The position numbers were made by a program, and so were the translations under genes. A DNA stretch of 64,000 bases, taken from positions 124,001 through 188,000 of the forward strand of contig JAUQQO010000010.1 of the NCBI GenBank assembly GCA_030549795.1, given 5' to 3'. Shown in pieces: positions 1 to 64,000 of this stretch. Under the pieces are notes generated by a model that was not told the DNA's origin, did no database searches, and worked only from the letters and a program-made list of their open reading frames with translations. The stretch comes from Pseudomonadota bacterium (GTDB lineage Bacteria; Pseudomonadota; Alphaproteobacteria; Geminicoccales; Geminicoccaceae). How positions within the stretch are numbered: position 1 is the first letter of the stretch; each line of letters starts with the position of its first letter.

Positions 1-1
1 C

Positions 2-319
2 GCCATCGTTCCCGCGGCCGCTGAGGCCGAAGCCGCCGACCCGGCGGTCATCGCGCGCGGCCGCGAACTGTTCAACTCCATCTTGGGATGCGCGCACTGC
101 CACGGGCCGGATGCGGTGGGGCCCGATAAGGCCCGCGATCTGCGCCGCATGCGCATCCGCTACCGCGCGAGCTGGCCCGAGACCTACTGGCAAACGGTGC
201 TCGAGGGCCGGCTGCAAACCCAATCGGGCCTTGTGATGCCGGCGTGGAAGGACACGGCCGCGCGGCCGGATCTCGAGGCCATCCTCGCCTGGCTCGCCAC
301 CCTCCAGCTCGCGCGCTGA
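2..319 (+). CDS. c-type cytochrome, C-terminal part
   Basis: The reading frame is open from the left edge, so the start and any signal peptide lie outside the window. The 105 visible residues contain one haem-binding motif CAHCH about 30 residues in and a downstream MPAW, whose Met is a plausible sixth haem ligand. The sizes fit a class I mono-haem cytochrome c domain that would act in the periplasm in electron transfer. The Ala/Glu/Pro-rich stretch before the domain looks like a linker, so this may be the C-terminal domain of a larger protein. The partner enzyme is not visible. Confidence 0.8.
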   Translation, partial: AIVPAAAEAEAADPAVIARGRELFNSILGCAHCHGPDAVGPDKARDLRRMRIRYRASWPETYWQTVLEGRLQTQSGLVMPAWKDTAARPDLEAILAWLATLQLAR

Positions 320-338
320 GCATCTGTCCGCCGCGCTC

Positions 339-368
339 TTGACAATATTCCTATACATGCGGCATAAG
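339..368 (+). promoter_or_regulatory. candidate sigma-70 promoter
   Basis: A perfect TTGACA (339-344) is followed after about 18 bases by CATAAG (363-368), a weak -10 element. It lies in the only A/T-rich patch between the cytochrome stop and the ATG at 399. The TTGACA could be misread as a TTG start codon, but the gene start at 399 has a better ribosome-binding site. This is a visual call; transcription was not shown. Confidence 0.4.
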
Positions 369-398
369 CGGGCAAGATCCTTCCGCGGAGCCCCTGCC

Positions 399-1181
399 AT
401 GTCCGTTGCCGGTTCCGGGCGCCGTGGGCCGCGTACGCCCGAGGGCAAGGCGCGTTCCGCTCTCAACGCGCTGCGCCACGGCTTGCGCGCCCGACGCTTC
501 TGTCTTCTCCCGCACGAGGATCCGGCCGAGTTCGAGGCCCTCGCGCAGGCCACCCGCGCCGCCTATGCACCCACTGATCCCATCGAGCGCGAGCTCGTGG
601 AGGCGATCGCGGTGGCGCTGTGGCGGCAGATGCGGGTCGATCGGCTGGAAGCCGAAGCGCTCGCCGACATCCCGCCCGCCGACGATTCCCGCTCCTGCGG
701 CACCGATCTCGAAAGCGAGGACAAGCGCGCGCGGCTTCTCACCCTCATGCGCTATCGCGCCCAAGTGGAGCTCGCGCTCGCTCGGGCCCAGCGCGCGCTC
801 GAGCGCCATCGTGCGCTGCGCGCCCGGCTCGACGCGGCGACGGATGCACGAGATTGCACGAACGAAATCGACGTCCTTACCGATCGCGCGGCGCAGCGAG
901 CGGCGCAGCCGCAGCGCGTGCCCTTGCGCGATGCCGAGCGCAAGGCCCGCAACCCGCTCGATACGCCCTTGTTGCGCGCGCTCGGGCGCGATCCCGATAC
1001 CGTCTTGCCGGTACCGGGCTTGAAGCCGGAGCTGTGGCCCTTCTGCCAGCACCGCGCCGATCCGCAGCGAGCGGCGCGCGAAGGGTTGAAGCCCTACCGA
1101 CGGGTGCCGCATCTGCCGCCCGAAGAGTGGTACGCCAACCAGCATCTTTTGGCCGCGATGGAGCGCGCCCGGGCCGCCTGA
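399..1181 (+). CDS. conserved protein of unknown function (GPRTPEGKARSALNALRHG family)
   Basis: A 260-residue soluble protein. The N-terminus has the pattern GPRTPEGKARSALNALRHGL, then a PHEDPAEFEAL segment and a helix-rich acidic/basic middle. I recognise this pattern from a widespread bacterial family of unknown function, often present in several copies per genome; no activity is known to me. The start at 399 is preferred over the in-frame TTG at 339 because GCGGAG lies 8 bases upstream and the family motif begins right after it. A candidate promoter lies just upstream and no operon partner is evident. Confidence 0.7.
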   Translation: MSVAGSGRRGPRTPEGKARSALNALRHGLRARRFCLLPHEDPAEFEALAQATRAAYAPTDPIERELVEAIAVALWRQMRVDRLEAEALADIPPADDSRSCGTDLESEDKRARLLTLMRYRAQVELALARAQRALERHRALRARLDAATDARDCTNEIDVLTDRAAQRAAQPQRVPLRDAERKARNPLDTPLLRALGRDPDTVLPVPGLKPELWPFCQHRADPQRAAREGLKPYRRVPHLPPEEWYANQHLLAAMERARAA

Positions 1182-1291
1182 GGGGCGATCCGCCGAAAGC
1201 CGAGGAAGGAGCGCGCACATGCGCCCTTGATTGCCGGCGCGCCGAGCGACTCTAGATGGCCGGTGAGCAGTCCAAATGGGTTGACCCGGCT

Positions 1292-2494
1292 ATGTTCCTC
1301 ACGCGCCGTTCGCTCGTTGGAAGCCTCGCCGGTCTTGCGCTCGTGCCCTTAGCGCGCGGTGGGAATTTCGCCGAGATCCGCGCGCGCGCCCGCGGTCAGA
1401 CCGTCTATTTCAACCATTGGGGCGGCTCGCCCCAGATCAACGACTACATCGCCTGGGCGGCGGAAGAAGTGCGCGCCCGCTTCGATGTCCGCCTCGTCTC
1501 GGTCAAGCTCGCCGACACAGCCGAAGCGGTGGGCCGTGTGCTGGCCGAAAAGCAAGCCGGCCGCCTAAGCGGCGGAACCGTCGATCTCATTTGGATCAAC
1601 GGCGAGAACTTCGCCGCCATGAAGAAAAACGGCCTCCTCTTCGGTCCCTTCGTCGAGCTTCTCCCCAATTTCGCCCTCGTCGATACGGTGGGAAAGCCCA
1701 CGACACTCCTCGACTTCACCATTCCCACCGACGGGCTCGAAGCTCCTTGGGGCATGGCGCAGTTCATCATGATCTACGATTCGGCGCGCGTGCCCGACCC
1801 ACCGCGCTCGATTTCGGCCCTCGCCGCGTGGATCCAGCGCCATCCCGGCCGCTTCACCTATCCCGCCCCGCCCGACTTCATCGGCTCGACCTTTCTTAAG
1901 CACGTCCTTTATGCGACCATCGACGATCCGGCGCGGTTGCTCGCCCCGCCGGAGCCGAGCCGTGCGGCTACCGACACAGCTGGAGTGTGGGCCTGGTGCG
2001 ATGCCGTGCGCGCGCACTTGTGGCGCAGCGGGACCAGCTATCCGCGCAACAAAGAGGCCTTGCACCAGCTGCTCGAGGACGGCGAGGTGGATTTCTCCAT
2101 GGCCTTCAACCCCTCCGAGGCCTCGAGTCTCATCCTCGCCGGCCGCCTGTCGTCTTCGGTGCGGAGCTTCTGTTTTGAGGGCGGGACGATCGCCAACACC
2201 CATTTCCTCGCCATCCCCTTCAACGCCTCGGCCAAGGAAGGAGCGATGGTGGTGATCGATTTCCTCCTCTCCCCGCTCGCCCAGGCGCGCAAAGCGGACG
2301 AGCGCATCTGGGGCGATCCGACGGTGTTGGATCTTTCCCGTCTTGCGCCTGAGGAGCGGGCGCTGTTCGAGGCGCTGCCGCGTGGGCCCGCCACCTTACC
2401 GCCGCAAGCCCTGCAGCCGGCTCTCCCCGAGCCGCATCCGGGCTGGATGGAGCTCCTCGAGGAGCTGTGGCTTGCGCGCTATGGCCGTGGATGA
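1292..2494 (+). CDS. ynjB: YnjB-like ABC transporter substrate-binding protein
   Basis: A 400-residue periplasmic binding protein that would deliver its ligand to the YnjC-type permease encoded next. The N-terminus TRRSLVGSLAG followed by a hydrophobic run resembles a twin-arginine signal peptide. The mature part begins with VYFNHWGGSPQINDYI and contains the family-typical PWGMAQFIMIYDSARV. YnjB proteins are often annotated as thiamine-related, but the ligand is not established. An in-frame ATG at 1256 is possible; 1292 places the signal peptide at the N-terminus. The stop overlaps the next gene by 4 bases (ATGA), so translation is probably coupled. Confidence 0.8.
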   Translation: MFLTRRSLVGSLAGLALVPLARGGNFAEIRARARGQTVYFNHWGGSPQINDYIAWAAEEVRARFDVRLVSVKLADTAEAVGRVLAEKQAGRLSGGTVDLIWINGENFAAMKKNGLLFGPFVELLPNFALVDTVGKPTTLLDFTIPTDGLEAPWGMAQFIMIYDSARVPDPPRSISALAAWIQRHPGRFTYPAPPDFIGSTFLKHVLYATIDDPARLLAPPEPSRAATDTAGVWAWCDAVRAHLWRSGTSYPRNKEALHQLLEDGEVDFSMAFNPSEASSLILAGRLSSSVRSFCFEGGTIANTHFLAIPFNASAKEGAMVVIDFLLSPLAQARKADERIWGDPTVLDLSRLAPEERALFEALPRGPATLPPQALQPALPEPHPGWMELLEELWLARYGRG

Positions 2495-4137
2495 GCCGTC
2501 TTGCCGCCGCTGCCGTTGTCCTCTGCGTCGTCCTTCCCGCCCTCTTCGGGCTCGCCGGCACGGCGCTTCCGGCCTTCGGGATCCTGCCGGTGCTCGGCCA
2601 TCACGAGCCTTCCCTCGAACCGTTCCGCCGCCTTTTCGCCACGCCCGGCATCGGCCGCGCCCTCCTCCTCGCGCTTTTAAGCGGCCTCGGCTCGACACTC
2701 CTTGCGCTTGTGTTGGCGGTGGCCATCGCCGCTTCCCTCTATGGCCGCCCGGCGGAGGCCCGGTTTAAAGCCCTGCTCCCCTTTCTGCTCGCCATACCCC
2801 ATGCCGCCTGGGCGGTCGCCTTCTCCTTTCTCCTCGCCCCGTCCGGGTTTCTCGTGCGGCTCGCCGCTCCGTTTCTGGGGCTTGCGCGGCCGCCCGATCT
2901 GCCCACCGTCAACGACCCTTGGGCGCTCGCGCTCACCTTTGCCCTCGCGCTGCGCGAGACCCCGTTTTTGCTCTTCGTGCTGTGGGCGGCTGCTGAGCGC
3001 GCCGAGCTCGATCGGCGTCTTGCTGCGGCGCGCAGCTTGGGCCGCGAGCGGGTGCAGGCCTGGCTGGAAGTGGCCCTGCCTGCGCTTTGGCCGTCCTTGC
3101 GGCTGCCGCTTGTGGCCGTGCTCGCCTACGGCCTTTCCGCCGTCGAGGTGGCGCTCGTCCTCGGCCCCACCGCACCGCCCGTCTTCGCGGTCCTGCTCCT
3201 GCGCGAATTCCTCGATCCCGACCTCGATCGCCGCCTTGTGGCAAGCGCCGGTGCCTTGCTGCTCGTCGTCTTCGCCGCCCTGCTCGTTATGGCCGGACGG
3301 CTCCTCGAGCGGCTCATCGGGTGCGTTGTGCGCGAGCGCGCGATTCCCCTTGGGCTCGCGCGCGCCGGGGCGTGGCTCGGCCGGCTGGCTGCGGTCGTGC
3401 TGGCAGCTCTTGCGCTTTTGGCCCTGCTCGTTCTGCTCTTGTGGTCGCTGGCGGGCTCCTGGCGCTTTCCGGCTCTTTTGCCCGAGCGCATGACCGGCGA
3501 ACATTGGCGCTCGGCACCACTTATCTTGGCGGAGCCGTTGACCGCCACCCTTGCGGTTGCGGCGAGCGCGACGCTCGTTGCGGCCGTGCTCGTCGTGGGC
3601 CTACTCGAGCGTCCCGATGCCCAGCGCTGGGCGCCTTTCTTGTGGCTGCCCCTCGTCCTTCCCCCGATCGGCTTCGTCTTCGGGCTTCAGATCCTCTGGA
3701 CGCTCTTTGGGGTCGTCGATCGCCCTCTCGTTGCCGTCGTCCTCGCCCATCTCGTCTTCGTCTTGCCCTATGTTTGGCTCGTCCTTGCGGGTCCTTGGGC
3801 GGGGTTCGATCCGCGCTTGCGCATGGCTGCCCGCAGCCTCGGTGCGCGTCCGAACGCGGTCTTGTGGCGGGTGGTCCTGCCGCTTCTCTTTCCCGCCTTG
3901 TGCGCGGCGCTCGCGGTGGGCGCATCAGTGAGCATCGCCCAATATCTGGCTACGCTCGCGGCGGCAGGTGGCCGCGTGGCGACACTTGCGACCGAGACTT
4001 TGGCCCTCTTCGCGGGCGGCGATCGCCGGCGCATGGCGGTTGCGGCACTGCTCTTGGCGCTCGTACCGCTCGCGGCGAGCGTGGTCGCGCTCGTCTCGCC
4101 CGCTTTGCTGGCGCGCAGCCGCGGAGGCCACGGATGA
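2491..4137 (+). CDS. ynjC: YnjC-like ABC transporter permease (double)
   Basis: A 548-residue inner-membrane permease with two homologous halves of about six helices each. Each half ends in a cytoplasmic EAA-like loop (AARSLGRERVQAW in the first half, AARSLGARPNAVLW in the second) that should dock on an ATPase. Length and layout match YnjC (about 510 residues). The start overlaps the ynjB stop. The expected third gene, the ATPase ynjD, is absent: an ATG overlaps this gene's stop at 4134 as if for a coupled gene, but the sequence after it is the 3' end of the opposite-strand helicase gene. The transporter must borrow an ATPase or be inactive. Confidence 0.8.
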   Translation: MSRLAAAAVVLCVVLPALFGLAGTALPAFGILPVLGHHEPSLEPFRRLFATPGIGRALLLALLSGLGSTLLALVLAVAIAASLYGRPAEARFKALLPFLLAIPHAAWAVAFSFLLAPSGFLVRLAAPFLGLARPPDLPTVNDPWALALTFALALRETPFLLFVLWAAAERAELDRRLAAARSLGRERVQAWLEVALPALWPSLRLPLVAVLAYGLSAVEVALVLGPTAPPVFAVLLLREFLDPDLDRRLVASAGALLLVVFAALLVMAGRLLERLIGCVVRERAIPLGLARAGAWLGRLAAVVLAALALLALLVLLLWSLAGSWRFPALLPERMTGEHWRSAPLILAEPLTATLAVAASATLVAAVLVVGLLERPDAQRWAPFLWLPLVLPPIGFVFGLQILWTLFGVVDRPLVAVVLAHLVFVLPYVWLVLAGPWAGFDPRLRMAARSLGARPNAVLWRVVLPLLFPALCAALAVGASVSIAQYLATLAAAGGRVATLATETLALFAGGDRRRMAVAALLLALVPLAASVVALVSPALLARSRGGHG

Positions 4138-4145
4138 CCAGTGCC

Positions 4146-7100
4146 TCAATCCTTGGGCAAGGGCGCGAAGAGATTCTCGATGTCCTCCTCAGTGAAGGAG
4201 AGACCCGCGCCACCGCCACCCAAGACACCCTCGTAGAGGGCTTTCTTGCGGCTCTGCAGCTCGACCATCTTCTCTTCGACCGTGCCGGCGGCGATCAGCT
4301 TGTAGACGAATACCGTCTTGTCCTGGCCGATGCGGTGCGCGCGGTCGGTGGCCTGCGCCTCTACGGCTGGGTTCCACCAGGGATCGTAGTGGATGACGGT
4401 ATCGGCTGCGGTGAGCGTCAAGCCGACCCCGCCGGCCTTAAGACTGATCAAAAAGATCGGCACCTCGCCGGATTGGAAGCGCTTGACCGGCGTCTCGCGG
4501 TCGCGGGTGCGCCCGGTGAGCTTGACAAAGGGCAGCCCGAGCTCGGTGAGCCCCTCGTCGATCAGATCCAGCATCTCCACGAACTGCGAGAAGACGATGA
4601 TCTTGCGCCCGGTCTCGACCATGCTCGGCAACATCTCCATCAGCATCTCGAATTTGGCCGAGGGCACCGGTTCGTCCGTCTTGTAGCTCTTAAGCAGCCG
4701 TGGATCGCAGCAGACCTGGCGCAACTTCAACAGCGCTTCCAAAATCGCGATGTTGGATTGGGCAAGGCCGCGGGCTTTGATCTCCGCCCTCACCCGCTCG
4801 TGCATCGCGAGCCGCACCGTCTCGTAGAGATCGCGCTGTGCATCCGTAAGCTCGATCTCCCGCACCATCTCGGTCTTGGGCGGCAACTCCGAGGCGACCT
4901 GTTCTTTCGTGCGGCGCAGCATGAAGGGCCGCACGCGCGCCGCGAGCAGCGCCTGCCGCTCGGCATCGCCCTCCTTCTCGATGCGGTTGCGGAACACGCG
5001 GCGGAAGGTCTCGCGGTCGCCGAGCAGGCCGGGGATCAAGAAGTTGAACACCGACCAAAGCTCGCCCAGGTGGTTCTCGATCGGCGTGCCTGTGAGCGCC
5101 AGGCGCTGTTCGGCTTGCAGCTGCAGAGCGGTGCGGGCGAGCTTGGTGGTCGGATTCTTGATCGCCTGCGCCTCGTCCAACACCACCAGCCGAAACTGAC
5201 GGCCGATCAGCTCCTCGCGGTCGCGGATGAGCAAGGCATAGCTCGTGAGCACGACATCGTGCTCGTCGATCTGGTCGAAGAGCTCTTTGCGCTCGTTGCC
5301 GTGCAGCACGAGCAAGCGCAAGGACGGGGCGAACTTGCGGATCTCGCTCTTCCAGGTGGGGATGAGGCTCGTCGGCGCCACGATCAAAGCCGGTCGATCG
5401 AGGCGGCCGAGCTGCTTTTCCATGAGGATGTGGGCGAGGGTCTGCAGGGTTTTGCCAAGACCCATATCATCGGCGAGCACCCCCGAAAGACCGACGCTCG
5501 CCAGGAACTGCAGCCAAGAGAGCCCCTGCTGCTGATAGGGCCTGAGCTGCGCCTTAAGCGCCGTGGGCTGGGGGACGAGGGGAATGCCTCCGGTCTCCAA
5601 CAGACGCTTGGCGAGCGCGCGCAGCTGCTCGCCGCCGACCCAGCGCAACTGCCCGCTCGGCAGCGCGTTCTCGAGCGTGACAAGACGCGTCGCCTCGGCG
5701 CGCGAGAGCCGAAGCGGCTCTCCTGGCTTGACCCGACCGCCGGCGAAGAGCTCGTGCAAGGCGTCGAGCACCGCCTTAAGCCGCGAGGCCGGAATCGGCA
5801 CCAGCCGTCCATCCGGAAGCGTGCCGTAGAGCGGCTCGTCGCCCGCCTCCACGAGCGCATCGGTTCCGAATTCGTCCGACAAGCGCTTGAAAAGATCGAG
5901 CAGGACCGGGAGAAGCGAAATCTTCTCTCCATCGACGGTGATCCCGATATCGAGATCGAACCAGTCGATGCCCGTATCAGTGACCTCGACCCGCCAATCG
6001 TCATCAGCTTGGACGACGCGATAGGGGTAGTTCTCGGCGAAGGTCACCTTCCAGCCTTCGGCGACGAGACGCGGAAGTTCTTTGTGGTTGAACTCCACCC
6101 ACCGCATCGACACGTCGCCGTCTTCCTCGTCCTCCTCGAAGGTGAAATCCTGACGGCAGGCCTCCGGCACGAAGCGGCCGAGACCGGTGGGGCCGAGCGG
6201 CTGCAGACCGATCGCATTGAGCCGCTCGATGAATTGCACCTCCATGACCGCGTCGCGCGGCATCACGAGCAGCCGGTTCTCGACCACGTGGTTGAGCTCG
6301 GTGCGGCCGTCCTGCCAGCCCACCTCGCAGCCGGCGTAATCGAAGGTGACCCGCGCGAGCGGCAGATCGACCTCTTCCTCGCGGCGGTCCCAACCCAATC
6401 CGCGGCTTACCACCACGCGCGGACAGTGCAGGTGGATGCAGGGGACGGGCTTGACCTCGAGCTGCTCGCGCTTCTTGAGCGGCTCGGGAAGCGGCAGCAC
6501 CTCCGCTGCCGGCTGCAGCTTCTGGCGCACCAGACTCGCCACCCCAGCGGGGATCGCCGGTGCGCGCAACAAGAGCGTAGCCACCCGCTCGGGCACGTTG
6601 GTCTCGACCGGGCCCACTTCGCGGGTCTTGACGTCGATGTACCAGGGCTGGCCGAGGGCGACGATGATCGTCTCCTCACCGCCGCTTTCGAGCTCGCAGA
6701 TGCAGCGCTGCTGCCCCTCGGCATCGAAGCGCCAATAAAAGCGGCCGCGGCGGGGCGAGCCATAGCGCAGCGGCTGTCCTTGTCCGTTGCGCCAATGGCA
6801 GCGACCGGTGGCGAGGATGCGCCGCAGGGTCTCGCCATCGGCAGCGGCCCCCAAGCGTCGGGTGTGGTTGGGAACGCCCCCCAGAAGGCGCCCGATGATT
6901 TGGTCCTCGAGCTGCACGAAGCTCGGCGCTTCCTCGGCCACGAGATGGGCGATCGCGATCGGCTGCTCGCGCCCGTAAGCTCCCCCGGGAAGCTGGCGCG
7001 CGCGCACGGTAACGACCATAATGGGTTGCGCGATTCCCTGATCGCGCCAGGCGCGCTGCGCCGGCTCCAAGAGGTAGAGCACCGTCTCGTGCCCCTCGGC

Positions 7101-7493
7101 GCTGCCATTGAGCACCGGCTGGCGTGCGGCTGCGTTGACGGCGCCGATCCACGCCTCGAGTTCCTGATCGATCGAGCCTACGACCTCATCCGGTCCGGGA
7201 ACGGCGCTGCGCTCGAGAATGCCCAACAGCGCCGCCGCCGCGTGCTCGCACTCGGAATAGACGGAACAAGTACAGGTCGAGGTGATCTTAAGGCGGCCGC
7301 CCCGACCGTTGGTGATCTTCACCCGCGTCAGATAGGGAACGCGCCGGTCGCCCTTGACGCGGCCCGTGATCGAACGCCCGTCGCGCTCGACCTCGACGTC
7401 GAGCACCGCTCCATTCGCGACGAGTTCCTCCGCCTTCTTCCAGAGCGTGGAGGGGAAAAGACGTTCGAGATCGCTTCGGTTGAATGGCAACAT
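4146..7493 (-). CDS. SNF2/RapA-type ATPase with SWIM zinc finger
   Basis: A 1115-residue DEAD/SNF2-superfamily ATPase expected to remodel nucleic acid-protein complexes in the cytoplasm. A SWIM zinc finger lies near the N-terminus (C74, C76, C82, H84), followed by a long linker domain. The C-terminal half has the helicase core: DDMGLGKTLQ (Walker A), VVLDEAQAIKN (DEAQ box), LTGTPIENHLGELWSV, and motif VI ATDRAHRIGQ. The start at 7493 is chosen because the MLPFNRSDLE N-terminus resembles the family; the frame stays open further upstream but has no recognisable protein there. It converges on ynjC with 8 bases between the stops. Confidence 0.9.
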   Translation of the reverse strand: MLPFNRSDLERLFPSTLWKKAEELVANGAVLDVEVERDGRSITGRVKGDRRVPYLTRVKITNGRGGRLKITSTCTCSVYSECEHAAAALLGILERSAVPGPDEVVGSIDQELEAWIGAVNAAARQPVLNGSAEGHETVLYLLEPAQRAWRDQGIAQPIMVVTVRARQLPGGAYGREQPIAIAHLVAEEAPSFVQLEDQIIGRLLGGVPNHTRRLGAAADGETLRRILATGRCHWRNGQGQPLRYGSPRRGRFYWRFDAEGQQRCICELESGGEETIIVALGQPWYIDVKTREVGPVETNVPERVATLLLRAPAIPAGVASLVRQKLQPAAEVLPLPEPLKKREQLEVKPVPCIHLHCPRVVVSRGLGWDRREEEVDLPLARVTFDYAGCEVGWQDGRTELNHVVENRLLVMPRDAVMEVQFIERLNAIGLQPLGPTGLGRFVPEACRQDFTFEEDEEDGDVSMRWVEFNHKELPRLVAEGWKVTFAENYPYRVVQADDDWRVEVTDTGIDWFDLDIGITVDGEKISLLPVLLDLFKRLSDEFGTDALVEAGDEPLYGTLPDGRLVPIPASRLKAVLDALHELFAGGRVKPGEPLRLSRAEATRLVTLENALPSGQLRWVGGEQLRALAKRLLETGGIPLVPQPTALKAQLRPYQQQGLSWLQFLASVGLSGVLADDMGLGKTLQTLAHILMEKQLGRLDRPALIVAPTSLIPTWKSEIRKFAPSLRLLVLHGNERKELFDQIDEHDVVLTSYALLIRDREELIGRQFRLVVLDEAQAIKNPTTKLARTALQLQAEQRLALTGTPIENHLGELWSVFNFLIPGLLGDRETFRRVFRNRIEKEGDAERQALLAARVRPFMLRRTKEQVASELPPKTEMVREIELTDAQRDLYETVRLAMHERVRAEIKARGLAQSNIAILEALLKLRQVCCDPRLLKSYKTDEPVPSAKFEMLMEMLPSMVETGRKIIVFSQFVEMLDLIDEGLTELGLPFVKLTGRTRDRETPVKRFQSGEVPIFLISLKAGGVGLTLTAADTVIHYDPWWNPAVEAQATDRAHRIGQDKTVFVYKLIAAGTVEEKMVELQSRKKALYEGVLGGGGAGLSFTEEDIENLFAPLPKD

Positions 7494-7852
7494 CGTTCGG
7501 AAGCTGGTGCTTTTGATCTTTTGGTTGTTCGGCTTCGATGGGCGCCGATCCTGGTCTCTCGCATAACCGGCGAGCTTAGCCAAGAGCGATTCGCTTCGCA
7601 CCAACACCCGCGGCGACGCCAGCGACAACCCTGCCACCGCATGGCGGCGGTGGCCTCGGCTTCGCGCGCCGCGCGCGTAGGACACGCCGCTCCTTTTGCC
7701 CGCCTCGCGGCCGAGACAGCGACGATCGCGCGCGTTTGCCCGCTTCAACAGCGTAAGTTGTATATGCCACTTGTGGCCCGCCAACGAAAGGGTGCGGCGC
7801 CATCGCGCACCGCCTTGGGCCACGGCATCTTGTCGCGGCGTCGGGTGAACGC
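7494..7852. other. intergenic region upstream of the SNF2 gene
   Basis: About 360 bases between the helicase start (minus strand) and the stop of the first EamA gene (also minus strand). No recognisable coding sequence lies here. The middle holds a short A/T-rich patch with a palindrome (separate entry) that could belong to the helicase promoter. Confidence 0.5.
7766..7777 (-). promoter_or_regulatory. palindrome, possible operator of the SNF2 gene
   Basis: GCCACTTGTGGC is a 5-2-5 inverted repeat directly beside TATA-like bases (7761-7765). On the minus strand a TTGGCG/TACAAC pair flanks it with about 16 bases between. The arrangement suits a repressor-type operator, but no matching regulator is known to me. 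Confidence 0.25.
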
Positions 7853-8743
7853 TCAGCTGGCTAAGGCGCGCTCTTGTGCCCGCTCGCGCTGTGCAAGCTG
7901 TTGTGCCCGCCAGAGGATGAAGAGCCCCGAGCCGACGATGAGGGTGGCGCCTGCGAGCATCGTGGGGCTCGGCAGGTGCCGCCAGAGGAGAAAACCGGTG
8001 AGCATGGAGATCGGCACCGACACATAGCGGATCGGGGCGACGACCGAGAGTTCGGCCGCGCGCACGGCGTGCACGAAACCTTGCACACCCAACGCGTAGA
8101 GAAGGGCGCACACCATCAAGGTGCCGAGCTCGGGGACACTCGGCTGCGGCCAACCCAGAGGAAGGGTGAAAAAGCCGCTGATCGCGACCAGAGCGGATGT
8201 GGCGATCGAAACCGAAGCGGTGGGCACGCCCGCGGGAATGCGACGGGTGACGAGATCGCGCACGACGCTCGTCGCCGCTGCCGCAAGCGGCAGCAACACC
8301 GCTGCACTTGGCGAACCTTCCGGTGCTGCGGCAAGCGCCACGCCCACGAAACCGACCAGCACCGCTGCCCACCGTCGCAGGCCCACGCGCTCGCGCAAGA
8401 AGAGCGCGGCGGCGACGGTCAGCAGGATGGGGGCGGAGAAGAACAGCACCATCGCATCGGCAAGCGGCAGCGCCGCGATGGCGGCCAAGAAGAACCAGCT
8501 CGTCACCGTCTCACACAGGGCTCGGGCGAGCACCCAGGGCGTCAGGCAGGCGCGCCAGAGAAAGGCGCGCGCCCGCGCCAAAAGAGCGAAGAGCAAGAGC
8601 ACGAAAAGCCCGCGCAGGGCCATGATCTCCCCGATCGGCAGCCGCTCGGCGAGCAGCTTCACGAGCGTGTCGTTGAGGGTGAAGGCACTCATCGCCCCGG
8701 CCATGACGAGTGCCCCGCGCAGATTGGCCCGTGCGGTGCTCAC
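7853..8743 (-). CDS. EamA/DMT-family transporter (second of pair)
   Basis: A 296-residue inner-membrane protein with about ten hydrophobic helices arranged as two EamA repeats. Typical motifs are LNDTLVKLLAERLPIGEI in the first half and PIRYVSVPISMLTGFLLW in the second. Members export or import small metabolites such as amino acids; the substrate here cannot be told. The start is GTG, overlapping the stop of the upstream paralogue by 4 bases (GTGA), so the two are translationally coupled and may form a heterodimer. A downstream ATG at 8704 is an alternative start. Confidence 0.85.
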   Translation of the reverse strand: MSTARANLRGALVMAGAMSAFTLNDTLVKLLAERLPIGEIMALRGLFVLLLFALLARARAFLWRACLTPWVLARALCETVTSWFFLAAIAALPLADAMVLFFSAPILLTVAAALFLRERVGLRRWAAVLVGFVGVALAAAPEGSPSAAVLLPLAAAATSVVRDLVTRRIPAGVPTASVSIATSALVAISGFFTLPLGWPQPSVPELGTLMVCALLYALGVQGFVHAVRAAELSVVAPIRYVSVPISMLTGFLLWRHLPSPTMLAGATLIVGSGLFILWRAQQLAQRERAQERALAS

Positions 8744-9702
8744 GGTCCGCTCCCCGCGCGCGCCCGCTCAAGCCGCCGCCCTTCCTGGCGGAAGACGACA
8801 AGGCCGGAAAACACGATCGCCGCGACGCCGAGTGCTGCCCAAGGGTCCGGCCTCTCGCCGAAGACGAGATGGCCCAAGAGGTAGGAGAAGGGCACGGATG
8901 CGTATTTAAATGGCTGCAGATAACCGACTTCGGCGCTGCGGGTGGCGGCGACATAGGTCCAAAAGGCGAGCGTCACGGTCACCGCAGCAGCAAAAGATCC
9001 CAAGACGAAGGCGAGCGTCGGCGGCTGCCATGTCCAGGGCGCGGCAACAGCACCGAAGAGCACGAGCGCGAGGGTGGTGGAGACAACCACCGTGCGGTTG
9101 TCGATGCTCGCCGGCAGCCGGCGGACGAGGAGATCGCGGCCGGCGATGCACACCGCGGCGGCGAGCGGTAAGAGCGCATCCGCGCCATGACCACCGAAGC
9201 CGGGGCGGAGCACGAGCAGCACGCCCGCAAAACCCACCACCACCGCCATCCAGCGCGCCGGGCCCACCCGTTCGCCGAGCAAAGGTCCGGCAAGCGCGGT
9301 CAAGAGCAAAGGTGAAGTGAACAAGAGCGCGACCGCATCGCCGAGCGGCAAGCGGGCGAGCGCGAGGAAGAAGAAGGCGGTCACCCCGACCTCGAAGAGG
9401 CTGCGGGCGAGCAACAGCGGATGGAACAGCCCGCGCGGAAGGACGGGCTGATCGCGTCGGCGGAGGAGCGCGAGCAACAGAAGACAGAACAGCGAGCGGA
9501 TCAAGATGAGCTCAGTGATCGGGAAGTCCTGCGCGAGCGCCTTCACGAGCGCATCGCCGAGCGCGAAGAAGAGCGAGGAGGCGAGCACGAGCGCGCTTGC
9601 GCGCACATTGGCCGAGGCGAACAAGGTTGGCTGGCGCACGAGGCCGACCGGCTGCGGTGGGTTGAGCAAGCGCGCGCGAGCCTGCCCGAGCGCGTCGTGC
9701 AA
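8740..9702 (-). CDS. EamA/DMT-family transporter (first of pair)
   Basis: A 320-residue membrane protein of the same ten-helix EamA type as its downstream neighbour, with the first-repeat motif FALGDALVKALAQDFPITEL and the second-repeat motif PFKYASVPFSYLLG. The protein as listed begins at a TTG and has about 32 polar residues before the first helix. A GTG just before the helix (residue 33) could be the true start. It is divergent from the DUF3179 gene and heads a two-gene operon of paralogous transporters. Confidence 0.8.
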   Translation of the reverse strand: MHDALGQARARLLNPPQPVGLVRQPTLFASANVRASALVLASSLFFALGDALVKALAQDFPITELILIRSLFCLLLLALLRRRDQPVLPRGLFHPLLLARSLFEVGVTAFFFLALARLPLGDAVALLFTSPLLLTALAGPLLGERVGPARWMAVVVGFAGVLLVLRPGFGGHGADALLPLAAAVCIAGRDLLVRRLPASIDNRTVVVSTTLALVLFGAVAAPWTWQPPTLAFVLGSFAAAVTVTLAFWTYVAATRSAEVGYLQPFKYASVPFSYLLGHLVFGERPDPWAALGVAAIVFSGLVVFRQEGRRLERARAGSGP

Positions 9703-9786
9703 CGGAAGCGCGCTCCTGCCGGGCGGCCTTGCGATGGGGCGAAGGGCGGCCTAGCGATCGCGCAGACAAGACGGGGAGGCGACGGG

Positions 9787-10791
9787 ATGTGCCCTCGGGG
9801 AAGCGGTCATTGGCGGCGGCGCGCGTTCGCCCTTGCCCTTTCAGCCGCGTGGGCGGCTGCGAAGTCGGCTGCGGCGCAGGCGGAAGTGCCCGCAAGCTGG
9901 CGAAAGGAATGGCCGCGCACCGACTTCAGCCGTTCGCTTTTAAGTCTTGCCGAGATCCGCGACGGCGGCCCGCCCAAGGACGGCATTCCGCCCATCGATC
10001 GCCCGCTCTTCGTGCCGGTTGCGAGCCCGCCTGCCCTCGATCCGCAGGAGCCCGTGCTCGGCTTTGAGATCGATGGCGATCTGCGCGCCTATCCGCTGCG
10101 CTACTTGATGTGGCACGAAATCGTGAACGACGTGGTGGGCGAGGTGCCGGTGGCGATCACCTATAGCCCCTTGTGCAATACCGGCATCGTCTTCGATCGG
10201 CGCGTGGACGGCCGTCCTCTTCTCTTCGGCAGCACCGGCAAGCTGCGCAACGCCAATTCGATCCTTTACGATCGCGCAAGCGAGAGCTGGTGGCAGCAGT
10301 ACACCGGCAGCGCGATCGTGGGCGCACGCGCGGGCACGAAGCTCGCCATGTTGCCCTGCCGGCTCGAGAGCTGGGCCGAGTTCGCCGCCCGCGCGCCCGA
10401 GGGCAAGGTGCTCGTGCCCGAGAACCGCAGGTTCCGCCCCTATGGCTTCAACCCCTACCCCGGCTACGACAGCGGTCAGATCCCGCTCGCCTACGCGGGA
10501 CCGATGCCGGAGGGCATCGCTCCCCTCGCGCGGGTGGTGGTCGTAGGCGAACAGGCGTGGGCTCTCGCTTCGCTGCGCGCGCGCGGCCGCATCGAGACAG
10601 ACGATCTGCTCTTGAGCTGGCATCCCGGCCAGCGCTCGGCGCTCGACGCCCAGCGCCTCGTCGACAGCCGCGAGGTCGGCTCGGTACGGGTGCAGCGCAA
10701 GAAGGGCTCGAAACGCGAAGACGTCGTTCACTTCGTGACCTTTGCCTTCGTCTTCAAGGCCTTCTCGCCCGAGGGCCAGATCTGGAGCTGA
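9787..10791 (+). CDS. DUF3179 domain-containing secreted protein
   Basis: A 334-residue protein with an N-terminal signal peptide (basic start, hydrophobic Ala-rich core, cleavage near AAAQAEV). The body carries the DUF3179 signatures YLMWHEIVNDVVG, ITYSPLCNTGIVFDR and FNPYPGYD. The family's function is unknown to me; it is exported. The start is fixed by a strong ribosome-binding site GGGGAGG at 9773-9779. The frame remains open upstream to 9421, but that part only mirrors the opposite-strand transporter. It ends at a hairpin before the convergent amino acid transporter operon. Confidence 0.85.
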   Translation: MCPRGSGHWRRRAFALALSAAWAAAKSAAAQAEVPASWRKEWPRTDFSRSLLSLAEIRDGGPPKDGIPPIDRPLFVPVASPPALDPQEPVLGFEIDGDLRAYPLRYLMWHEIVNDVVGEVPVAITYSPLCNTGIVFDRRVDGRPLLFGSTGKLRNANSILYDRASESWWQQYTGSAIVGARAGTKLAMLPCRLESWAEFAARAPEGKVLVPENRRFRPYGFNPYPGYDSGQIPLAYAGPMPEGIAPLARVVVVGEQAWALASLRARGRIETDDLLLSWHPGQRSALDAQRLVDSREVGSVRVQRKKGSKREDVVHFVTFAFVFKAFSPEGQIWS

Positions 10792-10792
10792 T

Positions 10793-10815
10793 CCGCGCGC
10801 TTTTTGGGCGCGCGG
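10793..10815. terminator. hairpin between convergent genes
   Basis: CCGCGCGC, loop TTTTTGG, GCGCGCGG: a perfect 8-bp GC stem between the stops of the DUF3179 gene (plus) and hisM (minus). It may end transcription from both sides, though there is no clear T-tract after the stem on either strand. Confidence 0.35.
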
Positions 10816-10831
10816 CGCGCTCAATACCACA

Positions 10832-11527
10832 TCAGGACAGGTGCGGGCGCAGATGTGCGTGCCAGCGGCGCTCGAGGAGCCGGATGAGACCCGTGATCGC
10901 AAAGGTCAGCGCCATGTAGAAGGCAGCAGCGGTAAGAAACGCCTCGTAAGGGCTGTAATAGCGCGCGTTGACGATGCGTGCGGCAGCGGTGAGATCGACG
11001 ATCGTCACCGTGCTCGCCACCGCACTGCCGTGCAGCATGAAGATGATCTCGTTGCCGTAAGCCGGAAGCGCCCGGCGGAAAGCGGAAGGAAGCAGGATGC
11101 GGCGAAAGATCAGCGCGCGCGACATGCCGAGCGCCCGCGCCGCCTCGATTTCTCCTTTAGGGGTCGCCGCGATCGCCCCGCGCAAGATCTCCGCCGTATA
11201 GGCGGCGGTATTGAGGGTGAAGGCGAGTAGCGCGCAGAACCAGGCCTGGGAGAGAAGCGGCCAGAGCGCGCTGTTGCGGATCCACGCGAACTGACCGGCA
11301 CCATAGTAGATCATGAAGAGCTGCACGAGCAGCGGCGTGCCGCGGAAGAAATAGGTGTAGAGAAAGACGGGACCATTGATGAGCGGATTGCGGCTGGTGC
11401 GCGCCACCGCCAAGGGCACCGCGAGCACGAGGCCAAAAGCAAGTGCCGTGAAGGTAAGCCAGAGCGTGGTCCAGGTACCCCGCAGGTAGAGCGGTAGATT
11501 ATCCCAGACGATTTCGACGTCGATCAT
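10832..11527 (-). CDS. hisM: polar amino acid ABC transporter permease, HisM type
   Basis: A 231-residue inner-membrane permease that pairs with HisQ to form the channel of a histidine/lysine/arginine-type importer. It follows the HisM pattern closely: FTYIFRGTPL appears here as LYTYFFRGTPLLVQLFMIYY, and the cytoplasmic coupling loop is GEIEAARALGMS. About five helices are visible. The ATG start overlaps the hisQ stop by 4 bases. It is the last gene of a five-gene minus-strand operon and ends at the hairpin at 10793-10815. Confidence 0.9.
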   Translation of the reverse strand: MIDVEIVWDNLPLYLRGTWTTLWLTFTALAFGLVLAVPLAVARTSRNPLINGPVFLYTYFFRGTPLLVQLFMIYYGAGQFAWIRNSALWPLLSQAWFCALLAFTLNTAAYTAEILRGAIAATPKGEIEAARALGMSRALIFRRILLPSAFRRALPAYGNEIIFMLHGSAVASTVTIVDLTAAARIVNARYYSPYEAFLTAAAFYMALTFAITGLIRLLERRWHAHLRPHLS

Positions 11528-12213
11528 GGGCCGCGCCCCTCCCCGCGCCGCGCCCAGCGTTCGGCCGCCGCCAACAGCAACGTCGAAACGGTGGTGAGCG
11601 CCAAGAAGACGAGGGCAACAGCAAAGTAGAATGTGAAGGGCTGCCGCGTCGCCCCAGCGGCGAGCGCCGCTTTGCGCACCATGTCCTCGAGCCCGATGAC
11701 CGAGAGCAGCGCGGTGGCCTTCAACAACACGAGCCAATTGTTCCCGACGCCGGGCAGCGCGTGCCTGAGCATCTGCGGTATGAGGATGCGGCGCAGGACG
11801 AGCAGCGGACCCATGCCGAAGGCGCGCGCCGCCTCGAGCTGACCTTTGGGTACCGCCAAGATGGCGCCGCGGAAGGTCTCCGCCATATAGGCGCCGTAGA
11901 TGAAGCCGAGGGTGAGCACACCGGCCGCAAACGGCCCGACATCGACGTGCCCCCAGCCCATTTGCGCCGCGAGCTCGTTCATGAGCATCTGCCCGCCGAA
12001 GAAGACGAGCAGCATGAGCACGAGCTCGGGCACGCCGCGGATGAGCGTGGTGTAGGCGGCGGCGAGTAGACGCAGCGGCCGAAGCGGAGCGAGCTTGGCC
12101 AAAGCGCCCAAAAGCCCGAAGAGCAAAGAGAGGACTAAGGAGGCGAGCGCCGCCTCGATGGTGAGCACGGCTCCTTCGAGGATGGCGGGACCGTAGCCCT
12201 TGAGATCGAGCAA
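11524..12213 (-). CDS. hisQ: polar amino acid ABC transporter permease, HisQ type
   Basis: A 229-residue permease that aligns by eye with HisQ from its first residues (ILEGAVLTIEAALASLVLS, TTLIRGVPELVLMLLVFFG) to the coupling loop GQLEAARAFGMG. It forms the membrane channel with HisM. The listed start is TTG at 12213, which gives the HisQ-like N-terminus; the ribosome-binding site is weak. It lies 21 bases after the first binding-protein gene, inside the operon. Confidence 0.9.
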   Translation of the reverse strand: MLDLKGYGPAILEGAVLTIEAALASLVLSLLFGLLGALAKLAPLRPLRLLAAAYTTLIRGVPELVLMLLVFFGGQMLMNELAAQMGWGHVDVGPFAAGVLTLGFIYGAYMAETFRGAILAVPKGQLEAARAFGMGPLLVLRRILIPQMLRHALPGVGNNWLVLLKATALLSVIGLEDMVRKAALAAGATRQPFTFYFAVALVFLALTTVSTLLLAAAERWARRGEGRGP

Positions 12214-12234
12214 GGGAAAGCCGGCCCCGCCGCC

Positions 12235-13014
12235 TCAACCACCGTAGATGTCGAAGTCGAAGTACTTTTTGGCGATGGCGTCGTAGGTACCGTCGGCACG
12301 GATCGCCTTGATCGCCTCGTTTAGAAGTTTTTTGAGATCTTGATCTTCTTTGCGCACGGCGATGCCGGCGCCTTCACCGAACCAGCGCGGATCGCGCAGC
12401 TCGGGCCCCACGAACTCGAAGTCCTTGCCCTGCTCGGTCTTCAACAACCCTTCAAGCAGAGCGATCGAATCGGCGAGCAAGAGATCGAGCCGGCCGGCGA
12501 GCATGTCCAGATTGGCTTCGTCCTGTGTGCCGTAGCGCACGATCTCGACCACATCACCATAGTTGTCGGTGAGATAATTGTCGTGGATGGTCGCGCGCTG
12601 CACGCCCACCTTTTTGCCCTTGAGCCCCTCCTTGGTGATCTCGATTCCCGAGCCCTTCTTGCGCACGAAGCGCGCCGGCGTTTGATAATATTTGTCGGTG
12701 AAATCGACCCGCTTCTTGCGCTCTTCGGTGATCGACATCGAGGCGACGATGGCATCGAACTTCTTGGCCAAGAGCGCCGGGATCATGCCGTCCCAGTCCT
12801 GCAGGACGAGCTCGCATTCCGCCCCGATCTTGGCGCACAGCGCATAGGCGATGTCGATGTCGAAGCCCTTGAGCTTGCCGTCCGGGCCGACCTCGGAAAA
12901 GGGCGGATAGGCGCCTTCGACGCCGATGCGGATCTTCTTCCATTCGCGGGCCTCGAGCGCCCCGACGGCGAGCATGGCGAAGGTCGTCGCGACCAGAAAC
13001 GAACGGCGGATCAT
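12235..13014 (-). CDS. amino acid ABC transporter substrate-binding protein (HisJ/ArgT type)
   Basis: A 259-residue periplasmic binding protein of the HisJ/ArgT family. A signal peptide (MIRRSFLV followed by a hydrophobic run) precedes the mature IRIGVEGAYPPFSE, which holds ligand-contact residues, then GFDIDIAYALCAKIG and MSITEERKKRVDFTDKYYQT. The start is set by GGGGAGG just upstream of the ATG at 13014; an in-frame extension to 13074 is unlikely. It is the second of two tandem paralogous binding proteins sharing one membrane complex. Confidence 0.9.
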   Translation of the reverse strand: MIRRSFLVATTFAMLAVGALEAREWKKIRIGVEGAYPPFSEVGPDGKLKGFDIDIAYALCAKIGAECELVLQDWDGMIPALLAKKFDAIVASMSITEERKKRVDFTDKYYQTPARFVRKKGSGIEITKEGLKGKKVGVQRATIHDNYLTDNYGDVVEIVRYGTQDEANLDMLAGRLDLLLADSIALLEGLLKTEQGKDFEFVGPELRDPRWFGEGAGIAVRKEDQDLKKLLNEAIKAIRADGTYDAIAKKYFDFDIYGG

Positions 13015-13082
13015 CGTAAGCCTCCCCGAGCAGCTTTCGAACCGGCGCAGGTGCACGCCGCGCACGTCCATCACGCTCAGCC

Positions 13083-14048
13083 TCAGCGCGGATCGACGTC
13101 GAAGCCGAAATAGGCCTTGGCGATGCGCGCGTGCTCGCCTTTGGCCTTAAGACGCTCGAGCGCGGCATCCAGCTTGGCAAGCAGCTCGCGGTTGCCCTTG
13201 CGCACCACGATTCCCGCTCCGTAGCCGAACCAGCGCGCATCCGTAAACGCCGGTCCGCACAGCTCGAACAAGGCCTTGTCCTTGCCCTCGAGCACGGCGC
13301 GCTGGAGTGCGAGCGAGTCGGCGAGCACGAGATCGATTCTTCCTTCTTTGAGCGCCGCAAGCGCCTGCGGCAGGGTCTCAAAGCGCACGATCTGCGCCTC
13401 GTTTGCAAAGCGAAGGGTGGCGAATTCGTCGTAGGTGGTCGACGCCTGCACGCCGATGCGGCGTCCGCGCAGCCGTTCCGGATCCACTCCGCTTCCCGTG
13501 CGCCTCAGAAAGCGTCCCGGACTGTGGAAATATTTCTGGGTGAAATCGGCGGTTTGTCGACGCGTATCGGTGATCGACACCGAAGCGACGATCGCATCGA
13601 CCTCGTTCCAGAGCCTGAGATCTTCCCCGATCACGGCGTCTTGAATGACCGCCCACGGACGCTGCACGAACTGACAGCGCATCGCGAGCTCGGCACACAG
13701 CGCATTGGCGATGTCGATGTCGAAACCTTTGAGCCGTCCCTTGCCGTCGACCTCGCTGAAAGGCGGATAGGCTCCTTCTACCGCCACCCGCAGCACGGGC
13801 CCAGAGGGCAAAGGAGCGCTGGGCTGGACCGCCGCTTGGCGCACCGGCTTTTGACCCTTGGCATTCTCCTTGGCCTGCTTGGGGGGCGTGGCCTTGGCCC
13901 GGGCAGCCTGCTCCGCCCCGCTCGCGCGGCTTGAGACCGGTGTCGCCTTTTCGGTCGTCCGCTTGGATGCATCGGCGCCCACCGTCGCCGCAGGGGCAAG
14001 CGCAACAGAGAGGAGGACCGCCAGGGCCATGAAACGAGCACGGCACAT
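13083..14048 (-). CDS. amino acid ABC transporter substrate-binding protein with long linker
   Basis: A 321-residue paralogue of the next gene, with the same core motifs (LRVAVEGAYPPFSE, GFDIDIANALCAEL, SITDTRRQTADFTQKYF). Between the signal peptide and the core there is an unusual stretch of about 60 residues rich in Lys, Ala, Pro and Gln (roughly residues 25-85), likely an extended tether. The pair recalls enteric argT-hisJ, where two binding proteins of different specificity use one permease; that specificity split is inference. The start at 14048 has GCGGAG upstream. Confidence 0.85.
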   Translation of the reverse strand: MCRARFMALAVLLSVALAPAATVGADASKRTTEKATPVSSRASGAEQAARAKATPPKQAKENAKGQKPVRQAAVQPSAPLPSGPVLRVAVEGAYPPFSEVDGKGRLKGFDIDIANALCAELAMRCQFVQRPWAVIQDAVIGEDLRLWNEVDAIVASVSITDTRRQTADFTQKYFHSPGRFLRRTGSGVDPERLRGRRIGVQASTTYDEFATLRFANEAQIVRFETLPQALAALKEGRIDLVLADSLALQRAVLEGKDKALFELCGPAFTDARWFGYGAGIVVRKGNRELLAKLDAALERLKAKGEHARIAKAYFGFDVDPR

Positions 14049-14082
14049 CGCGAAGGCTCCGCTCAACCGTCGCGGTTCCTTT

Positions 14083-14901
14083 CTATCCCGTGGACGCTGC
14101 GTCAAGAGCGGCGAGCCCGCGCGCGCGGGCACTGTGACCGGCAAGGAACCGGCGCAGGCGCTGCGAGCGCGGGCCAGCGAGCACTTCGGCCGCCGGACCG
14201 CGCTCCTCGATCCGGCCCTCGTGCAGGAACACCACCTCGCTCGCCACTTCCGCCGCGAAACCGATCTCGTGGGTGACGACCACCATGGTGCGCCCTTCGC
14301 GGGCGAGATCGCGCATCACCTTGAGCACTTCACCTACGAGTTCGGGATCGAGCGCACTCGTCGGCTCGTCGAAGAGCAGCACCGCCGGCTCCATGGCGAG
14401 CGCGCGGGCGATTGCCGCGCGCTGCTGCTGACCGCCCGAGAGCTGCGCGGGGAACTGGTCGCGCTTGTCGGCGATGCCGACCTTATCGAGCAGCGCGAGC
14501 CCGCGCTCGATCGCTTCCCGCCGCGAGAGGCCGAGAACGTGGATCGGGGCCTCGATCACGTTCTCGAGCACGGTCATATGCGACCACAAGTTGAATTGCT
14601 GGAACACCATACCCAGGCGGGTGCGCGCCCGCTCCACCTGCCGGCGGTCGGCGGGAACAAGGCGGCCGCGCTTGGGGACAAGACGGATCTCTTCGCCGGT
14701 GATGCGGATGCGCCCGGCATCGGGGATCTCGAGGAGGTTGATACAGCGCAACAGCGTGCTCTTACCCGAACCCGACGCACCCAAAAGCGCGATCACGTCG
14801 CCCTTGCGGGCGCAAAGCGAAACGCCTTTGAGAACCTCGGTTGCGCCGAAGGACTTATGAATGTCCTCGACTTCGAGTGCGGGTGCTGCTTCGCCCGACA
14901 T
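14083..14901 (-). CDS. hisP: polar amino acid ABC transporter ATP-binding protein
   Basis: A 272-residue ATPase that powers the HisQ/HisM channel. It has Walker A GASGSGKST (residues 41-49), a Q-loop VFQQFNLWSHMTVLENV, signature LSGGQQQR, Walker B VLLFDEPTSALDPE and the switch His in VVTHEIGFA. The spacing and the insert with RGRLVPADRRQVER match HisP/GlnQ proteins. It is the first gene of the operon (hisP, two binding proteins, hisQ, hisM), with a 34-base gap to the next gene. Confidence 0.93.
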   Translation of the reverse strand: MSGEAAPALEVEDIHKSFGATEVLKGVSLCARKGDVIALLGASGSGKSTLLRCINLLEIPDAGRIRITGEEIRLVPKRGRLVPADRRQVERARTRLGMVFQQFNLWSHMTVLENVIEAPIHVLGLSRREAIERGLALLDKVGIADKRDQFPAQLSGGQQQRAAIARALAMEPAVLLFDEPTSALDPELVGEVLKVMRDLAREGRTMVVVTHEIGFAAEVASEVVFLHEGRIEERGPAAEVLAGPRSQRLRRFLAGHSARARGLAALDAASTG

Positions 14902-14967
14902 GGCCGCGCCCGGATCGCCAAGTCCAGGCTCGAAGCGGCGGACGGCGGTGTCAAGCGGAAAGGTCGC

Positions 14968-16419
14968 TCACTCGGCGGCGATGGCGAGCGGTGCGCGGCC
15001 GCCGAGCGCCCGGTTGACCGCCTCAGCGAAACGCTCATCGAGGCGCGCGAACAGTGCGAGCTCGCGGCGCTGGATGAACTCCGGCACACCCTCAAGAGCG
15101 CGAGCGAGGTTGGCGACCAAACGCGCGCGCGCCTCGCCGCTTAAAGAACGCCAGAAGGCACGCGACTGCACGAAATCGTCCTCGTTCGCGCGCGAACCGC
15201 GCGGGAAGTCGGTCGATGAGGGCGGTTCGCCGTGTTCGGGGCTCGGTACCGGTCCGTCGAAGGAATTGGGCTCGTAGAAGGCGTCCGGGTTCTTGCTGTT
15301 GTTATCGAAAAAGCGCATCGCACCGTCCTTGTGGTAGTGATGCACGGGACAGCGCGGCGCGTTGACCGGCAGCGCCGCATAGTGGGTGCCGATCCGGTAG
15401 CGTTGGGCGTCGGCGTAAAGGAGAATGCGGGCTTCGAGGATCGGATCCGGGCTCGCACCGATGCCGGGGACGAAATTGCCGGGATCGAAGGCGGCCTGCT
15501 CGATCTCGGCAAAGTAATTGTCGGGATTGCGGTCGAGTTCGAGGATGCCGACCTCGAGCCAAGGGCAGAGTTGCTCCGGCCACAGCTTGGTGGGATCGAA
15601 GGGATCAAAAGGCAGTCGCTTCGCTTCGGCTTCGCTTAAGATCTGCACGCACAGCTGCCAGCGCGGGAACTCGCCGCGCTCGATCGCTTCGAAGAGCGCG
15701 CGCGCAAACGCACAGCGATCCTGCGCGATCATCCGCACCGCTTCTTCATCGGTGAAGAAGCGCTGCCCTTGTAGGCTCTTCAAGCGGAACTTGGCCCAGA
15801 AGCGCTCGCCTTTGCGGTTCCACAGCGCGAAGGCGTGAACGCCGAAGCCGTCCATGTACATCGGCGCCCGCGGGATCCCGTGATCGGAAAAAAGCCACAG
15901 CACGGCGTGCAGGGTCTCCGGACAAAGCGAGAAGAAATCCCACATCGCCGTGGGCGAGGGGAGATTGGAGCGCGGATGACGCTTGCGCACGCGCACAAGA
16001 TCCGGGACTTTGGCCGGATCGCGCAGGAAGAACACCGGCAGATTACTGCCGACAAGATCGAAATTTCCCTCTTCGGTGTAGAACTTGACCGCGAAGCCGC
16101 GCAAATCGCGCTCAAGATCCGGCGCCCCGCACGCACCGCTCAAGGCGGAAAAGCGCACCAGGCAGGGCGTGCGCTTGCCCACTTTCGAGAACAGCGCCGC
16201 CCGGGTGAAGGGTGCGAGCTCGCCTGTGACCGTGAAATGGCCGAAAGCCCCACAGCCCACCGCGAAGGCGACGCGCTCGGGAACGCGCTCGCGGTTGAAG
16301 GTGAAGAGCTCCTCTAAGAGCGCGCGATCGCGCCAGAAGGGGACGCCGCTTGCGACGTCGCGGGTTCGCGCGGCTGCGGGTGCGCCTGCCGTGGTGGTGA
16401 GCGTCGGCCGACCAGACAT
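14968..16419 (-). CDS. catalase-family haem protein lacking distal His and Asn
   Basis: A 483-residue protein aligning over its length with monofunctional haem catalases: RERVPERV near the start, RDLRGFAVKFYTEEGNFDLVG, VWDFFSL-like MWDFFSLCPETLH, HMDGFG-like YMDGFGVHAF and the proximal RILLYADAQRYRIG. Proximal Arg331 and Tyr335 (human Arg354/Tyr358) are present. The catalytic distal His (human His75) is Phe52, codon TTC, and the distal Asn (human Asn148) is Ser125. The residue spacing is exactly conserved (73 and 283), so this is substitution, not misalignment. Ordinary catalase chemistry is therefore unlikely. The ATG at 16419 has a strong GGGGGGAGG upstream. It is divergent from oxyR. Confidence 0.9.
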   Translation of the reverse strand: MSGRPTLTTTAGAPAAARTRDVASGVPFWRDRALLEELFTFNRERVPERVAFAVGCGAFGHFTVTGELAPFTRAALFSKVGKRTPCLVRFSALSGACGAPDLERDLRGFAVKFYTEEGNFDLVGSNLPVFFLRDPAKVPDLVRVRKRHPRSNLPSPTAMWDFFSLCPETLHAVLWLFSDHGIPRAPMYMDGFGVHAFALWNRKGERFWAKFRLKSLQGQRFFTDEEAVRMIAQDRCAFARALFEAIERGEFPRWQLCVQILSEAEAKRLPFDPFDPTKLWPEQLCPWLEVGILELDRNPDNYFAEIEQAAFDPGNFVPGIGASPDPILEARILLYADAQRYRIGTHYAALPVNAPRCPVHHYHKDGAMRFFDNNSKNPDAFYEPNSFDGPVPSPEHGEPPSSTDFPRGSRANEDDFVQSRAFWRSLSGEARARLVANLARALEGVPEFIQRRELALFARLDERFAEAVNRALGGRAPLAIAAE

Positions 16420-16506
16420 TCCTCCCCCCTTTACCCCTCGTGCCGCCGACACCGGCGGCGATGCCGCGACAGGCTCTCATTTGCGCGCTTGACGGTTTTC
16501 GGTCAA

Positions 16507-16543
16507 ATCGATTGTTTTTAATCGATCGATAGGGTTCGTCTAT
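16507..16543. promoter_or_regulatory. candidate OxyR-binding site between catalase and oxyR
   Basis: The OxyR pattern is four tetrads ATAG-N7-CTAT-N7-ATAG-N7-CTAT. Here the spacing fits ATCG-N7-TTAA-N7-ATAG-N7-CTAT: the last two tetrads (16529-16532, 16540-16543) are perfect and the first two partial. The last tetrad overlaps the ATG of oxyR. It is the only A/T-rich part of the divergent intergenic region and also contains ATCGAT-N8-ATCGAT. Autoregulation and catalase control are inference. Confidence 0.45.
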
Positions 16544-17528
16544 GAGTGTGCCGTTGAACCTGCGCGATCTCGCCTATCTCGTGGCGGTGGCCGAGACCGG
16601 CCAGTTCGGGGAGGCGGCGCGGCGCTGCCACGTGAGCCAGCCGACTTTGAGCATGCAGCTCAAAAAGCTCGAGGAACGGCTGGGCGCGCCGCTCTTCGAG
16701 CGCGGCCCGCGCGGTGCCGTTCCGACGCTCTTGGGTGCGCGGATCATCGCCCAAGCACGGGTCGTGCTGCGCGAGGTCGAGCGCCTTGTGGAGCTCGCCC
16801 GCGGGGAAAGCGATCCCTTTGCGGGGACGCTCAGGCTCGGTGTGATCCCGACCTCCGGTCCCTATCTGTTGCCGCTGCTTTTGCCGGGCCTCAAACGCGC
16901 CCATCCGAAGCTGCGGCTGTTGCTGCGCGAGGCCACCACCGCCCGCTTGCTCCTCCAGCTCAACCAAGGCGAGCTCGACGCCGCCATCCTCTCCCCGCCG
17001 TTTGACGCGCGCGGTCTCGTGAGCGCGCCGATCGGCCGCGAGGCGTTCGTGGTCGCGCTGCCGCCTGCACACCCCTTGGCCGCACGCGCGCAGCTCGCGC
17101 CTGAAGAGCTCGCGGGCGAACCGCTGCTCTTGCTCGAAGACGGACACTGCTTTCGCGACCAGGCGCTCAGGCTGAGCGAGCGCCTCGGGCTCACCCCGCA
17201 TGCGGAGGTGCGCGCGAGCAGCATCGAGAGCCTACGACAGATGGTGAGCGCCGGCACAGGTTTGGCACTTCTGCCCGCCTTCGCGACAGTTGGGCCCTTC
17301 GCGCAGGGTGCCGCGATCGTCGTGCGGCCTCTCGACCATCCGGAAGCCGCGCGCACGCTCGCGCTCGTTTGGCGCAAGAGCTCGCCTTTGGGCCCGGCGC
17401 TGATGCAACTCGCCGAGGAGCTGCGGCACCTTCTCGATGCCGCAGCGGGTGACGGTCGGACAGGTGCTGGCGAGACCGAGCGCGCATCGGCAACGCCCGT
17501 TCCACAGCACGAGCCGCCTGCGCGGTAG
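16542..17528 (+). CDS. oxyR: OxyR-type LysR regulator lacking the resolving cysteine
   Basis: A 328-residue LysR-family regulator with the OxyR form of the DNA-binding domain (YLVAVAETGQFGEAARRCHVSQPTLSMQLKKLEERLG) and the redox loop LLEDGHCFRDQALRLSERLG. The peroxidatic Cys (E. coli Cys199) is Cys203. The position of the resolving Cys (E. coli Cys208, nine residues later) is Ser212, codon AGC. The only other Cys is in the helix-turn-helix. The usual disulfide switch cannot form, so sensing would need sulfenic acid or mixed disulfides. It is divergent from the catalase gene, the classical oxyR-kat layout. Confidence 0.88.
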   Translation: MSVPLNLRDLAYLVAVAETGQFGEAARRCHVSQPTLSMQLKKLEERLGAPLFERGPRGAVPTLLGARIIAQARVVLREVERLVELARGESDPFAGTLRLGVIPTSGPYLLPLLLPGLKRAHPKLRLLLREATTARLLLQLNQGELDAAILSPPFDARGLVSAPIGREAFVVALPPAHPLAARAQLAPEELAGEPLLLLEDGHCFRDQALRLSERLGLTPHAEVRASSIESLRQMVSAGTGLALLPAFATVGPFAQGAAIVVRPLDHPEAARTLALVWRKSSPLGPALMQLAEELRHLLDAAAGDGRTGAGETERASATPVPQHEPPAR

Positions 17529-18056
17529 GGCCGCGGAACTCCCTCCCGGCAGTCGCACCGGCTGGTCGTTGCAACGGCTGCGACCCGCTTGCGGGTGGCG
17601 CCTCGCCCCATTGGTGACGAGCGAACAGGTAAAGCCCGCGGGCTTCAGCCGAAGCCAAAAAAGCCGCGCGCCGCCGTGTTTGGCCCATGGATGTGGGTGA
17701 GAACCCGTATCACGACCGGCGATGAGCCCAAGACCACCCACTGGCGCTTAAAGCGGGCGCAGTTGTGCGCACCGCCTTAAGCCGCGGTTGTGCGCGCGAG
17801 CTAAGCGCGAACGGATGAAAAGCTCGCGCGCCGGCATGCCGGTGCGATCCCGCCTTTTGGTTGTCATACGCTTGCGGGCGCGCAAGTCGCGGACAGCCGC
17901 GCACGATACGCGTGCTCACCCTGTGCGTGCGCGCGATTTTTTAGCGTTTTCGCGCGCGACAGCGGCAGCCGAGCAAAAGCAAAAAAGCCCAACTTTAGCC
18001 CGCGTTGCAGGGTGCCGGCACTGCCGGCGTGGCGCCAGGCAGCCGAGCAAAAAAGC
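17529..18056. other. 528-base region without a recognised gene
   Basis: It lies between the stops of oxyR (plus) and the peroxidase gene (minus). No frame resembles a known protein. It contains a stem GCGCGCGA/TCGCGCGC (17929-17936 with 17950-17957) around a loop with six T, a palindrome GCCGGCACTGCCGGC (18014-18028), and an imperfect copy of the peroxidase 3' end (separate repeat entries). The hairpin could stop transcription, but this is weak. Confidence 0.5.
17964..18011. repeat. imperfect direct repeat, copy 1
   Basis: This block begins GGCAGCCGAGCAAAA, passes through AAAAAAGCCCAACTTTAGCCCGCG in pieces, and ends in GCAGG. It resembles the block at 18038-18078, which covers the last codons and stop of the peroxidase gene. 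It looks like a short duplication of that gene's 3' end. Confidence 0.5.
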
Positions 18057-18078
18057 TCAACTCGAGCCCGCGAGCAGG
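18038..18078. repeat. imperfect direct repeat, copy 2
   Basis: It begins GGCAGCCGAGCAAAAAAG and ends GAGCCCGCGAGCAGG. The right half encodes the C-terminal LLAGSS and stop of the peroxidase on the minus strand. See copy 1 at 17964-18011; the two starts are 74 bases apart. Confidence 0.5.
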
Positions 18079-18614
18079 CGTTCGATCGCCTCCGTGATCG
18101 CGGGCGAATCCGGCTCGACGCGCGATGGCCAGGTGGCGAGCGCGCGTCCGTCGGGGCCGATCAAGAACTTGTGGAAGTTCCAGCGCGGCACCGCCTGTTC
18201 GCCGAGCTCGCGGCGCAGCCATGCGAAGAAGGGATGGGCATCGGGACCGCGTACCCGCACCTTTTCCGTAATCGGAAAATCGATCCCGAAATTGGTCTCG
18301 CAGAAGGTCTTGATCTGCGCGTTCGTGCCCGGCTCTTGGTTGCCGAAATCGTTCGAGGGTACGGCGAGCACGACGAGCCCGCGCTCGCGATAGCGCGTCC
18401 AAAGCCGCTGCAGCGCCGCATATTGGTAGGTGTAGCCGCAAAGACTCGCCGTGTTCACAACCAGCAACGGTCGGCCGCGAAACTGCGCGAGCGGCAAGGG
18501 ATTACCTTCGATCGCGACGAAGCTGAAGGCGTAAGCGTCGTCTTCGCGTGCCTTCGTTTGCTCTGCAGCCACCCCCAGGACAAGAGCGATGAGCACCGCC
18601 AGCGCTGCGCGCAT
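18057..18614 (-). CDS. gpx: periplasmic glutathione peroxidase family protein (Cys type)
   Basis: A 185-residue thiol peroxidase reducing H2O2 or organic hydroperoxides, probably using thioredoxin or glutathione as in other Cys-type members. A signal peptide (residues 1 to about 22) sends it to the periplasm. The catalytic triad is visible: Cys59 in NTASLCGYT, Gln93 in FGNQEP and Trp145 in RWNFHKF. A second Cys, Cys105 in FCETNFG, is the usual resolving cysteine. The start is supported by GGAGGAG upstream of the ATG. It is divergent from nnrU and lies near the oxyR/catalase pair, a peroxide-defence setting. Confidence 0.92.
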   Translation of the reverse strand: MRAALAVLIALVLGVAAEQTKAREDDAYAFSFVAIEGNPLPLAQFRGRPLLVVNTASLCGYTYQYAALQRLWTRYRERGLVVLAVPSNDFGNQEPGTNAQIKTFCETNFGIDFPITEKVRVRGPDAHPFFAWLRRELGEQAVPRWNFHKFLIGPDGRALATWPSRVEPDSPAITEAIERLLAGSS

Positions 18615-18746
18615 CCTCTTTCTCCTCCGGACTTAAGGGCGCCCGTTGCGGCGCCATTCGCGCAGGGTGGAAAATGGAGCGTACAGCGACGATGTCCACG
18701 CTGCCGTGGTGGTCGCCGATCGGTTCCGTCGACCGGGGGTTTGGGC

Positions 18747-19433
18747 ATGCGCGATCTGTTCATCGCCGCGCTGTTCTTCCTCGGCACCCACCTCGGCATC
18801 CCGAACAGCCCCTTGCGCGGGCAGCTCGTCGCCAGCATCGGCGAGCGTCCGTACCGCATCCTCTACGCGGCGCTCGCGCTTGCCGCGCTCGCTTGGCTCG
18901 TGCACGCGTGGAAAGCCGCACCTTTTGTGCCGCTTTGGTCCCCGGGGCCGGGTCTGCGCCTTGTGCCCCTGGTTCTCATGCCCTTGGCCTGCCTTCTCTT
19001 CGTGTGCGCGCTCACCCAGCGCAATCCCACGGCCATCGGCCAAGCACCCGATCCCGATCTTTCCGAGCCCGCACGCGGGATCACGCGCATTACGCGCCAT
19101 CCCTTTTTGTGGGCGGTGGCGATCTGGGCCATCGGTCATATCCTCGCCAACGGCGATCTCGCCGCCCTTGTCTTCTTCGGTTCCTTTGCGATCCTTGCGC
19201 TTTTGGGTTCGATGGCGCTCGATGCGCGCTGCACGGAAGCGCGCCTGCCGGGGTGGGGAGTGTTCGTGCAGCGGACCTCGAATCTGCCCTTTTTGGCCAT
19301 CGTGGAGGGCCGGCAACGGCTGGTTCTGCGCGAAATCGGATTCGTGCGCGCACTCGCGGCGCTTGCGCTCTATCTCGCCCTCATCTGGCTGCATCCCTTG
19401 CTCTTCGAAGTGGCGGCGATCCCGCGCGGCTGA
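18747..19433 (+). CDS. nnrU: NnrU family membrane protein
   Basis: A 228-residue inner-membrane protein with about six helices. The NnrU signatures are visible: FLGTHLGIPNSPLR near the start, ITRHPFLWAVAIWAIGHILANGD in the middle and DARCTEARLPGW after it. NnrU was named from genes near nitrite/nitric oxide reduction loci; its biochemical role is unknown. The start at 18747 is preferred because the first helix begins at once and GGGGG lies just upstream; the frame stays open upstream through unrelated sequence. Confidence 0.85.
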   Translation: MRDLFIAALFFLGTHLGIPNSPLRGQLVASIGERPYRILYAALALAALAWLVHAWKAAPFVPLWSPGPGLRLVPLVLMPLACLLFVCALTQRNPTAIGQAPDPDLSEPARGITRITRHPFLWAVAIWAIGHILANGDLAALVFFGSFAILALLGSMALDARCTEARLPGWGVFVQRTSNLPFLAIVEGRQRLVLREIGFVRALAALALYLALIWLHPLLFEVAAIPRG

Positions 19434-19470
19434 GCCCAAGGACGGCGCTCGGGGCACCGCGCCCACAGCG

Positions 19471-19486
19471 TTAACGAAGCCTTAAC
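19471..19486 (+). promoter_or_regulatory. CtrA-type binding site
   Basis: TTAACGAAGCCTTAAC matches the full CtrA consensus TTAA-N7-TTAAC without a mismatch, in a region otherwise rich in G+C. CtrA is the cell-cycle response regulator of alphaproteobacteria. No clear plus-strand gene follows: the nearest frame opens with TTG at 19532 and begins with a hydrophobic ALFLGALLLSMALVAVLTAG, but then runs antisense to the genes beyond. Confidence 0.5.
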
Positions 19487-19660
19487 CTTTTCCTGCCACT
19501 CTCCGCTGCCGAAGCAACGGGCGAGGGTGCCTTGGCTCTTTTTCTGGGCGCACTACTTCTCTCGATGGCCCTTGTCGCTGTGCTCACGGCGGGATCCCTT
19601 CGGCGACGGAGGCCGAGCGCTTTCGGGCTTGTACGCACGGCCAAGGCCAGCGCATGGGGC

Positions 19661-19837
19661 TTAAGTGAAGAACAGAAGCGTGCGCAGCACGGCATAGGCG
19701 AGGCCGCCCGCGAGCAAGAGGTAGGCGACGGGCAAGGCCCAGCGTCGCAAGCGCGGGTCGAGCTCGCGCCGGCCGGCGAGCAACCAGAAGAGGATAGCGA
19801 GCAGGGCGACGAGGGCGAAGAAGCGATCCTCGTCCAC
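19661..19837 (-). CDS. small two-helix membrane protein
   Basis: A 58-residue protein beginning at GTG (DEDRFFALVALLAILFWLL) and ending with GLAYAVLRTLLFFT. It has two predicted membrane helices separated by a basic/acidic turn (GRRELDPRLRRW). It starts 12 bases after the stop of the oxidoreductase gene on the same strand, so it would be the last gene of that operon. I do not recognise a family. Its amphipathic order, compact length and operon position support a real gene. Confidence 0.55.
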   Translation of the reverse strand: MDEDRFFALVALLAILFWLLAGRRELDPRLRRWALPVAYLLLAGGLAYAVLRTLLFFT

Positions 19838-19849
19838 CGCCGGCCCCGC

Positions 19850-20983
19850 CTAGCCGATCTCGTCGATCGACACCCAGCGGCGTTCGCGCGCCGAGACCAG
19901 GATCGCGTCGATCACCCGTTGGATCTCGTAGGCCTCGCGGAAATCGGGCTGGAAGGCCGGGCCGCCGCCCATCGCCATCGCCACGTCTTTGGCCTCGATG
20001 GCCTTGATCTCGTTGAACCCGAGCTGATGGGCGGGTGCCGGCAGAAAAGCGGCGTAATCGACGTGATCGGGCCCGGCTGGGATCTCGACGTAACCTTCGC
20101 GCCCGGCCTTTTGGCCCTTGATGAACAAACGGAGCTCGTTCATGCGCTCCATGTTCAACAGAATGGAGCCCTTAGAGCCGGTGAGCTCGAAGGCCAGGTA
20201 CATCTTGCGCCCGGTTGCCACCCACGAGGCCTCGATGGTGCCGCGCGCACCGTTGGCGAAGCGCACGAGCGCGCGCGCCTCGTCGTCCACTTCCACCGGC
20301 CGCACCGGCGCCCCACCCTTGGTGATGGCGCGTTCGGTGACCACCGTGTCGATATCGGCCACGAGCTCGTCGATCGGACCGACGATGTAGCGCGCCATCG
20401 CCACCACATGCGAGCCGAGATCGGCCACCGCACCCGCACCGCCGGCCGGATCGAGGCGCCACGACCAGGGCACGCCCGGATCGCTCATATAGTCTTCGGC
20501 GTGCACGCCGCGGAAGTTCCACACCTCTCCGACCTCGCCCGAGGCGACCAGCTCGCGCGCCAGGCGTGTCATGGGGTTGCGCAAATAGTGAAAGCCGACG
20601 AAGGTAGGTATTGCTGCGCGCTCGGCCGCTTCGGCGAGTTCGCGGGCATCGGTCGCCGAAGGTGCCAAGGGCTTTTCGCAATACACGGCTTTGCCGGCTT
20701 CGATGGCGGCGTGCGCGATGTCTTTGTGCAGCGCATTGGGCGTGGTGATATCCACGAGATCCACTTCAGGATCGTGCACCACGTCTTCCCAATCGCCAGT
20801 CCAACGCGGAATGTGCAGCTGGCGTGCCGCCTGAGCTGCCAGCTCTTCGTTGCGGTCGGCGAGGATGACGATCTCCGGCCGCACCGGCAGGTCGAAGACG
20901 AGGGGCGCGATGCGCCAGGCGAGCGCATGACTCCTGCCCATAAAGCCGGAGCCCACGAGCCCGATCCTGAGGGCGCGCGTCAT
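19850..20983 (-). CDS. Gfo/Idh/MocA family oxidoreductase
   Basis: A 377-residue NAD(P)-dependent oxidoreductase acting on sugars, inositols or related compounds. The Rossmann motif IGLVGSGFMGRSHALAW lies at the N-terminus and the cofactor/substrate signature EKPLAPSATDA follows near residue 100. The C-terminal domain has DLGSHVVAMARYIVG, with the catalytic-type Asp-x-x-x-His. The ATG at 20983 overlaps the stop of the 2-hydroxyacid dehydrogenase gene by 4 bases. It is the third gene of a four-gene operon likely used for sugar-acid degradation. Confidence 0.9.
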   Translation of the reverse strand: MTRALRIGLVGSGFMGRSHALAWRIAPLVFDLPVRPEIVILADRNEELAAQAARQLHIPRWTGDWEDVVHDPEVDLVDITTPNALHKDIAHAAIEAGKAVYCEKPLAPSATDARELAEAAERAAIPTFVGFHYLRNPMTRLARELVASGEVGEVWNFRGVHAEDYMSDPGVPWSWRLDPAGGAGAVADLGSHVVAMARYIVGPIDELVADIDTVVTERAITKGGAPVRPVEVDDEARALVRFANGARGTIEASWVATGRKMYLAFELTGSKGSILLNMERMNELRLFIKGQKAGREGYVEIPAGPDHVDYAAFLPAPAHQLGFNEIKAIEAKDVAMAMGGGPAFQPDFREAYEIQRVIDAILVSARERRWVSIDEIG

Positions 20984-21945
20984 GCGAGCACCTCCGGGTT
21001 CACCACGAGAGCCGGGTCCAGCCGACCGTCGAGCCCGGCGAGCAGGTTCGCCGCTGCCTCGAGCGCCATGCGCTGCGCCGATTCTTGGGTGATGCCGGCC
21101 ATGTGCGGCGAGAGCACGAGGCCGGGAACCCCGAGCAGGGGATGGGAAGCGGGCAGAGGCTCGCACGCGAACACATCGAGTGCCGCAGCGGCCAGCCGGC
21201 GCGCCCGCAAGGCCTCGGCAAGGGCCGTTTCCTCGACGATCCCACCGCGCGCGGTGTTGATGAGGATCGCCGTCGGCTTGAGCCGAGCGAGCCGCGCCGC
21301 GTTCAAAAGACCTCGCGTCTTGTCGGTCAAGGGACAGTGCAGCGAGACCACATCCGCTTCGCCGAGCGCTACATCGAGATCCTCAACCGGCGCACAGCCT
21401 GCAGCGCGGATCGTCTCTGCGGGGATGAACGGATCGAAAGCCAAAACCTTCATCTCGAAGGCGATGGCGCGGCGGGCGAGGCGCGAGCCGATGCGCCCGA
21501 AGCCGATGACAAGGAGCGTCTTTTGGGCGAGCTCGAGCGCCGCCAGGCGATGGCGGGCCGCCCAGTCGCCCGCCCGCACCGCCTCGTCCAAAGCCCGCAG
21601 CTCCTTTGCGAGGTTCAGCATCTGGGCGAAGGCGAACTCCGCCACCGCGGTGGCGTTGGCGTTCGCGGTGATGGCAACCGGAATCCGCCGGCGCGAGGCT
21701 TCGGCGAGATCGATGTTGTCGACGCCCACGCCGTGCTTGGCGATGACCCGCAAACGCGGCGCGCGCGCAAGCCGCGCCGCCGGCAACGGCGCGGTGCGCA
21801 CGAGCACGGCATCGGCTGTGGGTAGCGCGGCATCGATGCCGGCCTCATCGCGCTCCTCGAGCACGATGATCTCGAGCTCCGGCCGTTCGCGCAGCCGCGC
21901 CAGGCCCGAGGCATGGATGGTGCCGAGTACGAGCACCCGCGGCAT
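20980..21945 (-). CDS. D-isomer-specific 2-hydroxyacid dehydrogenase
   Basis: A 321-residue NAD-dependent dehydrogenase resembling phosphoglycerate/hydroxypyruvate dehydrogenases. Visible features are KHGVGVDNIDL, the nucleotide fold VIGFGRIGSRLARR, and the catalytic residues Arg in NTARGGIV, Glu in DVFACEPLP and His in LSPHMAGIT. It lacks an ACT domain, so it is unlikely to be the regulated SerA enzyme; reduction of a 2-keto product of the neighbouring aldolase is plausible. It lies 7 bases after the aldolase gene and overlaps the oxidoreductase gene. Confidence 0.9.
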   Translation of the reverse strand: MPRVLVLGTIHASGLARLRERPELEIIVLEERDEAGIDAALPTADAVLVRTAPLPAARLARAPRLRVIAKHGVGVDNIDLAEASRRRIPVAITANANATAVAEFAFAQMLNLAKELRALDEAVRAGDWAARHRLAALELAQKTLLVIGFGRIGSRLARRAIAFEMKVLAFDPFIPAETIRAAGCAPVEDLDVALGEADVVSLHCPLTDKTRGLLNAARLARLKPTAILINTARGGIVEETALAEALRARRLAAAALDVFACEPLPASHPLLGVPGLVLSPHMAGITQESAQRMALEAAANLLAGLDGRLDPALVVNPEVLA

Positions 21946-21952
21946 CGAAACC

Positions 21953-22741
21953 TCAGTAGGTCTTGCTCTGCGGGCCCTCCACCGCTCTCCCCATTTCCTT
22001 GACGAGCTCGCTCGCCTTCATCGCGAGGATGCGCGCATCCGACAAGAGCGTGGCGAAATGCAGCCCCTTGGCGATCATCGCCTTGGCGTAACTGGGCGCG
22101 GCGCAGTGCATGCCCACGAAGAGCCCGTGCCGACGCGCCGCGGCGATGATGCGCTCGATTTCGCGCACAACCGCGGGCTCGCTCGGATCGAGGGTGGGCG
22201 TGAAGCCCATGGAGAGCGCGAGATCGGCCGGACCGATGTAGACACCGTCCAAGCCCGGCGTGGAAAGGATCTCGTCGAGACGATCGAGGGCTTCGCTCGT
22301 CTCGATCATGGCAAGAGCGAGGATCTCCTCGTTCGCCTTGGCTCCATAATCCGCCCCCAGCGCGACCAGAGCCCGCGTGGGCCCGAAGCTGCGCTGACCA
22401 GCCGGCGCATAGCGGCAAAAGGAGACGAACTCCTCGGCCTCAGCGCGGCTGTTGACCATCGGGCAGATGATCCCCATCGCCCCGGCATCGAGGAGCTTCA
22501 TCACGATCCCGGCCTCCCGCCAGGGAACGCGGGCGAGCGGCACCACCGCGGTCGTGCCGATCGCCTGCAGCATGCCCACCGCCACCTGATAGTCGACGAG
22601 GCCATGCTGCAGATCGATCGTGAGGCTGTCGAAGCCGCAATGCGCCATGAGTTCGGCGGCAAAGGCACTCGGGATGGCACACCAGCCGTTGACGGTGGCA
22701 ATACCCTGCTTCCATTTCTTCTTAAGTGTGTTCTCGCGCAC
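21953..22741 (-). CDS. HpcH/HpaI family class II aldolase
   Basis: A 262-residue metal-dependent aldolase that cleaves 2-keto-3-deoxy sugar acids or 4-hydroxy-2-oxo acids into pyruvate and an aldehyde. Family residues are visible: His in TIDLQHGLVDY, Arg in LARVPW, the metal ligand Glu in AMIETSEAL and Asp in YIGPADLALSMG. The start is GTG at 22741 with GGAGCGG upstream, giving the N-terminus RENTLKKKWKQG typical of the family. It is the first gene of the aldolase-dehydrogenase-oxidoreductase operon. The natural substrate is not identifiable. Confidence 0.88.
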   Translation of the reverse strand: MRENTLKKKWKQGIATVNGWCAIPSAFAAELMAHCGFDSLTIDLQHGLVDYQVAVGMLQAIGTTAVVPLARVPWREAGIVMKLLDAGAMGIICPMVNSRAEAEEFVSFCRYAPAGQRSFGPTRALVALGADYGAKANEEILALAMIETSEALDRLDEILSTPGLDGVYIGPADLALSMGFTPTLDPSEPAVVREIERIIAAARRHGLFVGMHCAAPSYAKAMIAKGLHFATLLSDARILAMKASELVKEMGRAVEGPQSKTY

Positions 22742-22832
22742 CGGGGCCGCTCCATCGCACTGTGGCCGGCAAGCTAGGCCGAGGCCTTGCCCGTGTCCAG
22801 GCGCGCGACCGCCGTGAACTGAAAGGGGGGCA

Positions 22833-24485
22833 GTGTTGACGTTTCTTCTGAGCCTCGTCCTCGCGATCGCGCTCGCGCCCGCACCTTCAGCCGCCGCCCG
22901 CGAACTGCGCGTCGGGATCACTCAATTCCCCGCGAACCTCCACCCCCACATCGATTCGATGGCCGCTAAGAGCTATGTCCTCGGCCTTACCCACCGCCCG
23001 CTCACCACTTACGACCGGGAGTGGAGGCTCGTGTGCATGCTCTGCGTCGAACTGCCCACCTTCGAAAACGGTGGGGCGGTGCGCGAGACCACCCCCGAGG
23101 GCGGTACGGGCGTGGCGCTCACCTTCCGGCTGCGCCCCGATCTCTTCTGGAGCGATGGCGTGCCGGTGTCGGCTGAAGATGTGCGTTTCGCCTGGGAAGT
23201 CGGTCGGCATCCGCAATCCGGCGTCACTGCCGCCGAGCTCTATCGGCGCATCTGGAAGCTCGAGGTGCACGACGAGCGAAGCTTCACGCTGCACCTCGAT
23301 CGCATCACCTTCGATTACAACGCAATCGGCTTCGGTCCCTTGCCCGCGCATCGCGAGCGGGCGATCTTCGCCGCCGATCCGGCTACTTACCGCAACCGCA
23401 CGCTCTTCGATGTGGCTCCAGCCGAGCCCGGGCTGGCCATGGGACCCTATCGCATCACGAACGTCGTCCCGGGCAGCCGCATCGAGCTCGCCCGCAATCC
23501 GCACTGGCGGGGCCGCGCGCCCGCCTTCGAGCGCATCGTGGTGCGGGCGATCGAGAACACCGCCGCACTCGAGGCCAATCTGCTTTCCGGCGAGATCGAC
23601 ATGATCGAGGGCAGTTTGGGCCTCGCTCTCGATCAGGCCCTGGCTTTCGAGAAACGACACAAAAACCGCTTTACCGTGTTCTATAAGCCTGGGCTCGTCT
23701 ACGAACATATCGATCTCAGGCTCGACAATCCCATCCTTGCCGATGTGCGGGTGCGCCAGGCGCTCTTGCTCGCTTTAGATCGCGAGCTCTTGGTGCGCGA
23801 GCTGTTCGAGGGACGTCAGCCGGTCGCCCACTCTTTTTTGAGCCCGCTCGACCGCATGCTCGCGGAAGGGGTGCCGCGCTGGCCCTTCGATCCCGCGCGC
23901 GCCGCAGCGCTGCTCGAAGAAGCAGGCTGGAAACTCGCAACCGGTGGCATCCGCCGCAACGAGAAGGGCGAACCCTTGCGCCTCGAGTTCCAGACCACCG
24001 CCGGCAACCGCTCGCGCGAGCTCGTCCAGCAAGTGCTGCAGGGCATGTGGCGCCGGGTGGGCATCGAGGTGGTGATCAAAAACGAACCGCCGCGCGTGCT
24101 CTTCGCCGAAACCCTGGGAAAACGGCGCTTTTCGGGGATGGTCCTGTTCGCCTGGATCTCGAGTCCCGAAAACGTTCCGCGTTCGATTCTACACTCGCGC
24201 GAGATCCCGCGCCTCGAGAACAATTGGTCGGGTCAGAACTACACGGGCTACGTCAATCCCGAGGTCGACGCGCTTTTAGATGCCATCGAGACCGAGCTCG
24301 ACGCCGAGCGTCGGCGCGCGCTCTGGCACCAGTTGCAGGCCATCTATGCCCGCGATCTCCCCGCCCTGCCGCTCTTCTTCCGCGCCGAAGCGCACATCTG
24401 GCCGAAATGGCTCAAGGGTGTGGAGCCGACCGGCCATCTCGCACCCACCACGCTCTGGGTCGAGCACTGGCGTTTCGAACCCTGA
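22833..24485 (+). CDS. peptide/nickel-type ABC transporter substrate-binding protein
   Basis: A 550-residue family-5 extracellular solute-binding protein with a signal peptide (residues 1 to about 22, cleavage after SAAA). The mature N-terminus is ELRVGITQFPANLHPHID and the family pattern FRLRPDLFWSDGVPVSAEDVRFAW appears near residue 100. It should bind oligopeptides or similar ligands in the periplasm. GTG start with GGGGGG two bases upstream. The two matching permeases lie downstream on the same strand but are separated from it by a decayed opposite-strand gene, and no ATPase is adjacent. Confidence 0.9.
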   Translation: MLTFLLSLVLAIALAPAPSAAARELRVGITQFPANLHPHIDSMAAKSYVLGLTHRPLTTYDREWRLVCMLCVELPTFENGGAVRETTPEGGTGVALTFRLRPDLFWSDGVPVSAEDVRFAWEVGRHPQSGVTAAELYRRIWKLEVHDERSFTLHLDRITFDYNAIGFGPLPAHRERAIFAADPATYRNRTLFDVAPAEPGLAMGPYRITNVVPGSRIELARNPHWRGRAPAFERIVVRAIENTAALEANLLSGEIDMIEGSLGLALDQALAFEKRHKNRFTVFYKPGLVYEHIDLRLDNPILADVRVRQALLLALDRELLVRELFEGRQPVAHSFLSPLDRMLAEGVPRWPFDPARAAALLEEAGWKLATGGIRRNEKGEPLRLEFQTTAGNRSRELVQQVLQGMWRRVGIEVVIKNEPPRVLFAETLGKRRFSGMVLFAWISSPENVPRSILHSREIPRLENNWSGQNYTGYVNPEVDALLDAIETELDAERRRALWHQLQAIYARDLPALPLFFRAEAHIWPKWLKGVEPTGHLAPTTLWVEHWRFEP

Positions 24486-25500
24486 TCACCGCCTCGGGCA
24501 GCGATCGGGCACGAGCAACCCACAAGCGAGCGCCGCGCGTGCCGCCGGGACGAGACGTGCCCGAAGTGGACCGCTTTGATCGCGCAAGATCCCCGCAAGA
24601 AGCGGTTTCAGCACCCGTCCCGCGCCGAAGCGCACGGTGAGATAGGAAAAAGCCCCAGATGGCGTGCGGGGAGCGACGGCGTGCGCCCGCTCAAGCGCGG
24701 GCGCAGTGACGCCCATGAAGGTGCCGCCGATCAAAAGGCCGGCACAGAGCGCTCTCTGCCAGCTGGCGAACCCGGTCAGCGCCGTTCCAGCTGCAAGAGA
24801 GAGATCGCGACGCTGAGCGCTCCTGCGGCCCCGATCCTACGGCTGAATCGCGGACCACAAAGGCGCCGAGCCGGCGAGGATCGCCCCGCTTGCGATATGC
24901 GCGAGTTTGGCGCGCATAAGATCCTCGCTCGCGAGCACCCGCGCGAACCGGTGCCGAACGCCCGACCCGCGAACCCGTAAGGCTCGACCAAGACGATGGC
25001 GCAGCGGATAGCGCAAAGCGCAAGGGCATCACCGCACCACCTGCTCCACCCCCGCCCGGTGCAACACCAGCACTGGCGCTGCACGTCTGACCGCATCAAG
25101 ATGCGCGCGGCGCTGCAAAACCGACGCTACCCCGCCTCGGCTTGTGACCGCCGCCCGGACAAGCCGCGCGAGCCGCTTATTCGAACGCAGCGACACCCTC
25201 GCGCGCGCCGATCCCAGCGCCCGCCCGCTTCGGGCCCAAAGCCGCCGGCCGAAGGCGGCGAGGTGCGGACCGCTCACCGCGAGCCCACCCGGAAAACGCG
25301 TGAGGGCACCGCCGAACCCGCGCGAGAAGCGCGCCAAAAACCGAGCGGCGAAGCGGCATCGCGCGAAATACGACGAGCGCGAGGCCGAAGCGGATGGCAG
25401 GCGCCGAGTGAGCCCGGCATGCCCGACGACCACACGCTTCTTGAAGGGAGCCGGGAGAGCGGGCGGCTTCGCGCATCCCGGCTGCCCTTGGAGCGTGCTC
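24486..25500 (-). pseudogene. decayed MFS transporter gene (YbfB/YjiJ-like)
   Basis: No frame is open throughout, but pieces in different minus-strand frames read together like one MFS protein. From 5' to 3' they include FARCRFAARFLARFSRGFGG with GGLAVSGPHLAAFG, then IASGAILAGSAPLWSAIQP, then IGAAGALSVAISLLQL, then ALCAGLLIGGTFMGVTAPA followed by HAVAPRTPSGAFSYLTVRFG and AGRVLKPLLAGILRD. The last block resembles the late-helix region of YbfB/YjiJ-family transporters. Several frameshifts and in-frame stops are needed, so the gene is dead. The upstream boundary is approximate; 25500-25723 holds no other recognisable gene. Confidence 0.55.
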
Positions 25501-25723
25501 GACCCGCCTCGCCGGCGCTAAGTACCGACACCAGGATGCGCCCGCTACCTGCGGGCGCGGCGCAGCGCAGGGAATCCGACGGCAGCGGCGGCCCAAGATG
25601 GCCGTCGCGCCAACACACCCCTCCCTCGCCGCCCGCGACCGCACTAGCCTGCGGCAGGGCGGTCGTGCGAGCCGCGCGCCGGCTCAGCAAGCAGGTGGGT
25701 AAGGGGAAAAGCGGGTCGAGGAG

Positions 25724-26671
25724 GTGGCAGTCTTTATCCTGCGCCGCGCATTCGAGACCTTGGTGTCGATCCTGCTCGTCGCCTTTTTGCTCTTTGCGCT
25801 CGTCGATTTGATGCCGGGCGATCCGCTCGATCTCATGGTGCAATCCGATCCGCGGCTCACGAGCGCCGATATCGCCCGTCTTAAAGCACTTTACGGTCTC
25901 GATCGGCCGCTTCTCGAGCGCTTCGCGGCCTGGCTCGCGCAAGCGGTGCGCGGCGAATTCGGTTATTCGCGGCTTTACTCGGTACCGGTAGCCGAGATCT
26001 TGTGGCCACGGCTTTTTTCTACTCTTCTGTTGCTCGGTGCGAGTCTCCTGCTCGCAGTCCTTCTGGCTGTGCCGCTCGCCTTTTGGTCGGCGTTGCATCC
26101 GCGCTCGTTTTTTGATCGGATACTCAACCTCGTGGCGATCGTCGGGCTTTCGGTGCCGTCGTTTTGGCTCGCCCTTCTCGCCATCGTGCTCTTCGCCGTA
26201 TTTCTCGGATGGTTCCCGGCCGGGGGCGAACCCGTCGATCCCGGGCTCCTCCCTTATTTGCGGCACATGGTCCTGCCGGTCGGGACTCTCGCGCTCCTCG
26301 CTTTCGCCCCCCTGTTTCGGTTCCTGCGCGCTCATCTGTTGGAAGCGCTGCGCGAACCCTTCGTGCGCACGGCACGCGCCAAAGGAGCGCGCACCGCGCG
26401 CGTGGTCCTGATCCATGCCCTGCCGCACGTCACGCCCACGCTCATCACCATCCTCGCGCTTCAGATCGGCGGCCTGTTCTCGGGCGCGCTCGCGGTCGAA
26501 ACCGTGTTCGCCTGGCTCGGGATGGGCCGCTTGATCTACGAGGCGATCCTCGGCAACGACTACCATCTCGCTCTCGCTGCGGTTCTGGTCGGCGCCGCGG
26601 CGGTGCTGCTCGCCAACTTCGCCGCCGATCTCGTGCATGCGCGGCTCGACCCCCGTGTCCGGCTCTCATGA
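25724..26671 (+). CDS. peptide/nickel-type ABC transporter permease (DppB type)
   Basis: A 315-residue inner-membrane permease with about six helices. DppB/OppB landmarks are visible: LMPGDPLDLM after the first helix, LKALYGLDRPLLERFAAWL, GLSVPSFWLALLAIVLF, and the coupling loop REPFVRTARAKGARTARVVLIHAL. The start is GTG at 25724, with purine-rich sequence upstream. It overlaps the second permease gene. It likely serves the binding protein at 22833. Confidence 0.92.
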   Translation: MAVFILRRAFETLVSILLVAFLLFALVDLMPGDPLDLMVQSDPRLTSADIARLKALYGLDRPLLERFAAWLAQAVRGEFGYSRLYSVPVAEILWPRLFSTLLLLGASLLLAVLLAVPLAFWSALHPRSFFDRILNLVAIVGLSVPSFWLALLAIVLFAVFLGWFPAGGEPVDPGLLPYLRHMVLPVGTLALLAFAPLFRFLRAHLLEALREPFVRTARAKGARTARVVLIHALPHVTPTLITILALQIGGLFSGALAVETVFAWLGMGRLIYEAILGNDYHLALAAVLVGAAAVLLANFAADLVHARLDPRVRLS

Positions 26672-27566
26672 GAAGTCGCCGCGCGAGGCGGCCCCGAGCG
26701 GGCGGCGCGGTGCCGGTGCGGTTGCGATCCTCTTAGCCCTCGCGCTCGCCGCTGCCTTCGGCCCTCCGCTGTGCGGCGCGCTCGGGTTGGATGGCGAGAC
26801 CATCGATCTCAGCCGCCGCCTCTCGCCGCCGAGCCCGAGGGCACCCCTGGGTACCGACGAGCTCGGCCGCGATCTCCTGGTTCGTCTTCTCGAGGGCGGG
26901 CGGGTCTCGCTCGCGGTGGGGCTCGCTGCCGCACTCGCGACAGCGCTTTTGGGCAGCCTCTTGGGGCTGTGGGCGGCGCTCGCGCGCGGGCTGATCGACA
27001 CGCTGCTCATGCGCATAGCCGACGTGCTGCTCGCTCTGCCGCTGTTGCCGCTGCTCGTGGTGCTCGCGGCACTCGATCCGGGTGCGCTCGGATTGCCGGC
27101 CGAGCTCGGGGGCGCGGCACCGCTTGAGGTGGCGCGCATCGTCGCCCTTTTCGCCCTGTTCGGCTGGCCCACGACCGCGCGGCTCGTGCGCGCCGGCACC
27201 CTTTCGCTCGAGAGTGCCGAGTTCGTGCGCGCCGCGCGCGCGCTCGGCGCGTCCCCCGCCTGGTTGGCGCGCCGCCACTTCATTCCCAACCTCGCCGCCC
27301 CCTTAAGCGTCGCCACCGCGCTCGCCGCCGGCCAAGCCATCCTGGCCGAATCGGTGCTGAGCTTTCTCGGCCTCGGTATTCGTCCGCCCGCCGCCTCGTG
27401 GGGAAACATGCTCGCCCACGCTCAGGAGGTGGTGTGGCAGGCGCCGCTGTTGGCGCTGTGGCCGGGGCTTGCGATCCTGCTCGCCGTGGTCGCCTGCAAT
27501 GCCTTGGGTGATGCGCTCGCCGCGCGCGCCGACCCGCGGGCACAAGGCGCCTTCGACCGAAAATGA
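26637..27566 (+). CDS. peptide/nickel-type ABC transporter permease (DppC type)
   Basis: A 309-residue partner permease of the DppC type, with the hallmark PLGTDELGRDLLVRLLEGGRVS, the loop SAEFVRAARALGASPAWLARRHFIPN and the C-terminal SFLGLGIRPPAASWGNML. It overlaps the upstream permease gene by 35 bases if ATG 26637 is used; a GTG at 26655 is an alternative. No ATPase follows. The nearest matching ATPase is the double-domain protein at 39592. Confidence 0.92.
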   Translation: MRGSTPVSGSHEKSPREAAPSGRRGAGAVAILLALALAAAFGPPLCGALGLDGETIDLSRRLSPPSPRAPLGTDELGRDLLVRLLEGGRVSLAVGLAAALATALLGSLLGLWAALARGLIDTLLMRIADVLLALPLLPLLVVLAALDPGALGLPAELGGAAPLEVARIVALFALFGWPTTARLVRAGTLSLESAEFVRAARALGASPAWLARRHFIPNLAAPLSVATALAAGQAILAESVLSFLGLGIRPPAASWGNMLAHAQEVVWQAPLLALWPGLAILLAVVACNALGDALAARADPRAQGAFDRK

Positions 27567-27575
27567 GGAGGCCGT

Positions 27576-27929
27576 ATGGAATTCCGTTTGTGCTATGTGA
27601 CCTGTGCGTCGCGTGAGGAAGCCGAGCGGATCGGCCGCGCGCTCGTGGAGGCACGGCTCGCCGCCTGTGCCAACCTCTTCGGCCCGGCCACCGCGATCTA
27701 CCGCTGGCAGGGGCAGATCGAAACGGCCCAAGAGACCATTCTCATCCTCAAAACACGCGCCGATCTGGTCGAGCCGCTGATCGCCGCGGTCAAGGAACGC
27801 CATTCCTACACCGTTCCCTGCGTGATCGCGCTGCCCATCCAAGAGGGCAATCCCGACTATCTCGCCTGGCTCGCAGCCGAGACCGCGGCGAGCGGTGTGC
27901 GCGCAGAGGCTGACAGCAAAAACAACTAA
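27576..27929 (+). CDS. cutA: CutA divalent-cation tolerance protein
   Basis: A 117-residue protein of the CutA1 family, small trimeric proteins linked to copper/divalent metal tolerance. Characteristic pieces are CYVTCASREEAERIGRALVE, ACANLFGPATAIYRWQG and the ERHSYTVPCVIALPI segment near the C-terminus. A good ribosome-binding site TGAGGAGG lies 4-5 bases before the ATG and overlaps the stop of the permease gene. The stop overlaps the ATG of the next gene (TAATG). Confidence 0.95.
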   Translation: MEFRLCYVTCASREEAERIGRALVEARLAACANLFGPATAIYRWQGQIETAQETILILKTRADLVEPLIAAVKERHSYTVPCVIALPIQEGNPDYLAWLAAETAASGVRAEADSKNN

Positions 27930-28750
27930 TGGTAGAAAACGCCCGACCAGCCGGCGGAGGACAAGGCGTGGCGGTAGCGGCTCCCGCGCTTGCGCGTCTT
28001 ATGGGAACGCTCGCGCGGACGGCCGAGCGGGCTCTGGATTGGATCCTGCCGCCCCTGTGCCTGTCCTGTCGCGCTCCCGTCGGTCGCCAAGGTGAGCTCT
28101 GTGCCGAGTGCTGGCGCGGTTTGCGCTTTTTGCATCCGCCCTGGTGCGACCGCTGCGGATGGCCGCTGCCGCACGAAGGCTTAGAGCCCGCCTTGTGTGC
28201 CGCATGCCGCGCGCAGCCGCCGCCCTGGCGGTGCGGCCGTGCGGCGCTCGTCTATGACGAGGGCAGCCGCGGCATGATCGTGCGCTTTAAGCATGCCGAG
28301 CGCACCGAGGCGGCCGCCACCTTCGCATCGTGGATGGCAAGCGCAGGCGAAGCGCTCCTCGCCGAAGCCGAACTCCTCGTCCCGGTCCCCGTCCACCGCC
28401 TGCGGCTGCTCGTGCGCGGCTACAATCAGGCGGCCTTGCTCGCCAAACATCTTGCGCGCCGCTCGGGCGTTCCCTGGTCGCCCGATGTTCTCGTGCGCCG
28501 TCGTGCCACCGCCTCGCAACAGGGCCTTTCCGCCGCGGCACGCCGCGCCAACGTGACGGCGCGGGCGTTCGCCGTGCCGGCGCGGCTGCGCCATCGTGTC
28601 GCGGGCCGCAGGATCGTGCTGATCGACGATGTGCAAACCACCGGCGCCACGCTTTCCGCCTGTACGCGCGTGCTCGCCGATGCGGGAGCAGCACGGGTGG
28701 ATGTCCTCGTGCTCGCGAGGGTGGTGAAGCCGGCCACGATCCATATATGA
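27929..28750 (+). CDS. comF: ComF family phosphoribosyltransferase-like protein
   Basis: A 273-residue protein with an N-terminal zinc-ribbon-like region (CLSC, CAEC, CDRCGWPLP, CAAC) and a C-terminal type I phosphoribosyltransferase fold with the PRPP loop RRIVLIDDVQTTGATLSA. PVPVHRLRLLVRGYNQAALLA and a QQGLSAAARRANV block are typical of ComF. In competent bacteria ComF assists DNA uptake; elsewhere the role is unclear. It overlaps cutA by one base and sits in a run cutA-comF-grxC-DUF1178. Confidence 0.92.
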   Translation: MVENARPAGGGQGVAVAAPALARLMGTLARTAERALDWILPPLCLSCRAPVGRQGELCAECWRGLRFLHPPWCDRCGWPLPHEGLEPALCAACRAQPPPWRCGRAALVYDEGSRGMIVRFKHAERTEAAATFASWMASAGEALLAEAELLVPVPVHRLRLLVRGYNQAALLAKHLARRSGVPWSPDVLVRRRATASQQGLSAAARRANVTARAFAVPARLRHRVAGRRIVLIDDVQTTGATLSACTRVLADAGAARVDVLVLARVVKPATIHI

Positions 28751-28792
28751 GTGTCACGGAACCGTGACGGCCGGAGCACGGGCCGAACTGCG

Positions 28793-29059
28793 ATGGCCAA
28801 GGTCGAGATCTATACCTCGCCATTCTGCCCCTATTGCTGGCGGGCGAAACGGCTGCTCGCGCAAAAGGGCGTAACGTTCGAGGAGATCGACCTCTGGCGC
28901 GAGCCCGAGCGGCGCGCGGAGATGATCGCCCGTGCCCAGGGCCGAACCACGGTGCCGCAGATCTTCATCAACGGTCGCGCGATCGGCGGCTGCGATGAGC
29001 TAACCGCGCTCGAGCGCGCTGGAGAGCTCGACCGTCTGCTCGCGGGTGCGGTGTCGTGA
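28793..29059 (+). CDS. grxC: glutaredoxin 3
   Basis: An 88-residue glutaredoxin with the dithiol active site CPYC (in SPFCPYCWRAK), the cis-Pro segment TTVPQIFINGRAIGG and the C-terminal CDEL. It reduces disulfides and mixed glutathione disulfides in the cytoplasm with glutathione. The ATG at 28793 gives the normal length; the frame is open back to 28751. Its stop overlaps the GTG of the next gene. Confidence 0.95.
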   Translation: MAKVEIYTSPFCPYCWRAKRLLAQKGVTFEEIDLWREPERRAEMIARAQGRTTVPQIFINGRAIGGCDELTALERAGELDRLLAGAVS

Positions 29060-29472
29060 TCTGCTTTGCCTTGCGCTGCCGCCTCGGCCACGAGTTCGAG
29101 GGCTGGTTCAAGAGCAACGAAGCGTTCGAGGAACAGCAACGCTCAGGACAGCTCGAGTGCCCGATCTGCGGCGACCGCGCGGTCGAAAAAGCGATCATGG
29201 CACCGGCCGTCGCCCGCAGCGGCCGCAACGAAAAACCACAAGCCAACGCTACAGCGGCGTTGCTCGCCTTCCTGCGCGCCTTACGGGCGCATGTCGAGGC
29301 CAACTTCGAACATGTGGGCGATCGCTTCGCAGAAGAGGCCCGCAAGATCCATTATGGCGAAGCGGAGCCGCGCGACATCTATGGCGAAGCAACGCGCGAA
29401 GAGGTCGAGAGCCTGCTCGAGGAGGGGATCGACATCCACCCCTTGCCCTGGGTCCCCAAGCTCGACGGCTAG
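29056..29472 (+). CDS. DUF1178 family protein
   Basis: A 138-residue protein with the DUF1178 pattern: ALRCRLGHEFEGWFKSNEAF at the start, a Cys pair CPICGDRAVEKAIMAP, and the conserved C-terminus EEARKIHYGEAEPRDIYGEA followed by LPWVPK. The paired cysteines with the early Cys/His suggest a zinc ribbon. Function unknown. It starts at a GTG overlapping the grxC stop (GTGA), an association with glutaredoxin common in alphaproteobacteria. Confidence 0.92.
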   Translation: MICFALRCRLGHEFEGWFKSNEAFEEQQRSGQLECPICGDRAVEKAIMAPAVARSGRNEKPQANATAALLAFLRALRAHVEANFEHVGDRFAEEARKIHYGEAEPRDIYGEATREEVESLLEEGIDIHPLPWVPKLDG

Positions 29473-29896
29473 GCCAGCCCGCCGCAAACGCGCCATCCGA
29501 CCGCTCGTTCCCACCCCAAAAGCGTTCCTGCGCAGCACCGAATGCGCGCACAGCGCGGCGGTCGGCCGAACGCCCGCTTCGCCACGTTAAGCGCGAGCCC
29601 GAGCGCGGCCCGAACCCCACCGGCGGCGCTCGCCTTCTCTTTCAATCGCACGCGCCGTGCAGCATGCGCTCGAGATCGCACGCGGGCACCGAGTGCGACC
29701 ACGGCGGGAACAGGGCGCAGGCGCCGATGCGGCCGTGCCGAGGGTTCCTGCTGCGCCCTGTCCGCTTACCCCAGACGGTGCGCTCGCGATCCTGCGTAGC
29801 CCCGCCCTCGGTCTTCGCCGTGAGCTGCGGCGCTGCCGGTCTTCTGCGCGCGGCTGAGACCTCGCCCCGGCGATTGGCCGCCGCCCGGCGGCCCGG
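29473..29896. other. 424-base region without a recognised gene
   Basis: It lies between the DUF1178 stop and the stop of the oxygenase gene on the opposite strand. Short open frames exist on both strands but none has a recognisable family pattern. No tRNA-like clover leaf or strong terminator was seen. Confidence 0.5.
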
Positions 29897-30655
29897 TCAG
29901 TGAGAGGTCTCGATGTTGATCGTGAGCGTGCGCCGCATGGGCCCCTTGGGCCCGTGCATGGGCCGCACGCAGTGCCACGAGTTGAAGGTCTTCACGAACA
30001 ACACGCACTGATTGGGCTCGAACTCGAAGACTTCGAGTGTTTCCATGTCTTCGAAATCGGCCTTTTCGTTCATGCGGTTGAAGCTGAGCTCGGGCTTGAT
30101 GTGCCGGTTGACTTCGGTTCCGCCGCCCCAGCTCTTGTCCCACTCACCCTCGCGCGCCATCGAGACCACCATGGTCACGATCTTGTCGGGATTGTCGGTG
30201 TGCGGGGTGACGCAACCGCCGTCAGCCGGCAGCATGGAGAACTCGAAGCGCGCCGAGAGCTTGGGCGGCGCCTTCCACCATTTGCCGCGCAGGAGGTTTT
30301 TGAGGTTGCGCTTGAGGCGACCCGCCGGGGTCAGGCGCTTGAAGCCGAGGTTTATGTGCCGCTTATCGAGCTCATCCAAAACGCCCCAAATGAAATCGTC
30401 CGACTTGATCCAGTCCCGGAAATCTCTCCAAATGGAGTGGCTCTGGATCCAGTCGTGATAATATTGTGGATTATACTTTTCCGAGAGAACGTATTTGTGG
30501 CCGACTTTGGGAAGATACAGGAAGCGATCAGCCGGGGGCCACGCGTCCAGGAAACGCTGGTAGAGCTCTTCACTCATGATGGGTTTGGCGAGCCCGATCG
30601 GGAAGGGCTCGTAGCGCAGTTTAAGATTTTCGAGCGAGAACAGAGCCTGAGCCAT
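29897..30655 (-). CDS. 2-oxoglutarate/Fe(II)-dependent oxygenase family protein
   Basis: A 252-residue protein whose C-terminal half fits the double-stranded beta-helix oxygenases. The iron ligands would be His152 and Asp154 (VTPHTDNPDK) and His228 (FNSWHCVRP), with Arg241 or Arg242 for 2-oxoglutarate. The best relatives I can think of are prolyl-4-hydroxylase-like proteins in polysaccharide loci; the substrate is unknown. It is divergent from the sulfotransferase cluster. Part of the gene around 30400-30500 is clearly richer in A/T than its surroundings, which hints at acquisition by transfer. Confidence 0.75.
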   Translation of the reverse strand: MAQALFSLENLKLRYEPFPIGLAKPIMSEELYQRFLDAWPPADRFLYLPKVGHKYVLSEKYNPQYYHDWIQSHSIWRDFRDWIKSDDFIWGVLDELDKRHINLGFKRLTPAGRLKRNLKNLLRGKWWKAPPKLSARFEFSMLPADGGCVTPHTDNPDKIVTMVVSMAREGEWDKSWGGGTEVNRHIKPELSFNRMNEKADFEDMETLEVFEFEPNQCVLFVKTFNSWHCVRPMHGPKGPMRRTLTINIETSH

Positions 30656-30867
30656 GCCACCTGAGTTCCGGTCCGGGTTGGGTCGGCGCGTGCCGACGGC
30701 GCGGCAGAGATAGGCACGCCGGGCTCGTTCGACAAACGGTCGCAGGGTCGCAGCCGCACATCACCCTCTTCCCTGTGCCGGCGAGTCCGCGCAGCCCCTT
30801 CACAACCGGCTCTCGCTCTGCGATGCACGCAGCGCCCTACCGTCGACCCCCATCCCCGACCCGATCC

Positions 30868-31611
30868 ATGTCCGATAAGGTGTTGCTCTGCTCCTTCCCG
30901 AAGAGCGGCTCGAATTGGGTTCGCGATTGCATCGAGTATTTCTCCGGGCGCCCCACGCCGGGAAGCGAGCGCAAACTGCTCGTGCGCGAGGGTGATCCGA
31001 TCATCGACCGCACCCACTTTCTCGACAAAGCCGATCGGGCGCTTCTGCGCGCTTTTGGTGCGCGAGGGTGCGTCCAATCGCTGAGCCCGCAAGCCCAGCC
31101 TTTGCGATGGTGGCTGAAGCACGTCAAACGAGAGCTGCGCATCCGCGCGATCGTGCACACGCGTCGGGTGTTGTTGCTCGTCCGCAATCCTTTCGACCTC
31201 TATGTGCGGGTGCGGGCCAGCCGACCGGAGGCACTTTCCGGCTTCGCCTCCAACATTGCGATCTTCGATCGCTGTCGGCGCGACAAACTCCTCGTCTATT
31301 ACGAAGACGTGGTAAGCAAGACGGAAGAGATCGCCCGCATTCTCGATTTTCTCGGGATTCCTTATGACCTCACGCGCTTCGATCTCGAAGCGCATCGCCA
31401 ACGCTCGCTCGCCCTTTATGCACAGGGACCGAATTTGCCGCAGACCGGCGACAATCCCCTCGACTACGGGCGTCGCGCGCGCCGGCTGGATCCAGCGCGC
31501 CGTGCAGCTCTGCGACAGTTCCTCCACGCGCGCTTGGGAAGTGCGCTCGATGCGTGCTCCCTCGCTCGCTATGAAGCGCCTTTGCAGGCGTCGGAAGGCG
31601 CCCAGCCGTGA
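30868..31611 (+). CDS. sulfotransferase domain protein 1
   Basis: A 247-residue sulfotransferase that would move sulfate from PAPS to a glycan or lipid hydroxyl. The 5'-phosphosulfate loop is VLLCSFPKSGSNWVRD (residues 5-20) and the 3'-phosphate strand is VLLLVRNPFDLYVRV. The C-terminal part has the usual YYEDVVSKTEEIARILDFLG. The start at 30868 puts the PAPS loop at the usual distance from the N-terminus; ATG 30823 is possible and no ribosome-binding site decides it. First of three sulfotransferase genes that overlap one another. Confidence 0.82.
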   Translation: MSDKVLLCSFPKSGSNWVRDCIEYFSGRPTPGSERKLLVREGDPIIDRTHFLDKADRALLRAFGARGCVQSLSPQAQPLRWWLKHVKRELRIRAIVHTRRVLLLVRNPFDLYVRVRASRPEALSGFASNIAIFDRCRRDKLLVYYEDVVSKTEEIARILDFLGIPYDLTRFDLEAHRQRSLALYAQGPNLPQTGDNPLDYGRRARRLDPARRAALRQFLHARLGSALDACSLARYEAPLQASEGAQP

Positions 31612-32456
31612 TCGCGCTCGTCCGCCGGTTCGAAGCCTGGCGGCAGCGCCGCCGCTTCCTCGCCAAGCGCGCCGCGATGTTCAAGGGCGCCGATGTTCTC
31701 CTCGTCTCGCACACCAAAAGCGGCCGCACTTGGCTAAGGGTGATGCTCTCGCATCTGTGGCACCTGGCCTATGGCGTTCCGGTCAACGAGCTCGTGCGCG
31801 GCGACAATTTCAAGCGCCTCGTCCCGGCCATCCCGGCCGTACACTTTGCGCGCGATACCCGCTTCCCGCCCGAAACCGGTACGCTTTACCCGCGCGCGCG
31901 TCAGAAGGTGATTTTCCTCATCCGCGATCCGCGCGACGTGGCCGTCTCCTTTTGGTACCATATTCGCTATCGCGCTTCCGATGCCGAGCTCGCGCGCAAG
32001 CAGATCCCCTCTGATGCCAAGACCCTGGATCTGTTCCGCTTCGCTGTTGATCCGCACCTCGGGGTGCCGCGCGTGATCGGCTTTTACAATCGCTGGCGGC
32101 GCGAACTCGCCTCGATGCCGAACGCCACCTTTGTGCGCTATGAAGATTTGCGCGCCGACACCGTGGGCGAACTCGCGCGTCTATTGCGCTTTCTCGGCCA
32201 AGACCATCCAAAGGCGTATCTCGAAGCGGCGGTGCGCTTCGCCAGTTTCGAGAACATGCGCGCCAAGGAACGCGCGGGCTTCTTCGCCTCGGGTCGACTC
32301 GGTGCTGCGGGCGGCGACCCCGGGGAAGAGGGCCGTTTTAAGGTCCGCGAGGGCAGCTTAGGTGGCTGGCGCCAGAAGTTCACGGCTGAGGAGGCCGCCG
32401 AGCTCGACCGTCTCGTGTGCGAGACCCTCGATCCGTTCTGGGGTTACGGACGATGA
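31608..32456 (+). CDS. sulfotransferase domain protein 2
   Basis: A 282-residue sulfotransferase with PAPS loop VLLVSHTKSGRTWLRVML, 3'-phosphate motif VIFLIRDPRDVAVSFWYH and the YEDLRADTVGELARLLRFLG helix. A late segment FKVREGSLGGWRQKF resembles the KGxxGDW-type motif of cytosolic sulfotransferases. It begins at a GTG overlapping the previous stop (GTGA) and its own stop overlaps the next ATG, so the three genes are coupled. Target likely a cell-surface glycan, by context. Confidence 0.88.
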   Translation: MIALVRRFEAWRQRRRFLAKRAAMFKGADVLLVSHTKSGRTWLRVMLSHLWHLAYGVPVNELVRGDNFKRLVPAIPAVHFARDTRFPPETGTLYPRARQKVIFLIRDPRDVAVSFWYHIRYRASDAELARKQIPSDAKTLDLFRFAVDPHLGVPRVIGFYNRWRRELASMPNATFVRYEDLRADTVGELARLLRFLGQDHPKAYLEAAVRFASFENMRAKERAGFFASGRLGAAGGDPGEEGRFKVREGSLGGWRQKFTAEEAAELDRLVCETLDPFWGYGR

Positions 32457-33394
32457 GTAGACCGGTGGTTGCAGGACGCCGACGGGTCGCCATCCATCCC
32501 GGCTTCGTTAAGACCGCCACCTCGACCCTGCAACGGCACGTCTTCCCCCACCATCCGGAAGTAGCCTTTCTGGGCCTGCCCGCGCCGACGCCCGAGCTCG
32601 AATGGGCGATCCGCCACCTGTGTCAGGCTGACAGTACTTGTTACGAGAGCGAGCGTTTATACGAGGTTTTTCGCGCAGCCGTCGACGCAGCACCGGCGGA
32701 TCGTTTGTTACTTATTTCTTATGAGAATTTCGCACTCCACGAATCCAAAGATCGCGGTCTCGTCGCCGACCGGCTCGCTGCTCTGTTCCCCGAGGCCACG
32801 ATACTCTTCACGATCCGACGCCAAGAAGAGCTCGTGGTTTCTTGGTACCTCACCAAGCTTCGCGTACGCATCAAAAGAAAAGCATGGATTCCCTTCGACG
32901 AGTGGTACTGGGTCGAGCGGAGGGAACCGCACCGCTCCATCCTCGACGACCTGCGCTACTCCGTGACGATCGAGGCCTATCGCCGACGTTTCGGGCACAA
33001 TCGGGTGCACGTGGTGCCGTTCGAGCTGTTGCGCCAGGACCCCGCGCGCTTCGCGCGCGCATGCGCCGAGGCGCTCGGCATTGCAGCCGAGCCCTTTGCC
33101 CGCCTTTTGGCCGGCAAACGCGAGAACGCCTCGATGTCGCAGAGCTATTATGATTTTTGGCGGCGTTTCGGCTCGTTGCTGCCCCGTCGCCTCGTCCGCA
33201 AATGGGCGCGGCGGATGCCGATGCACCGAGGACCGCCGGTGCACATCGAGGTATCGGACGCGATCCGGGCGGACATCGGACAATTGGTGGCAGAGGACAA
33301 CCGCCGGCTCGCCACGCTTTTTGGACTCGACCTCGCGGGCATGGGCTACACCTTGGAAGCGCCGGCGGCATCCGGCTCGGCCAAGGCGCGTTGA
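32453..33394 (+). CDS. sulfotransferase-like protein 3
   Basis: A 313-residue protein more distant from the other two. The putative PAPS loop is VAIHPGFVKTATSTLQRHVF (Lys-Thr-Ala-Thr-Ser-Thr in place of the usual Lys-Ser-Gly-x-x-W), and the 3'-phosphate region is TILFTIRRQEELVVSWYL. This variant occurs in sulfotransferase-family proteins of bacterial polysaccharide loci. Around 32690-32900 the base composition drops visibly in G+C with TTGTTACTTATTTC-like codons, unlike neighbours, consistent with transfer. It overlaps the previous gene by ATGA. Confidence 0.75.
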   Translation: MSRPVVAGRRRVAIHPGFVKTATSTLQRHVFPHHPEVAFLGLPAPTPELEWAIRHLCQADSTCYESERLYEVFRAAVDAAPADRLLLISYENFALHESKDRGLVADRLAALFPEATILFTIRRQEELVVSWYLTKLRVRIKRKAWIPFDEWYWVERREPHRSILDDLRYSVTIEAYRRRFGHNRVHVVPFELLRQDPARFARACAEALGIAAEPFARLLAGKRENASMSQSYYDFWRRFGSLLPRRLVRKWARRMPMHRGPPVHIEVSDAIRADIGQLVAEDNRRLATLFGLDLAGMGYTLEAPAASGSAKAR

Positions 33395-33498
33395 GCCACA
33401 CTCTACGATCGCGCGGTGAGCTGTCGCACGAGCAACATTCCCGCATCCCTCAGGATCTGCCATAAGGCGGCGGGGAAACGCCACGGGGCCGGGCCGTC

Positions 33499-34719
33499 AT
33501 GTCGGGCAGCCGTCTTTTGATCTACAGCCACGACAGCTTCGGCCTCGGGCATCTCCGCCGATGTCGCGCGATCGCCCACGACCTCGTCGACCGCTTCCGC
33601 AGTCTCTCGGTGCTCATCCTCTCGGGCTCGCCGATCATCGGCAGCTTCGATTTCAAAAACCGGGTCGATTTCGTGCGTGTACCCGGAGTGATCAAACTGC
33701 GCAATGGCGAATACACATCACTCAAGCTCGATGTCGATATCGACACGACCATTGCAATACGCAGCTCCATTATTCAACATACGGCAGAAATTTTCGACCC
33801 TCACATGTTCCTCGTCGACAAAGAACCGCTCGGCTTGCGCGGCGAAGTCAAACCAGCCCTCGAACTCTTGCGGGCGCGCGGTACGCGCTGCGTGCTCGGA
33901 CTGCGCGACGTGATGGACGAGCCCAAAAGCCTCGTCGAAGAATGGGAACGTAAAGGCGTCTTCCCCGAACTCGATCGTCTCTTCGACGAGATCTGGGTGT
34001 ATGGTCTTCCCGAGCTGTTCGATCCGCTGGCCGAGATCCCACCGCTTAAGACGGTGGCGCACAAGATCCGCTTTACCGGTTACTTGCGCCGCGGGCTTCC
34101 CGAAGAGGGCGGAGCCGACGCCGCCCCTCTCGTGCCAGCCGAGCCGTTCCTGCTCGTCACCACCGGCGGCGGCGGCGACGGCGGCGAGCTCATCGATTGG
34201 GTGCTCAAGGCCTACGAAGCCGACCCCGAGCTGCCCTATGCGGCCGTGATCCTCTTCGGCCCTTTCTTGCCCGCCGATCAGCGCAGCCAATTCCAGGAGC
34301 GGGTGGCGCGTGATCCGCGGCTGCGGGCGATCACCTTCGAAGCTCGCGTCGAACCCCTTTTCGAGCGTGCCCTCGGCGTCGTCGCCATGGGCGGCTACAA
34401 CACCTTCTGCGAGATCCTCTCGTTTGGCAAACCGGCCCTCGTCGTCCCGCGCACCGAACCGCGCCGCGAACAGTACATCCGAGCCGAGCGCGCCCAGGCC
34501 TTGGGCCTTGTGCGCATGTTGACCGCCGATGCGCAGCGCGACCCGCTGCGCATGGCAGCCGCCTTGCGCGCCCTGCCGCACGTGCCGGTGGCGCCCGAGG
34601 CGGTGCGCGCCCGCATGCTCACCGGCCTCGACCGCATCGCCGAGCTCACCGCACCCTGGCTCGATGGTGTCCGCATCCAACCCCCGCTGCGCCGCCGCCT
34701 CGTCCGTGCGCTCGCCTGA
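33499..34719 (+). CDS. predicted glycosyltransferase (MurG/GT28-like, COG4671 type)
   Basis: A 406-residue GT-B fold protein. The N-terminal LLIYSHDSFGLGHLRRCRAIA is the signature of this predicted glycosyltransferase group. The C-terminal donor site has LLVTTGGGGDGGELIDW and GVVAMGGYNTFCEILSFGKPALVVPR, typical of MurG-like enzymes. It should transfer an activated sugar during polysaccharide assembly in the cytoplasm. It begins the run of overlapping glycan genes 33499-39595. Codons around 33700-33800 are relatively A/T-rich. Confidence 0.85.
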   Translation: MSGSRLLIYSHDSFGLGHLRRCRAIAHDLVDRFRSLSVLILSGSPIIGSFDFKNRVDFVRVPGVIKLRNGEYTSLKLDVDIDTTIAIRSSIIQHTAEIFDPHMFLVDKEPLGLRGEVKPALELLRARGTRCVLGLRDVMDEPKSLVEEWERKGVFPELDRLFDEIWVYGLPELFDPLAEIPPLKTVAHKIRFTGYLRRGLPEEGGADAAPLVPAEPFLLVTTGGGGDGGELIDWVLKAYEADPELPYAAVILFGPFLPADQRSQFQERVARDPRLRAITFEARVEPLFERALGVVAMGGYNTFCEILSFGKPALVVPRTEPRREQYIRAERAQALGLVRMLTADAQRDPLRMAAALRALPHVPVAPEAVRARMLTGLDRIAELTAPWLDGVRIQPPLRRRLVRALA

Positions 34720-35998
34720 TCCGCCCCTTGCCATCCTCGTCAAGGGTTGGCCGCGGCTCTCCGAGACCTTCATCGCCCGCGAGCTCGTGGCTCTTGAAAC
34801 CCGCGGCCTGCGCTTTTTGCTCGTCTCCTTGCGCCATCCGACCGATCCGGCGCGGCACCCCGAGCACGAACAGCTGCAAGCCCAAGTGCTCTATCTGCCG
34901 GAATATCTCTACCAAGAACCCATCCGTGTTTTGCGCGCGCTCTTGCGTGCCCTCCTCCTTCCGGGGTTCATGCGCGCGCTTTTCGCTTGGCTTGTGGATC
35001 TTCGAAGCGACGTTAGCGCCAACCGCGGCCGCCGCTTCGGCCAAGCACTCGTGCTCGCAACCGAACTGCCGAGCTCCGTGCGCCACCTGCACGCCCATTT
35101 CCTGCACACGCCCGCTTCGGTCGCGCGCTATGCCGCTTTGCTCAAGGGCGCGCGCTATTCGGTCTCGGCCCACGCCAAGGACATCTGGACCACACCTCTT
35201 GCCGAAAAGCGCCGCAAGCTGCGCGAGGCTTGCTTTACCGTCACCTGCACCCGCGCCAACCTCGAGCACTTGCGCGCGCTCGCCCCCGAAGCCGAGATCG
35301 CGCTGTGCTACCACGGCGTCGATGCGCGCACCTTCGCTCCGCCGCTTGCCGGCCGCCCGCCCCGCGACGGACGCGATGCGACGGATCCGGTGCGCATCCT
35401 TTCGGTCGCGCGGGCTCTGCCCAAAAAGGGCCTCGATACGCTCCTCGCAGCACTCGCCCGCTTGCCGCCCGATCTCGCTTGGCGCTTCGACCATGTCGGA
35501 ACCGGTCCTCTTTTGGGCGAACTGCGCGCACGCGCCGAGCGGCTCGGACTCAATTCCCGCATCACCTGGCACGGTGCGCAGCCGCGCACCCGCGTGCTCG
35601 AGCTCCTGCACGCTGCCGATCTCTTCTGCCTGCCGGCGCGCATCGCCGAAGACGGCGATCGAGACGGGCTGCCCAACGCGCTCCTTGAAGCCATGGCGAC
35701 TGCACTTCCCGTCGTCGCCACGCCGATCTCGGCCATCCCCGAGGCCGTTGCGCACGAAAAAAACGGCATCCTCGTTCCGCCTGAGGATGCGGGCGCGCTC
35801 GCAAAGGCCATCGAGCGGCTGAGCACCGATCCCTCTTTGCGCGCGCGGCTCGGCGCCGAAGCCCGGCGCTCGATACTCGCCCGCTTCGCCGATGAGGATG
35901 GCTTCGATCGCCTCGCCCGCAGACTTTTCCGCGCCGCTCGCGTGGAGACGGCCGTCCCCCTCGCTCCGCCATGCGCATCGCCTTCTACGCCCCCTTAA
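34706..35998 (+). CDS. GT4-family glycosyltransferase
   Basis: A 430-residue GT-B enzyme. The N-terminus LAILVKGWPRLSETFIARELVALE is typical of colanic-acid-type glycosyltransferases. The donor region has ILSVARALPKKGLDTLLAALA and the metal-independent GT4 motif DGLPNALLEAMATALPVVATPISAIPE. The GTG at 34706 is the last start that keeps the conserved N-terminus and overlaps the previous gene by 14 bases. It overlaps the next gene by 28 bases. Sugar donor unknown. Confidence 0.9.
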   Translation: MRSPDPPLAILVKGWPRLSETFIARELVALETRGLRFLLVSLRHPTDPARHPEHEQLQAQVLYLPEYLYQEPIRVLRALLRALLLPGFMRALFAWLVDLRSDVSANRGRRFGQALVLATELPSSVRHLHAHFLHTPASVARYAALLKGARYSVSAHAKDIWTTPLAEKRRKLREACFTVTCTRANLEHLRALAPEAEIALCYHGVDARTFAPPLAGRPPRDGRDATDPVRILSVARALPKKGLDTLLAALARLPPDLAWRFDHVGTGPLLGELRARAERLGLNSRITWHGAQPRTRVLELLHAADLFCLPARIAEDGDRDGLPNALLEAMATALPVVATPISAIPEAVAHEKNGILVPPEDAGALAKAIERLSTDPSLRARLGAEARRSILARFADEDGFDRLARRLFRAARVETAVPLAPPCASPSTPP

Positions 35999-37140
35999 AG
36001 CCCCCCGACCATCCGGTCCCCTCAGGCGACCGCACCATGGCGCGTGCACTGATGGATCTCCTCCGCGCGAGCGGCCACGAGCTCGTGCCGACGGCGCGCC
36101 TGCGCAGCTTCGACCGCACGGGTAATAGCGAGCGCCAGCGACGGCTCGAGCGGCTGGGTGCCCGGCTCGCCGCCCGGCTCGCGCGCCGCATCCGCACGAG
36201 GGTACTGCCCACACCCGAGCTCTGGGTCACCTACCACCTCTACCACAAGGCGCCCGATCATCTCGGCCCGCGCCTGAGCCGCTGGTTCGATCTGCCCTAT
36301 CTCGTGATCGAGGCCTCGCTCAGCCGCCGCCAGGCCGCGGGCCCCTGGGCGCACGGTCATGAGCTTGTGCGATCTGCGCTCACCTGCGCCGATCTCGTGC
36401 TCGCGATGAGCGCGCGCGACCGCGCGGGCCTCATCGAAGCGGGGCTGCCCGAAGAGGCGGTGCGGCTCTTCCCGCCTTTTCTCGACGCTGCGCCGTTGCG
36501 CGCCGCCGCGGCCCGGCGCGAAGAGCATCGCGCGGCCCTTGTGCACGAGCTCGCGCTCGATCCCCATGTCCCCTGGATCCTCGTGGTCGCGATGATGCGC
36601 GAGGGTGCCAAGCGCCGGTCCTATGCGCTTTTGGCCGCCACGCTCGCGCGCCTGCGCGACCGCCCCTGGGCGCTTCTCGTCATCGGCGATGGCCCCGCCA
36701 AAGCGGTGATCGCCGGCGAGCTTAAAGCCGTGTGCGGCGATCGCTTGCGCCTTCTCGGTGCCCGCCCCCCTCAATGCCTGCCACCCTTTTATGCCGCCGC
36801 GGATCTCTTCCTCTGGCCGGCGGTCGAAGAAGCCTACGGCATGGCCCTGCTCGAGGCCCAGGCCGCGGGACTTCCCGTAGTAGCCGGCCGCGAAGGCGGC
36901 GTCGATGCGGTGGTCGCCGACGGGAGGACCGGGCTTTTGGTTTCCCCGCGCGATCCGGATGCGCTTGCGCAGGCTACCGCTTCGCTTTTCGACTCGAGCC
37001 AGCTCCGCGCCCGCTTCGGCCGTGCCGCCCTCGCCAAGGTGGCCTGCGAGCACGACCAGCCGATCGCGCGCACCCGGCTCGAAGCGGCGATCGCTGAAGC
37101 GATCGCCCGACACGCGCGTCGCCGGAGCGCAGCCGCATGA
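35971..37140 (+). CDS. GT4-family glycosyltransferase
   Basis: A 389-residue glycosyltransferase with N-terminal MRIAFYAPLKPPDHPVPSGDRTMARAL, the mid-protein WILVVAMMREGAKRRSYALLAATL and the GT4 donor motif EEAYGMALLEAQAAGLPVVA. It sits between another GT4 gene and a histidine phosphatase, overlapping both (28 bases and ATGA). This gene pair with a phosphatase, a second GT28-like protein and a deacetylase-like protein forms a tight module. Confidence 0.9.
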   Translation: MRIAFYAPLKPPDHPVPSGDRTMARALMDLLRASGHELVPTARLRSFDRTGNSERQRRLERLGARLAARLARRIRTRVLPTPELWVTYHLYHKAPDHLGPRLSRWFDLPYLVIEASLSRRQAAGPWAHGHELVRSALTCADLVLAMSARDRAGLIEAGLPEEAVRLFPPFLDAAPLRAAAARREEHRAALVHELALDPHVPWILVVAMMREGAKRRSYALLAATLARLRDRPWALLVIGDGPAKAVIAGELKAVCGDRLRLLGARPPQCLPPFYAAADLFLWPAVEEAYGMALLEAQAAGLPVVAGREGGVDAVVADGRTGLLVSPRDPDALAQATASLFDSSQLRARFGRAALAKVACEHDQPIARTRLEAAIAEAIARHARRRSAAA

Positions 37141-37724
37141 CCCGGGTTTTGCTCCTGCGCCACGCCACCACCCTGTGGAACCTCGAGCGGCGGTTGCAGG
37201 GGCGCACTGACGTGCCCTTGTGCGCAGAAGGACGGGCCGAGGTCGCGAGCTGGCGGCTGCCGAAGTGGGCTCTGCGCGCGCGGGCGTGGACGAGCCCCTT
37301 GCTGCGCGCGCGCGAGACCGCAGCACTGCTCGGTCGGCCGGAGGCCGAGGTCGAACCGCGTCTTGTCGAGATGAGCTGGGGTCTTTGGGAGGGGCGGAGC
37401 GTGCGCGAGCTGCGCCGCGCGGATGCCGAGCGGGTGCGCGCGCTCGAAGCGCTCGGCCTCGACCTCGAGCCCCCAGGCGGTGAGAGTCCGCGCGCCGTGG
37501 CCGCCCGCCTCGCCCCGTTTCTCGCCCGCCTCGCCGCCCTGGGCGGCGAGCATCTCGCGATCACCCACAAAGGGGTGATCCGGGCCGCCTATGCCTGGGC
37601 CTCAGGCTGGGACATGCGCGGCGAGCCGCCCGTGCCGCGCCAGGGTCCGATCGCGCTTTTGCTCACCCTCGATGCGGAGGGGCGGCCCCACAATAGTGCC
37701 TTTTGGCCTGTGCTCGATGGCTGA
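37137..37724 (+). CDS. histidine phosphatase family protein
   Basis: A 195-residue phosphatase of the phosphoglycerate-mutase-like superfamily. The phosphohistidine motif is LLLRHATTLWNLERRLQG (RHA in place of the more common RHG), followed by WTSPLLRARETA, the catalytic acid region EMSWGLWEG and the second His in ITHKGVIRA. It probably dephosphorylates a small metabolite or sugar phosphate; in this cluster a role in precursor recycling is plausible. ATGA overlap with the upstream gene, 8-base overlap with the downstream gene. Confidence 0.88.
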   Translation: MTRVLLLRHATTLWNLERRLQGRTDVPLCAEGRAEVASWRLPKWALRARAWTSPLLRARETAALLGRPEAEVEPRLVEMSWGLWEGRSVRELRRADAERVRALEALGLDLEPPGGESPRAVAARLAPFLARLAALGGEHLAITHKGVIRAAYAWASGWDMRGEPPVPRQGPIALLLTLDAEGRPHNSAFWPVLDG

Positions 37725-38865
37725 TCCCGAAAACCCGCTGCGCGTCTTCTTCTGGGTCCAGCACCTCCTCGGCACCGGCCATCTGCGCCGCGCGCTCCTT
37801 CTCGCCGCGGCTATTGCCAGCCGCGGCGGCCGAGTTGTCCTCGCTTCGGGCGGCCCACCTACTGGCTTCGCCCCGCCGCGAGGCGTGGAGCTGCTCGAAC
37901 TCCCGCCCATACGCAGCGCCGATGCCGACTTCACGCAGCTCATCGACGCCCGAGGCGGCCCGCCTTCGCCCGAACTGTGGGCGAAGCGGCGCGCGATGCT
38001 GCGCACCGCGTTCGCGCGTTTTGCTCCCCATGTGCTCGTGGTCGAACACTGGCCCTTCGGTCGCCGCGCCTTCACCGACGAGGTGAGCGCGCTCTTGGCC
38101 GATGCCCGCACGCGGGGCGCCGCGGTCGTGTGCTCCGTGCGCGAGGTGCTGGTGAGCAAAAGCGACCCTTCCCGCTTTCGCGCCATGCTCGAGCGCGCGC
38201 GTGCCCTGGATCGCATCCTCGTGCACGGCGATCCGGCCCTCTTGCCGTTTGAAGCGAGCTTTCCCTTCGCCGCTGAACTCGGCGCCAAGCTCGTGCACAC
38301 GGGCTATGTCGCGCCACCTCCGGGTCGGCTTGCTGCCGATGAGCGAAGCGAGATCCTGGTCTCAGCCGGCGGCGGGGCGGTCGGAGCAGGCTTGTGCGCG
38401 ATCGCCCTCGAGGCGGCGCGGCTGCTCGTCGAGCGGCCGTGGCGGCTCATTACCGGCAGCATGTTCCCGCCCGCTCAGCTCGCGGCGCTCATGCGCGCTG
38501 CCCCTGCGCATGTTCGCATCGAGCGCAGCCGTCCCGATCTTTTCGCGCTCATCGCCAAAGCTGCCGTCTCGGTCTCGCAGGCCGGCTACAACACCGTGGT
38601 CGAGGCGCTCGCAGCCGGCACGCCCATGGTGCTCGTCCCGTTCGAAACCGCGCGCGAGGACGAACAGCTCAAGCGCGCCCGTGCCCTTGCCGTGCGCGGG
38701 CTCGCACAATTGGTACGCGAAAAGGAACTCGATCCGAATCGCCTCGTGCAGGCGATCCGCGCCGCGCTCGCCGCCCCTCGGCCCGAGCCGGCATCGGTGC
38801 GCTTGGACGGCGCCGAGCGCACCACAGAGCTGCTCGCGGAGCTCGCAGGTGCGCGTGCCGGCTGA
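37717..38865 (+). CDS. predicted glycosyltransferase (MurG/GT28-like)
   Basis: A 382-residue GT-B protein related to the enzyme at 33499. It starts with VFFWVQHLLGTGHLRRALLLA and has the donor-site elements ILVSAGGGAVGAGL and AVSVSQAGYNTVVEALAAGTPMVLVPF. It lies in the module with the GT4 enzyme and the histidine phosphatase, overlapping the phosphatase by 8 bases and the next gene by 17. Confidence 0.87.
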   Translation: MADPENPLRVFFWVQHLLGTGHLRRALLLAAAIASRGGRVVLASGGPPTGFAPPRGVELLELPPIRSADADFTQLIDARGGPPSPELWAKRRAMLRTAFARFAPHVLVVEHWPFGRRAFTDEVSALLADARTRGAAVVCSVREVLVSKSDPSRFRAMLERARALDRILVHGDPALLPFEASFPFAAELGAKLVHTGYVAPPPGRLAADERSEILVSAGGGAVGAGLCAIALEAARLLVERPWRLITGSMFPPAQLAALMRAAPAHVRIERSRPDLFALIAKAAVSVSQAGYNTVVEALAAGTPMVLVPFETAREDEQLKRARALAVRGLAQLVREKELDPNRLVQAIRAALAAPRPEPASVRLDGAERTTELLAELAGARAG

Positions 38866-39595
38866 GCTTACGGCGCTTGTGAGCGCGCTGGATGCGCGCA
38901 GTGAGCCCATCACGCTGTGGTGGCGCGACGACGATGCCGGCCAGGGGCACCCGCGCCTGTTCGCGCTGCTCGATCTCGTGCGCGCGCTGCACGCGCCGAT
39001 CGCGCTTGCCGTCGTGCCGGCGTGGCTCACCCCCGAAGTCGCGAGCGCCATCCGCACCACTGCCGAGGCCCGCGTGCTGCAGCACGGCTTTGCCCACACC
39101 GATCATGCGCCCGCCGGCACGCGCAAGATCGAGCTGGGCGGTGCGGTCGCGCGCGCGGTGCTGGCATCGCGGCTTAAAGCGGGAAGCGCGATCCTGCGCG
39201 CCGCCTTTGGCGCGCGCGCCTTGCCCGTGCTCGTGCCGCCGTGGAACCGGATCGCCCCGGATGTGGCGCAGATCCTGCCGGATCTCGGCTTTCGCGTGCT
39301 CTCGATCTGGGACGAAGGTGATCTCGGGCCGATGCCAGCGGGCCTGATGCGGCTCGATGTCCACCTCGACCCCATCGCATGGCGGCACGGCCGGCGTTGG
39401 GTCGGGCTCGCCCAACTCGCCTACGGCTTGGCCACACGCGTTCGGCGCGGACAAAAGACGATCGGCATCGTCACCCATCACCTCGAGATGGACGCGCGCG
39501 CGTTCGCCGAACTCGCGCTCTTGTGGTCGGTCTTGCGCCGCCATCCCGGCGTCCGTTTGATGGGGGTGGAGGAGCTCATCGGGGCCGGCGCATGA
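38849..39595 (+). CDS. polysaccharide deacetylase-like protein
   Basis: A 248-residue protein with a NodB-like layout. The metal-binding Asp run is WWRDDDAGQGHPRLFALLDLV, followed by the His-containing VLQHGFAHTDHAP, LPVLVPPWNRIAPDV and the late GIVTHHLEMD. Such proteins remove acetyl groups from polysaccharides or are inactive relatives. No signal peptide is visible, so a cytoplasmic substrate is likely. The GTG at 38849 is favoured by GGAG 7 bases upstream; GTG 38855 is an alternative. Its stop overlaps the ABC gene ATG. Confidence 0.8.
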   Translation: MRVPAELTALVSALDARSEPITLWWRDDDAGQGHPRLFALLDLVRALHAPIALAVVPAWLTPEVASAIRTTAEARVLQHGFAHTDHAPAGTRKIELGGAVARAVLASRLKAGSAILRAAFGARALPVLVPPWNRIAPDVAQILPDLGFRVLSIWDEGDLGPMPAGLMRLDVHLDPIAWRHGRRWVGLAQLAYGLATRVRRGQKTIGIVTHHLEMDARAFAELALLWSVLRRHPGVRLMGVEELIGAGA

Positions 39596-41445
39596 CGCCT
39601 TTGCTCGCGGTTCGCGATCTCTCCATCGCCCTTGCGACCGAAGCCGGCGAGGTGGAGGCGGTGCGCGGCGTCTCCTTCGACGTGGCGGCCGGCCGCACCG
39701 TCGCCCTGGTCGGCGAATCGGGCGCCGGCAAGACCCTCATCGGCCAGGCGATCTTGGGCATTCTGCCGCGCTCGGCGCGGATTACCGGCGGCCGGATCCT
39801 CTTCACCGACCCAAAAGGCGACGGCACGACGATCGACCTCGCGGCTTTGCCTGCAGATCGACCGGAGCGGCGCCGGATCCGAGGCGGGCGCATCGCCATG
39901 GTCTTCCAAGAGCCGATGAGCTCGCTTTCACCGCTGCACACCATCGGCGATCAGGTGGGCGAGGCGCTCGCCGTCCACGAGCGGCTGAGCCCCGAAGAGG
40001 TGCGCGCGCGAACACTCGCGATGCTCGCCAAAGTCGGCTTCCCCGACCCCGAGCGGGCCTATCGCTCGTACCCTTTCGAGCTCTCGGGCGGCCTGCGGCA
40101 GCGGGCGGTGATCGCCATGGCGCTTATGTGCGCACCCGCTCTTTTGATCGCCGATGAACCCACAACCGCCCTCGATGTCACCATTCAGGCTCAGATCCTG
40201 AAGCTCTTGGTCGACCTGCAGCGCGAGTTCGGCATCGCCATCCTGTTTATCACCCACGATCTCGGGGTGGTCGCGACCATGGCCCATGCGATGGTCGTGC
40301 TCTACCGCGGTCGGGTGGTCGAGCGCGGGCCCACCCGTGCGCTCTTCACCCAACCGCGCCATCCCTATCTTAAGGGCCTTTTGCGCGCCGTGCCGCGGCT
40401 GCACACGCCCGCCGACCAGCCGCTCGAGCCTCTGCGCAAACTGCCCACCCCGATCGATGTGCTCCTGCAAAGCAGAGTGCGACCGCAGGCTGCGCATACG
40501 CCCGGGCCGATCCTCGAGGTCGAGGGGTTACGCAAGACTTTCCGGCTGCGCAGCGGCGGCTGGTTGCGTCGCAGTTGGCAGGAGATCCTCGCCGTCGACG
40601 ATGTGAGCTTCACGGTCATGCGCGGCGAGTGTCTGGCGCTCGTGGGCGAGAGCGGCTCCGGTAAAACCACGGTAAGCCGGCTCATCTTGCGGGCGCTCAA
40701 AGCCGACCGCGGGCGGGTGCTGTTCCACAGCGGCGAGGGGCCGATCGACGTGTTCGCCCTTGATGAGCGGGCGCTCGCCACTTTCCGGCGCAAGATGCAG
40801 TACGTGTTCCAAGACCCCTTTGGCTCGCTGAACCCGCGGATGACGATCCGCGAGATCATCGCCGAACCGCTCGTCATCCATCGCATCGGCAGCCGCGCGG
40901 AACGCGAGGAACGAGTGACGGCCTTGCTCGCCGCGGTCGGCCTCGAACCGCAACATCTTGCCCGCTATCCGCACAGCTTTTCGGGCGGGCAACGCCAGCG
41001 CATCGGCATCGCCCGCGCGCTCGCGCTCGAGCCGGAATTGCTGATCCTCGATGAGCCCGTCTCCGCTCTCGACGTCTCGGTGCAAGCGCAGATCCTCAAC
41101 CTCTTGAAAGATCTCAAACAAAAATTGAATTTGACGTACATTTTCATCTCGCACAATCTTGCGGTTGTAAAATACATAGCCGATCGCATCGCGGTGATGT
41201 GCGCTGGGAGGCTCGTCGAACTGGCCCCCACTTCCGAACTGTTCGCCCACCCGCGCCACCCCTACACGCGCGCGCTTCTCGCCGCCATTCCCGAGCCGGA
41301 CCCCGACTATCCCTTCGACCTCGAAGCTCTGCTCGCCGGTCGCGCCTCCGATCCCACCGCCTGGCCCGAGCCCTTCAACCTGACACGCGGCAGCGGCCGG
41401 CTCGAAGAAGTGGGCCCAGAGCACTTCGTGAGGATCGCTGCATGA
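39592..41445 (+). CDS. peptide ABC transporter, fused double ATP-binding protein
   Basis: A 617-residue protein with two full ATPase domains of the DppD and DppF type in one chain, like YejF or GsiA. Domain 1 has GESGAGKT, LSGGLRQR and LLIADEPTTALD; domain 2 has GESGSGKTT, FSGGQRQR and LLILDEPVSALD. Each is followed by the oligopeptide-type tail RHPYLKGLL or RHPYTRALL. It should energise a peptide permease; the only matching permeases in the window are at 25724-27566. It overlaps the deacetylase-like gene and the next binding protein by 4 bases each. Confidence 0.93.
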   Translation: MTPLLAVRDLSIALATEAGEVEAVRGVSFDVAAGRTVALVGESGAGKTLIGQAILGILPRSARITGGRILFTDPKGDGTTIDLAALPADRPERRRIRGGRIAMVFQEPMSSLSPLHTIGDQVGEALAVHERLSPEEVRARTLAMLAKVGFPDPERAYRSYPFELSGGLRQRAVIAMALMCAPALLIADEPTTALDVTIQAQILKLLVDLQREFGIAILFITHDLGVVATMAHAMVVLYRGRVVERGPTRALFTQPRHPYLKGLLRAVPRLHTPADQPLEPLRKLPTPIDVLLQSRVRPQAAHTPGPILEVEGLRKTFRLRSGGWLRRSWQEILAVDDVSFTVMRGECLALVGESGSGKTTVSRLILRALKADRGRVLFHSGEGPIDVFALDERALATFRRKMQYVFQDPFGSLNPRMTIREIIAEPLVIHRIGSRAEREERVTALLAAVGLEPQHLARYPHSFSGGQRQRIGIARALALEPELLILDEPVSALDVSVQAQILNLLKDLKQKLNLTYIFISHNLAVVKYIADRIAVMCAGRLVELAPTSELFAHPRHPYTRALLAAIPEPDPDYPFDLEALLAGRASDPTAWPEPFNLTRGSGRLEEVGPEHFVRIAA

Positions 41446-43280
41446 ACCTCGCTTCCGCTATGAGCGTGGTGGTCGTAGCGGCAGTGGGCGCACTTGTTGC
41501 CCTCGCGCAGAGTGCGTTCGCCGATCCGCCCGCCGAACCGCGCGTGCTCACCGACATCCCCGAGATCGGTCGTCGCGGCGGCGAAATCCGCACGCTCGTG
41601 GTGCGCGCCCGCGACACCCGGCTCTTGCACGTGTACGGCAATGCCCGCCTCGTGAGCTTCGATCGCGAGCTCAACTTCGTTCCCGACATCCTCAAGAGCT
41701 TCGAGGTCGAAGACGGGCGAATCTTTACTTTTCGACTGCGCAGGGGCCACCGCTGGTCGGACGGTCATCCCTTCACCAGCGAGGATTTCCGTTTCTGGTG
41801 GGAGGACGTGGCGCTCGACCCCAAGCTCTCGCCCATGGGCCCGCCCGTGCGCATGCTCGTGGAAGGCGAGCCGCCGAGCGTTGAGGTCATCGACGAGCTT
41901 ACCATCCGCTATCGTTGGTCGAAGCCCAACCCTTTCTTCTTACCCCTCAACGCCGCCGCGACGCCGGAGTTCATCTACGCCCCCAAACACTATCTCGCGC
42001 GCTTCCACGCCAAATATGCCGATCCGGCGGAGCTCGAGCGGCTCATCAAAGAGACCCGCTCGCGCGATTGGATGCAGCTGTTCCGCCGCAAGGAGCGGAT
42101 GAGCGAGTTCGACAATCCGGAGCTGCCGACGCTGCAGCCTTGGGTGTTGACCAACGCACCGCCCGCCGAACGCTTCATTGCCGTGCGCAACCCCCACTTC
42201 CACCGTGTCGACGCCAAGGGCCAACAGCTGCCCTATCTCGATCGGCTGATCCTGCAGGTGGTGGATGCCAAGCTCATTCCGATCAAGACCGCAGCCGGAG
42301 AAACCGATTTGCAGGCGCGCGGGCTTTCCTTGAAAGATTATACGTTTTTAAAGGAAAGCGAGGGGCGAAGCGGGCTCAAGATTTATCTGTGGCGCGAGAG
42401 TCGCGGCGCGCGCTTGGCCCTTTATCCCAATCTCAACGCCAACGATCCGGTCTGGCGCGCACTCTTTCGTGATCGACGCTTTCGGCTGGCGCTTTCGCTC
42501 GGCCTCGATCGCGAAGCGATCAACCAATATCTCTATTTCGGTCTCGCCACACCTTCCAACAATACGCTGTTGCCCGACAGTCCGCTCTTCAGCGAAGCGA
42601 TCGGGAACGCCTGTCTCGGCTATGATCCGAAGCGGGCCAACCAGCTCTTGGACGAACTCGGCCTTAAAGAGCGCACCCGCGAGGGACTTCGCAAGCTGCC
42701 CGATGGACGGCCGATGGAGCTCGTGATCGAGACCGCGGGAGAGGATACCGAACAGGTCGATCTGCTGGAGCTCGTGCGCGATTTCTGGCGCGCGCTCGGG
42801 ATCAAGATTCACTCCCGTCCTTCCGAACGCGAACTCTTCCGTAACCGCATCTTCGCTGGCGAGGCCTTGATGGTGGTGTGGTTCGGCAAGGAAAATGGGA
42901 TCATCACACCGAACATGGCGCCTTGGGAGTTCGCACCCACGAGCCAGGCCGACCAGCCGCACTGGCCGAAATGGGGTCAATATTTCGAGACCAAGGGAAA
43001 GGCCGGCGAACCACCGGATCTTCCCGAAGCGGTGCGCCTGCTCGAGCTCTATAAGGCGTGGATGGCGGCCACCGACGATACCCAGCGCGTCGCGATCTGG
43101 CGCGAGATGTTGGACCTCTATGCGCAGCAGTGCTGGACGATCGGAACCGTGGCCAATGTTCTGCAGCCGGTGGCGGCGCGCAACAACCTCGTCAACCTCC
43201 CTGAAGAAGGCGTGTGGGGCTGGGAGCCCTATGCGCAATTCGGCTTTTATCGGCCGGATACGTTCTGGTTGAAAAAATAA
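41442..43280 (+). CDS. peptide-type ABC transporter substrate-binding protein, long form
   Basis: A 612-residue family-5 solute-binding protein with a signal peptide (cleavage near SAFADPP). It shows GGEIRTLVVRARDTRLLHVYG, FRLRRGHRWSDGHPFTSEDFRFWWED and DRRFRLALSLGLDREAINQYLYFG. The length is like that of YejA-type proteins that bind large or modified peptides; the ligand is unknown. It is coupled to the double ATPase gene but has no permease next to it, the reverse of the binding protein at 22833. Confidence 0.9.
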   Translation: MNLASAMSVVVVAAVGALVALAQSAFADPPAEPRVLTDIPEIGRRGGEIRTLVVRARDTRLLHVYGNARLVSFDRELNFVPDILKSFEVEDGRIFTFRLRRGHRWSDGHPFTSEDFRFWWEDVALDPKLSPMGPPVRMLVEGEPPSVEVIDELTIRYRWSKPNPFFLPLNAAATPEFIYAPKHYLARFHAKYADPAELERLIKETRSRDWMQLFRRKERMSEFDNPELPTLQPWVLTNAPPAERFIAVRNPHFHRVDAKGQQLPYLDRLILQVVDAKLIPIKTAAGETDLQARGLSLKDYTFLKESEGRSGLKIYLWRESRGARLALYPNLNANDPVWRALFRDRRFRLALSLGLDREAINQYLYFGLATPSNNTLLPDSPLFSEAIGNACLGYDPKRANQLLDELGLKERTREGLRKLPDGRPMELVIETAGEDTEQVDLLELVRDFWRALGIKIHSRPSERELFRNRIFAGEALMVVWFGKENGIITPNMAPWEFAPTSQADQPHWPKWGQYFETKGKAGEPPDLPEAVRLLELYKAWMAATDDTQRVAIWREMLDLYAQQCWTIGTVANVLQPVAARNNLVNLPEEGVWGWEPYAQFGFYRPDTFWLKK

Positions 43281-43332
43281 ACTCGCCGCTTTTCCCCGGG
43301 CCTTCGCGTCCGGCTTCCGACGCTTAAGCGTT

Positions 43333-43752
43333 TCACGCCTCGGAACCCACCGACGGCGTGCTCGCTACGCGCTCGTAGGTCATCCCGGTTCGGCGTACCT
43401 GACCGGATGCGACAAGGCGCTTGAGCACTCCGGCAACCGAGCCCGGCAGCACCATATCGCCGCGCTGCAAGAGTTCTTGCGTGATCTCGCTCAAGGTGAG
43501 CGGCCGCTCGGCGAGCGAAAGGATATCGAGAATCGCCTTGTCGCGATCGGGTCGGCGCGCCCGTTGCGCCCGCGCCTGCAAAGCGCGCGCACTTTCTGCT
43601 TCGCCAAGGCTGGTCACGCTTTCAGCGCGCACGGTTTGTATAACTTTTGCGATCGCAGCATTGTATCCCGCATCATAGGCCTGCGCCAACAGCTCGCGCA
43701 GGTCGGCGATCGCTTTTTGGATCGCGCGCTCAAGCCATTCTTCTTTCGACAC
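43333..43752 (-). CDS. small protein with C-terminal winged-helix-like segment
   Basis: A 139-residue soluble protein of unknown family. The N-terminal half (SKEEWLERAIQKAIADLREL and AYDAGYNAAIAKVIQTVRAES) is helical. The C-terminal part (AILDILSLAERPLTLSEITQ, then VAGVLKRLVASGQVRRTGMTYE) reads like a winged helix: helix, recognition helix, wing. A DNA-binding role is inference. The GTG at 43752 has GGGGG upstream; the frame extends to 43809. It is divergent from the mau cluster and convergent with the binding-protein gene; ACGCTTAAGCGT (43320-43331) lies between the stops. Confidence 0.6.
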   Translation of the reverse strand: MSKEEWLERAIQKAIADLRELLAQAYDAGYNAAIAKVIQTVRAESVTSLGEAESARALQARAQRARRPDRDKAILDILSLAERPLTLSEITQELLQRGDMVLPGSVAGVLKRLVASGQVRRTGMTYERVASTPSVGSEA

Positions 43753-43905
43753 GGCACACCCCCACAGATCGCTTTCGTCAAAAATAGCATGTCGGTCGTC
43801 ATGCTCCAAGCGGTGGCCGACCGCAACCCCCTTCGCCGATCCAGCCGCAAACGGAAGAGCAAAAATAAACCGCGAGCTTTTACGACACGCTAAAGCAACC
43901 CGGAG

Positions 43906-43920
43906 CTCGCATGCTGCGAG
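43906..43920. promoter_or_regulatory. inverted repeat upstream of mau genes
   Basis: CTCGCATGCTGCGAG is a perfect 6-bp inverted repeat with a 3-base centre. It lies 267 bases upstream of mauF and 154 bases upstream of the divergent small gene, in a position suitable for an operator. No regulator is assigned. Confidence 0.3.
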
Positions 43921-44097
43921 CGTGAAAAACGCACTCGAGAGAATCGCACCGCAACCGCGACCACTGCCGCTCGCGATGGGCCGCGCACGCTTGTGAGCAA
44001 AAAGTGGTCACACTGCGCTGCAAACGCAGACACCTTTGGTTGAACTAAGAGAAACGCACGTGCCTTCTCTGCGCCCCAGCTCTGCACAAGCGACATA

Positions 44098-44118
44098 GCG
44101 TCGCAGGCGGTGCGACGC
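44098..44118. promoter_or_regulatory. strong hairpin before mauF
   Basis: GCGTCGCA, loop GGCGG, TGCGACGC: a perfect 8-bp stem 68 bases before the mauF ATG. It is not followed by a T-tract, so an operator or leader-RNA structure is more likely than a terminator. Confidence 0.35.
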
Positions 44119-44186
44119 TTGACCGCACCCGTCCGTCTGTGTCTTTTCGATTGAGAGTTGGTGAAGGGGGCGAAAGGGGGCGAAGG

Positions 44187-45032
44187 ATGTTCGTGACTGC
44201 GCGACCAGGCGCCACCGATACGCGTGCGACGATCGCCGACGAGCTCCGTTCGGTTCCCGACATCCTCCCAACCAGCCGCGAGCTCTGCACCAAGAGTAAA
44301 CTCGTTTTGGCATCGATCGCGCTTGCAAGCGGTGCGGGGCTGGCTTTCGTCCCGGGTGCGCGTGTGCTCACCTGGCCACTTCTCTTCGCGATCGCTTTTA
44401 TCGGCGGATTGCTTTCGACGTGGTCGCCCTGCGGCTACTCCTCGCTCGCGACACTTAGGCCATGGGGCAGCTGGAGCCCGCAGCGGGTGGTGGCCTGGGT
44501 GCCCACCGCGCTCGCCCACGCCTTGGGCTACCTCTTAGGTGGTCTCGTCTTGGGCGGCGCTCTGGCGCTCGCTGCGTGGTTGATCGCGGTGCCGGCGGAG
44601 GCGAGCTGGCCGGTTCTCGTCCTCGCTGCCCTCGCCCTCGCTTATGGGCTCGACCAGTTGGGGTGGCTTGCGCTTCCCTACCCGCAGCGCAAGGCGCAGG
44701 TCCCGCACGATGTGCGCTTGCGCTGGCCGATGTGGCGCATCGGGCTTCTGTATGGCTTCGCGCTCGGCCTCAATTTCGTCACCTATGTGCGCACCCCGAT
44801 CCTTTACCTCGTGGTGGCAGCGGCGGTGCTGTCCGGCTCGCCTGCGACTGCGATTGGACTTGTGCTCACCCTCAATCTCGGTCGCTTCCTGCCGCTTTTG
44901 ATCAACGCCTTCCCGGTGAGCGATCGCGCCGTCCAACGGTGGCTCGCCGAGCGGGAAGCGGCGTCGGTCGCAGCTGGAGCCGCCGCTCTCCTTCTCGTCG
45001 GCGCCGCTCTTTTCGCGGGCGCGCTCGCTTGA
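44187..45032 (+). CDS. mauF: methylamine utilisation protein MauF
   Basis: A 281-residue inner-membrane protein with about seven hydrophobic segments and the MauF-like motif STWSPCGYSSLATL. MauF is required for maturation of methylamine dehydrogenase in Paracoccus and Methylobacterium; its exact chemistry is not known. The ATG at 44187 has AGGGGGCGAAGG upstream. It is the first gene of the cluster, which then follows the classical order F-B-E-D-A. Confidence 0.9.
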   Translation: MFVTARPGATDTRATIADELRSVPDILPTSRELCTKSKLVLASIALASGAGLAFVPGARVLTWPLLFAIAFIGGLLSTWSPCGYSSLATLRPWGSWSPQRVVAWVPTALAHALGYLLGGLVLGGALALAAWLIAVPAEASWPVLVLAALALAYGLDQLGWLALPYPQRKAQVPHDVRLRWPMWRIGLLYGFALGLNFVTYVRTPILYLVVAAAVLSGSPATAIGLVLTLNLGRFLPLLINAFPVSDRAVQRWLAEREAASVAAGAAALLLVGAALFAGALA

Positions 45033-45091
45033 GCAGCCGCCGCTGCGCCTTCAGCCCCGTTCGTGCGCTCCGATCGGTTCGGGAGACCAGC

Positions 45092-46333
45092 ATGATCCCA
45101 CGCTCTTCGCTGCCCGTCTCTTTGCGCCTGTCTCGAACGCTCGTGTTGAGCGGTGCTGTGACCCTTGCACTCCTCCTCGGCGGGACGCCCGGAAGCCGCG
45201 CCCAGCATGGCCAGATCCCCGAGCTCTTGCGCCAGGTCGAAGGTGGCGTCGCGGTCGCCGTGCCGATCGACGACGTCACCGTGCTGCAGGCTCCCGAGCC
45301 CGACCTACGCCGGGTCTATGTCTACGATACCGCTGCCTTTGATGTGGTGACCAAAATCTACGGTCTCGACGGCACCACAGGACGCGTGCTCGGCCAGATC
45401 GACACGGGGCTCTTGACCAATATCGTGCTCTATGACAGCGGGCGCAAGATTTACCTCGCCGAGACCTGGTTCAAGCGCTTCTCCCAAGGCCCACAAGACG
45501 ACTTCATCCGCTGTCAGGACCCCAAGACCTTCTCGACCACTTGCGACTTCGATATTCCCGAAGGTCGCTTTCTGGTCATGACGATGCCGCAGATGACGGA
45601 CGTCACGACCGACGGCCGCTATCTGCTCTACTTCCAGTTCGCGCCCGAGCCGGGGGTGGGAATCGTCGATCTCGCTCAGCAAAAGCACATCCGAACCGTA
45701 CCGGTTCCCGACTGCTATCTGATCTTCCCTTCCGGCCCCAAGAGCTTTTTCATGCTGTGCCGGGAAGGCTCGCTCCTCTCGGTGTCCTTTGATGAGCGCG
45801 GCGAGGCCAAGATGCAGCATACGCCGGTGCTGCGTCCGGCCGACAAACATTTCTTCGACACCCCGGCTTTCTCGCGCAAAGCCGGCAAGATCTTCTTCCT
45901 CTCTTATGACGGCGATGTCTATCCCGTCGATATCAGCGGTACGGAAGCGAAGTTCGGCACACCCTTCTCGCTCTTTTCAGAAGCCGAGAAAAAGGAGGGT
46001 TGGGCTCCGGGTGGATGGCTGCCGGCGGCCTGGCACCGCACCTCCGACCGCCTCTACGTTCTCGTCGACAAACGGGCGCAATGGACGCACGCCTATCCGA
46101 GCGGGCATGTCTTCGTCTACGACACCACCACAGGCGCGCGGGTGCAGACCATCAAGCTCGAACATCCGGCCACCTCGATCGCGGTGAGCCAGGATCCCGA
46201 GCCGCTTCTCTACGCGCTGCAGGCGCACGGCGGCACGCTCGAGATCTACGATGCCCGCACCGGCGCCTTCCGCCAGAAGGTGAGCGAGCTCGGCCGCGAG
46301 CCCTACATCGTGTTGACCCCGGAGGAGAGCTGA
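45092..46333 (+). CDS. mauB: methylamine dehydrogenase heavy (alpha) chain
   Basis: A 413-residue exported protein with a signal peptide of about 37 residues (cleavage near SRAQHG), then a seven-bladed propeller. Family patterns are visible: RVYVYDTAAF, TKIYGLDGTTGRVLGQIDTG, CDFDIPEGRFLVMTMPQ and VFVYDTTTGARVQTIKLEHP. The heavy chain forms an alpha2beta2 complex in the periplasm with the TTQ-bearing MauA. Aromatic amine dehydrogenase heavy chains are similar, so the preferred amine is not certain. Confidence 0.9.
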   Translation: MIPRSSLPVSLRLSRTLVLSGAVTLALLLGGTPGSRAQHGQIPELLRQVEGGVAVAVPIDDVTVLQAPEPDLRRVYVYDTAAFDVVTKIYGLDGTTGRVLGQIDTGLLTNIVLYDSGRKIYLAETWFKRFSQGPQDDFIRCQDPKTFSTTCDFDIPEGRFLVMTMPQMTDVTTDGRYLLYFQFAPEPGVGIVDLAQQKHIRTVPVPDCYLIFPSGPKSFFMLCREGSLLSVSFDERGEAKMQHTPVLRPADKHFFDTPAFSRKAGKIFFLSYDGDVYPVDISGTEAKFGTPFSLFSEAEKKEGWAPGGWLPAAWHRTSDRLYVLVDKRAQWTHAYPSGHVFVYDTTTGARVQTIKLEHPATSIAVSQDPEPLLYALQAHGGTLEIYDARTGAFRQKVSELGREPYIVLTPEES

Positions 46334-46337
46334 GGCG

Positions 46338-46916
46338 ATGGCAGCGGCGAGCGCGCTTCTCGCCGAACCGGCCCTGCATGTGGCCGCGTGGCTAGTGCTG
46401 TTGGCCACCTTCGCGCTCGCGCTTCCCGGTAAGCTGCGCGATCCCGAGGCCTTCGCCGCAACCGTGCGCAACTATCGTCTTCTGCCGTCATGGGCGAGCA
46501 CACCCGTGGCGCTCGCCGTGATCGTAGGCGAGATCCTCGTCGTGCTCGGCCTCTTGTGGCCCGCGACGCGCGCGGCTGCGGCCGTGCTCGCGGCTTTTAT
46601 GCTCGCGCTCTTCGCGTTGGCGGTGGCGCTCAACCTCGCGCGCGGCCGCCGCAGCATCGACTGCGGTTGTTTTCGCAGTCTCGTGCGCGAACGCTTGAGC
46701 TGGGGGCATGTGGCGCGCAACGGGCTGCTCGTCGCAGCAGCGGCGCTCGTGGCGACGGTCGAGCCGCGGCCGGCGCAGATGCTCGATCTCGCGCTCGGGG
46801 CCGCAGCGGCGGTCAGCTTCGTGCTGCTCTCGCTTGCCGCTGCTCAGCTCTCCTTCGATCCCCGCCACGAGCTCGTCCTCGAGCAACCCCAACCCGCTTC
46901 CGGGAGCGTCTCGTGA
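46338..46916 (+). CDS. mauE: methylamine utilisation protein MauE
   Basis: A 192-residue inner-membrane protein with about four or five helices of the DoxX/MauE type and a conserved cysteine pair in IDCGCFRS. MauE acts with MauD in disulfide formation in the small subunit, which has six disulfides. It starts 4 bases after mauB and overlaps mauD by 4 bases. Confidence 0.92.
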   Translation: MAAASALLAEPALHVAAWLVLLATFALALPGKLRDPEAFAATVRNYRLLPSWASTPVALAVIVGEILVVLGLLWPATRAAAAVLAAFMLALFALAVALNLARGRRSIDCGCFRSLVRERLSWGHVARNGLLVAAAALVATVEPRPAQMLDLALGAAAAVSFVLLSLAAAQLSFDPRHELVLEQPQPASGSVS

Positions 46917-47551
46917 ACAGCCTGTTGATCGTTTCCGAGCTCCTGCAGTGGCTGGCCATTGTGAGCGGAGCAGTGGTGCTCTTGGGTCTTGCCCGCCAGG
47001 TGGGCGTGCTGCACGAGCGCTCGGCGCCCTTAGGCGCGCTCGTTACCGACAAAGGGCCGGATGTCGGCGAGCCGGCGCCTTTGTTCAACATGCGCGATTT
47101 CCGCGGCCGCCCGGTCCAGATCGGCGGTCAGCGGTCGGTCGGCGAGCTCCAACTCCTTCTCTTTCTCTCGCCGACCTGCCCCATGTGCGCCAAACTCTTG
47201 CCGACGGTGCAAAGCTTCGCAGCCGGCGAAGGCGTCGCACCCGTGATCGTGAGCGACGGCGACGAAGCGGATCACCGCCGCTTCCTCGAAGAGCATGATC
47301 TCGGCGACATTCCTTATGTCGTTTCGCCCTCGGTTGGCATGCGGTTCCAGATCGGAAAAGTACCCTATGCGGTCTTGATCGATCACGAAGGCCGCATCCG
47401 CGCGAAGGGCCTCGTCAATACCCGCGAGCATTTGGAAAGCCTCGTCGAAGCACACCGCACGGGTTACGCCACCCTGCAACAGTTCATCGCTGCCCAACGC
47501 CGGCCCAATGGTGCGGCTGCACCCACCCCGCACGCGCCGGCGGGCAGCTGA
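46913..47551 (+). CDS. mauD: methylamine utilisation protein MauD (thioredoxin-like)
   Basis: A 212-residue membrane-anchored thioredoxin-fold protein. One N-terminal helix (ELLQWLAIVSGAVVLLGLA) is followed by a periplasmic domain with the redox motif CPMC in LFLSPTCPMCAKLLPT and the cis-Pro loop GKVPYAVLIDHEG. It is expected to form or shuffle the disulfides of MauA together with MauE. GTG start overlapping the mauE stop. Confidence 0.93.
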   Translation: MNSLLIVSELLQWLAIVSGAVVLLGLARQVGVLHERSAPLGALVTDKGPDVGEPAPLFNMRDFRGRPVQIGGQRSVGELQLLLFLSPTCPMCAKLLPTVQSFAAGEGVAPVIVSDGDEADHRRFLEEHDLGDIPYVVSPSVGMRFQIGKVPYAVLIDHEGRIRAKGLVNTREHLESLVEAHRTGYATLQQFIAAQRRPNGAAAPTPHAPAGS

Positions 47552-47578
47552 CCTCGATCTCGCGCGGAGAGTCCGACC

Positions 47579-48121
47579 ATGTTGGGACGCAGCAAGTTCG
47601 ACCAACTCTTCGAAGCCCTCACCCGCCGCATCGCCTCGCGCTCCTCGCGCCGCAGCTTCATCGGCCGCGTCGGGCTCGCGAGCATCGGTGCCTCCCTCGT
47701 GCCGCTGCTGCCGCTCGATCGCCGCGGCGGCAAAAGCGCGCAAGCAGCCGATCTCGGAGGCTGGAAGCCGCAGACCAAGGACCCGGCGGCCTGCGATTAC
47801 TGGCGCCACTGCTCGCTCGACGGCTATTTGTGCCTGTGCGCGGGTGGCAGTCTCACCGCCTGCCCGCCGGGTACCGCGCTCTCGCCCAGCTCCTGGGTCG
47901 CGAGCTGCTTCAATCCGGAAGACGGGCAGAGCTATCTCATCGCCTATCGCGACTGCTGTGGCAAGAACATCGCCCGCCGTTGCGGGTGCTTCAACACGGT
48001 CGGCGAGCTTCCGATTTACCGGCCCGAATTCAGCAACGACATCATCTGGTGCTTCGGCGCCGAGAACGAGGCGATGACCTATCACTGCACCATCTCGCCG
48101 GTCATCGGCCGCGCTGCCTGA
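47579..48121 (+). CDS. mauA: methylamine dehydrogenase light (beta) chain with TTQ cofactor
   Basis: A 180-residue catalytic subunit. The long leader carries a twin-arginine motif SSRRSFIGRVGLASIG, so the folded protein is exported by Tat. The TTQ cofactor is made from two tryptophans, here Trp106 (SSWVASC) and Trp157 (NDIIWCFG), 51 residues apart as in the Paracoccus enzyme (Trp57 and Trp108). All twelve cysteines for six disulfides are present, and most of the mature chain matches the Paracoccus subunit. It oxidises a primary amine to an aldehyde and ammonia in the periplasm. Confidence 0.97.
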   Translation: MLGRSKFDQLFEALTRRIASRSSRRSFIGRVGLASIGASLVPLLPLDRRGGKSAQAADLGGWKPQTKDPAACDYWRHCSLDGYLCLCAGGSLTACPPGTALSPSSWVASCFNPEDGQSYLIAYRDCCGKNIARRCGCFNTVGELPIYRPEFSNDIIWCFGAENEAMTYHCTISPVIGRAA

Positions 48122-48153
48122 GCGGCGCGCGAGCGGCTGCGGGCGCGGCTGGC

Positions 48154-49113
48154 GTGTGGGTACCCTATCTCGCGCTCGGTCCTCTCAAGGTGGAAGGGGA
48201 CGAAGAGGCGGCGCGCGCCTCTTTTGGCGACCGCACCCAACGCCCGTTTCTCATCGCCTATCTCCTCGACTCACCGTTTCGGCGCGAGCTCGAGAGCGAT
48301 TTCGCGCTCAACAGTGAGCGCGAACTTTTCCTTGCGGATGCCGATGGGTGCCGCCTGCCCGCCCGCCTCTGCCCGGGGCGCAACGGTCGTCTCGCCGAGA
48401 TCCTGCTCTCGCTCGAGGCACGCTCGGCTGAGGAAGCGCTGGCGCGCAGCTGGCGAGCTGTGAGCACGGCCTGCAGCCGCTGGACCGTGGCCAGCGGGCG
48501 CGGTGTCGCTGTCGCCGGTTTTCGCATCGCCGACCTCCGACACCGCGCGCGCTGGCGGGTGGTCCCCTTCCAACCGAGCACGGTACCGCTCCCCGAGCTG
48601 CCAGCGACCGCGCTGCGCCCACCGCATCGGCTGCTTCTGCGCGCCTATGAGGAAGCGCGGCGCGGGCGCAGCGCGGTTCTACGCTTGCTCGCCTGTTGGC
48701 GCGTGCTCACCGCCTTTCTCGAAGGGCGTGAGCCTTTTGCCACCACCGACCGGCTCGCTGCCGCCCGCGGCCTTGCCCGCAGCGCGCTCGAAGTCAGCCG
48801 CCTCGATCTTGTGCTCGCCGACTGCCGCGCGCTTTTCGGCGAACCGACGCCGCTTGCGCTCGCGCGGGTGCGCGACTGGCTTCGCCCCCATGTCGCGCGC
48901 GCCCGTTCGCTGCTCGAGCCCGAGGGACCGATCGAAGAGGCGGAAGCCTGGTTCGCGTTCGAGGCGGAGCGGGAGCTCATAAGCGCCGCCAATCTCCTCG
49001 ATCTCATCGCCCATCGCCTGCTCGCCGAAGAACTCCGCTTGCTCGCTGCCCTTGCCGCACCCGAAGCTTCGCCCCTTGCGCGCACCCATCCCGAGCATGC
49101 GACGCAGAGCTAA
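48154..49113 (+). CDS. mauJ: MauJ-like protein
   Basis: A 319-residue cytoplasmic protein without signal peptide. By position, directly between mauA and mauG, and by the N-terminus WVPYLALGPLKVEGDEEAAR it resembles MauJ, a protein of unknown function that is not essential in the studied methylotrophs. The start is uncertain; GTG 48154 is the first reasonable codon after the mauA stop and has no clear ribosome-binding site. Its end overlaps the mauG start by 17 bases. No amicyanin gene (mauC) lies between mauA and mauJ, where it occurs in Paracoccus and Methylobacterium. Confidence 0.65.
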   Translation: MWVPYLALGPLKVEGDEEAARASFGDRTQRPFLIAYLLDSPFRRELESDFALNSERELFLADADGCRLPARLCPGRNGRLAEILLSLEARSAEEALARSWRAVSTACSRWTVASGRGVAVAGFRIADLRHRARWRVVPFQPSTVPLPELPATALRPPHRLLLRAYEEARRGRSAVLRLLACWRVLTAFLEGREPFATTDRLAAARGLARSALEVSRLDLVLADCRALFGEPTPLALARVRDWLRPHVARARSLLEPEGPIEEAEAWFAFEAERELISAANLLDLIAHRLLAEELRLLAALAAPEASPLARTHPEHATQS

Positions 49114-50119
49114 ACGAACGCTGCAGCGGATGGCTTTGGCAGCCGCCGCGCTCGTGGCAGCGAGCCTCGCCCCGGCACGCGGAGAAGAGCGCGATCTCGC
49201 CGCGCTGCGCGAGGTCTTCCGCCGGCCGGAACAGACGGCCACCGTGGTTGCGCCTGAAGAAGAGGCGCGCGCGCGGCTCGGCCGTCACCTCTTCTTCGAG
49301 CGGCTCCTTTCCGGAACCGGCCGCATGGCCTGCTCGACCTGCCACGATCCGGCGCGCTTGTTCCAGGACGACAGGCCGCGCGCGGTCGGCGTCTTCTACC
49401 GCGCGCTCGCCCGCCGCACACCCTCGCTCTTCGACCTCGCGAACGTGCGTCCGCTCATGCGCGACGGGCGCGCCGCCGACCTCGAGGCCCAAGTGCTGAT
49501 GCCCATCCTCGATCCCGATGAGATGGGGCAGACGGCGAAGCGGCTCCTCGCCCAACTCGGCCAAGTGAGCTTCTACCGCGAAGCCTTCGCTCAGATCTTC
49601 CCCGAGCGCGGGCTCACCCTCGACACCCTCGCGCAAGCACTCGCGAGCTATGTGCGCACACTCGAAAGCCCCCGCACCGCCTTCGATGCCTGGGTGGAGG
49701 GGGACGAGGCGGCGTTGGAACCCGAAGCGCAACGCGGCTTGGCACTCTTCGCGGGCAAGGCCGGCTGCGTCGCCTGCCATTTCGGCTGGCGGCTGAGCGA
49801 CGACCGCTTCCACGACATCGGCTTGCCCACAAACGACCTCGGGCGCGGCCGCTTCGATCCCGATCCCTCGAGCCGCTTCGCCTTTCGCACCCCCTCCTTG
49901 CGCTGGGTGGGCAAGCGCCCGCCTTATATGCACGATGGCTCGCTCGCCGATCTGCGGGCGGTGATCGAGCACTATGATCGCGGCGGCATCGCGCGGCCGA
50001 GCCGCTCGCCGCTCGTGCGACCGCTCGGCCTCACACCGGAAGAGAAAGCGCTGCTGCTCGCCTTCCTCGAGAGCCTCTCGCGCCCGCCGCCGGCAGAGCG
50101 CGAGGTGGTGCGCAAGTGA
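49097..50119 (+). CDS. mauG: di-haem TTQ-maturation enzyme MauG
   Basis: A 340-residue exported di-haem protein of the cytochrome c peroxidase/MauG family. A signal peptide is followed by two haem motifs, CSTCH from residue 79 and CVACH from residue 224. Other family patterns are LGRHLFFERLLSGTGRMACSTCHDPA in part, FRTPSLRWV and PPYMHDGSL. MauG completes TTQ synthesis in pre-MauA by oxidation. The frame opens earlier (49052), but ATG 49097 gives the signal peptide. GTGA overlap with the following cytochrome gene ties the two together. Confidence 0.92.
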   Translation: MRRRAKRTLQRMALAAAALVAASLAPARGEERDLAALREVFRRPEQTATVVAPEEEARARLGRHLFFERLLSGTGRMACSTCHDPARLFQDDRPRAVGVFYRALARRTPSLFDLANVRPLMRDGRAADLEAQVLMPILDPDEMGQTAKRLLAQLGQVSFYREAFAQIFPERGLTLDTLAQALASYVRTLESPRTAFDAWVEGDEAALEPEAQRGLALFAGKAGCVACHFGWRLSDDRFHDIGLPTNDLGRGRFDPDPSSRFAFRTPSLRWVGKRPPYMHDGSLADLRAVIEHYDRGGIARPSRSPLVRPLGLTPEEKALLLAFLESLSRPPPAEREVVRK

Positions 50120-51675
50120 GCCCGCGCCATCACACGCCGGCCGCGATCGCCGAGGCCCCGCTCGGGATCCGCCTCTGGCATACGGTTCACGCCCTTCTTT
50201 TCCTCCCACTTTTGATTACCGGCTGGCATCTGCACTATGGCCAGCTCGATCTTTGGGGCTATTCGCTTTCGCTGCGCTTACACGAACTCCTGGGATGGCC
50301 GGCAGCGATACTCGCTTTCGCTTATCCACTCTTCCTTTTCGTTTCTGGCCGCTTGCGCGATTACCTACCGCCGGTGCGCGGTCTTGCGCGCGCTGTGGCG
50401 CGCGAGCTCCGCCGCTATACGGTGGGGATCTGGCGTGGCGTGCCGCCGACGGGCGGCGGATCCGACGGCACGCGGCTCAATCCGGTGCAGCGGCTCCTCT
50501 ATTTGCCGATCGTCGTTATCGTCCTTCCCGCACTCGCTGCGAGCGGCCTTTTGCTGTTGGCGCCGAACATCGGGTTGGCCGTCGCCACGCAGCCGCAGGC
50601 GCGCGCCGTCCTCGCCACGGTCCACGCGCTTTTGGCCCTGTTCGCCACGCTTTTTCTCCTCGTTCATCTCTATATGGCGACCATGACCGATTGGCGGCGG
50701 ATCCTGCCGTTTGCCAGATGGAGGGTGGTGCTCGCGCTTTTGCTCGCGCTCGCGGCGGCAACTGCGCAGGCGGCAGAGATCGCCCTCGACCGCTCGACCC
50801 CGGCTCTGCAGTGCGTCGGCTGCCATTCCGGCACGCCCGGCTCGCGCCGGATCGTGCACGATCCGCGCGCGGGCAAACACAAGGACGTCACGGTCGAACT
50901 GGCACGGCTGCAGGCTGGTGTGCACGCGCGCTTGGCGTGCCGCGAGTGCCACAGCCGCGGCTTCGACCGCTTCCCCCACCGCGCACCCGCCGAGCGCCGC
51001 TTTCCCGCCTGTCGCGAGTGCCATCCGCGCAGCGAACCGGCCGCGGCGGCAGCGCGCGATGCGCTCTATGATTTCCCCCGCCTCGAACGCGAGCACGGCC
51101 TTACCGCACATGCCGAGGTGTTCCGCAAACTTCGCGGTGCGCGCGATTGCGAGGGCTGCCATCACCCGCACTACATGCAGACGTCCGCGACGCTGATCCT
51201 CCCGGCGCGGCTGCGGGCCGAGCACGACCGGCCGTGTCTTTCCTGCCACGGGGCGGAGGCGCGCGGCCCTCTTTCCGACCCGCTGCGCCCGGATCCGGTG
51301 GCGGCACATGCCACCCTTGCCTATGCCGCCCGCCATCTCGCGGCGGTGCGCTGCATCGATTGCCATGCCAGCCGCGACCGCACGATCGCCCACGATCTCT
51401 TGAACAGGGCGCGGGCAGAAGGCTGCACCGATTGCCACCGCGGCGACAGCTTCCTCCTGCGCGGTCTGTGGCGGTTCATTCCGGCTGCGGCGGAAACGCG
51501 TGGCGGCTTCACCAATGCCGGGCTTTTGGCCGAACACTATGTGCTCGCCGCCACCCGGCCGGCGTGGCTCGACCAGCTGCTGGTGGTCGCACTCCTGCTG
51601 CTCGGGCTGCTGATCGCAGCCCATGGGGCGCTGCGTTTGGCGGCAGGGCTGCGGCGTCGGCGCACCCGCAGCTAG
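50116..51675 (+). CDS. cytochrome b / heptahaem cytochrome c fusion protein
   Basis: A 519-residue membrane protein, not a known mau product. Residues 1 to about 220 form a four- or five-helix b-type cytochrome of the formate dehydrogenase gamma/Ni-Fe hydrogenase type, with candidate haem b ligands in LWHTVHALL, LRLHELLG, ATVHALLA and LVHLYMAT. The periplasmic part then has seven CxxCH motifs starting at residues 233, 275, 299, 345, 374, 413 and 437, and one C-terminal helix (about 490-510) anchors the end. It could pass electrons between periplasmic donors and the quinone pool. It overlaps mauG (GTGA) and stands where Paracoccus has mauM/mauN. Confidence 0.85.
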   Translation: MSPRHHTPAAIAEAPLGIRLWHTVHALLFLPLLITGWHLHYGQLDLWGYSLSLRLHELLGWPAAILAFAYPLFLFVSGRLRDYLPPVRGLARAVARELRRYTVGIWRGVPPTGGGSDGTRLNPVQRLLYLPIVVIVLPALAASGLLLLAPNIGLAVATQPQARAVLATVHALLALFATLFLLVHLYMATMTDWRRILPFARWRVVLALLLALAAATAQAAEIALDRSTPALQCVGCHSGTPGSRRIVHDPRAGKHKDVTVELARLQAGVHARLACRECHSRGFDRFPHRAPAERRFPACRECHPRSEPAAAAARDALYDFPRLEREHGLTAHAEVFRKLRGARDCEGCHHPHYMQTSATLILPARLRAEHDRPCLSCHGAEARGPLSDPLRPDPVAAHATLAYAARHLAAVRCIDCHASRDRTIAHDLLNRARAEGCTDCHRGDSFLLRGLWRFIPAAAETRGGFTNAGLLAEHYVLAATRPAWLDQLLVVALLLLGLLIAAHGALRLAAGLRRRRTRS

Positions 51676-51732
51676 CGCGGCGAGCCCCGGCTGCGCTGCG
51701 CCGCCCCATTGGCAGGAGCGTGCGCCCTTGCC

Positions 51733-52206
51733 ATGCTGGCATATGTGTCGAAGGCGATGGGGAGAGGCGCTGTGCCCGAGCGTCCCGTGCGCGAGATCAT
51801 GACCCGATCGGCGATGGCCTGCTGCGCACCCGACGACACGGTGGAGGTCGCGTGCCGCAAGATGGACGAGGGTTGCTGCGGCAGCGTGCTGGTGTGCGAG
51901 GGTGAACGTTTGGTCGGGATCTTCACCGAACGCGATCTCGTGCGCCGGGTAATAGCGAAGGGGATGGACCCCAAGAGCACGCCTGTGCGCGCGGTGATGA
52001 CCATCGACCCGGTGACGATCGCCCCGGATGCGCCGGTGCGCGAGGCGATCCGGATCATGGACGAGGGGAGCTTCCGCTACTTGCCGGTGGTGGAGGGGGG
52101 CAAGCTCGTCGGCATCGTCTCGGCGCGCGATCTACCCTATGAGGAGATCGGCAAGATGGCGCGCATGCTCGAGCTCGAGCACACCCTCGCCGAGCGGATT
52201 TGGTAA
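51733..52206 (+). CDS. CBS-domain pair protein
   Basis: A 157-residue cytoplasmic protein made of two CBS domains (VREIMTRSAMACCAPDDTVE to LVGIFTERDLVRRV, and VRAVMTIDPVTIAPDAPVRE to LVGIVSARDLPYEE). Such pairs bind adenosyl nucleotides and regulate other proteins. An unusual CC and CC pair (ACCAPDD, EGCCGS) sits in the first domain. The start is uncertain: ATG 51733, ATG 51757 or TTG 51709. It is the last plus-strand gene before the mau region ends; a link to amine use is not shown. Confidence 0.85.
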   Translation: MLAYVSKAMGRGAVPERPVREIMTRSAMACCAPDDTVEVACRKMDEGCCGSVLVCEGERLVGIFTERDLVRRVIAKGMDPKSTPVRAVMTIDPVTIAPDAPVREAIRIMDEGSFRYLPVVEGGKLVGIVSARDLPYEEIGKMARMLELEHTLAERIW

Positions 52207-52457
52207 TTCACAGAACGGCGCGTCAGCTCAAGCGGGAAAGTACGCGAAAGACGGGGCCGGTCTGCTCAGACCGCACGCGGCAATACTTTAAGACAAAACC
52301 TTAAGATACCTCGTGGGCTCAAAAGACTTGGGTTAGCTCTTAGCTGCAACGACACAAGACCCGAGACCCAGGGCTAAGTTGTTTCGACATAAATCCCGGC
52401 GCTGAATACGCAAGGTTTCGCTCAAGACCTTTAAGCTCGACCTTATGATCTTTTCGC
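52207..52457. other. A/T-richer intergenic stretch
   Basis: About 250 bases between the convergent CBS and lolA stops, clearly lower in G+C than the rest of the window from about 52280. No protein frame is recognised. It holds GGTCTGCTCAGACC (52259-52272) and several short complementary words (for example CTTAGC near 52339 with GCTAAG near 52372). A small RNA or the end regions of both transcripts are possible; neither is supported by a known family. Confidence 0.4.
52259..52272. terminator. inverted repeat after the CBS gene
   Basis: GGTCTGCTCAGACC forms a perfect 6-bp stem with two central bases, 53 bases after the CBS stop. The sequence downstream is A-rich (AATACTTTAAGACAAAA) rather than T-rich, so termination of the plus strand is only a guess. 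Confidence 0.25.
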
Positions 52458-53111
52458 TTACCACCCCTCCGGCCAGCCGAAGATCTCGGGATCGTGGAAG
52501 CGGAACAGCGCTGGGTCGACCGGACGGCCGAGCTGGAGTTCGTCTAAGAGGATGGTGGTGGTGAAGCCTTGCGCGTCGGTGATCGACCAGCGGCGCAGCT
52601 CCAACGGTCGCTCGGCGAGCACGATCACCACCCGACCCTGCTCGGGCGCACCGGCGCGGATCACGGTAAGCGCGATCTCGCCCGCACGGCGCCGTACCTC
52701 CACCACCTCGATGTCACCTTTGAGTTTGACCTCGCGATCGAGGAGGAAGGAGAGCGGCGTTTGCGAGAGCGGCAGGGTGTTCACTTGCTTGACAGCGGCA
52801 TCGATGAAGATGACCCGCCAATCGGTGGCGATGAGCTTCACCCGCGAGGGTGGATCGTAATCGAGGCGCAGCCGACCGGGCCGAGACAACCACAACCGCC
52901 CGGTGGCCATCCGCCCGTCCTCCGAGAGCTGCGTGAAGCGCGCCTCGAGTGTGGTAATCCCGTTGAAATAGGCCTCGATGCGGCGGAGAAGCTCCTCGTC
53001 GCCTGGGGCAAGCGCCGCCAGCGCCCGTTTGCTCACCGCAAGCGCAGCGAGGGCGAGCACGAACCCGCGCCGCCCAAAGAAAGGCTCACAGACGCGTCGG
53101 TTCCGTGCCAT
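52458..53111 (-). CDS. lolA: outer-membrane lipoprotein carrier protein LolA
   Basis: A 217-residue periplasmic chaperone that ferries lipoproteins from LolCDE to the outer membrane. It has a signal peptide (residues 10 to about 33) and the LolA pattern: RIEAYFNGITTLEARFTQLSEDG, GRLWLSRPGRLRLDYDPPSR and LPLSQTPLSFLLDREV. The start overlaps the ftsK 3' end by 26 bases, the arrangement usual in alphaproteobacteria. Confidence 0.92.
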   Translation of the reverse strand: MARNRRVCEPFFGRRGFVLALAALAVSKRALAALAPGDEELLRRIEAYFNGITTLEARFTQLSEDGRMATGRLWLSRPGRLRLDYDPPSRVKLIATDWRVIFIDAAVKQVNTLPLSQTPLSFLLDREVKLKGDIEVVEVRRRAGEIALTVIRAGAPEQGRVVIVLAERPLELRRWSITDAQGFTTTILLDELQLGRPVDPALFRFHDPEIFGWPEGW

Positions 53112-55590
53112 CCACCCCGCCCCGTCCGATCAGCACCTGGCGCCGGCCGACATGGTCGGCCGGGCTCACCAGGCCCTCGCGCTCCATCCGCTCGATGAGC
53201 TTGGCGGCGGAGTTGTACCCGATCGCCAACCGCCGCTGCAGATAGCTCGTCGACGCTTTGCCGTCGCGCATCACGATCTCGACCGCTTGCGCGTAAAGAC
53301 GGTCCTGCTCGTTGCTCTCGCTTCCCGCGAAGAGCGGGCCGGCCGGGCCGGGGGCTTCGGGTTCTCCGACGTCCTCCGTCACCCCGTCGAGATAATCGGG
53401 CGGTCCTTGCGCCTTGAGATGGTGCACCACCGCTTCGACCTCGGCATCGGTCACAAGTGGCCCATGCACGCGCACGATGCGATCACCGGGCATCAAATAG
53501 AGCATGTCGCCTTGGCCCAACAGCTGCTCAGCGCCCGAGTCCCCCAGCACCGTGCGGCTGTCGATCTTGGAGGAGACGCGAAAGCTGATGCGCGAGGGCA
53601 AATTGGCCTTGATCACACCGGTGAGCACGTCCACCGAGGGTCGTTGGGTGGCCACGATGAGGTGGATCCCGGCAGCGCGCGCCTTCTGCGACAGCCGTTG
53701 GATGCAGTGCTCGATCTCCTTGCCGGCAGTGAGCATGAGATCGGCCACCTCATCGACGATCACCACGATGAGCGGCAAAGGCTTGGTGTCGATCGGCTGG
53801 TCCTCGATGATCGGCAGCCCGGTGCCGGGCTCGAAGCCGGTGCGCACCCGACGCACGAGCGTCTCGCCGCGGGCGAGCGCCTGCTGGACGCGGCGGTTGA
53901 AGGCGAAGATGTCGCGCACCCCCAAGTGCGACATGAGCCGGTAACGCTCGTCCATCTGCCGCACGACCCATTTGAGCGCCACCACCGCCTTGTGCGGCTC
54001 GGTCACCACCGGTGCCAACAGATGCGGGATGCCTTCGTAGACCGAGAGCTCGATCACCTTGGGATCGATCATGATGATCCGGCACTCGGCGGGCGTGAGC
54101 CGATAGAGCAAGGACAAGATCATGGCGTTGATCGCCACGGACTTGCCCGAGCCCGTGGTACCGGCGATCAAAAGATGCGGCATGCGGGCGAGATCGACGA
54201 TCACCGGCTGCCCGGCGATGTCCTTGCCGAGCGCAAGCGGCAGCCGCGCTTCGCTCGTCCGCCAGATGTCGGATTCGAGAAGCTCGCGCAAATAGACGGT
54301 CTGGCGCCGCTCGTTGGGCAGCTCGATGCCGATCACGTTGCGGCCGGGCACGGTCGCGACCCGCACGGATACGGCCGAGAGCGAGCGGGCAATATCATCG
54401 GCGAGGCTGATCACGCGTTGCGAGCGCGTGCCCGGTGCGGGCTCGAGCTCGAAGAGCGTGACGACTGGGCCCGGCTTGACATCGATGATCTGCCCCTTGA
54501 CCCCGAAATCGTCGAGCACGGCTTCGAGCTGACGGGCGGTTTCCATGAGCACCGCGCGCGAGAGGCCCGGATCGGCCGTCGCTTTGGGTGCCGCCAAGAG
54601 ATCGAGCGATGGTAATACGAAGCCGTCTTGTGCCCGCCCCGGCTCTTGCTGCGGTTCGTCGACCTCGCTCGCGCGTTCCGGCTCGCTCGGTTCGACGGTG
54701 AGCGGGGGACGCACGACAGCTTGCCGACGGCGCGGGACTTCTGCCGACTTGCGCTCTTCTGGGCGCACAGTTCCTGGACGGCGCCGTAAGGGCCGCAGCG
54801 GCTCATCCTGATCCGGCCTCGGCTCGCCCGTGAACCAGCGCACGAGACGAGCGAAGAGCGCGCCGCCCTTCAAGCGCGCAGCGCTCTCCGCGCTCGTTGG
54901 CGTTGTCGGCTCGTCCTCCCGCGCATTGCCGTGTCCACGCGCGCGTTCGCGCGCCAAGGCCGCGCGCGCTCTCACCACCATCCAGCGGCCGGCGCGGCTG
55001 GACACAGAGCCCAGGCTCTCGAGCGCGGCCCGCGATTCGCCCACCCGTAGCCCGAGTGCGGCGATGCCGGCGCAGAGCGCGAGGACTCCCGTGCTCCACC
55101 CGTAAAACCGGCCATCGAGCCACAGCCGCAAATGGTTCATGAGGAAATCGCCGACGATCCCGCCGAGACCGGCGCGGAACGGCCATTCCGCCGGCTCGGG
55201 TACGGGTCGGTCGGCGAAGAAGGCAGCCGCCGCGAGAAGAGCGATCGGAAGCGCCAGGGTGGGCAACCAGGCCCAGCGCAAGGGTCGATCGAAGAGAAGG
55301 CGCAGGCCTCGAGCGAAAAAGGCAAGCGGCAACAACCAGGCAGCAAGGCCCAGCGTTTGCAGCAAGAGATCGGCGACGCTAGCTCCAAGCCGCCCCGCGG
55401 GGTTGCGAACATTGCGCGCCCCGCTGGTCGCATGGTTGAGGCTGGGATCGGCGGGATCGAAACCGAAAAGGGCGAGCGCGAGCCAGCCGGCGAGCAGGAT
55501 AAGGGCGGAGCCGAGCAGCAGGCGCGCCCCGGCCCTCAGCCAATGCCGCAGCCGCGGCTCTTCAACAGCTTTGAGGGTTTGCACGGCCAT
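53086..55590 (-). CDS. ftsK: DNA translocase FtsK
   Basis: An 834-residue septal DNA pump. Four or five N-terminal helices (about residues 20-190) anchor it in the membrane. A Pro/Glu/Arg-rich linker leads to the motor, with Walker A in LIAGTTGSGKSVAINAM, Walker B in VVIVDEVADLM and a winged gamma domain at the C-terminus (TSYLQRRLAIGYNSAAKLIERME, DNA-sequence reading). The linker is shorter than in E. coli. The ATG at 55590 is chosen over the TTG at 55611, and starts 17 bases after the aminotransferase stop. Confidence 0.95.
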   Translation of the reverse strand: MAVQTLKAVEEPRLRHWLRAGARLLLGSALILLAGWLALALFGFDPADPSLNHATSGARNVRNPAGRLGASVADLLLQTLGLAAWLLPLAFFARGLRLLFDRPLRWAWLPTLALPIALLAAAAFFADRPVPEPAEWPFRAGLGGIVGDFLMNHLRLWLDGRFYGWSTGVLALCAGIAALGLRVGESRAALESLGSVSSRAGRWMVVRARAALARERARGHGNAREDEPTTPTSAESAARLKGGALFARLVRWFTGEPRPDQDEPLRPLRRRPGTVRPEERKSAEVPRRRQAVVRPPLTVEPSEPERASEVDEPQQEPGRAQDGFVLPSLDLLAAPKATADPGLSRAVLMETARQLEAVLDDFGVKGQIIDVKPGPVVTLFELEPAPGTRSQRVISLADDIARSLSAVSVRVATVPGRNVIGIELPNERRQTVYLRELLESDIWRTSEARLPLALGKDIAGQPVIVDLARMPHLLIAGTTGSGKSVAINAMILSLLYRLTPAECRIIMIDPKVIELSVYEGIPHLLAPVVTEPHKAVVALKWVVRQMDERYRLMSHLGVRDIFAFNRRVQQALARGETLVRRVRTGFEPGTGLPIIEDQPIDTKPLPLIVVIVDEVADLMLTAGKEIEHCIQRLSQKARAAGIHLIVATQRPSVDVLTGVIKANLPSRISFRVSSKIDSRTVLGDSGAEQLLGQGDMLYLMPGDRIVRVHGPLVTDAEVEAVVHHLKAQGPPDYLDGVTEDVGEPEAPGPAGPLFAGSESNEQDRLYAQAVEIVMRDGKASTSYLQRRLAIGYNSAAKLIERMEREGLVSPADHVGRRQVLIGRGGVDGTEPTRL

Positions 55591-55607
55591 GGTGGCGATC
55601 CCGCGCC

Positions 55608-56798
55608 TCAACCCAAGACCGCGACCAGCCGCTCGAGCGCGCGCTCGAGAAGGGCTTCCTCGTGGACGAGCGCGAGCCTGAGATAGGCGCGCGCGGGGTT
55701 ATGTCCGCGCGCGTCGGGCACCGCGAGATAGGCCCCGGGAAGCGCCCGCACCCCGCCTTCGCGCCAGAGGCGAACCGCCGCCGCCTCGCCGTCGCCGACC
55801 TCGAGCCAGAGGAAAAAGCCCCCGGGCGGGCGGTAGAAGCCGAACCGATTGCCGATCTTGCGCTCGGCGAGATCGATCTTGCGCCGATAGCGGGCCCGGT
55901 TGGCCTCGACATGCGCTTCATCGTTCCACAGCGCCGTAGCCGCCGCCATAAGCGGCAGAGGCTGGACGGCTGCCCCATAGGCGCGCAACCGCAAGAACCC
56001 ACGCAGCACCTCGGGATCGCCGGCCACGAAGCCGGAGCGCAGACCGGCAGCGGACGAACGCTTCGAGAGCGAGTGGAAGACGAGCAGATTGTCGAAGCTC
56101 CGGCTCTCCGCCCAGGCCACCTCGAGCGCTCCAGGCGGTGGGGCGCGGTCCCAGATCTCCGCGTAGCACTCGTCGACCACGAGGAGGAAGTCGAAGGCGC
56201 GCGCAAGACGCAGCGCACGGGCGAGATAGTCGCGATCGGCGATCGTGCCCTGGGGATTAGCGGGAGAGCAGAGATAGAAAACGGCAGTGCGGGCCAAGAG
56301 TTCGGGTTCAAGCGCATCCAAATCAGGAAGAAAACCGGTCTTCTGTTCTGCTGCGAGATAGACCGGCTCCGCCCCGGCGAGCACGCCCGCTCCGACATAG
56401 ACGGCATAGACCGGGTTGGGCACGAGCACGAGCGGGCGGGCGCCCGCACCCGCCTCGGGTACGACGACTTGGGGGATCAAAAACAGACCTTCCTTGGTCC
56501 CCGCTAAGGGCAGGACGTGGCGGTCGGGGTCGAGCGCATCCGAGGGCAGCCCGTAGCGGCGCCTGAGCCAGCTGCACACCGCGGTGCGAAACTCGCGCGT
56601 GCCGTCCACCGGCGGATAGCGGTTCCAGCTGTGGGCATGGCGCGCCACGGTTTCGGCCAGCAGAGGCGGTGGTTCGTGCTGCGGTTCGCCGATCGCGAGG
56701 TCGAAGGTTTCGCCGGCAGGCGGATCGATCCCGCTTAAGAGCTTGGCGAGGCGGCGAAAGGGGAACTCCTGCAGCCGGTCCAGACGCTGGTTCCACAT
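55608..56798 (-). CDS. class I/II PLP aminotransferase (DapC-like)
   Basis: A 396-residue fold-type I aminotransferase. Visible features are FDLAIGEPQHEPP, LPLAGTKEGLFLIP, the Asn in CSPANPQGTI, Asp-Glu-Cys-Tyr in VVDECYAEIWD and the PLP lysine in FHSLSKRSSAAGLRSG. The N-terminus NQRLDRLQEFPFRRLAKLL is that of succinyldiaminopimelate transaminases, so lysine/diaminopimelate synthesis is likely, but other amino acids are possible. ATG 56798 is preferred over TTG 56852 for this reason. It precedes ftsK on the same strand. Confidence 0.88.
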   Translation of the reverse strand: MWNQRLDRLQEFPFRRLAKLLSGIDPPAGETFDLAIGEPQHEPPPLLAETVARHAHSWNRYPPVDGTREFRTAVCSWLRRRYGLPSDALDPDRHVLPLAGTKEGLFLIPQVVVPEAGAGARPLVLVPNPVYAVYVGAGVLAGAEPVYLAAEQKTGFLPDLDALEPELLARTAVFYLCSPANPQGTIADRDYLARALRLARAFDFLLVVDECYAEIWDRAPPPGALEVAWAESRSFDNLLVFHSLSKRSSAAGLRSGFVAGDPEVLRGFLRLRAYGAAVQPLPLMAAATALWNDEAHVEANRARYRRKIDLAERKIGNRFGFYRPPGGFFLWLEVGDGEAAAVRLWREGGVRALPGAYLAVPDARGHNPARAYLRLALVHEEALLERALERLVAVLG

Positions 56799-56924
56799 GC
56801 GAGTAGCGGGATCCAAAAAGAGCGGGCAAGAGCGGGCGATCGTTCGCGGCAACCGACTTTAACACCCGCCGGCAAGTGCCGGCAACGATGGGAAGAAGGG
56901 CGGTTGATGCACAACCGATCGCGC

Positions 56925-57920
56925 TTAGGGGCGGCGCCCGGCACCAGCGCGGGCGGCGATGCGGTGGTCGAGCCGCGCATCCTCGAGCCCCGCCGGTTCT
57001 TGGTGGATGATGATCTCCGCCTCGGGAAAGGCCGCCAACAGCTCTCTTTCGAGGACTTCGGTGACGCGGTGGGCGTCGCGCAGCGTCATCGAGCCATCGA
57101 GTTCGATGTGGAACTCGATGAAGCGTACGCCCGCTGCTTCCCGGGTGCGCAGATCGTGCAGGCTCACGACTTCCGGATGCGCTCGCACGATGGCCTCGAT
57201 ACGGGCGCGCTCGGCCGCCGGTAGCTCATGGTCCATCAGTGTGTCGATCGAGCGTCGCGCGATACGGAAGCTCGCCACAAGAAGAGCTCCGACCACCAGC
57301 ACCGCGACGAGCGGGTCGAACCAGAGCAGCTCGAACCGCTCGACCAGCACGAGCGCGGCGAGCACAGCGGCATTCGAGAGAAAGTCGCTCGCATAGTGCA
57401 GCCGATCAGCGGCGATCGCCTGCGAGTGCGTGCGCCGGATCACATAGCTTTGAAAGGCGACCAGGGCCGCGGTGACGAGGATGGCGCTCGCCATCACCGC
57501 GATCGCAAGACCGGTCGCGCTCAGCGGGCGGGGATCGAAGAAGCGCGGAACCGCTTCGAGCAGGACGAAGAGAGCGGAGCCGGCGACCAGCGCGGCCAGA
57601 CCGAGAGCGGCGAGCGATTCCGCCTTGCCATGTCCGAAGCGGTGGCGGCGATCGGGCGGCTGCTGTGCTACGCGCACCGCGAGCCAGGTGATGGCCGAGG
57701 CGGCGACATCGGCAAGCGAATCGACGAGCGATGAGAGGATGGCGGCCGAACCGCTCGCGAGCGCTGCGACGAGCTTGAGCAACACCAAAAAGGCGGCCGC
57801 GGCGAGGCTCGCGCTCGCCGCCCAGCGCTTGAGGCGGTCGCGCGCGCTCGCCTTCACTGGACTGTTCCACTGCACCGCCCGCTCATGAGGCGGGCGCGCC
57901 GGGTGCCGCCTGTTTTCCAC
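56925..57920 (-). CDS. cation diffusion facilitator (FieF-like)
   Basis: A 331-residue six-helix metal exporter, probably for Zn2+ or Fe2+ by proton exchange. Family residues are visible: SSLVDSLADVAAS (Asp-x3-Asp metal site in helix 2), HRFGHGKAESLAALG and RLHYASDFLSNAA (His-x3-Asp in helix 5). The C-terminal domain HDLRTREAAGVRFIEFHIEL is the cytoplasmic metallo-chaperone-like fold. The start is GTG at 57920 or at 57875; no ribosome-binding site settles it. Confidence 0.9.
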   Translation of the reverse strand: MENRRHPARPPHERAVQWNSPVKASARDRLKRWAASASLAAAAFLVLLKLVAALASGSAAILSSLVDSLADVAASAITWLAVRVAQQPPDRRHRFGHGKAESLAALGLAALVAGSALFVLLEAVPRFFDPRPLSATGLAIAVMASAILVTAALVAFQSYVIRRTHSQAIAADRLHYASDFLSNAAVLAALVLVERFELLWFDPLVAVLVVGALLVASFRIARRSIDTLMDHELPAAERARIEAIVRAHPEVVSLHDLRTREAAGVRFIEFHIELDGSMTLRDAHRVTEVLERELLAAFPEAEIIIHQEPAGLEDARLDHRIAARAGAGRRP

Positions 57921-58077
57921 ATTCCCGTGGACGAAGCTGTGCGCGGCGCCGTGGACGGTCGGTGGCGAACGCGCGCAAGCCCTTGATACGCTTTAGGGGA
58001 CGAAGGGGAAAGGGGAAAAGGAGATCGAAGCGCGCACCGCGCAAAAGAGCGCGCCCGCCCAGACGCCACCATCCCGC

Positions 58078-59277
58078 TCAGGCCGATCCGTTCTCCGCCT
58101 TAGGCGCGTGGACTTCGCGCAACACCTCCTTGGCTATGCGGAAGGCGGAATTGGCGGCGGGCACGCCGGCATAGACCGCCACCTGCAGCAGAACTTCGGC
58201 GATCTCCGCCTCGCTCACCCCGTTTTTGAGCGCTCCGCGGACGTGCAGCGCGAGCTCTTCGTGATGGCCGAGGGCGGCGAGCAAGGCGATGTTGAGCATC
58301 GAGCGAATACGGCGCGGCAGACCCGGACGTCCCCACAGCGCCCCCCAGCACCAAGCGGTCAGCAGTTCCTGGAAGGGGCGGTCGAACTCGGTTGTGCGCG
58401 CAAGCGCACGCTCAACCCATTCCTCGCCGAGCACCGCACGCCGGATCTCAAGCCCGCGCGCATAAAGATCGCCGAAGCTGCCGAGCGCAGCCCGCTCTTG
58501 TTCCTCAAGGAAGGCCAAAAGGGCGCGGTTGAACGCCTCCGCCGCCTCGACGTTGAGGATATGAGCCGCCTCGAGCACCACGAGTTCGGCGCGGGGAATC
58601 TGCGCCCGCAGTTCTTCGAGCCGCGCAGGCGGCGTGGCGGGATCGGCCTTGCCGGCGATCAGCAAGGTAGGAACGGCGATCCGGTGCACCGCGGCGCAGA
58701 GATCCGTATCGCGCACCGCCGCCGCCGCGGCGGCATAGCCTTGGGCGGACGTCGCGCAGAGCATGGCGCGAAAGCGCGCCACCTCGCCCGGATGGCGTTC
58801 AAAGAAGGCTTGGGTGAACCAGCGCGCGAGCACGGCATCGGCGATCGCCTCCACCCCGCCCCGTTCCACCGCCGCGATCCGCTCCTCCCAATTGGCGCGC
58901 GGCCCGAAACTGCAGGCGGTGGCGCAGAGCGTGAGCGACAGCAGCCGCTCGGGACGATGGATACCGAGCCATTGGCCGACCGCACCGCCGAGCGAGAGTC
59001 CGCAAAAATGCACGCGCGCGATGCCGAGCGCGTCGAGAAGCGCAACCGCATCCAAAGCGAGCTCCTCGAGCCGATAGGGCCCGGGCGGGACCGAGGACGC
59101 TCCGTGGCCGCGCATATCAAAGCGCAGGACGCGAAAGCGTCCGCTGAGCGCTGGAAGTTGCGGCTCCCACATGGAGAGATCGGCCCCGAGTGAATTGGCG
59201 AACAGCACCACGGGCGCGTTCTCCGGCCCGCTCAGCTCGTAGTGGATGCGGACCTGGGGGGCGTCCACAAACGGCAT
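58078..59277 (-). CDS. pcaL: 3-oxoadipate enol-lactonase / 4-carboxymuconolactone decarboxylase fusion
   Basis: A 399-residue bifunctional enzyme of the protocatechuate branch of the beta-ketoadipate pathway. Residues 1 to about 260 are an alpha/beta hydrolase (PcaD) with the nucleophile Ser95 in HFCGLSLGGAVG, Asp in GKADPATP and His in EAAHILNVEA. Residues from about 270 are a carboxymuconolactone decarboxylase (PcaC) with EFDRPFQELLTAWCWGALWG and the NIALLAALGHHEELALHVRG patch. Such PcaD-PcaC fusions (PcaL) are known. No other pca genes are in the window. It is divergent from gspE. Confidence 0.9.
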   Translation of the reverse strand: MPFVDAPQVRIHYELSGPENAPVVLFANSLGADLSMWEPQLPALSGRFRVLRFDMRGHGASSVPPGPYRLEELALDAVALLDALGIARVHFCGLSLGGAVGQWLGIHRPERLLSLTLCATACSFGPRANWEERIAAVERGGVEAIADAVLARWFTQAFFERHPGEVARFRAMLCATSAQGYAAAAAAVRDTDLCAAVHRIAVPTLLIAGKADPATPPARLEELRAQIPRAELVVLEAAHILNVEAAEAFNRALLAFLEEQERAALGSFGDLYARGLEIRRAVLGEEWVERALARTTEFDRPFQELLTAWCWGALWGRPGLPRRIRSMLNIALLAALGHHEELALHVRGALKNGVSEAEIAEVLLQVAVYAGVPAANSAFRIAKEVLREVHAPKAENGSA

Positions 59278-59469
59278 GGCTCCTCCTCGTCTTGTGGTGC
59301 TGGGCTCAGGTGGCAGAGCAAAGCCCGGCGCGCAACCGAACCGCTATGCGGGCCCATGCGCGCCCGAACGCAGCCCGCCCTCGCGTGGGTCCGATTTGGC
59401 ATCTGTTGCCGGTTTGTGGCACAAGACCGTGGTATCCCAGCGGCTCGCCCGTCGGCTCGGATCACCCTG

Positions 59470-61230
59470 ATGGCGTCCTTTGCACTCTCTTCGGCCCCGC
59501 GCGCATCCCGTTCGCCTGGGACGACAGGCGAGGGATCGGAGGTGCAGGCGCTCGCCCATCCCATTCTCCGCCATTTGGTCACAAGCGGCCGCCTCTCGGT
59601 CGACACCGCGGTTGCGCTCGAGCGGTCGGCGCGGGAGGAGAACGAGCCGCTCGTCGTGCTCGTGGTGCGCCGCGGCGGGATCGAGCCCGAATCTTGGGCC
59701 CAGGCGGCTGCGCAGCTGTTGGGTGTTCCCCGCTTGAGCGCCGAAGATCTGCCGGTTGCGCCCGTGCTCACCGAAAAGATCTCGGCCCGGTTTTTGCGCC
59801 GGATGCGGGCTGCGCCGATCGGCTTCGACGACAGCCGCGTGCAGGTGGCGATCGCCGATCCTGCCGACGCGGCGACCCTCAAGGCGATCGCGCTCGCAAC
59901 ACAGCGCGAAGCGGTGCCGGTGGTGGTCGCGCTCGACGAGCTCGAGGCGGCCCTTGCGCGTTGGTTCGCACAAGGGCCGGACGCAATCCGCCACTTGGTC
60001 GGCGATCTCGACGCGCACAAGGGTGAAGAACGCGACGAACTCGAGCGTCTCATCGACAGCGCGCGCGAAGCGCCGGTGGTGCGTCTTGTCAACCAGATCT
60101 TAAGCGACGCCCTTGCGCTCGGGGCCTCTGATATCCACCTCGAGCCGTTCCGCGATCGGCTGCAGGTGCGCTTTCGCGTGCACGGTCGGCTGCGCGAGAT
60201 CGTATCACCCCCTGCGCGCTACGCCGCCGCTATCGTCTCGCGCATCAAGATCCTCGCCAAGCTCGACATCGCCGAGCGGCGCCTGCCGCAGGACGGGCGC
60301 GCGCGGCTCGAACTCAACGGGCGCACCGTGGATCTGCGTGTTGCCACCGCGCCGAGCGTGCACGGCGAAACCCTCGTCATCCGCTTGCTCGAGGCCGACC
60401 GGCAGAGAGTGAGCCTCAGCGAGATCGGCCTCGCGCCGCCGCTGGTTACCCGCCTCGAGCGGATCTTGAGCTCACCCCACGGCATGGTACTGGTCACCGG
60501 ACCGACCGGATCGGGCAAGACGACCACGCTCTATGCCGCCCTCCAGCGCCTCGATCGCAACGCGCTCAAAGTGATCAGCGTCGAAGACCCGGTCGAATAT
60601 CAAATCGAGGGTGTCACCCAGATCCAGGTGCGACCCGAGATCGGTCTCGATTTCGCGCGCGTGCTGCGCTCGGTCGTCCGCCACGATCCCGATGTGATCA
60701 TGGTGGGCGAAACGCGCGATCCAGAGACTGCCGATATTTCCGTGCACGCTGCACTCACGGGCCATCTCGTACTCTCCACCCTGCACACCAACAGCGCCGC
60801 TGGCGCAATCGCGCGCCTTTTGGATATGGGAATCGAGCCCTATCTTCTGGCCTCGGTCCTGCGCGCGGTGGTAGGCCAACGCCTGGTGGGCCTGCTCTGC
60901 CCCCACTGCCGCGAGGCCTATCGCCCGCAAGAGGTGGAAGGTGCGCTGCTTGCGCGGGCCAAGCTCGCGTTGACCGAACCGCAACTGTTCCGCGCGAGAG
61001 GCTGTCCGCGCTGCAGCGGGCTCGGCATCGTCGGCCGCATCGGCATCTTCGAGCTCCTTGAAGTGGACGATCGCATTCGCGAGCTCATCCGCGCTCGCGC
61101 CTCCACCCAAGAGGTCCACGAAGCGGCCATCGCAGCCGGCATGCAGACCATGTTCGAGGACGGGATCGGCAAGGCGCTTTCAGGCCTTACGAGCCTTTCC
61201 GAGGTCGCCCGCGTCACCGAAGACTGGTAG
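59470..61230 (+). CDS. gspE: type II secretion system ATPase GspE
   Basis: A 586-residue hexameric ATPase of the GspE/PilB family. The N-terminal MshEN-type domain is followed by the catalytic domain with DIHLEPFRDRLQVRFRVHG, Walker A GPTGSGKTTT, the Asp box VISVEDPVEYQIEGVTQIQV, and HTNSAAGAIARLLDMG. The zinc motif CPHC and CPRC typical of GspE/PilB lies near the C-terminus. The ATG at 59470 is the first good start; the frame opens antisense to pcaL upstream. Paired with gspF. Confidence 0.92.
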   Translation: MASFALSSAPRASRSPGTTGEGSEVQALAHPILRHLVTSGRLSVDTAVALERSAREENEPLVVLVVRRGGIEPESWAQAAAQLLGVPRLSAEDLPVAPVLTEKISARFLRRMRAAPIGFDDSRVQVAIADPADAATLKAIALATQREAVPVVVALDELEAALARWFAQGPDAIRHLVGDLDAHKGEERDELERLIDSAREAPVVRLVNQILSDALALGASDIHLEPFRDRLQVRFRVHGRLREIVSPPARYAAAIVSRIKILAKLDIAERRLPQDGRARLELNGRTVDLRVATAPSVHGETLVIRLLEADRQRVSLSEIGLAPPLVTRLERILSSPHGMVLVTGPTGSGKTTTLYAALQRLDRNALKVISVEDPVEYQIEGVTQIQVRPEIGLDFARVLRSVVRHDPDVIMVGETRDPETADISVHAALTGHLVLSTLHTNSAAGAIARLLDMGIEPYLLASVLRAVVGQRLVGLLCPHCREAYRPQEVEGALLARAKLALTEPQLFRARGCPRCSGLGIVGRIGIFELLEVDDRIRELIRARASTQEVHEAAIAAGMQTMFEDGIGKALSGLTSLSEVARVTEDW

Positions 61231-61240
61231 GGGGCGGACC

Positions 61241-62443
61241 GTGGCGCTGTTCGCCTACCGGGCCTTGACCGCCGCCGGCGAGCGGGTGACGGGCGAGATC
61301 GAAGCACCCGATGCGCGCGCCGCTGTCGCCCGCCTGCAGGAGCGGGGCCTGTTCCCGATCTCGGCCGAGCCGGTCACCCCGCGCCCCGCACGCGCGGGCT
61401 TAGGCGGACGCCGGCTCGCCCGCGCGGTGACCGAAGCCACGCGCGAACTCGCTACGCTTTTGGGCGCCGGCCAAACCCTCACGGAGGCGCTCGGACTTCT
61501 GCTCGAGACGATCGAGCATCGGCGCTTGCGCGCCATCCTCGCCGAGGTCCGCGAGGCGGTGCGCACCGGCAAATCGCTGAGCGAAGCGCTCGCCAACCAT
61601 CCGCACGCCTTTCCGCGCGCCTATGTGGGGCTCGTGCGGGCCGGCGAGGCAGCGGGAACGCTGCCCGAGACGCTGCGTATCCTCGCGCTCGCGCGAGAAC
61701 GGCGCGAACAAGTCGAGCGCAAGCTCGCATCCGCAGCGATCTATCCCGCCCTTTTGCTGCTCGCCTCGCTTGCCGCGCTCGCCATTTTGCTGCTCGTGGT
61801 GGTACCGCGTTTCGCACCGCTGTTCGCGCAAGCGCAAGCGGCTTTGCCCGCGAGCACACGCCTTGTGTTGGCGCTCGCCGAGTTTCTCGCCGCCTGGGGC
61901 AGCGAGCTCGCGCTGGCTTTGGCGGTCGCTCTTTTCGCTTTGCTCGTGGCTTTGCGTCGGCCGCGTCCTCGTCTTGTGCTCGACCGCGCCCTTTTGCGCG
62001 TGCCGCTCGTGACCAAGCTCGCCCGCGAGCGCGCGAGCGCAGAGGCCATGCGTGGTCTTGCGACCCTGCTCAAAGGCGGACTGGATCTCGCCTCGGCGCT
62101 CCCCCTCGTGCGCGAGCTGGTCAGCAACCGCGCCGTGCGGGCCGCCTTGGAGGAGACCATGCGCGCGGTCCGCGAGGGTCGGCCGCTGTGGCGCGCACTC
62201 AGCGAAGCGGACGTGCTCGCACCGCTCGCGGTGCGCTTGCTGCGCGTGGGCGAAGAGAGCGGCCGGCTCGCCGAGGTCGCCGAATATCTGGCCGAGGCGT
62301 TCGAGGAGCGGGTCGCGAGCCGGCTCGCCCGCCTCGTTGCGCTCGTCGAGCCCTTGGTGATCGTGACGCTCGGCTTGCTCGTGGGTGGGATCGTGGTCTC
62401 CATCCTTTCCGCGGTGATCGCGGTCAACGATCTCGCCTTTTAA
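61241..62443 (+). CDS. gspF: type II secretion system inner-membrane protein GspF
   Basis: A 400-residue platform protein with two GspF repeats. It begins ALFAYRALTAAGERVTGEIEA, has the repeat motif GKSLSEALANHPHAFPRAYVGLVRAGEAAGTL and a second copy EGRPLWRALSEADVLAPLAVRLLRVGEESGRL, and three helices (about 170-190, 225-245, 370-390). GTG start with GGGGCGG upstream, 10 bases after gspE. It assembles the pseudopilus with GspE. The other T2SS or type IV pilus genes are not in the window. Confidence 0.92.
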   Translation: MALFAYRALTAAGERVTGEIEAPDARAAVARLQERGLFPISAEPVTPRPARAGLGGRRLARAVTEATRELATLLGAGQTLTEALGLLLETIEHRRLRAILAEVREAVRTGKSLSEALANHPHAFPRAYVGLVRAGEAAGTLPETLRILALARERREQVERKLASAAIYPALLLLASLAALAILLLVVVPRFAPLFAQAQAALPASTRLVLALAEFLAAWGSELALALAVALFALLVALRRPRPRLVLDRALLRVPLVTKLARERASAEAMRGLATLLKGGLDLASALPLVRELVSNRAVRAALEETMRAVREGRPLWRALSEADVLAPLAVRLLRVGEESGRLAEVAEYLAEAFEERVASRLARLVALVEPLVIVTLGLLVGGIVVSILSAVIAVNDLAF

Positions 62444-64000
62444 TGCGCCGCTGCGGTTCGAGCCGGCGTGAGAGGGCCTTGCGCCCCTCTTCGGCGATGA
62501 AGAGCAACAACGCACCTATACCGGCAACGATCCAGGCAAGGCCTGGGGGTGGGCTAGTGCCGAAGAGGAGCTGCCCCAAAGGGGTGTAGAGGATCGCGAA
62601 CAAGAGCAAGGCTTCGGAAGCAAGTGCCGGGAGGATCAAGGGGTTGCGCGGCAGTTCGCGGGCGAAGGGAAAAATGCGCTCGTGGCGACAGACGAGGAGA
62701 TTGGCCATCTGCGCGAGCACGATGCCGGTGAAGGTCGCACTCGTCGCCTGCAACCACAGAGGATCGAAAAAAGAGCGCATCGCCCCAGTGCCATCCGCCC
62801 AGCTTTAGTACCGAAGCGTAAGCGCAAAGAGAGCCCACACTCTCGAGTAGCCCAAGCCAAGCATAGGCCCGCACAATAAGGCCGAGATCAACGAGCCGGG
62901 CATCGCGCCCCCGGGGAGGCTCATCCATCGCATCCGGTGCCGGCGGTTCGGCGCCCAAAGCAAGGGCGGGCAAGAGATCGGTGCCGAGATCGACAGCAAG
63001 GATTTGTGCCACGGTCAACGGCAAGGGCAGACCGAACAGCGCGAAGAGAAGAAAGGGCACGAGTTCGGGGACGTTAGAGGCGAGGATGTAGGTCAAGAAG
63101 CGGCGGACGTTGGCGAACACCGCCCGGCCCTCGGCGACAGCGGCCACGATGGCGGCGAAATCGTCGTCAACCAGGACGATGTCGGCCGCTTCGCGGGCGA
63201 CGTCGCTTCCCGAGCGGCCCATCGCCACCCCGATGTCACCCCGCTTTAAAGCCGGCGCGTCGTTGACGCCGTCGCCCGTCACCGCCACGACCTCGCCACG
63301 CGCCTGCAAGGCCCGAACCAACCTGAGCTTGTGATCGGCGGCCAAGCGCGCGAAGAGGATCTCCTCGGCATCAAGGGCGAGTTGCAGCTGGGCGTTGGAC
63401 AAGCGCGCGAGCCGATCACCGGTGATCACGCGCGGTCGTTCGCTTTTCACGAGGCCGATGCGGCGCGCGAGCGCTAACGCGGTCAACGGATGATCGCCGG
63501 TGGCCACGATCACCCGGATACCGGCTCGGCGCGCCGCCGCCACCGCCTCGGCGGCCCCCGGGCGGGGTGGATCCTCAAGCCCGAGAAAACCCAAAAAGAC
63601 GAGCGCGCTTTCGTCCTCGGGTGTCTCCCCCGCCTTTAAAGCCCGGAAGGCGAGGGCGAGAAGACGATAGCCGCGCTCGGCCAAGGCCGAGGCTTGAGCG
63701 AGCAGGTGCTCGCGGTCGGCGGGGGCGAGCGGCTGGGCGCCGTCCCTCGACGCGCGGTGGGTACAGCGCGGCAGCACCGTCTCAGGAGCGCCCTTGCAAA
63801 AGAGCAACCGCTGCCCGCCCACCGCATGGATCGTGCCCATGCGCTTGCGGTCGGCATCGAAGGGGATTGTGCCCTCAACGGGAAGCGGGAGGATGCCATG
63901 GTCGCGGGCGGCGCTGACGAGCGCACGCTCCATGGGATCGCCGACGAACCCGTTCGGAGCTGCGATGAGCCCGTGGCAGGAGGCGGGGACTTCGAGAAGA
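62424..64000 (-). CDS. cation-transporting P-type ATPase, C-terminal part, frameshifted
   Basis: The gene enters from the right edge and the phosphorylation site lies outside. Visible in order are the nucleotide domain (VGDPMERALVSAARDHG, FCKGAPETVLPRC), GIRVIVATGDHPLTALAL, the hinge VAVTGDGVNDAPALKRGDIGVAMG and the C-terminal helices, including LTYILASNVPELVPFLLF. It resembles P2-type Ca2+/cation pumps. At 62767-62772 a run of six A (six T on the coding strand) shifts the frame. With five T the protein reads through as ALFFDPLWLQATSATFTG to the stop at 62424. This is either a sequencing error or a real defect. The 3' end overlaps gspF by 20 bases. Confidence 0.82.

Follow-up and report, generated by a model that had tools for sequence, protein, structure and literature searches.

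A fused b561/heptahaem cytochrome gene coupled to mauG in a methylamine dehydrogenase operon without detected amicyanin

Methylamine dehydrogenase (MADH), amicyanin and cytochrome c form the textbook system of interprotein electron transfer. A mau operon from a Geminicoccaceae bacterium (genome G000, GCA_030549795.1, contig JAUQQO010000010.1, positions 124,001-188,000 of the forward strand; this stretch of 64,000 nt is termed the window, and coordinates below are window positions) lacks the amicyanin gene mauC and ends in a gene for an unusual multihaem cytochrome, hereafter named X, which raises the question of where the electrons of MADH go and whether X carries them.

Gene content of the mau operon

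The features of the locus, all on the + strand, are as follows:
44187..45032, +, mauF, membrane protein with 52% identity to Indioceanicola MauF
45092..46333, +, mauB, MADH heavy chain (PF06433, E 9e-112; TIGR02658, 393 bits, below the cut-off of 454)
46338..46916, +, mauE (PF07291, E 1e-27)
46913..47551, +, mauD (TIGR02661, 272.5 bits, above the cut-off)
47579..48121, +, mauA, TTQ-bearing MADH light chain (TIGR02659, 304.5 bits against a cut-off of 196.85)
48154..49113, +, mauJ (PF17419, 20.6 bits, below the cut-off of 28; start uncertain)
49097..50119, +, mauG, dihaem enzyme of TTQ biosynthesis (TIGR03791 as best match, 269 bits, below the cut-off of 444)
50116..51675, +, X, fused b561/heptahaem c protein with a C-terminal transmembrane segment (PF01292; seven CxxCH motifs; GTGA overlap with mauG)
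50158..50700, +, b561 domain of X (PF01292, residues 15-195), four hydrophobic helices with invariant H22, H56, H170 and H184
50812..51438, +, heptahaem c domain of X (residues 233-441), seven CxxCH motifs with invariant H270, H288, H332, H352, H398, H407 and H426

Family matches confirmed the intact order mauF-B-E-D-A-J-G described in the earlier note, and the same eight genes, X included, stand in the same order in four further genomes of the genus. MauF is needed for MADH maturation; the window protein had no match in Pfam or NCBIfam, and P. denitrificans MauF is likewise without a Pfam match. The TIGR cut-offs are NCBI's own thresholds, and the lower scores against TIGR02658 and TIGR03791 were rejected as signs of non-membership, since P. 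denitrificans MauG itself reaches just 96.8 against TIGR03791 and Indioceanicola MauB 391.5 against TIGR02658. MauA has 12 cysteines, and the tryptophans of its SWVASC and IIWCFG segments, which we take to be the TTQ pair, align with those of P. denitrificans MauA, bearing out what had been noticed before. The best PDB match of MauA was 3c75_L (E 8e-83), with MADH chains ranking above aromatic amine dehydrogenase chains; an assignment to the latter was rejected, the MADH chains outscoring the best such chain by 37 to 148 bits. Judged by light chain, heavy chain, MauD/E/F and MauG, the cluster is a methylamine dehydrogenase (TTQ) operon, and methylamine is its predicted substrate given that MauA lies nearest to MADH.

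The absence of mauC, mauM and mauN, also pointed out earlier, held throughout. No mauC lies between mauA and mauJ in the window, where there is no room for it because the mauJ frame is open straight from the mauA stop (48118), the first common start being GTG at 48154. An amicyanin encoded elsewhere, raised in the earlier note as a possible acceptor, was not found: the cupredoxin family PF00127 gave 0 matches in all 5 genomes holding the cluster, its positive controls being the amicyanins of P. denitrificans (86 bits) and Methylobacterium (81 bits). MauM and MauN are absent after mauG, and the genus holds no clear MauN homologue (best E 6e-6, partial).

The expected anticorrelation between X and mauC proved perfect in the sample (five clusters with X and no mauC, 14 with mauC and no X, one with neither), amicyanin adjoining MauA in 14/15 plasmid records (MauA 62-69% identity). 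It carries little statistical weight, however, because X represents one lineage and the 14 comprise 13 Paracoccus and one Methylobacterium; moreover, Indioceanicola shows neither amicyanin nor X, so that a missing mauC is not linked to X. A further 20 MauA loci fetched outside the genus, from class and phylum samples, have B, D and A and mostly E; they gave no match to mauF, mauJ, mauG or mauC and one weak MauR-like match, and thus have no bearing on the anticorrelation.

Architecture and inheritance of X

X has 519 residues and starts inside the mauG stop codon, as GTGA, in full agreement with the fusion and coupling first described. Between 40000 and 56000 of the window, CxxCH motifs were found in mauG and X only. 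The seven CxxCH motifs and seven further histidines of the c domain were kept in 30/30 aligned sequences, as were the four histidines of the b domain, and this invariance makes X a probable nine-haem protein; with bis-His ligation throughout, it would probably act as an electron wire. We infer the haem loading and the membrane topology from these patterns. An AlphaFold model from five sequences had a mean pLDDT of 44.6, and a PDB search with X returned a single weak match (E 0.006).

The two halves of X occur in other genomes of the phylum as adjacent genes for a heptahaem c protein and a b561 protein, which share the same seven CxxCH motifs, seven further histidines and four b-haem histidines; the module consists of separate genes, c and b, whereas X is one chain, b then c. 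On this likeness X is a fused form of the two-gene module rather than a novel protein type. Besides G000, 36 genomes had a match to the c part, all of them, to judge by their handles, within the sample in which MauA was sought; none was among its MauA-positives. An octahaem protein adjoins the module in 18/20 loci read, and two of these neighbours resemble a reductase family, which suggests outward, quinol-oxidising flow for the related modules. No octahaem protein lies beside X in the window, and one protein query, run with no positive control, found it in 0/6 genomes of the genus. Searches yielded no description of the function of the heptahaem c/b561 module. The claim that no described mau component has this architecture stands to the extent that, among the matches listed, no account of X in a mau operon was found in the open-access literature; it must be tempered in that the halves exist as a two-gene module and CbcL-type fusions are described in the available portions of published work.

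The recurrence of the fusion beside mauG, which the earlier note had proposed to look for, is evident within the genus: X directly follows mauG in 5/5 genomes holding the mauF-G cluster. By the listed starts the two genes overlap in 4/5 clusters; the start of X in the remaining one, that of G021, lies inside mauG or at most 5 bp downstream. X of the four other cluster-bearing genomes has 62-70% identity to the window X and all seven haem motifs. With G023, a member of the same genus that retains an intact X at this locus but lacks mauF-G, six genomes carry the intact fused frame with seven motifs, the five others being 62-71% identical to the window X. The genomes are mostly multi-contig and four genus-mates are titled as MAGs, which speaks for an assembly chimaera or a frame-merged product, yet one of the six is a single contig and all have the same open frame; a frameshift or assembly artefact was rejected on this ground, and such an origin is exceedingly improbable.

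X shares its tree topology with the mau genes and rejects the one obtained for the flanking genes (AU p 1.6e-5), as do mauG alone (AU p 6e-5) and the seven mau proteins together (AU p 0.012, delta lnL 339); G021 and G024 are sisters in the X and mau trees but not in the flanking-gene tree. By these phylogenies, X is co-inherited with the mau genes against its flanks. A general occurrence of the fusion away from mau genes, the contrary case considered at the outset, was seen in part, namely in G023 and in c-b fusions away from mau in four relatives (G007, G009, G010 and G018), and is opposed by this co-inheritance in the genus. The X of G023 implies that X has another use or that the loss of mauF-G is recent. 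No match to X was found in plasmids and viral contigs.

Possible electron paths through X and MauG

X probably links the amine-oxidation genes to the respiratory membrane. We tentatively favour, at a little under an even chance, X as a quinone-linked conduit that was recruited into the mau operon and carries electrons from MADH to quinone. The protein would be anchored in the membrane by both ends, with two b haems bound in its four-helix b561 domain and seven bis-His c haems on the periplasmic side, and the module would have been recruited in this genus into a complete MADH operon devoid of amicyanin and MauM/N. Reduced TTQ of periplasmic MADH would then pass electrons to X, directly or via a small carrier, from where they would reach the quinone pool by way of the seven c haems and then the two b haems, in place of the copper route; the partner protein, the quinone reaction and the direction of flow are parts of this proposal. 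In its favour we count the place of X behind mauG, its co-inheritance with mau, the lack of any PF00127 match, the conserved haem ligands, the occurrence of CxxCH in mauG and X only around the operon, and the genes that adjoin mauA elsewhere, namely a monohaem c frame in a second B-E-D-A cluster of the genus and amicyanin in plasmid records. Low potentials are common among bis-His multihaem cytochromes, and flow from TTQ to X would therefore be uphill unless tuned, which counts against X as acceptor. Also at odds with that role are the position of X in the mauM/N slot, coupled to mauG rather than to mauA or mauB, its occurrence without mauF-G in G023, the octahaem-linked modules and a monohaem c of G000.

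The coupling to mauG invites another assignment, possible though unlikely, in which X oxidises quinol via its b haems and feeds electrons to MauG, for O2 activation or re-reduction, during TTQ synthesis, replacing MauM/MauN. X occupies the slot of the NapG/NapH-like genes in a genus with no clear MauN homologue, its start overlaps or nearly abuts mauG, and the related modules adjoin octahaem proteins. MauG itself is altered: the window protein keeps the equivalents of H35, Q103, P107, E113, H205, H224 and Y294, and the position of the interhaem Trp93 is Arg in 5/5 genus copies and Trp in 22/22 others aligned. According to the available text of PMC6405878, this tryptophan is required both to stabilise bis-Fe(IV) and for TTQ biosynthesis. 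Given its loss, the electron path of the genus MauG may have changed, in line with a supply from X. W199 of P. denitrificans MauG was rejected as a diagnostic residue, since every other aligned MauG, that of Methylobacterium among them, has Ala or Gly there. Against a MauG-feeding role, X is kept without mauG in G023, no electron exit from MADH is offered, and a 1994 study reportedly found MauM/N dispensable for growth on methylamine in model strains.

X might instead be a general quinone-linked conduit that merely sits beside mau, with the electrons of MADH leaving via a soluble cytochrome c, which we regard as rather unlikely. The intact X of G023 and the fusions away from mau in the four relatives fit this account, and candidate carriers are at hand: in 6/6 genomes of the genus, the mauA of the second B-E-D-A cluster is immediately followed by a monohaem c frame, the one in G000 could serve both dehydrogenases, and a monohaem c is encoded upstream of mauF in the Indioceanicola cluster, where no amicyanin was found. 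Mere adjacency sits poorly with the co-inheritance of X with mau against the flanks, with its overlapping or nearly abutting mauG in 5/5 clusters, and with a MauA-family protein being present in 10/10 family genomes that hold X or an X-like fusion versus 16/31 overall, a count drawn from just four genera.

Extending the conduit from MADH to quinone, X and the altered MauG might jointly constitute a copper-free methylamine oxidation, in which a nine-haem wire from TTQ to quinone also serves TTQ synthesis without the interhaem Trp relay; the combination is rather unlikely. A variant with no detected cupredoxin, with a coupled b/heptahaem conduit and with a MauG devoid of its interhaem Trp would allow two questions to be tested, namely which other acceptors TTQ can use and what supplies or relays the redox equivalents of MauG. 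The mau operon would give the heptahaem c/b561 module a defined setting.

Comparison with known systems

The window shares with the mau clusters of Paracoccus denitrificans and Methylobacterium the order mauF-B-E-D-A-J-G, the TTQ light chain and the Tyr-His ligation residues of MauG, and differs from them in lacking mauC and mauM/N, in the X gene that follows mauG and in the Arg at the interhaem Trp position of MauG. NapG/NapH-like genes stand directly after mauG in Paracoccus and Methylobacterium and one small gene later in Indioceanicola. The plasmid NZ_CP030128 of Indioceanicola profundi has the nearest plasmid MauA (68.5%), and its mau region, like that of the window, shows no amicyanin by annotation or by match. 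It departs from the window in its NapGH-like mauM/N, in the monohaem c gene located upstream of mauF and in lacking X. An operon of mauBEDA and a cytochrome c was published without amicyanin for Methylacidiphilum infernorum in the accessible part of PMC2474590. As far as that part of the source goes, it differs from the window in having no mauF, a MauG encoded elsewhere and a single cytochrome c as the added gene, and it resembles the second cluster of G000 more closely.

The Tyr-ligated MauG-like dihaem enzyme BthA of Burkholderia, according to the available text of PMC6405878, has Ser for the interhaem Trp and still forms bis-Fe(IV); compared with the BthA so described, the window MauG has Arg, not Ser, at this position and sits in a mau operon. 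X resembles CbcL, whose single chain combines a membrane domain of dihaem b type with a multihaem c domain in the available portions of PMC9129911 and PMC6295460, as does that of X when compared by haem-binding motifs and ligands only. Nine c haems are given for CbcL in the same excerpts, along with six TM helices, whereas X has seven c haems and a four-helix b561 domain, with b before c. For the inner-membrane quinone oxidoreductases CbcL, MtrH and MtoC, both directions of flow are proposed in these portions of PMC9129911 and PMC6295460.

The mau cluster and its distribution

G000, the genome of the window (G000:C46:124001-188000), spans 3.16 Mb and is 99.96% complete. Eight genes lie there on one strand (+) in the order mauF-B-E-D-A-J-G-X, X encoding a 519-residue cytochrome b561/heptahaem cytochrome c fusion, with 4-base overlaps at the mauE/mauD and mauG/X junctions. 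This order, claimed in an earlier note, was confirmed in G000 and four genus-mates. Family scans backed every mau gene except mauF, for which no model exists, and mauJ, which fell below the Pfam cut-off. The window MauA scored 169-280 bits against methylamine dehydrogenase (MADH) light chains vs 129-132 bits against aromatic amine dehydrogenase chains. CxxCH motifs in window 40000-56000 are confined to the mauG and X frames; another monohaem frame lies in the window at 2-316. The features of G000 are as follows:

Window 49097-50119 (+): mauG
Window 50116-51675 (+): X
L029 8220-10991 (G000:C6): second TTQ dehydrogenase cluster, B-E-D-A with a monohaem cytochrome c frame

A MauA-family protein was found in 16 of the 31 family genomes examined. 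Five of the six genomes of the genus (G000, G020, G021, G022 and G024) have all eight genes of the cluster, identically ordered and located, and that the X locus is an artefact seems vanishingly improbable. As far as the contigs extend, a gene for an oligopeptide-binding protein borders the cluster at one end, and CBS-domain, LolA-like and FtsK-like genes border it at the opposite end (the CBS domain was family-tested, the other names were assigned by reading the sequence). The four other X copies share 62-70% identity with that of the window and keep all seven motifs. All six genomes also carry the second cluster, B-E-D-A, its A 52-55% and its B 33-36% identical to those of the window, with a monohaem cytochrome c frame immediately after mauA and no mauF, J or G match.

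Elsewhere in the family, G006, G009, G010 and G016 each have a cluster (L040, L044, L046, L048) in which MauA comes directly after a MauB match and nothing between the two matches MauE or MauD. A weak MauA-like match (L098, G187:C1:1656488-1656691) is interrupted by four in-frame stops and is possibly a decayed gene or chance. A partial one (hit H30, 48% over half the query) lies in Sphaerotilus sulfidivorans (NZ_CP035710.1 90455-90733) under a gene that bears a cytochrome c annotation.

No detected cupredoxin, and an altered MauG

The proposed absence of mauC, encoding amicyanin, held: the cupredoxin family PF00127 gave no match in the five cluster-bearing genomes, while the amicyanins of P. 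denitrificans and Methylobacterium scored 86 and 81 bits as controls. As these genomes are 95-99.96% complete, a cupredoxin gene overlooked in all five is unlikely. G023, the sixth genome of the genus, has two PF00127 domains. A MauN query returned only partial, weak matches in five of the six genus genomes (best E 6e-6), none of them a MauN. Among 15 plasmid records with MauA at 62-69% identity (gene order read for three), amicyanin lies just beside MauA in 14; in the remaining one, Indioceanicola, it was neither annotated nor matched in the region. X had no match in the plasmid collection.

The five genus MauG copies (window 49097-50119; L030, L032, L034, L037) were aligned with those of P. 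denitrificans, Methylobacterium and Indioceanicola and with 19 MauG-like class matches, which are not known to make TTQ. All five carry Arg at the interhaem Trp93 position, where the 22 others have Trp. They retain equivalents of H35, Q103, P107, E113, H205, H224 and Y294, residues whose roles, like that of Trp93, are in part taken from PMC6405878. According to that study, MauG needs its interhaem Trp to stabilise bis-Fe(IV) and to make TTQ; the study describes BthA, with Ser at this position, as still forming the bis-Fe(IV) state (PMC6405878); the Arg-bearing MauG may thus still function.

Composition and relatives of the fusion

Multihaem homologues of X were restricted to four of 385 genomes in the class sample (at most three candidates scored per genome), all of this family; two further matches covered b561 only. 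In the phylum sample, 59 of 339 genomes matched: G000, 36 others with a c-part match and 22 with b561 only. Twenty of these 36 were examined as loci (L189-L208), and all have both halves, a c part with exactly seven CxxCH in its own frame beside a separate b561 frame. An eight-haem frame adjoins b561 in all but L199 and L205, so that a heptahaem c/b561/octahaem three-gene cluster recurs at 18 of the 20 loci; L208 has its b561 and eight-haem parts in a single open frame. Two octahaem proteins scanned reached 74 and 71 bits for TIGR04315 (octahaem tetrathionate reductase family), far under the cut-off of 375, and a single one compared with the PDB matched 1sp3 (E 9e-12). The scanned neighbour of the cluster in L201 is an ankyrin-repeat protein, and ORFs of similar look occupy that place in L191, L193 and L196.

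All 30 aligned c domains (six X, four reversed fusions, 20 separate genes) hold seven CxxCH and exactly seven further His (X positions 270, 288, 332, 352, 398, 407, 426); H503 is kept in 26. The b domains share four His (22, 56, 170, 184) in 30 of 30 and H40 in 28. These residues suggest that X holds nine bis-His haems with no open coordination site, which points to a role in electron transfer and not in catalysis. The hydropathy profile shows four helices in b561, a fifth segment (204-222), in the place of the N-terminal hydrophobic segment of a separate c gene (e.g. L201), and a C-terminal helix. In this layout the c domain would face the periplasm, as c-type haem attachment needs.

Possible roles and known systems

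X also occurs without mauF-G. G023 (one contig, 99% complete) has a single MauA, of the second type, and mauF-G were not found at the locus where its genus-mates have them. Its X is intact (518 residues, seven motifs; the stop within the match is terminal by its coordinates), lies between the same flanking genes and has a branch no longer than that of G020 (0.43 vs 0.47). At L099 9039-11500, an mrr-like restriction endonuclease gene sits just upstream, with a 4-base overlap, in the place of mauF-G. G007, G009, G010 and G018 encode fusions of reversed order, heptahaem then b561, with no mau match within the 14-18 kb read around them; the four ligand His of the b561 part align in G010 and also in G009, where Pfam did not report it. 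These cases count against an exclusive mau role, and a general conduit without mau dedication is conceivable, if improbable.

Inheritance was compared across the five cluster-bearing genomes, with flank alignments lacking FtsK and LolA in G022 and SBP in G021. The X alignment yields the mau topology and rejects that of the flanking genes (delta lnL 69, AU p 1.6e-5), as do mauG alone (AU p 6e-5) and seven mau proteins jointly (delta lnL 339, AU p 0.012); the node placing G020 in the X tree has only 77% support. Between G021 and G024, identity is 99% for MauA, 97% for MauB and 81% for X, and only 69% for the CBS proteins. Together these results indicate that the mau unit, X included, probably moved by recombination.

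X is probably a quinone-linked wire. It may accept electrons from MADH in place of amicyanin, a reading to which we give not quite an even chance. This role is plausible because X is the operon's only c-type cytochrome besides MauG, and because each of the other TTQ operons that were compared closely has either amicyanin or a monohaem c. Alternatively, X could donate electrons to MauG, replacing MauM/N: it occupies their slot, is coupled to mauG, adjoins an altered MauG and has relatives that adjoin octahaem proteins. This donor role is also plausible but less likely than the first; we infer all functional steps.

The earlier note knew of no described mau component with this architecture. The b/multihaem-c design itself has already been described for CbcL-type proteins, and the heptahaem c and b561 module exists as two genes elsewhere in the phylum. 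A mau-type operon without amicyanin has likewise been published for Methylacidiphilum infernorum. What stands as new, within the open-access literature searched, is that the fusion runs in b-then-c order and sits in a mauF-G operon lacking amicyanin.
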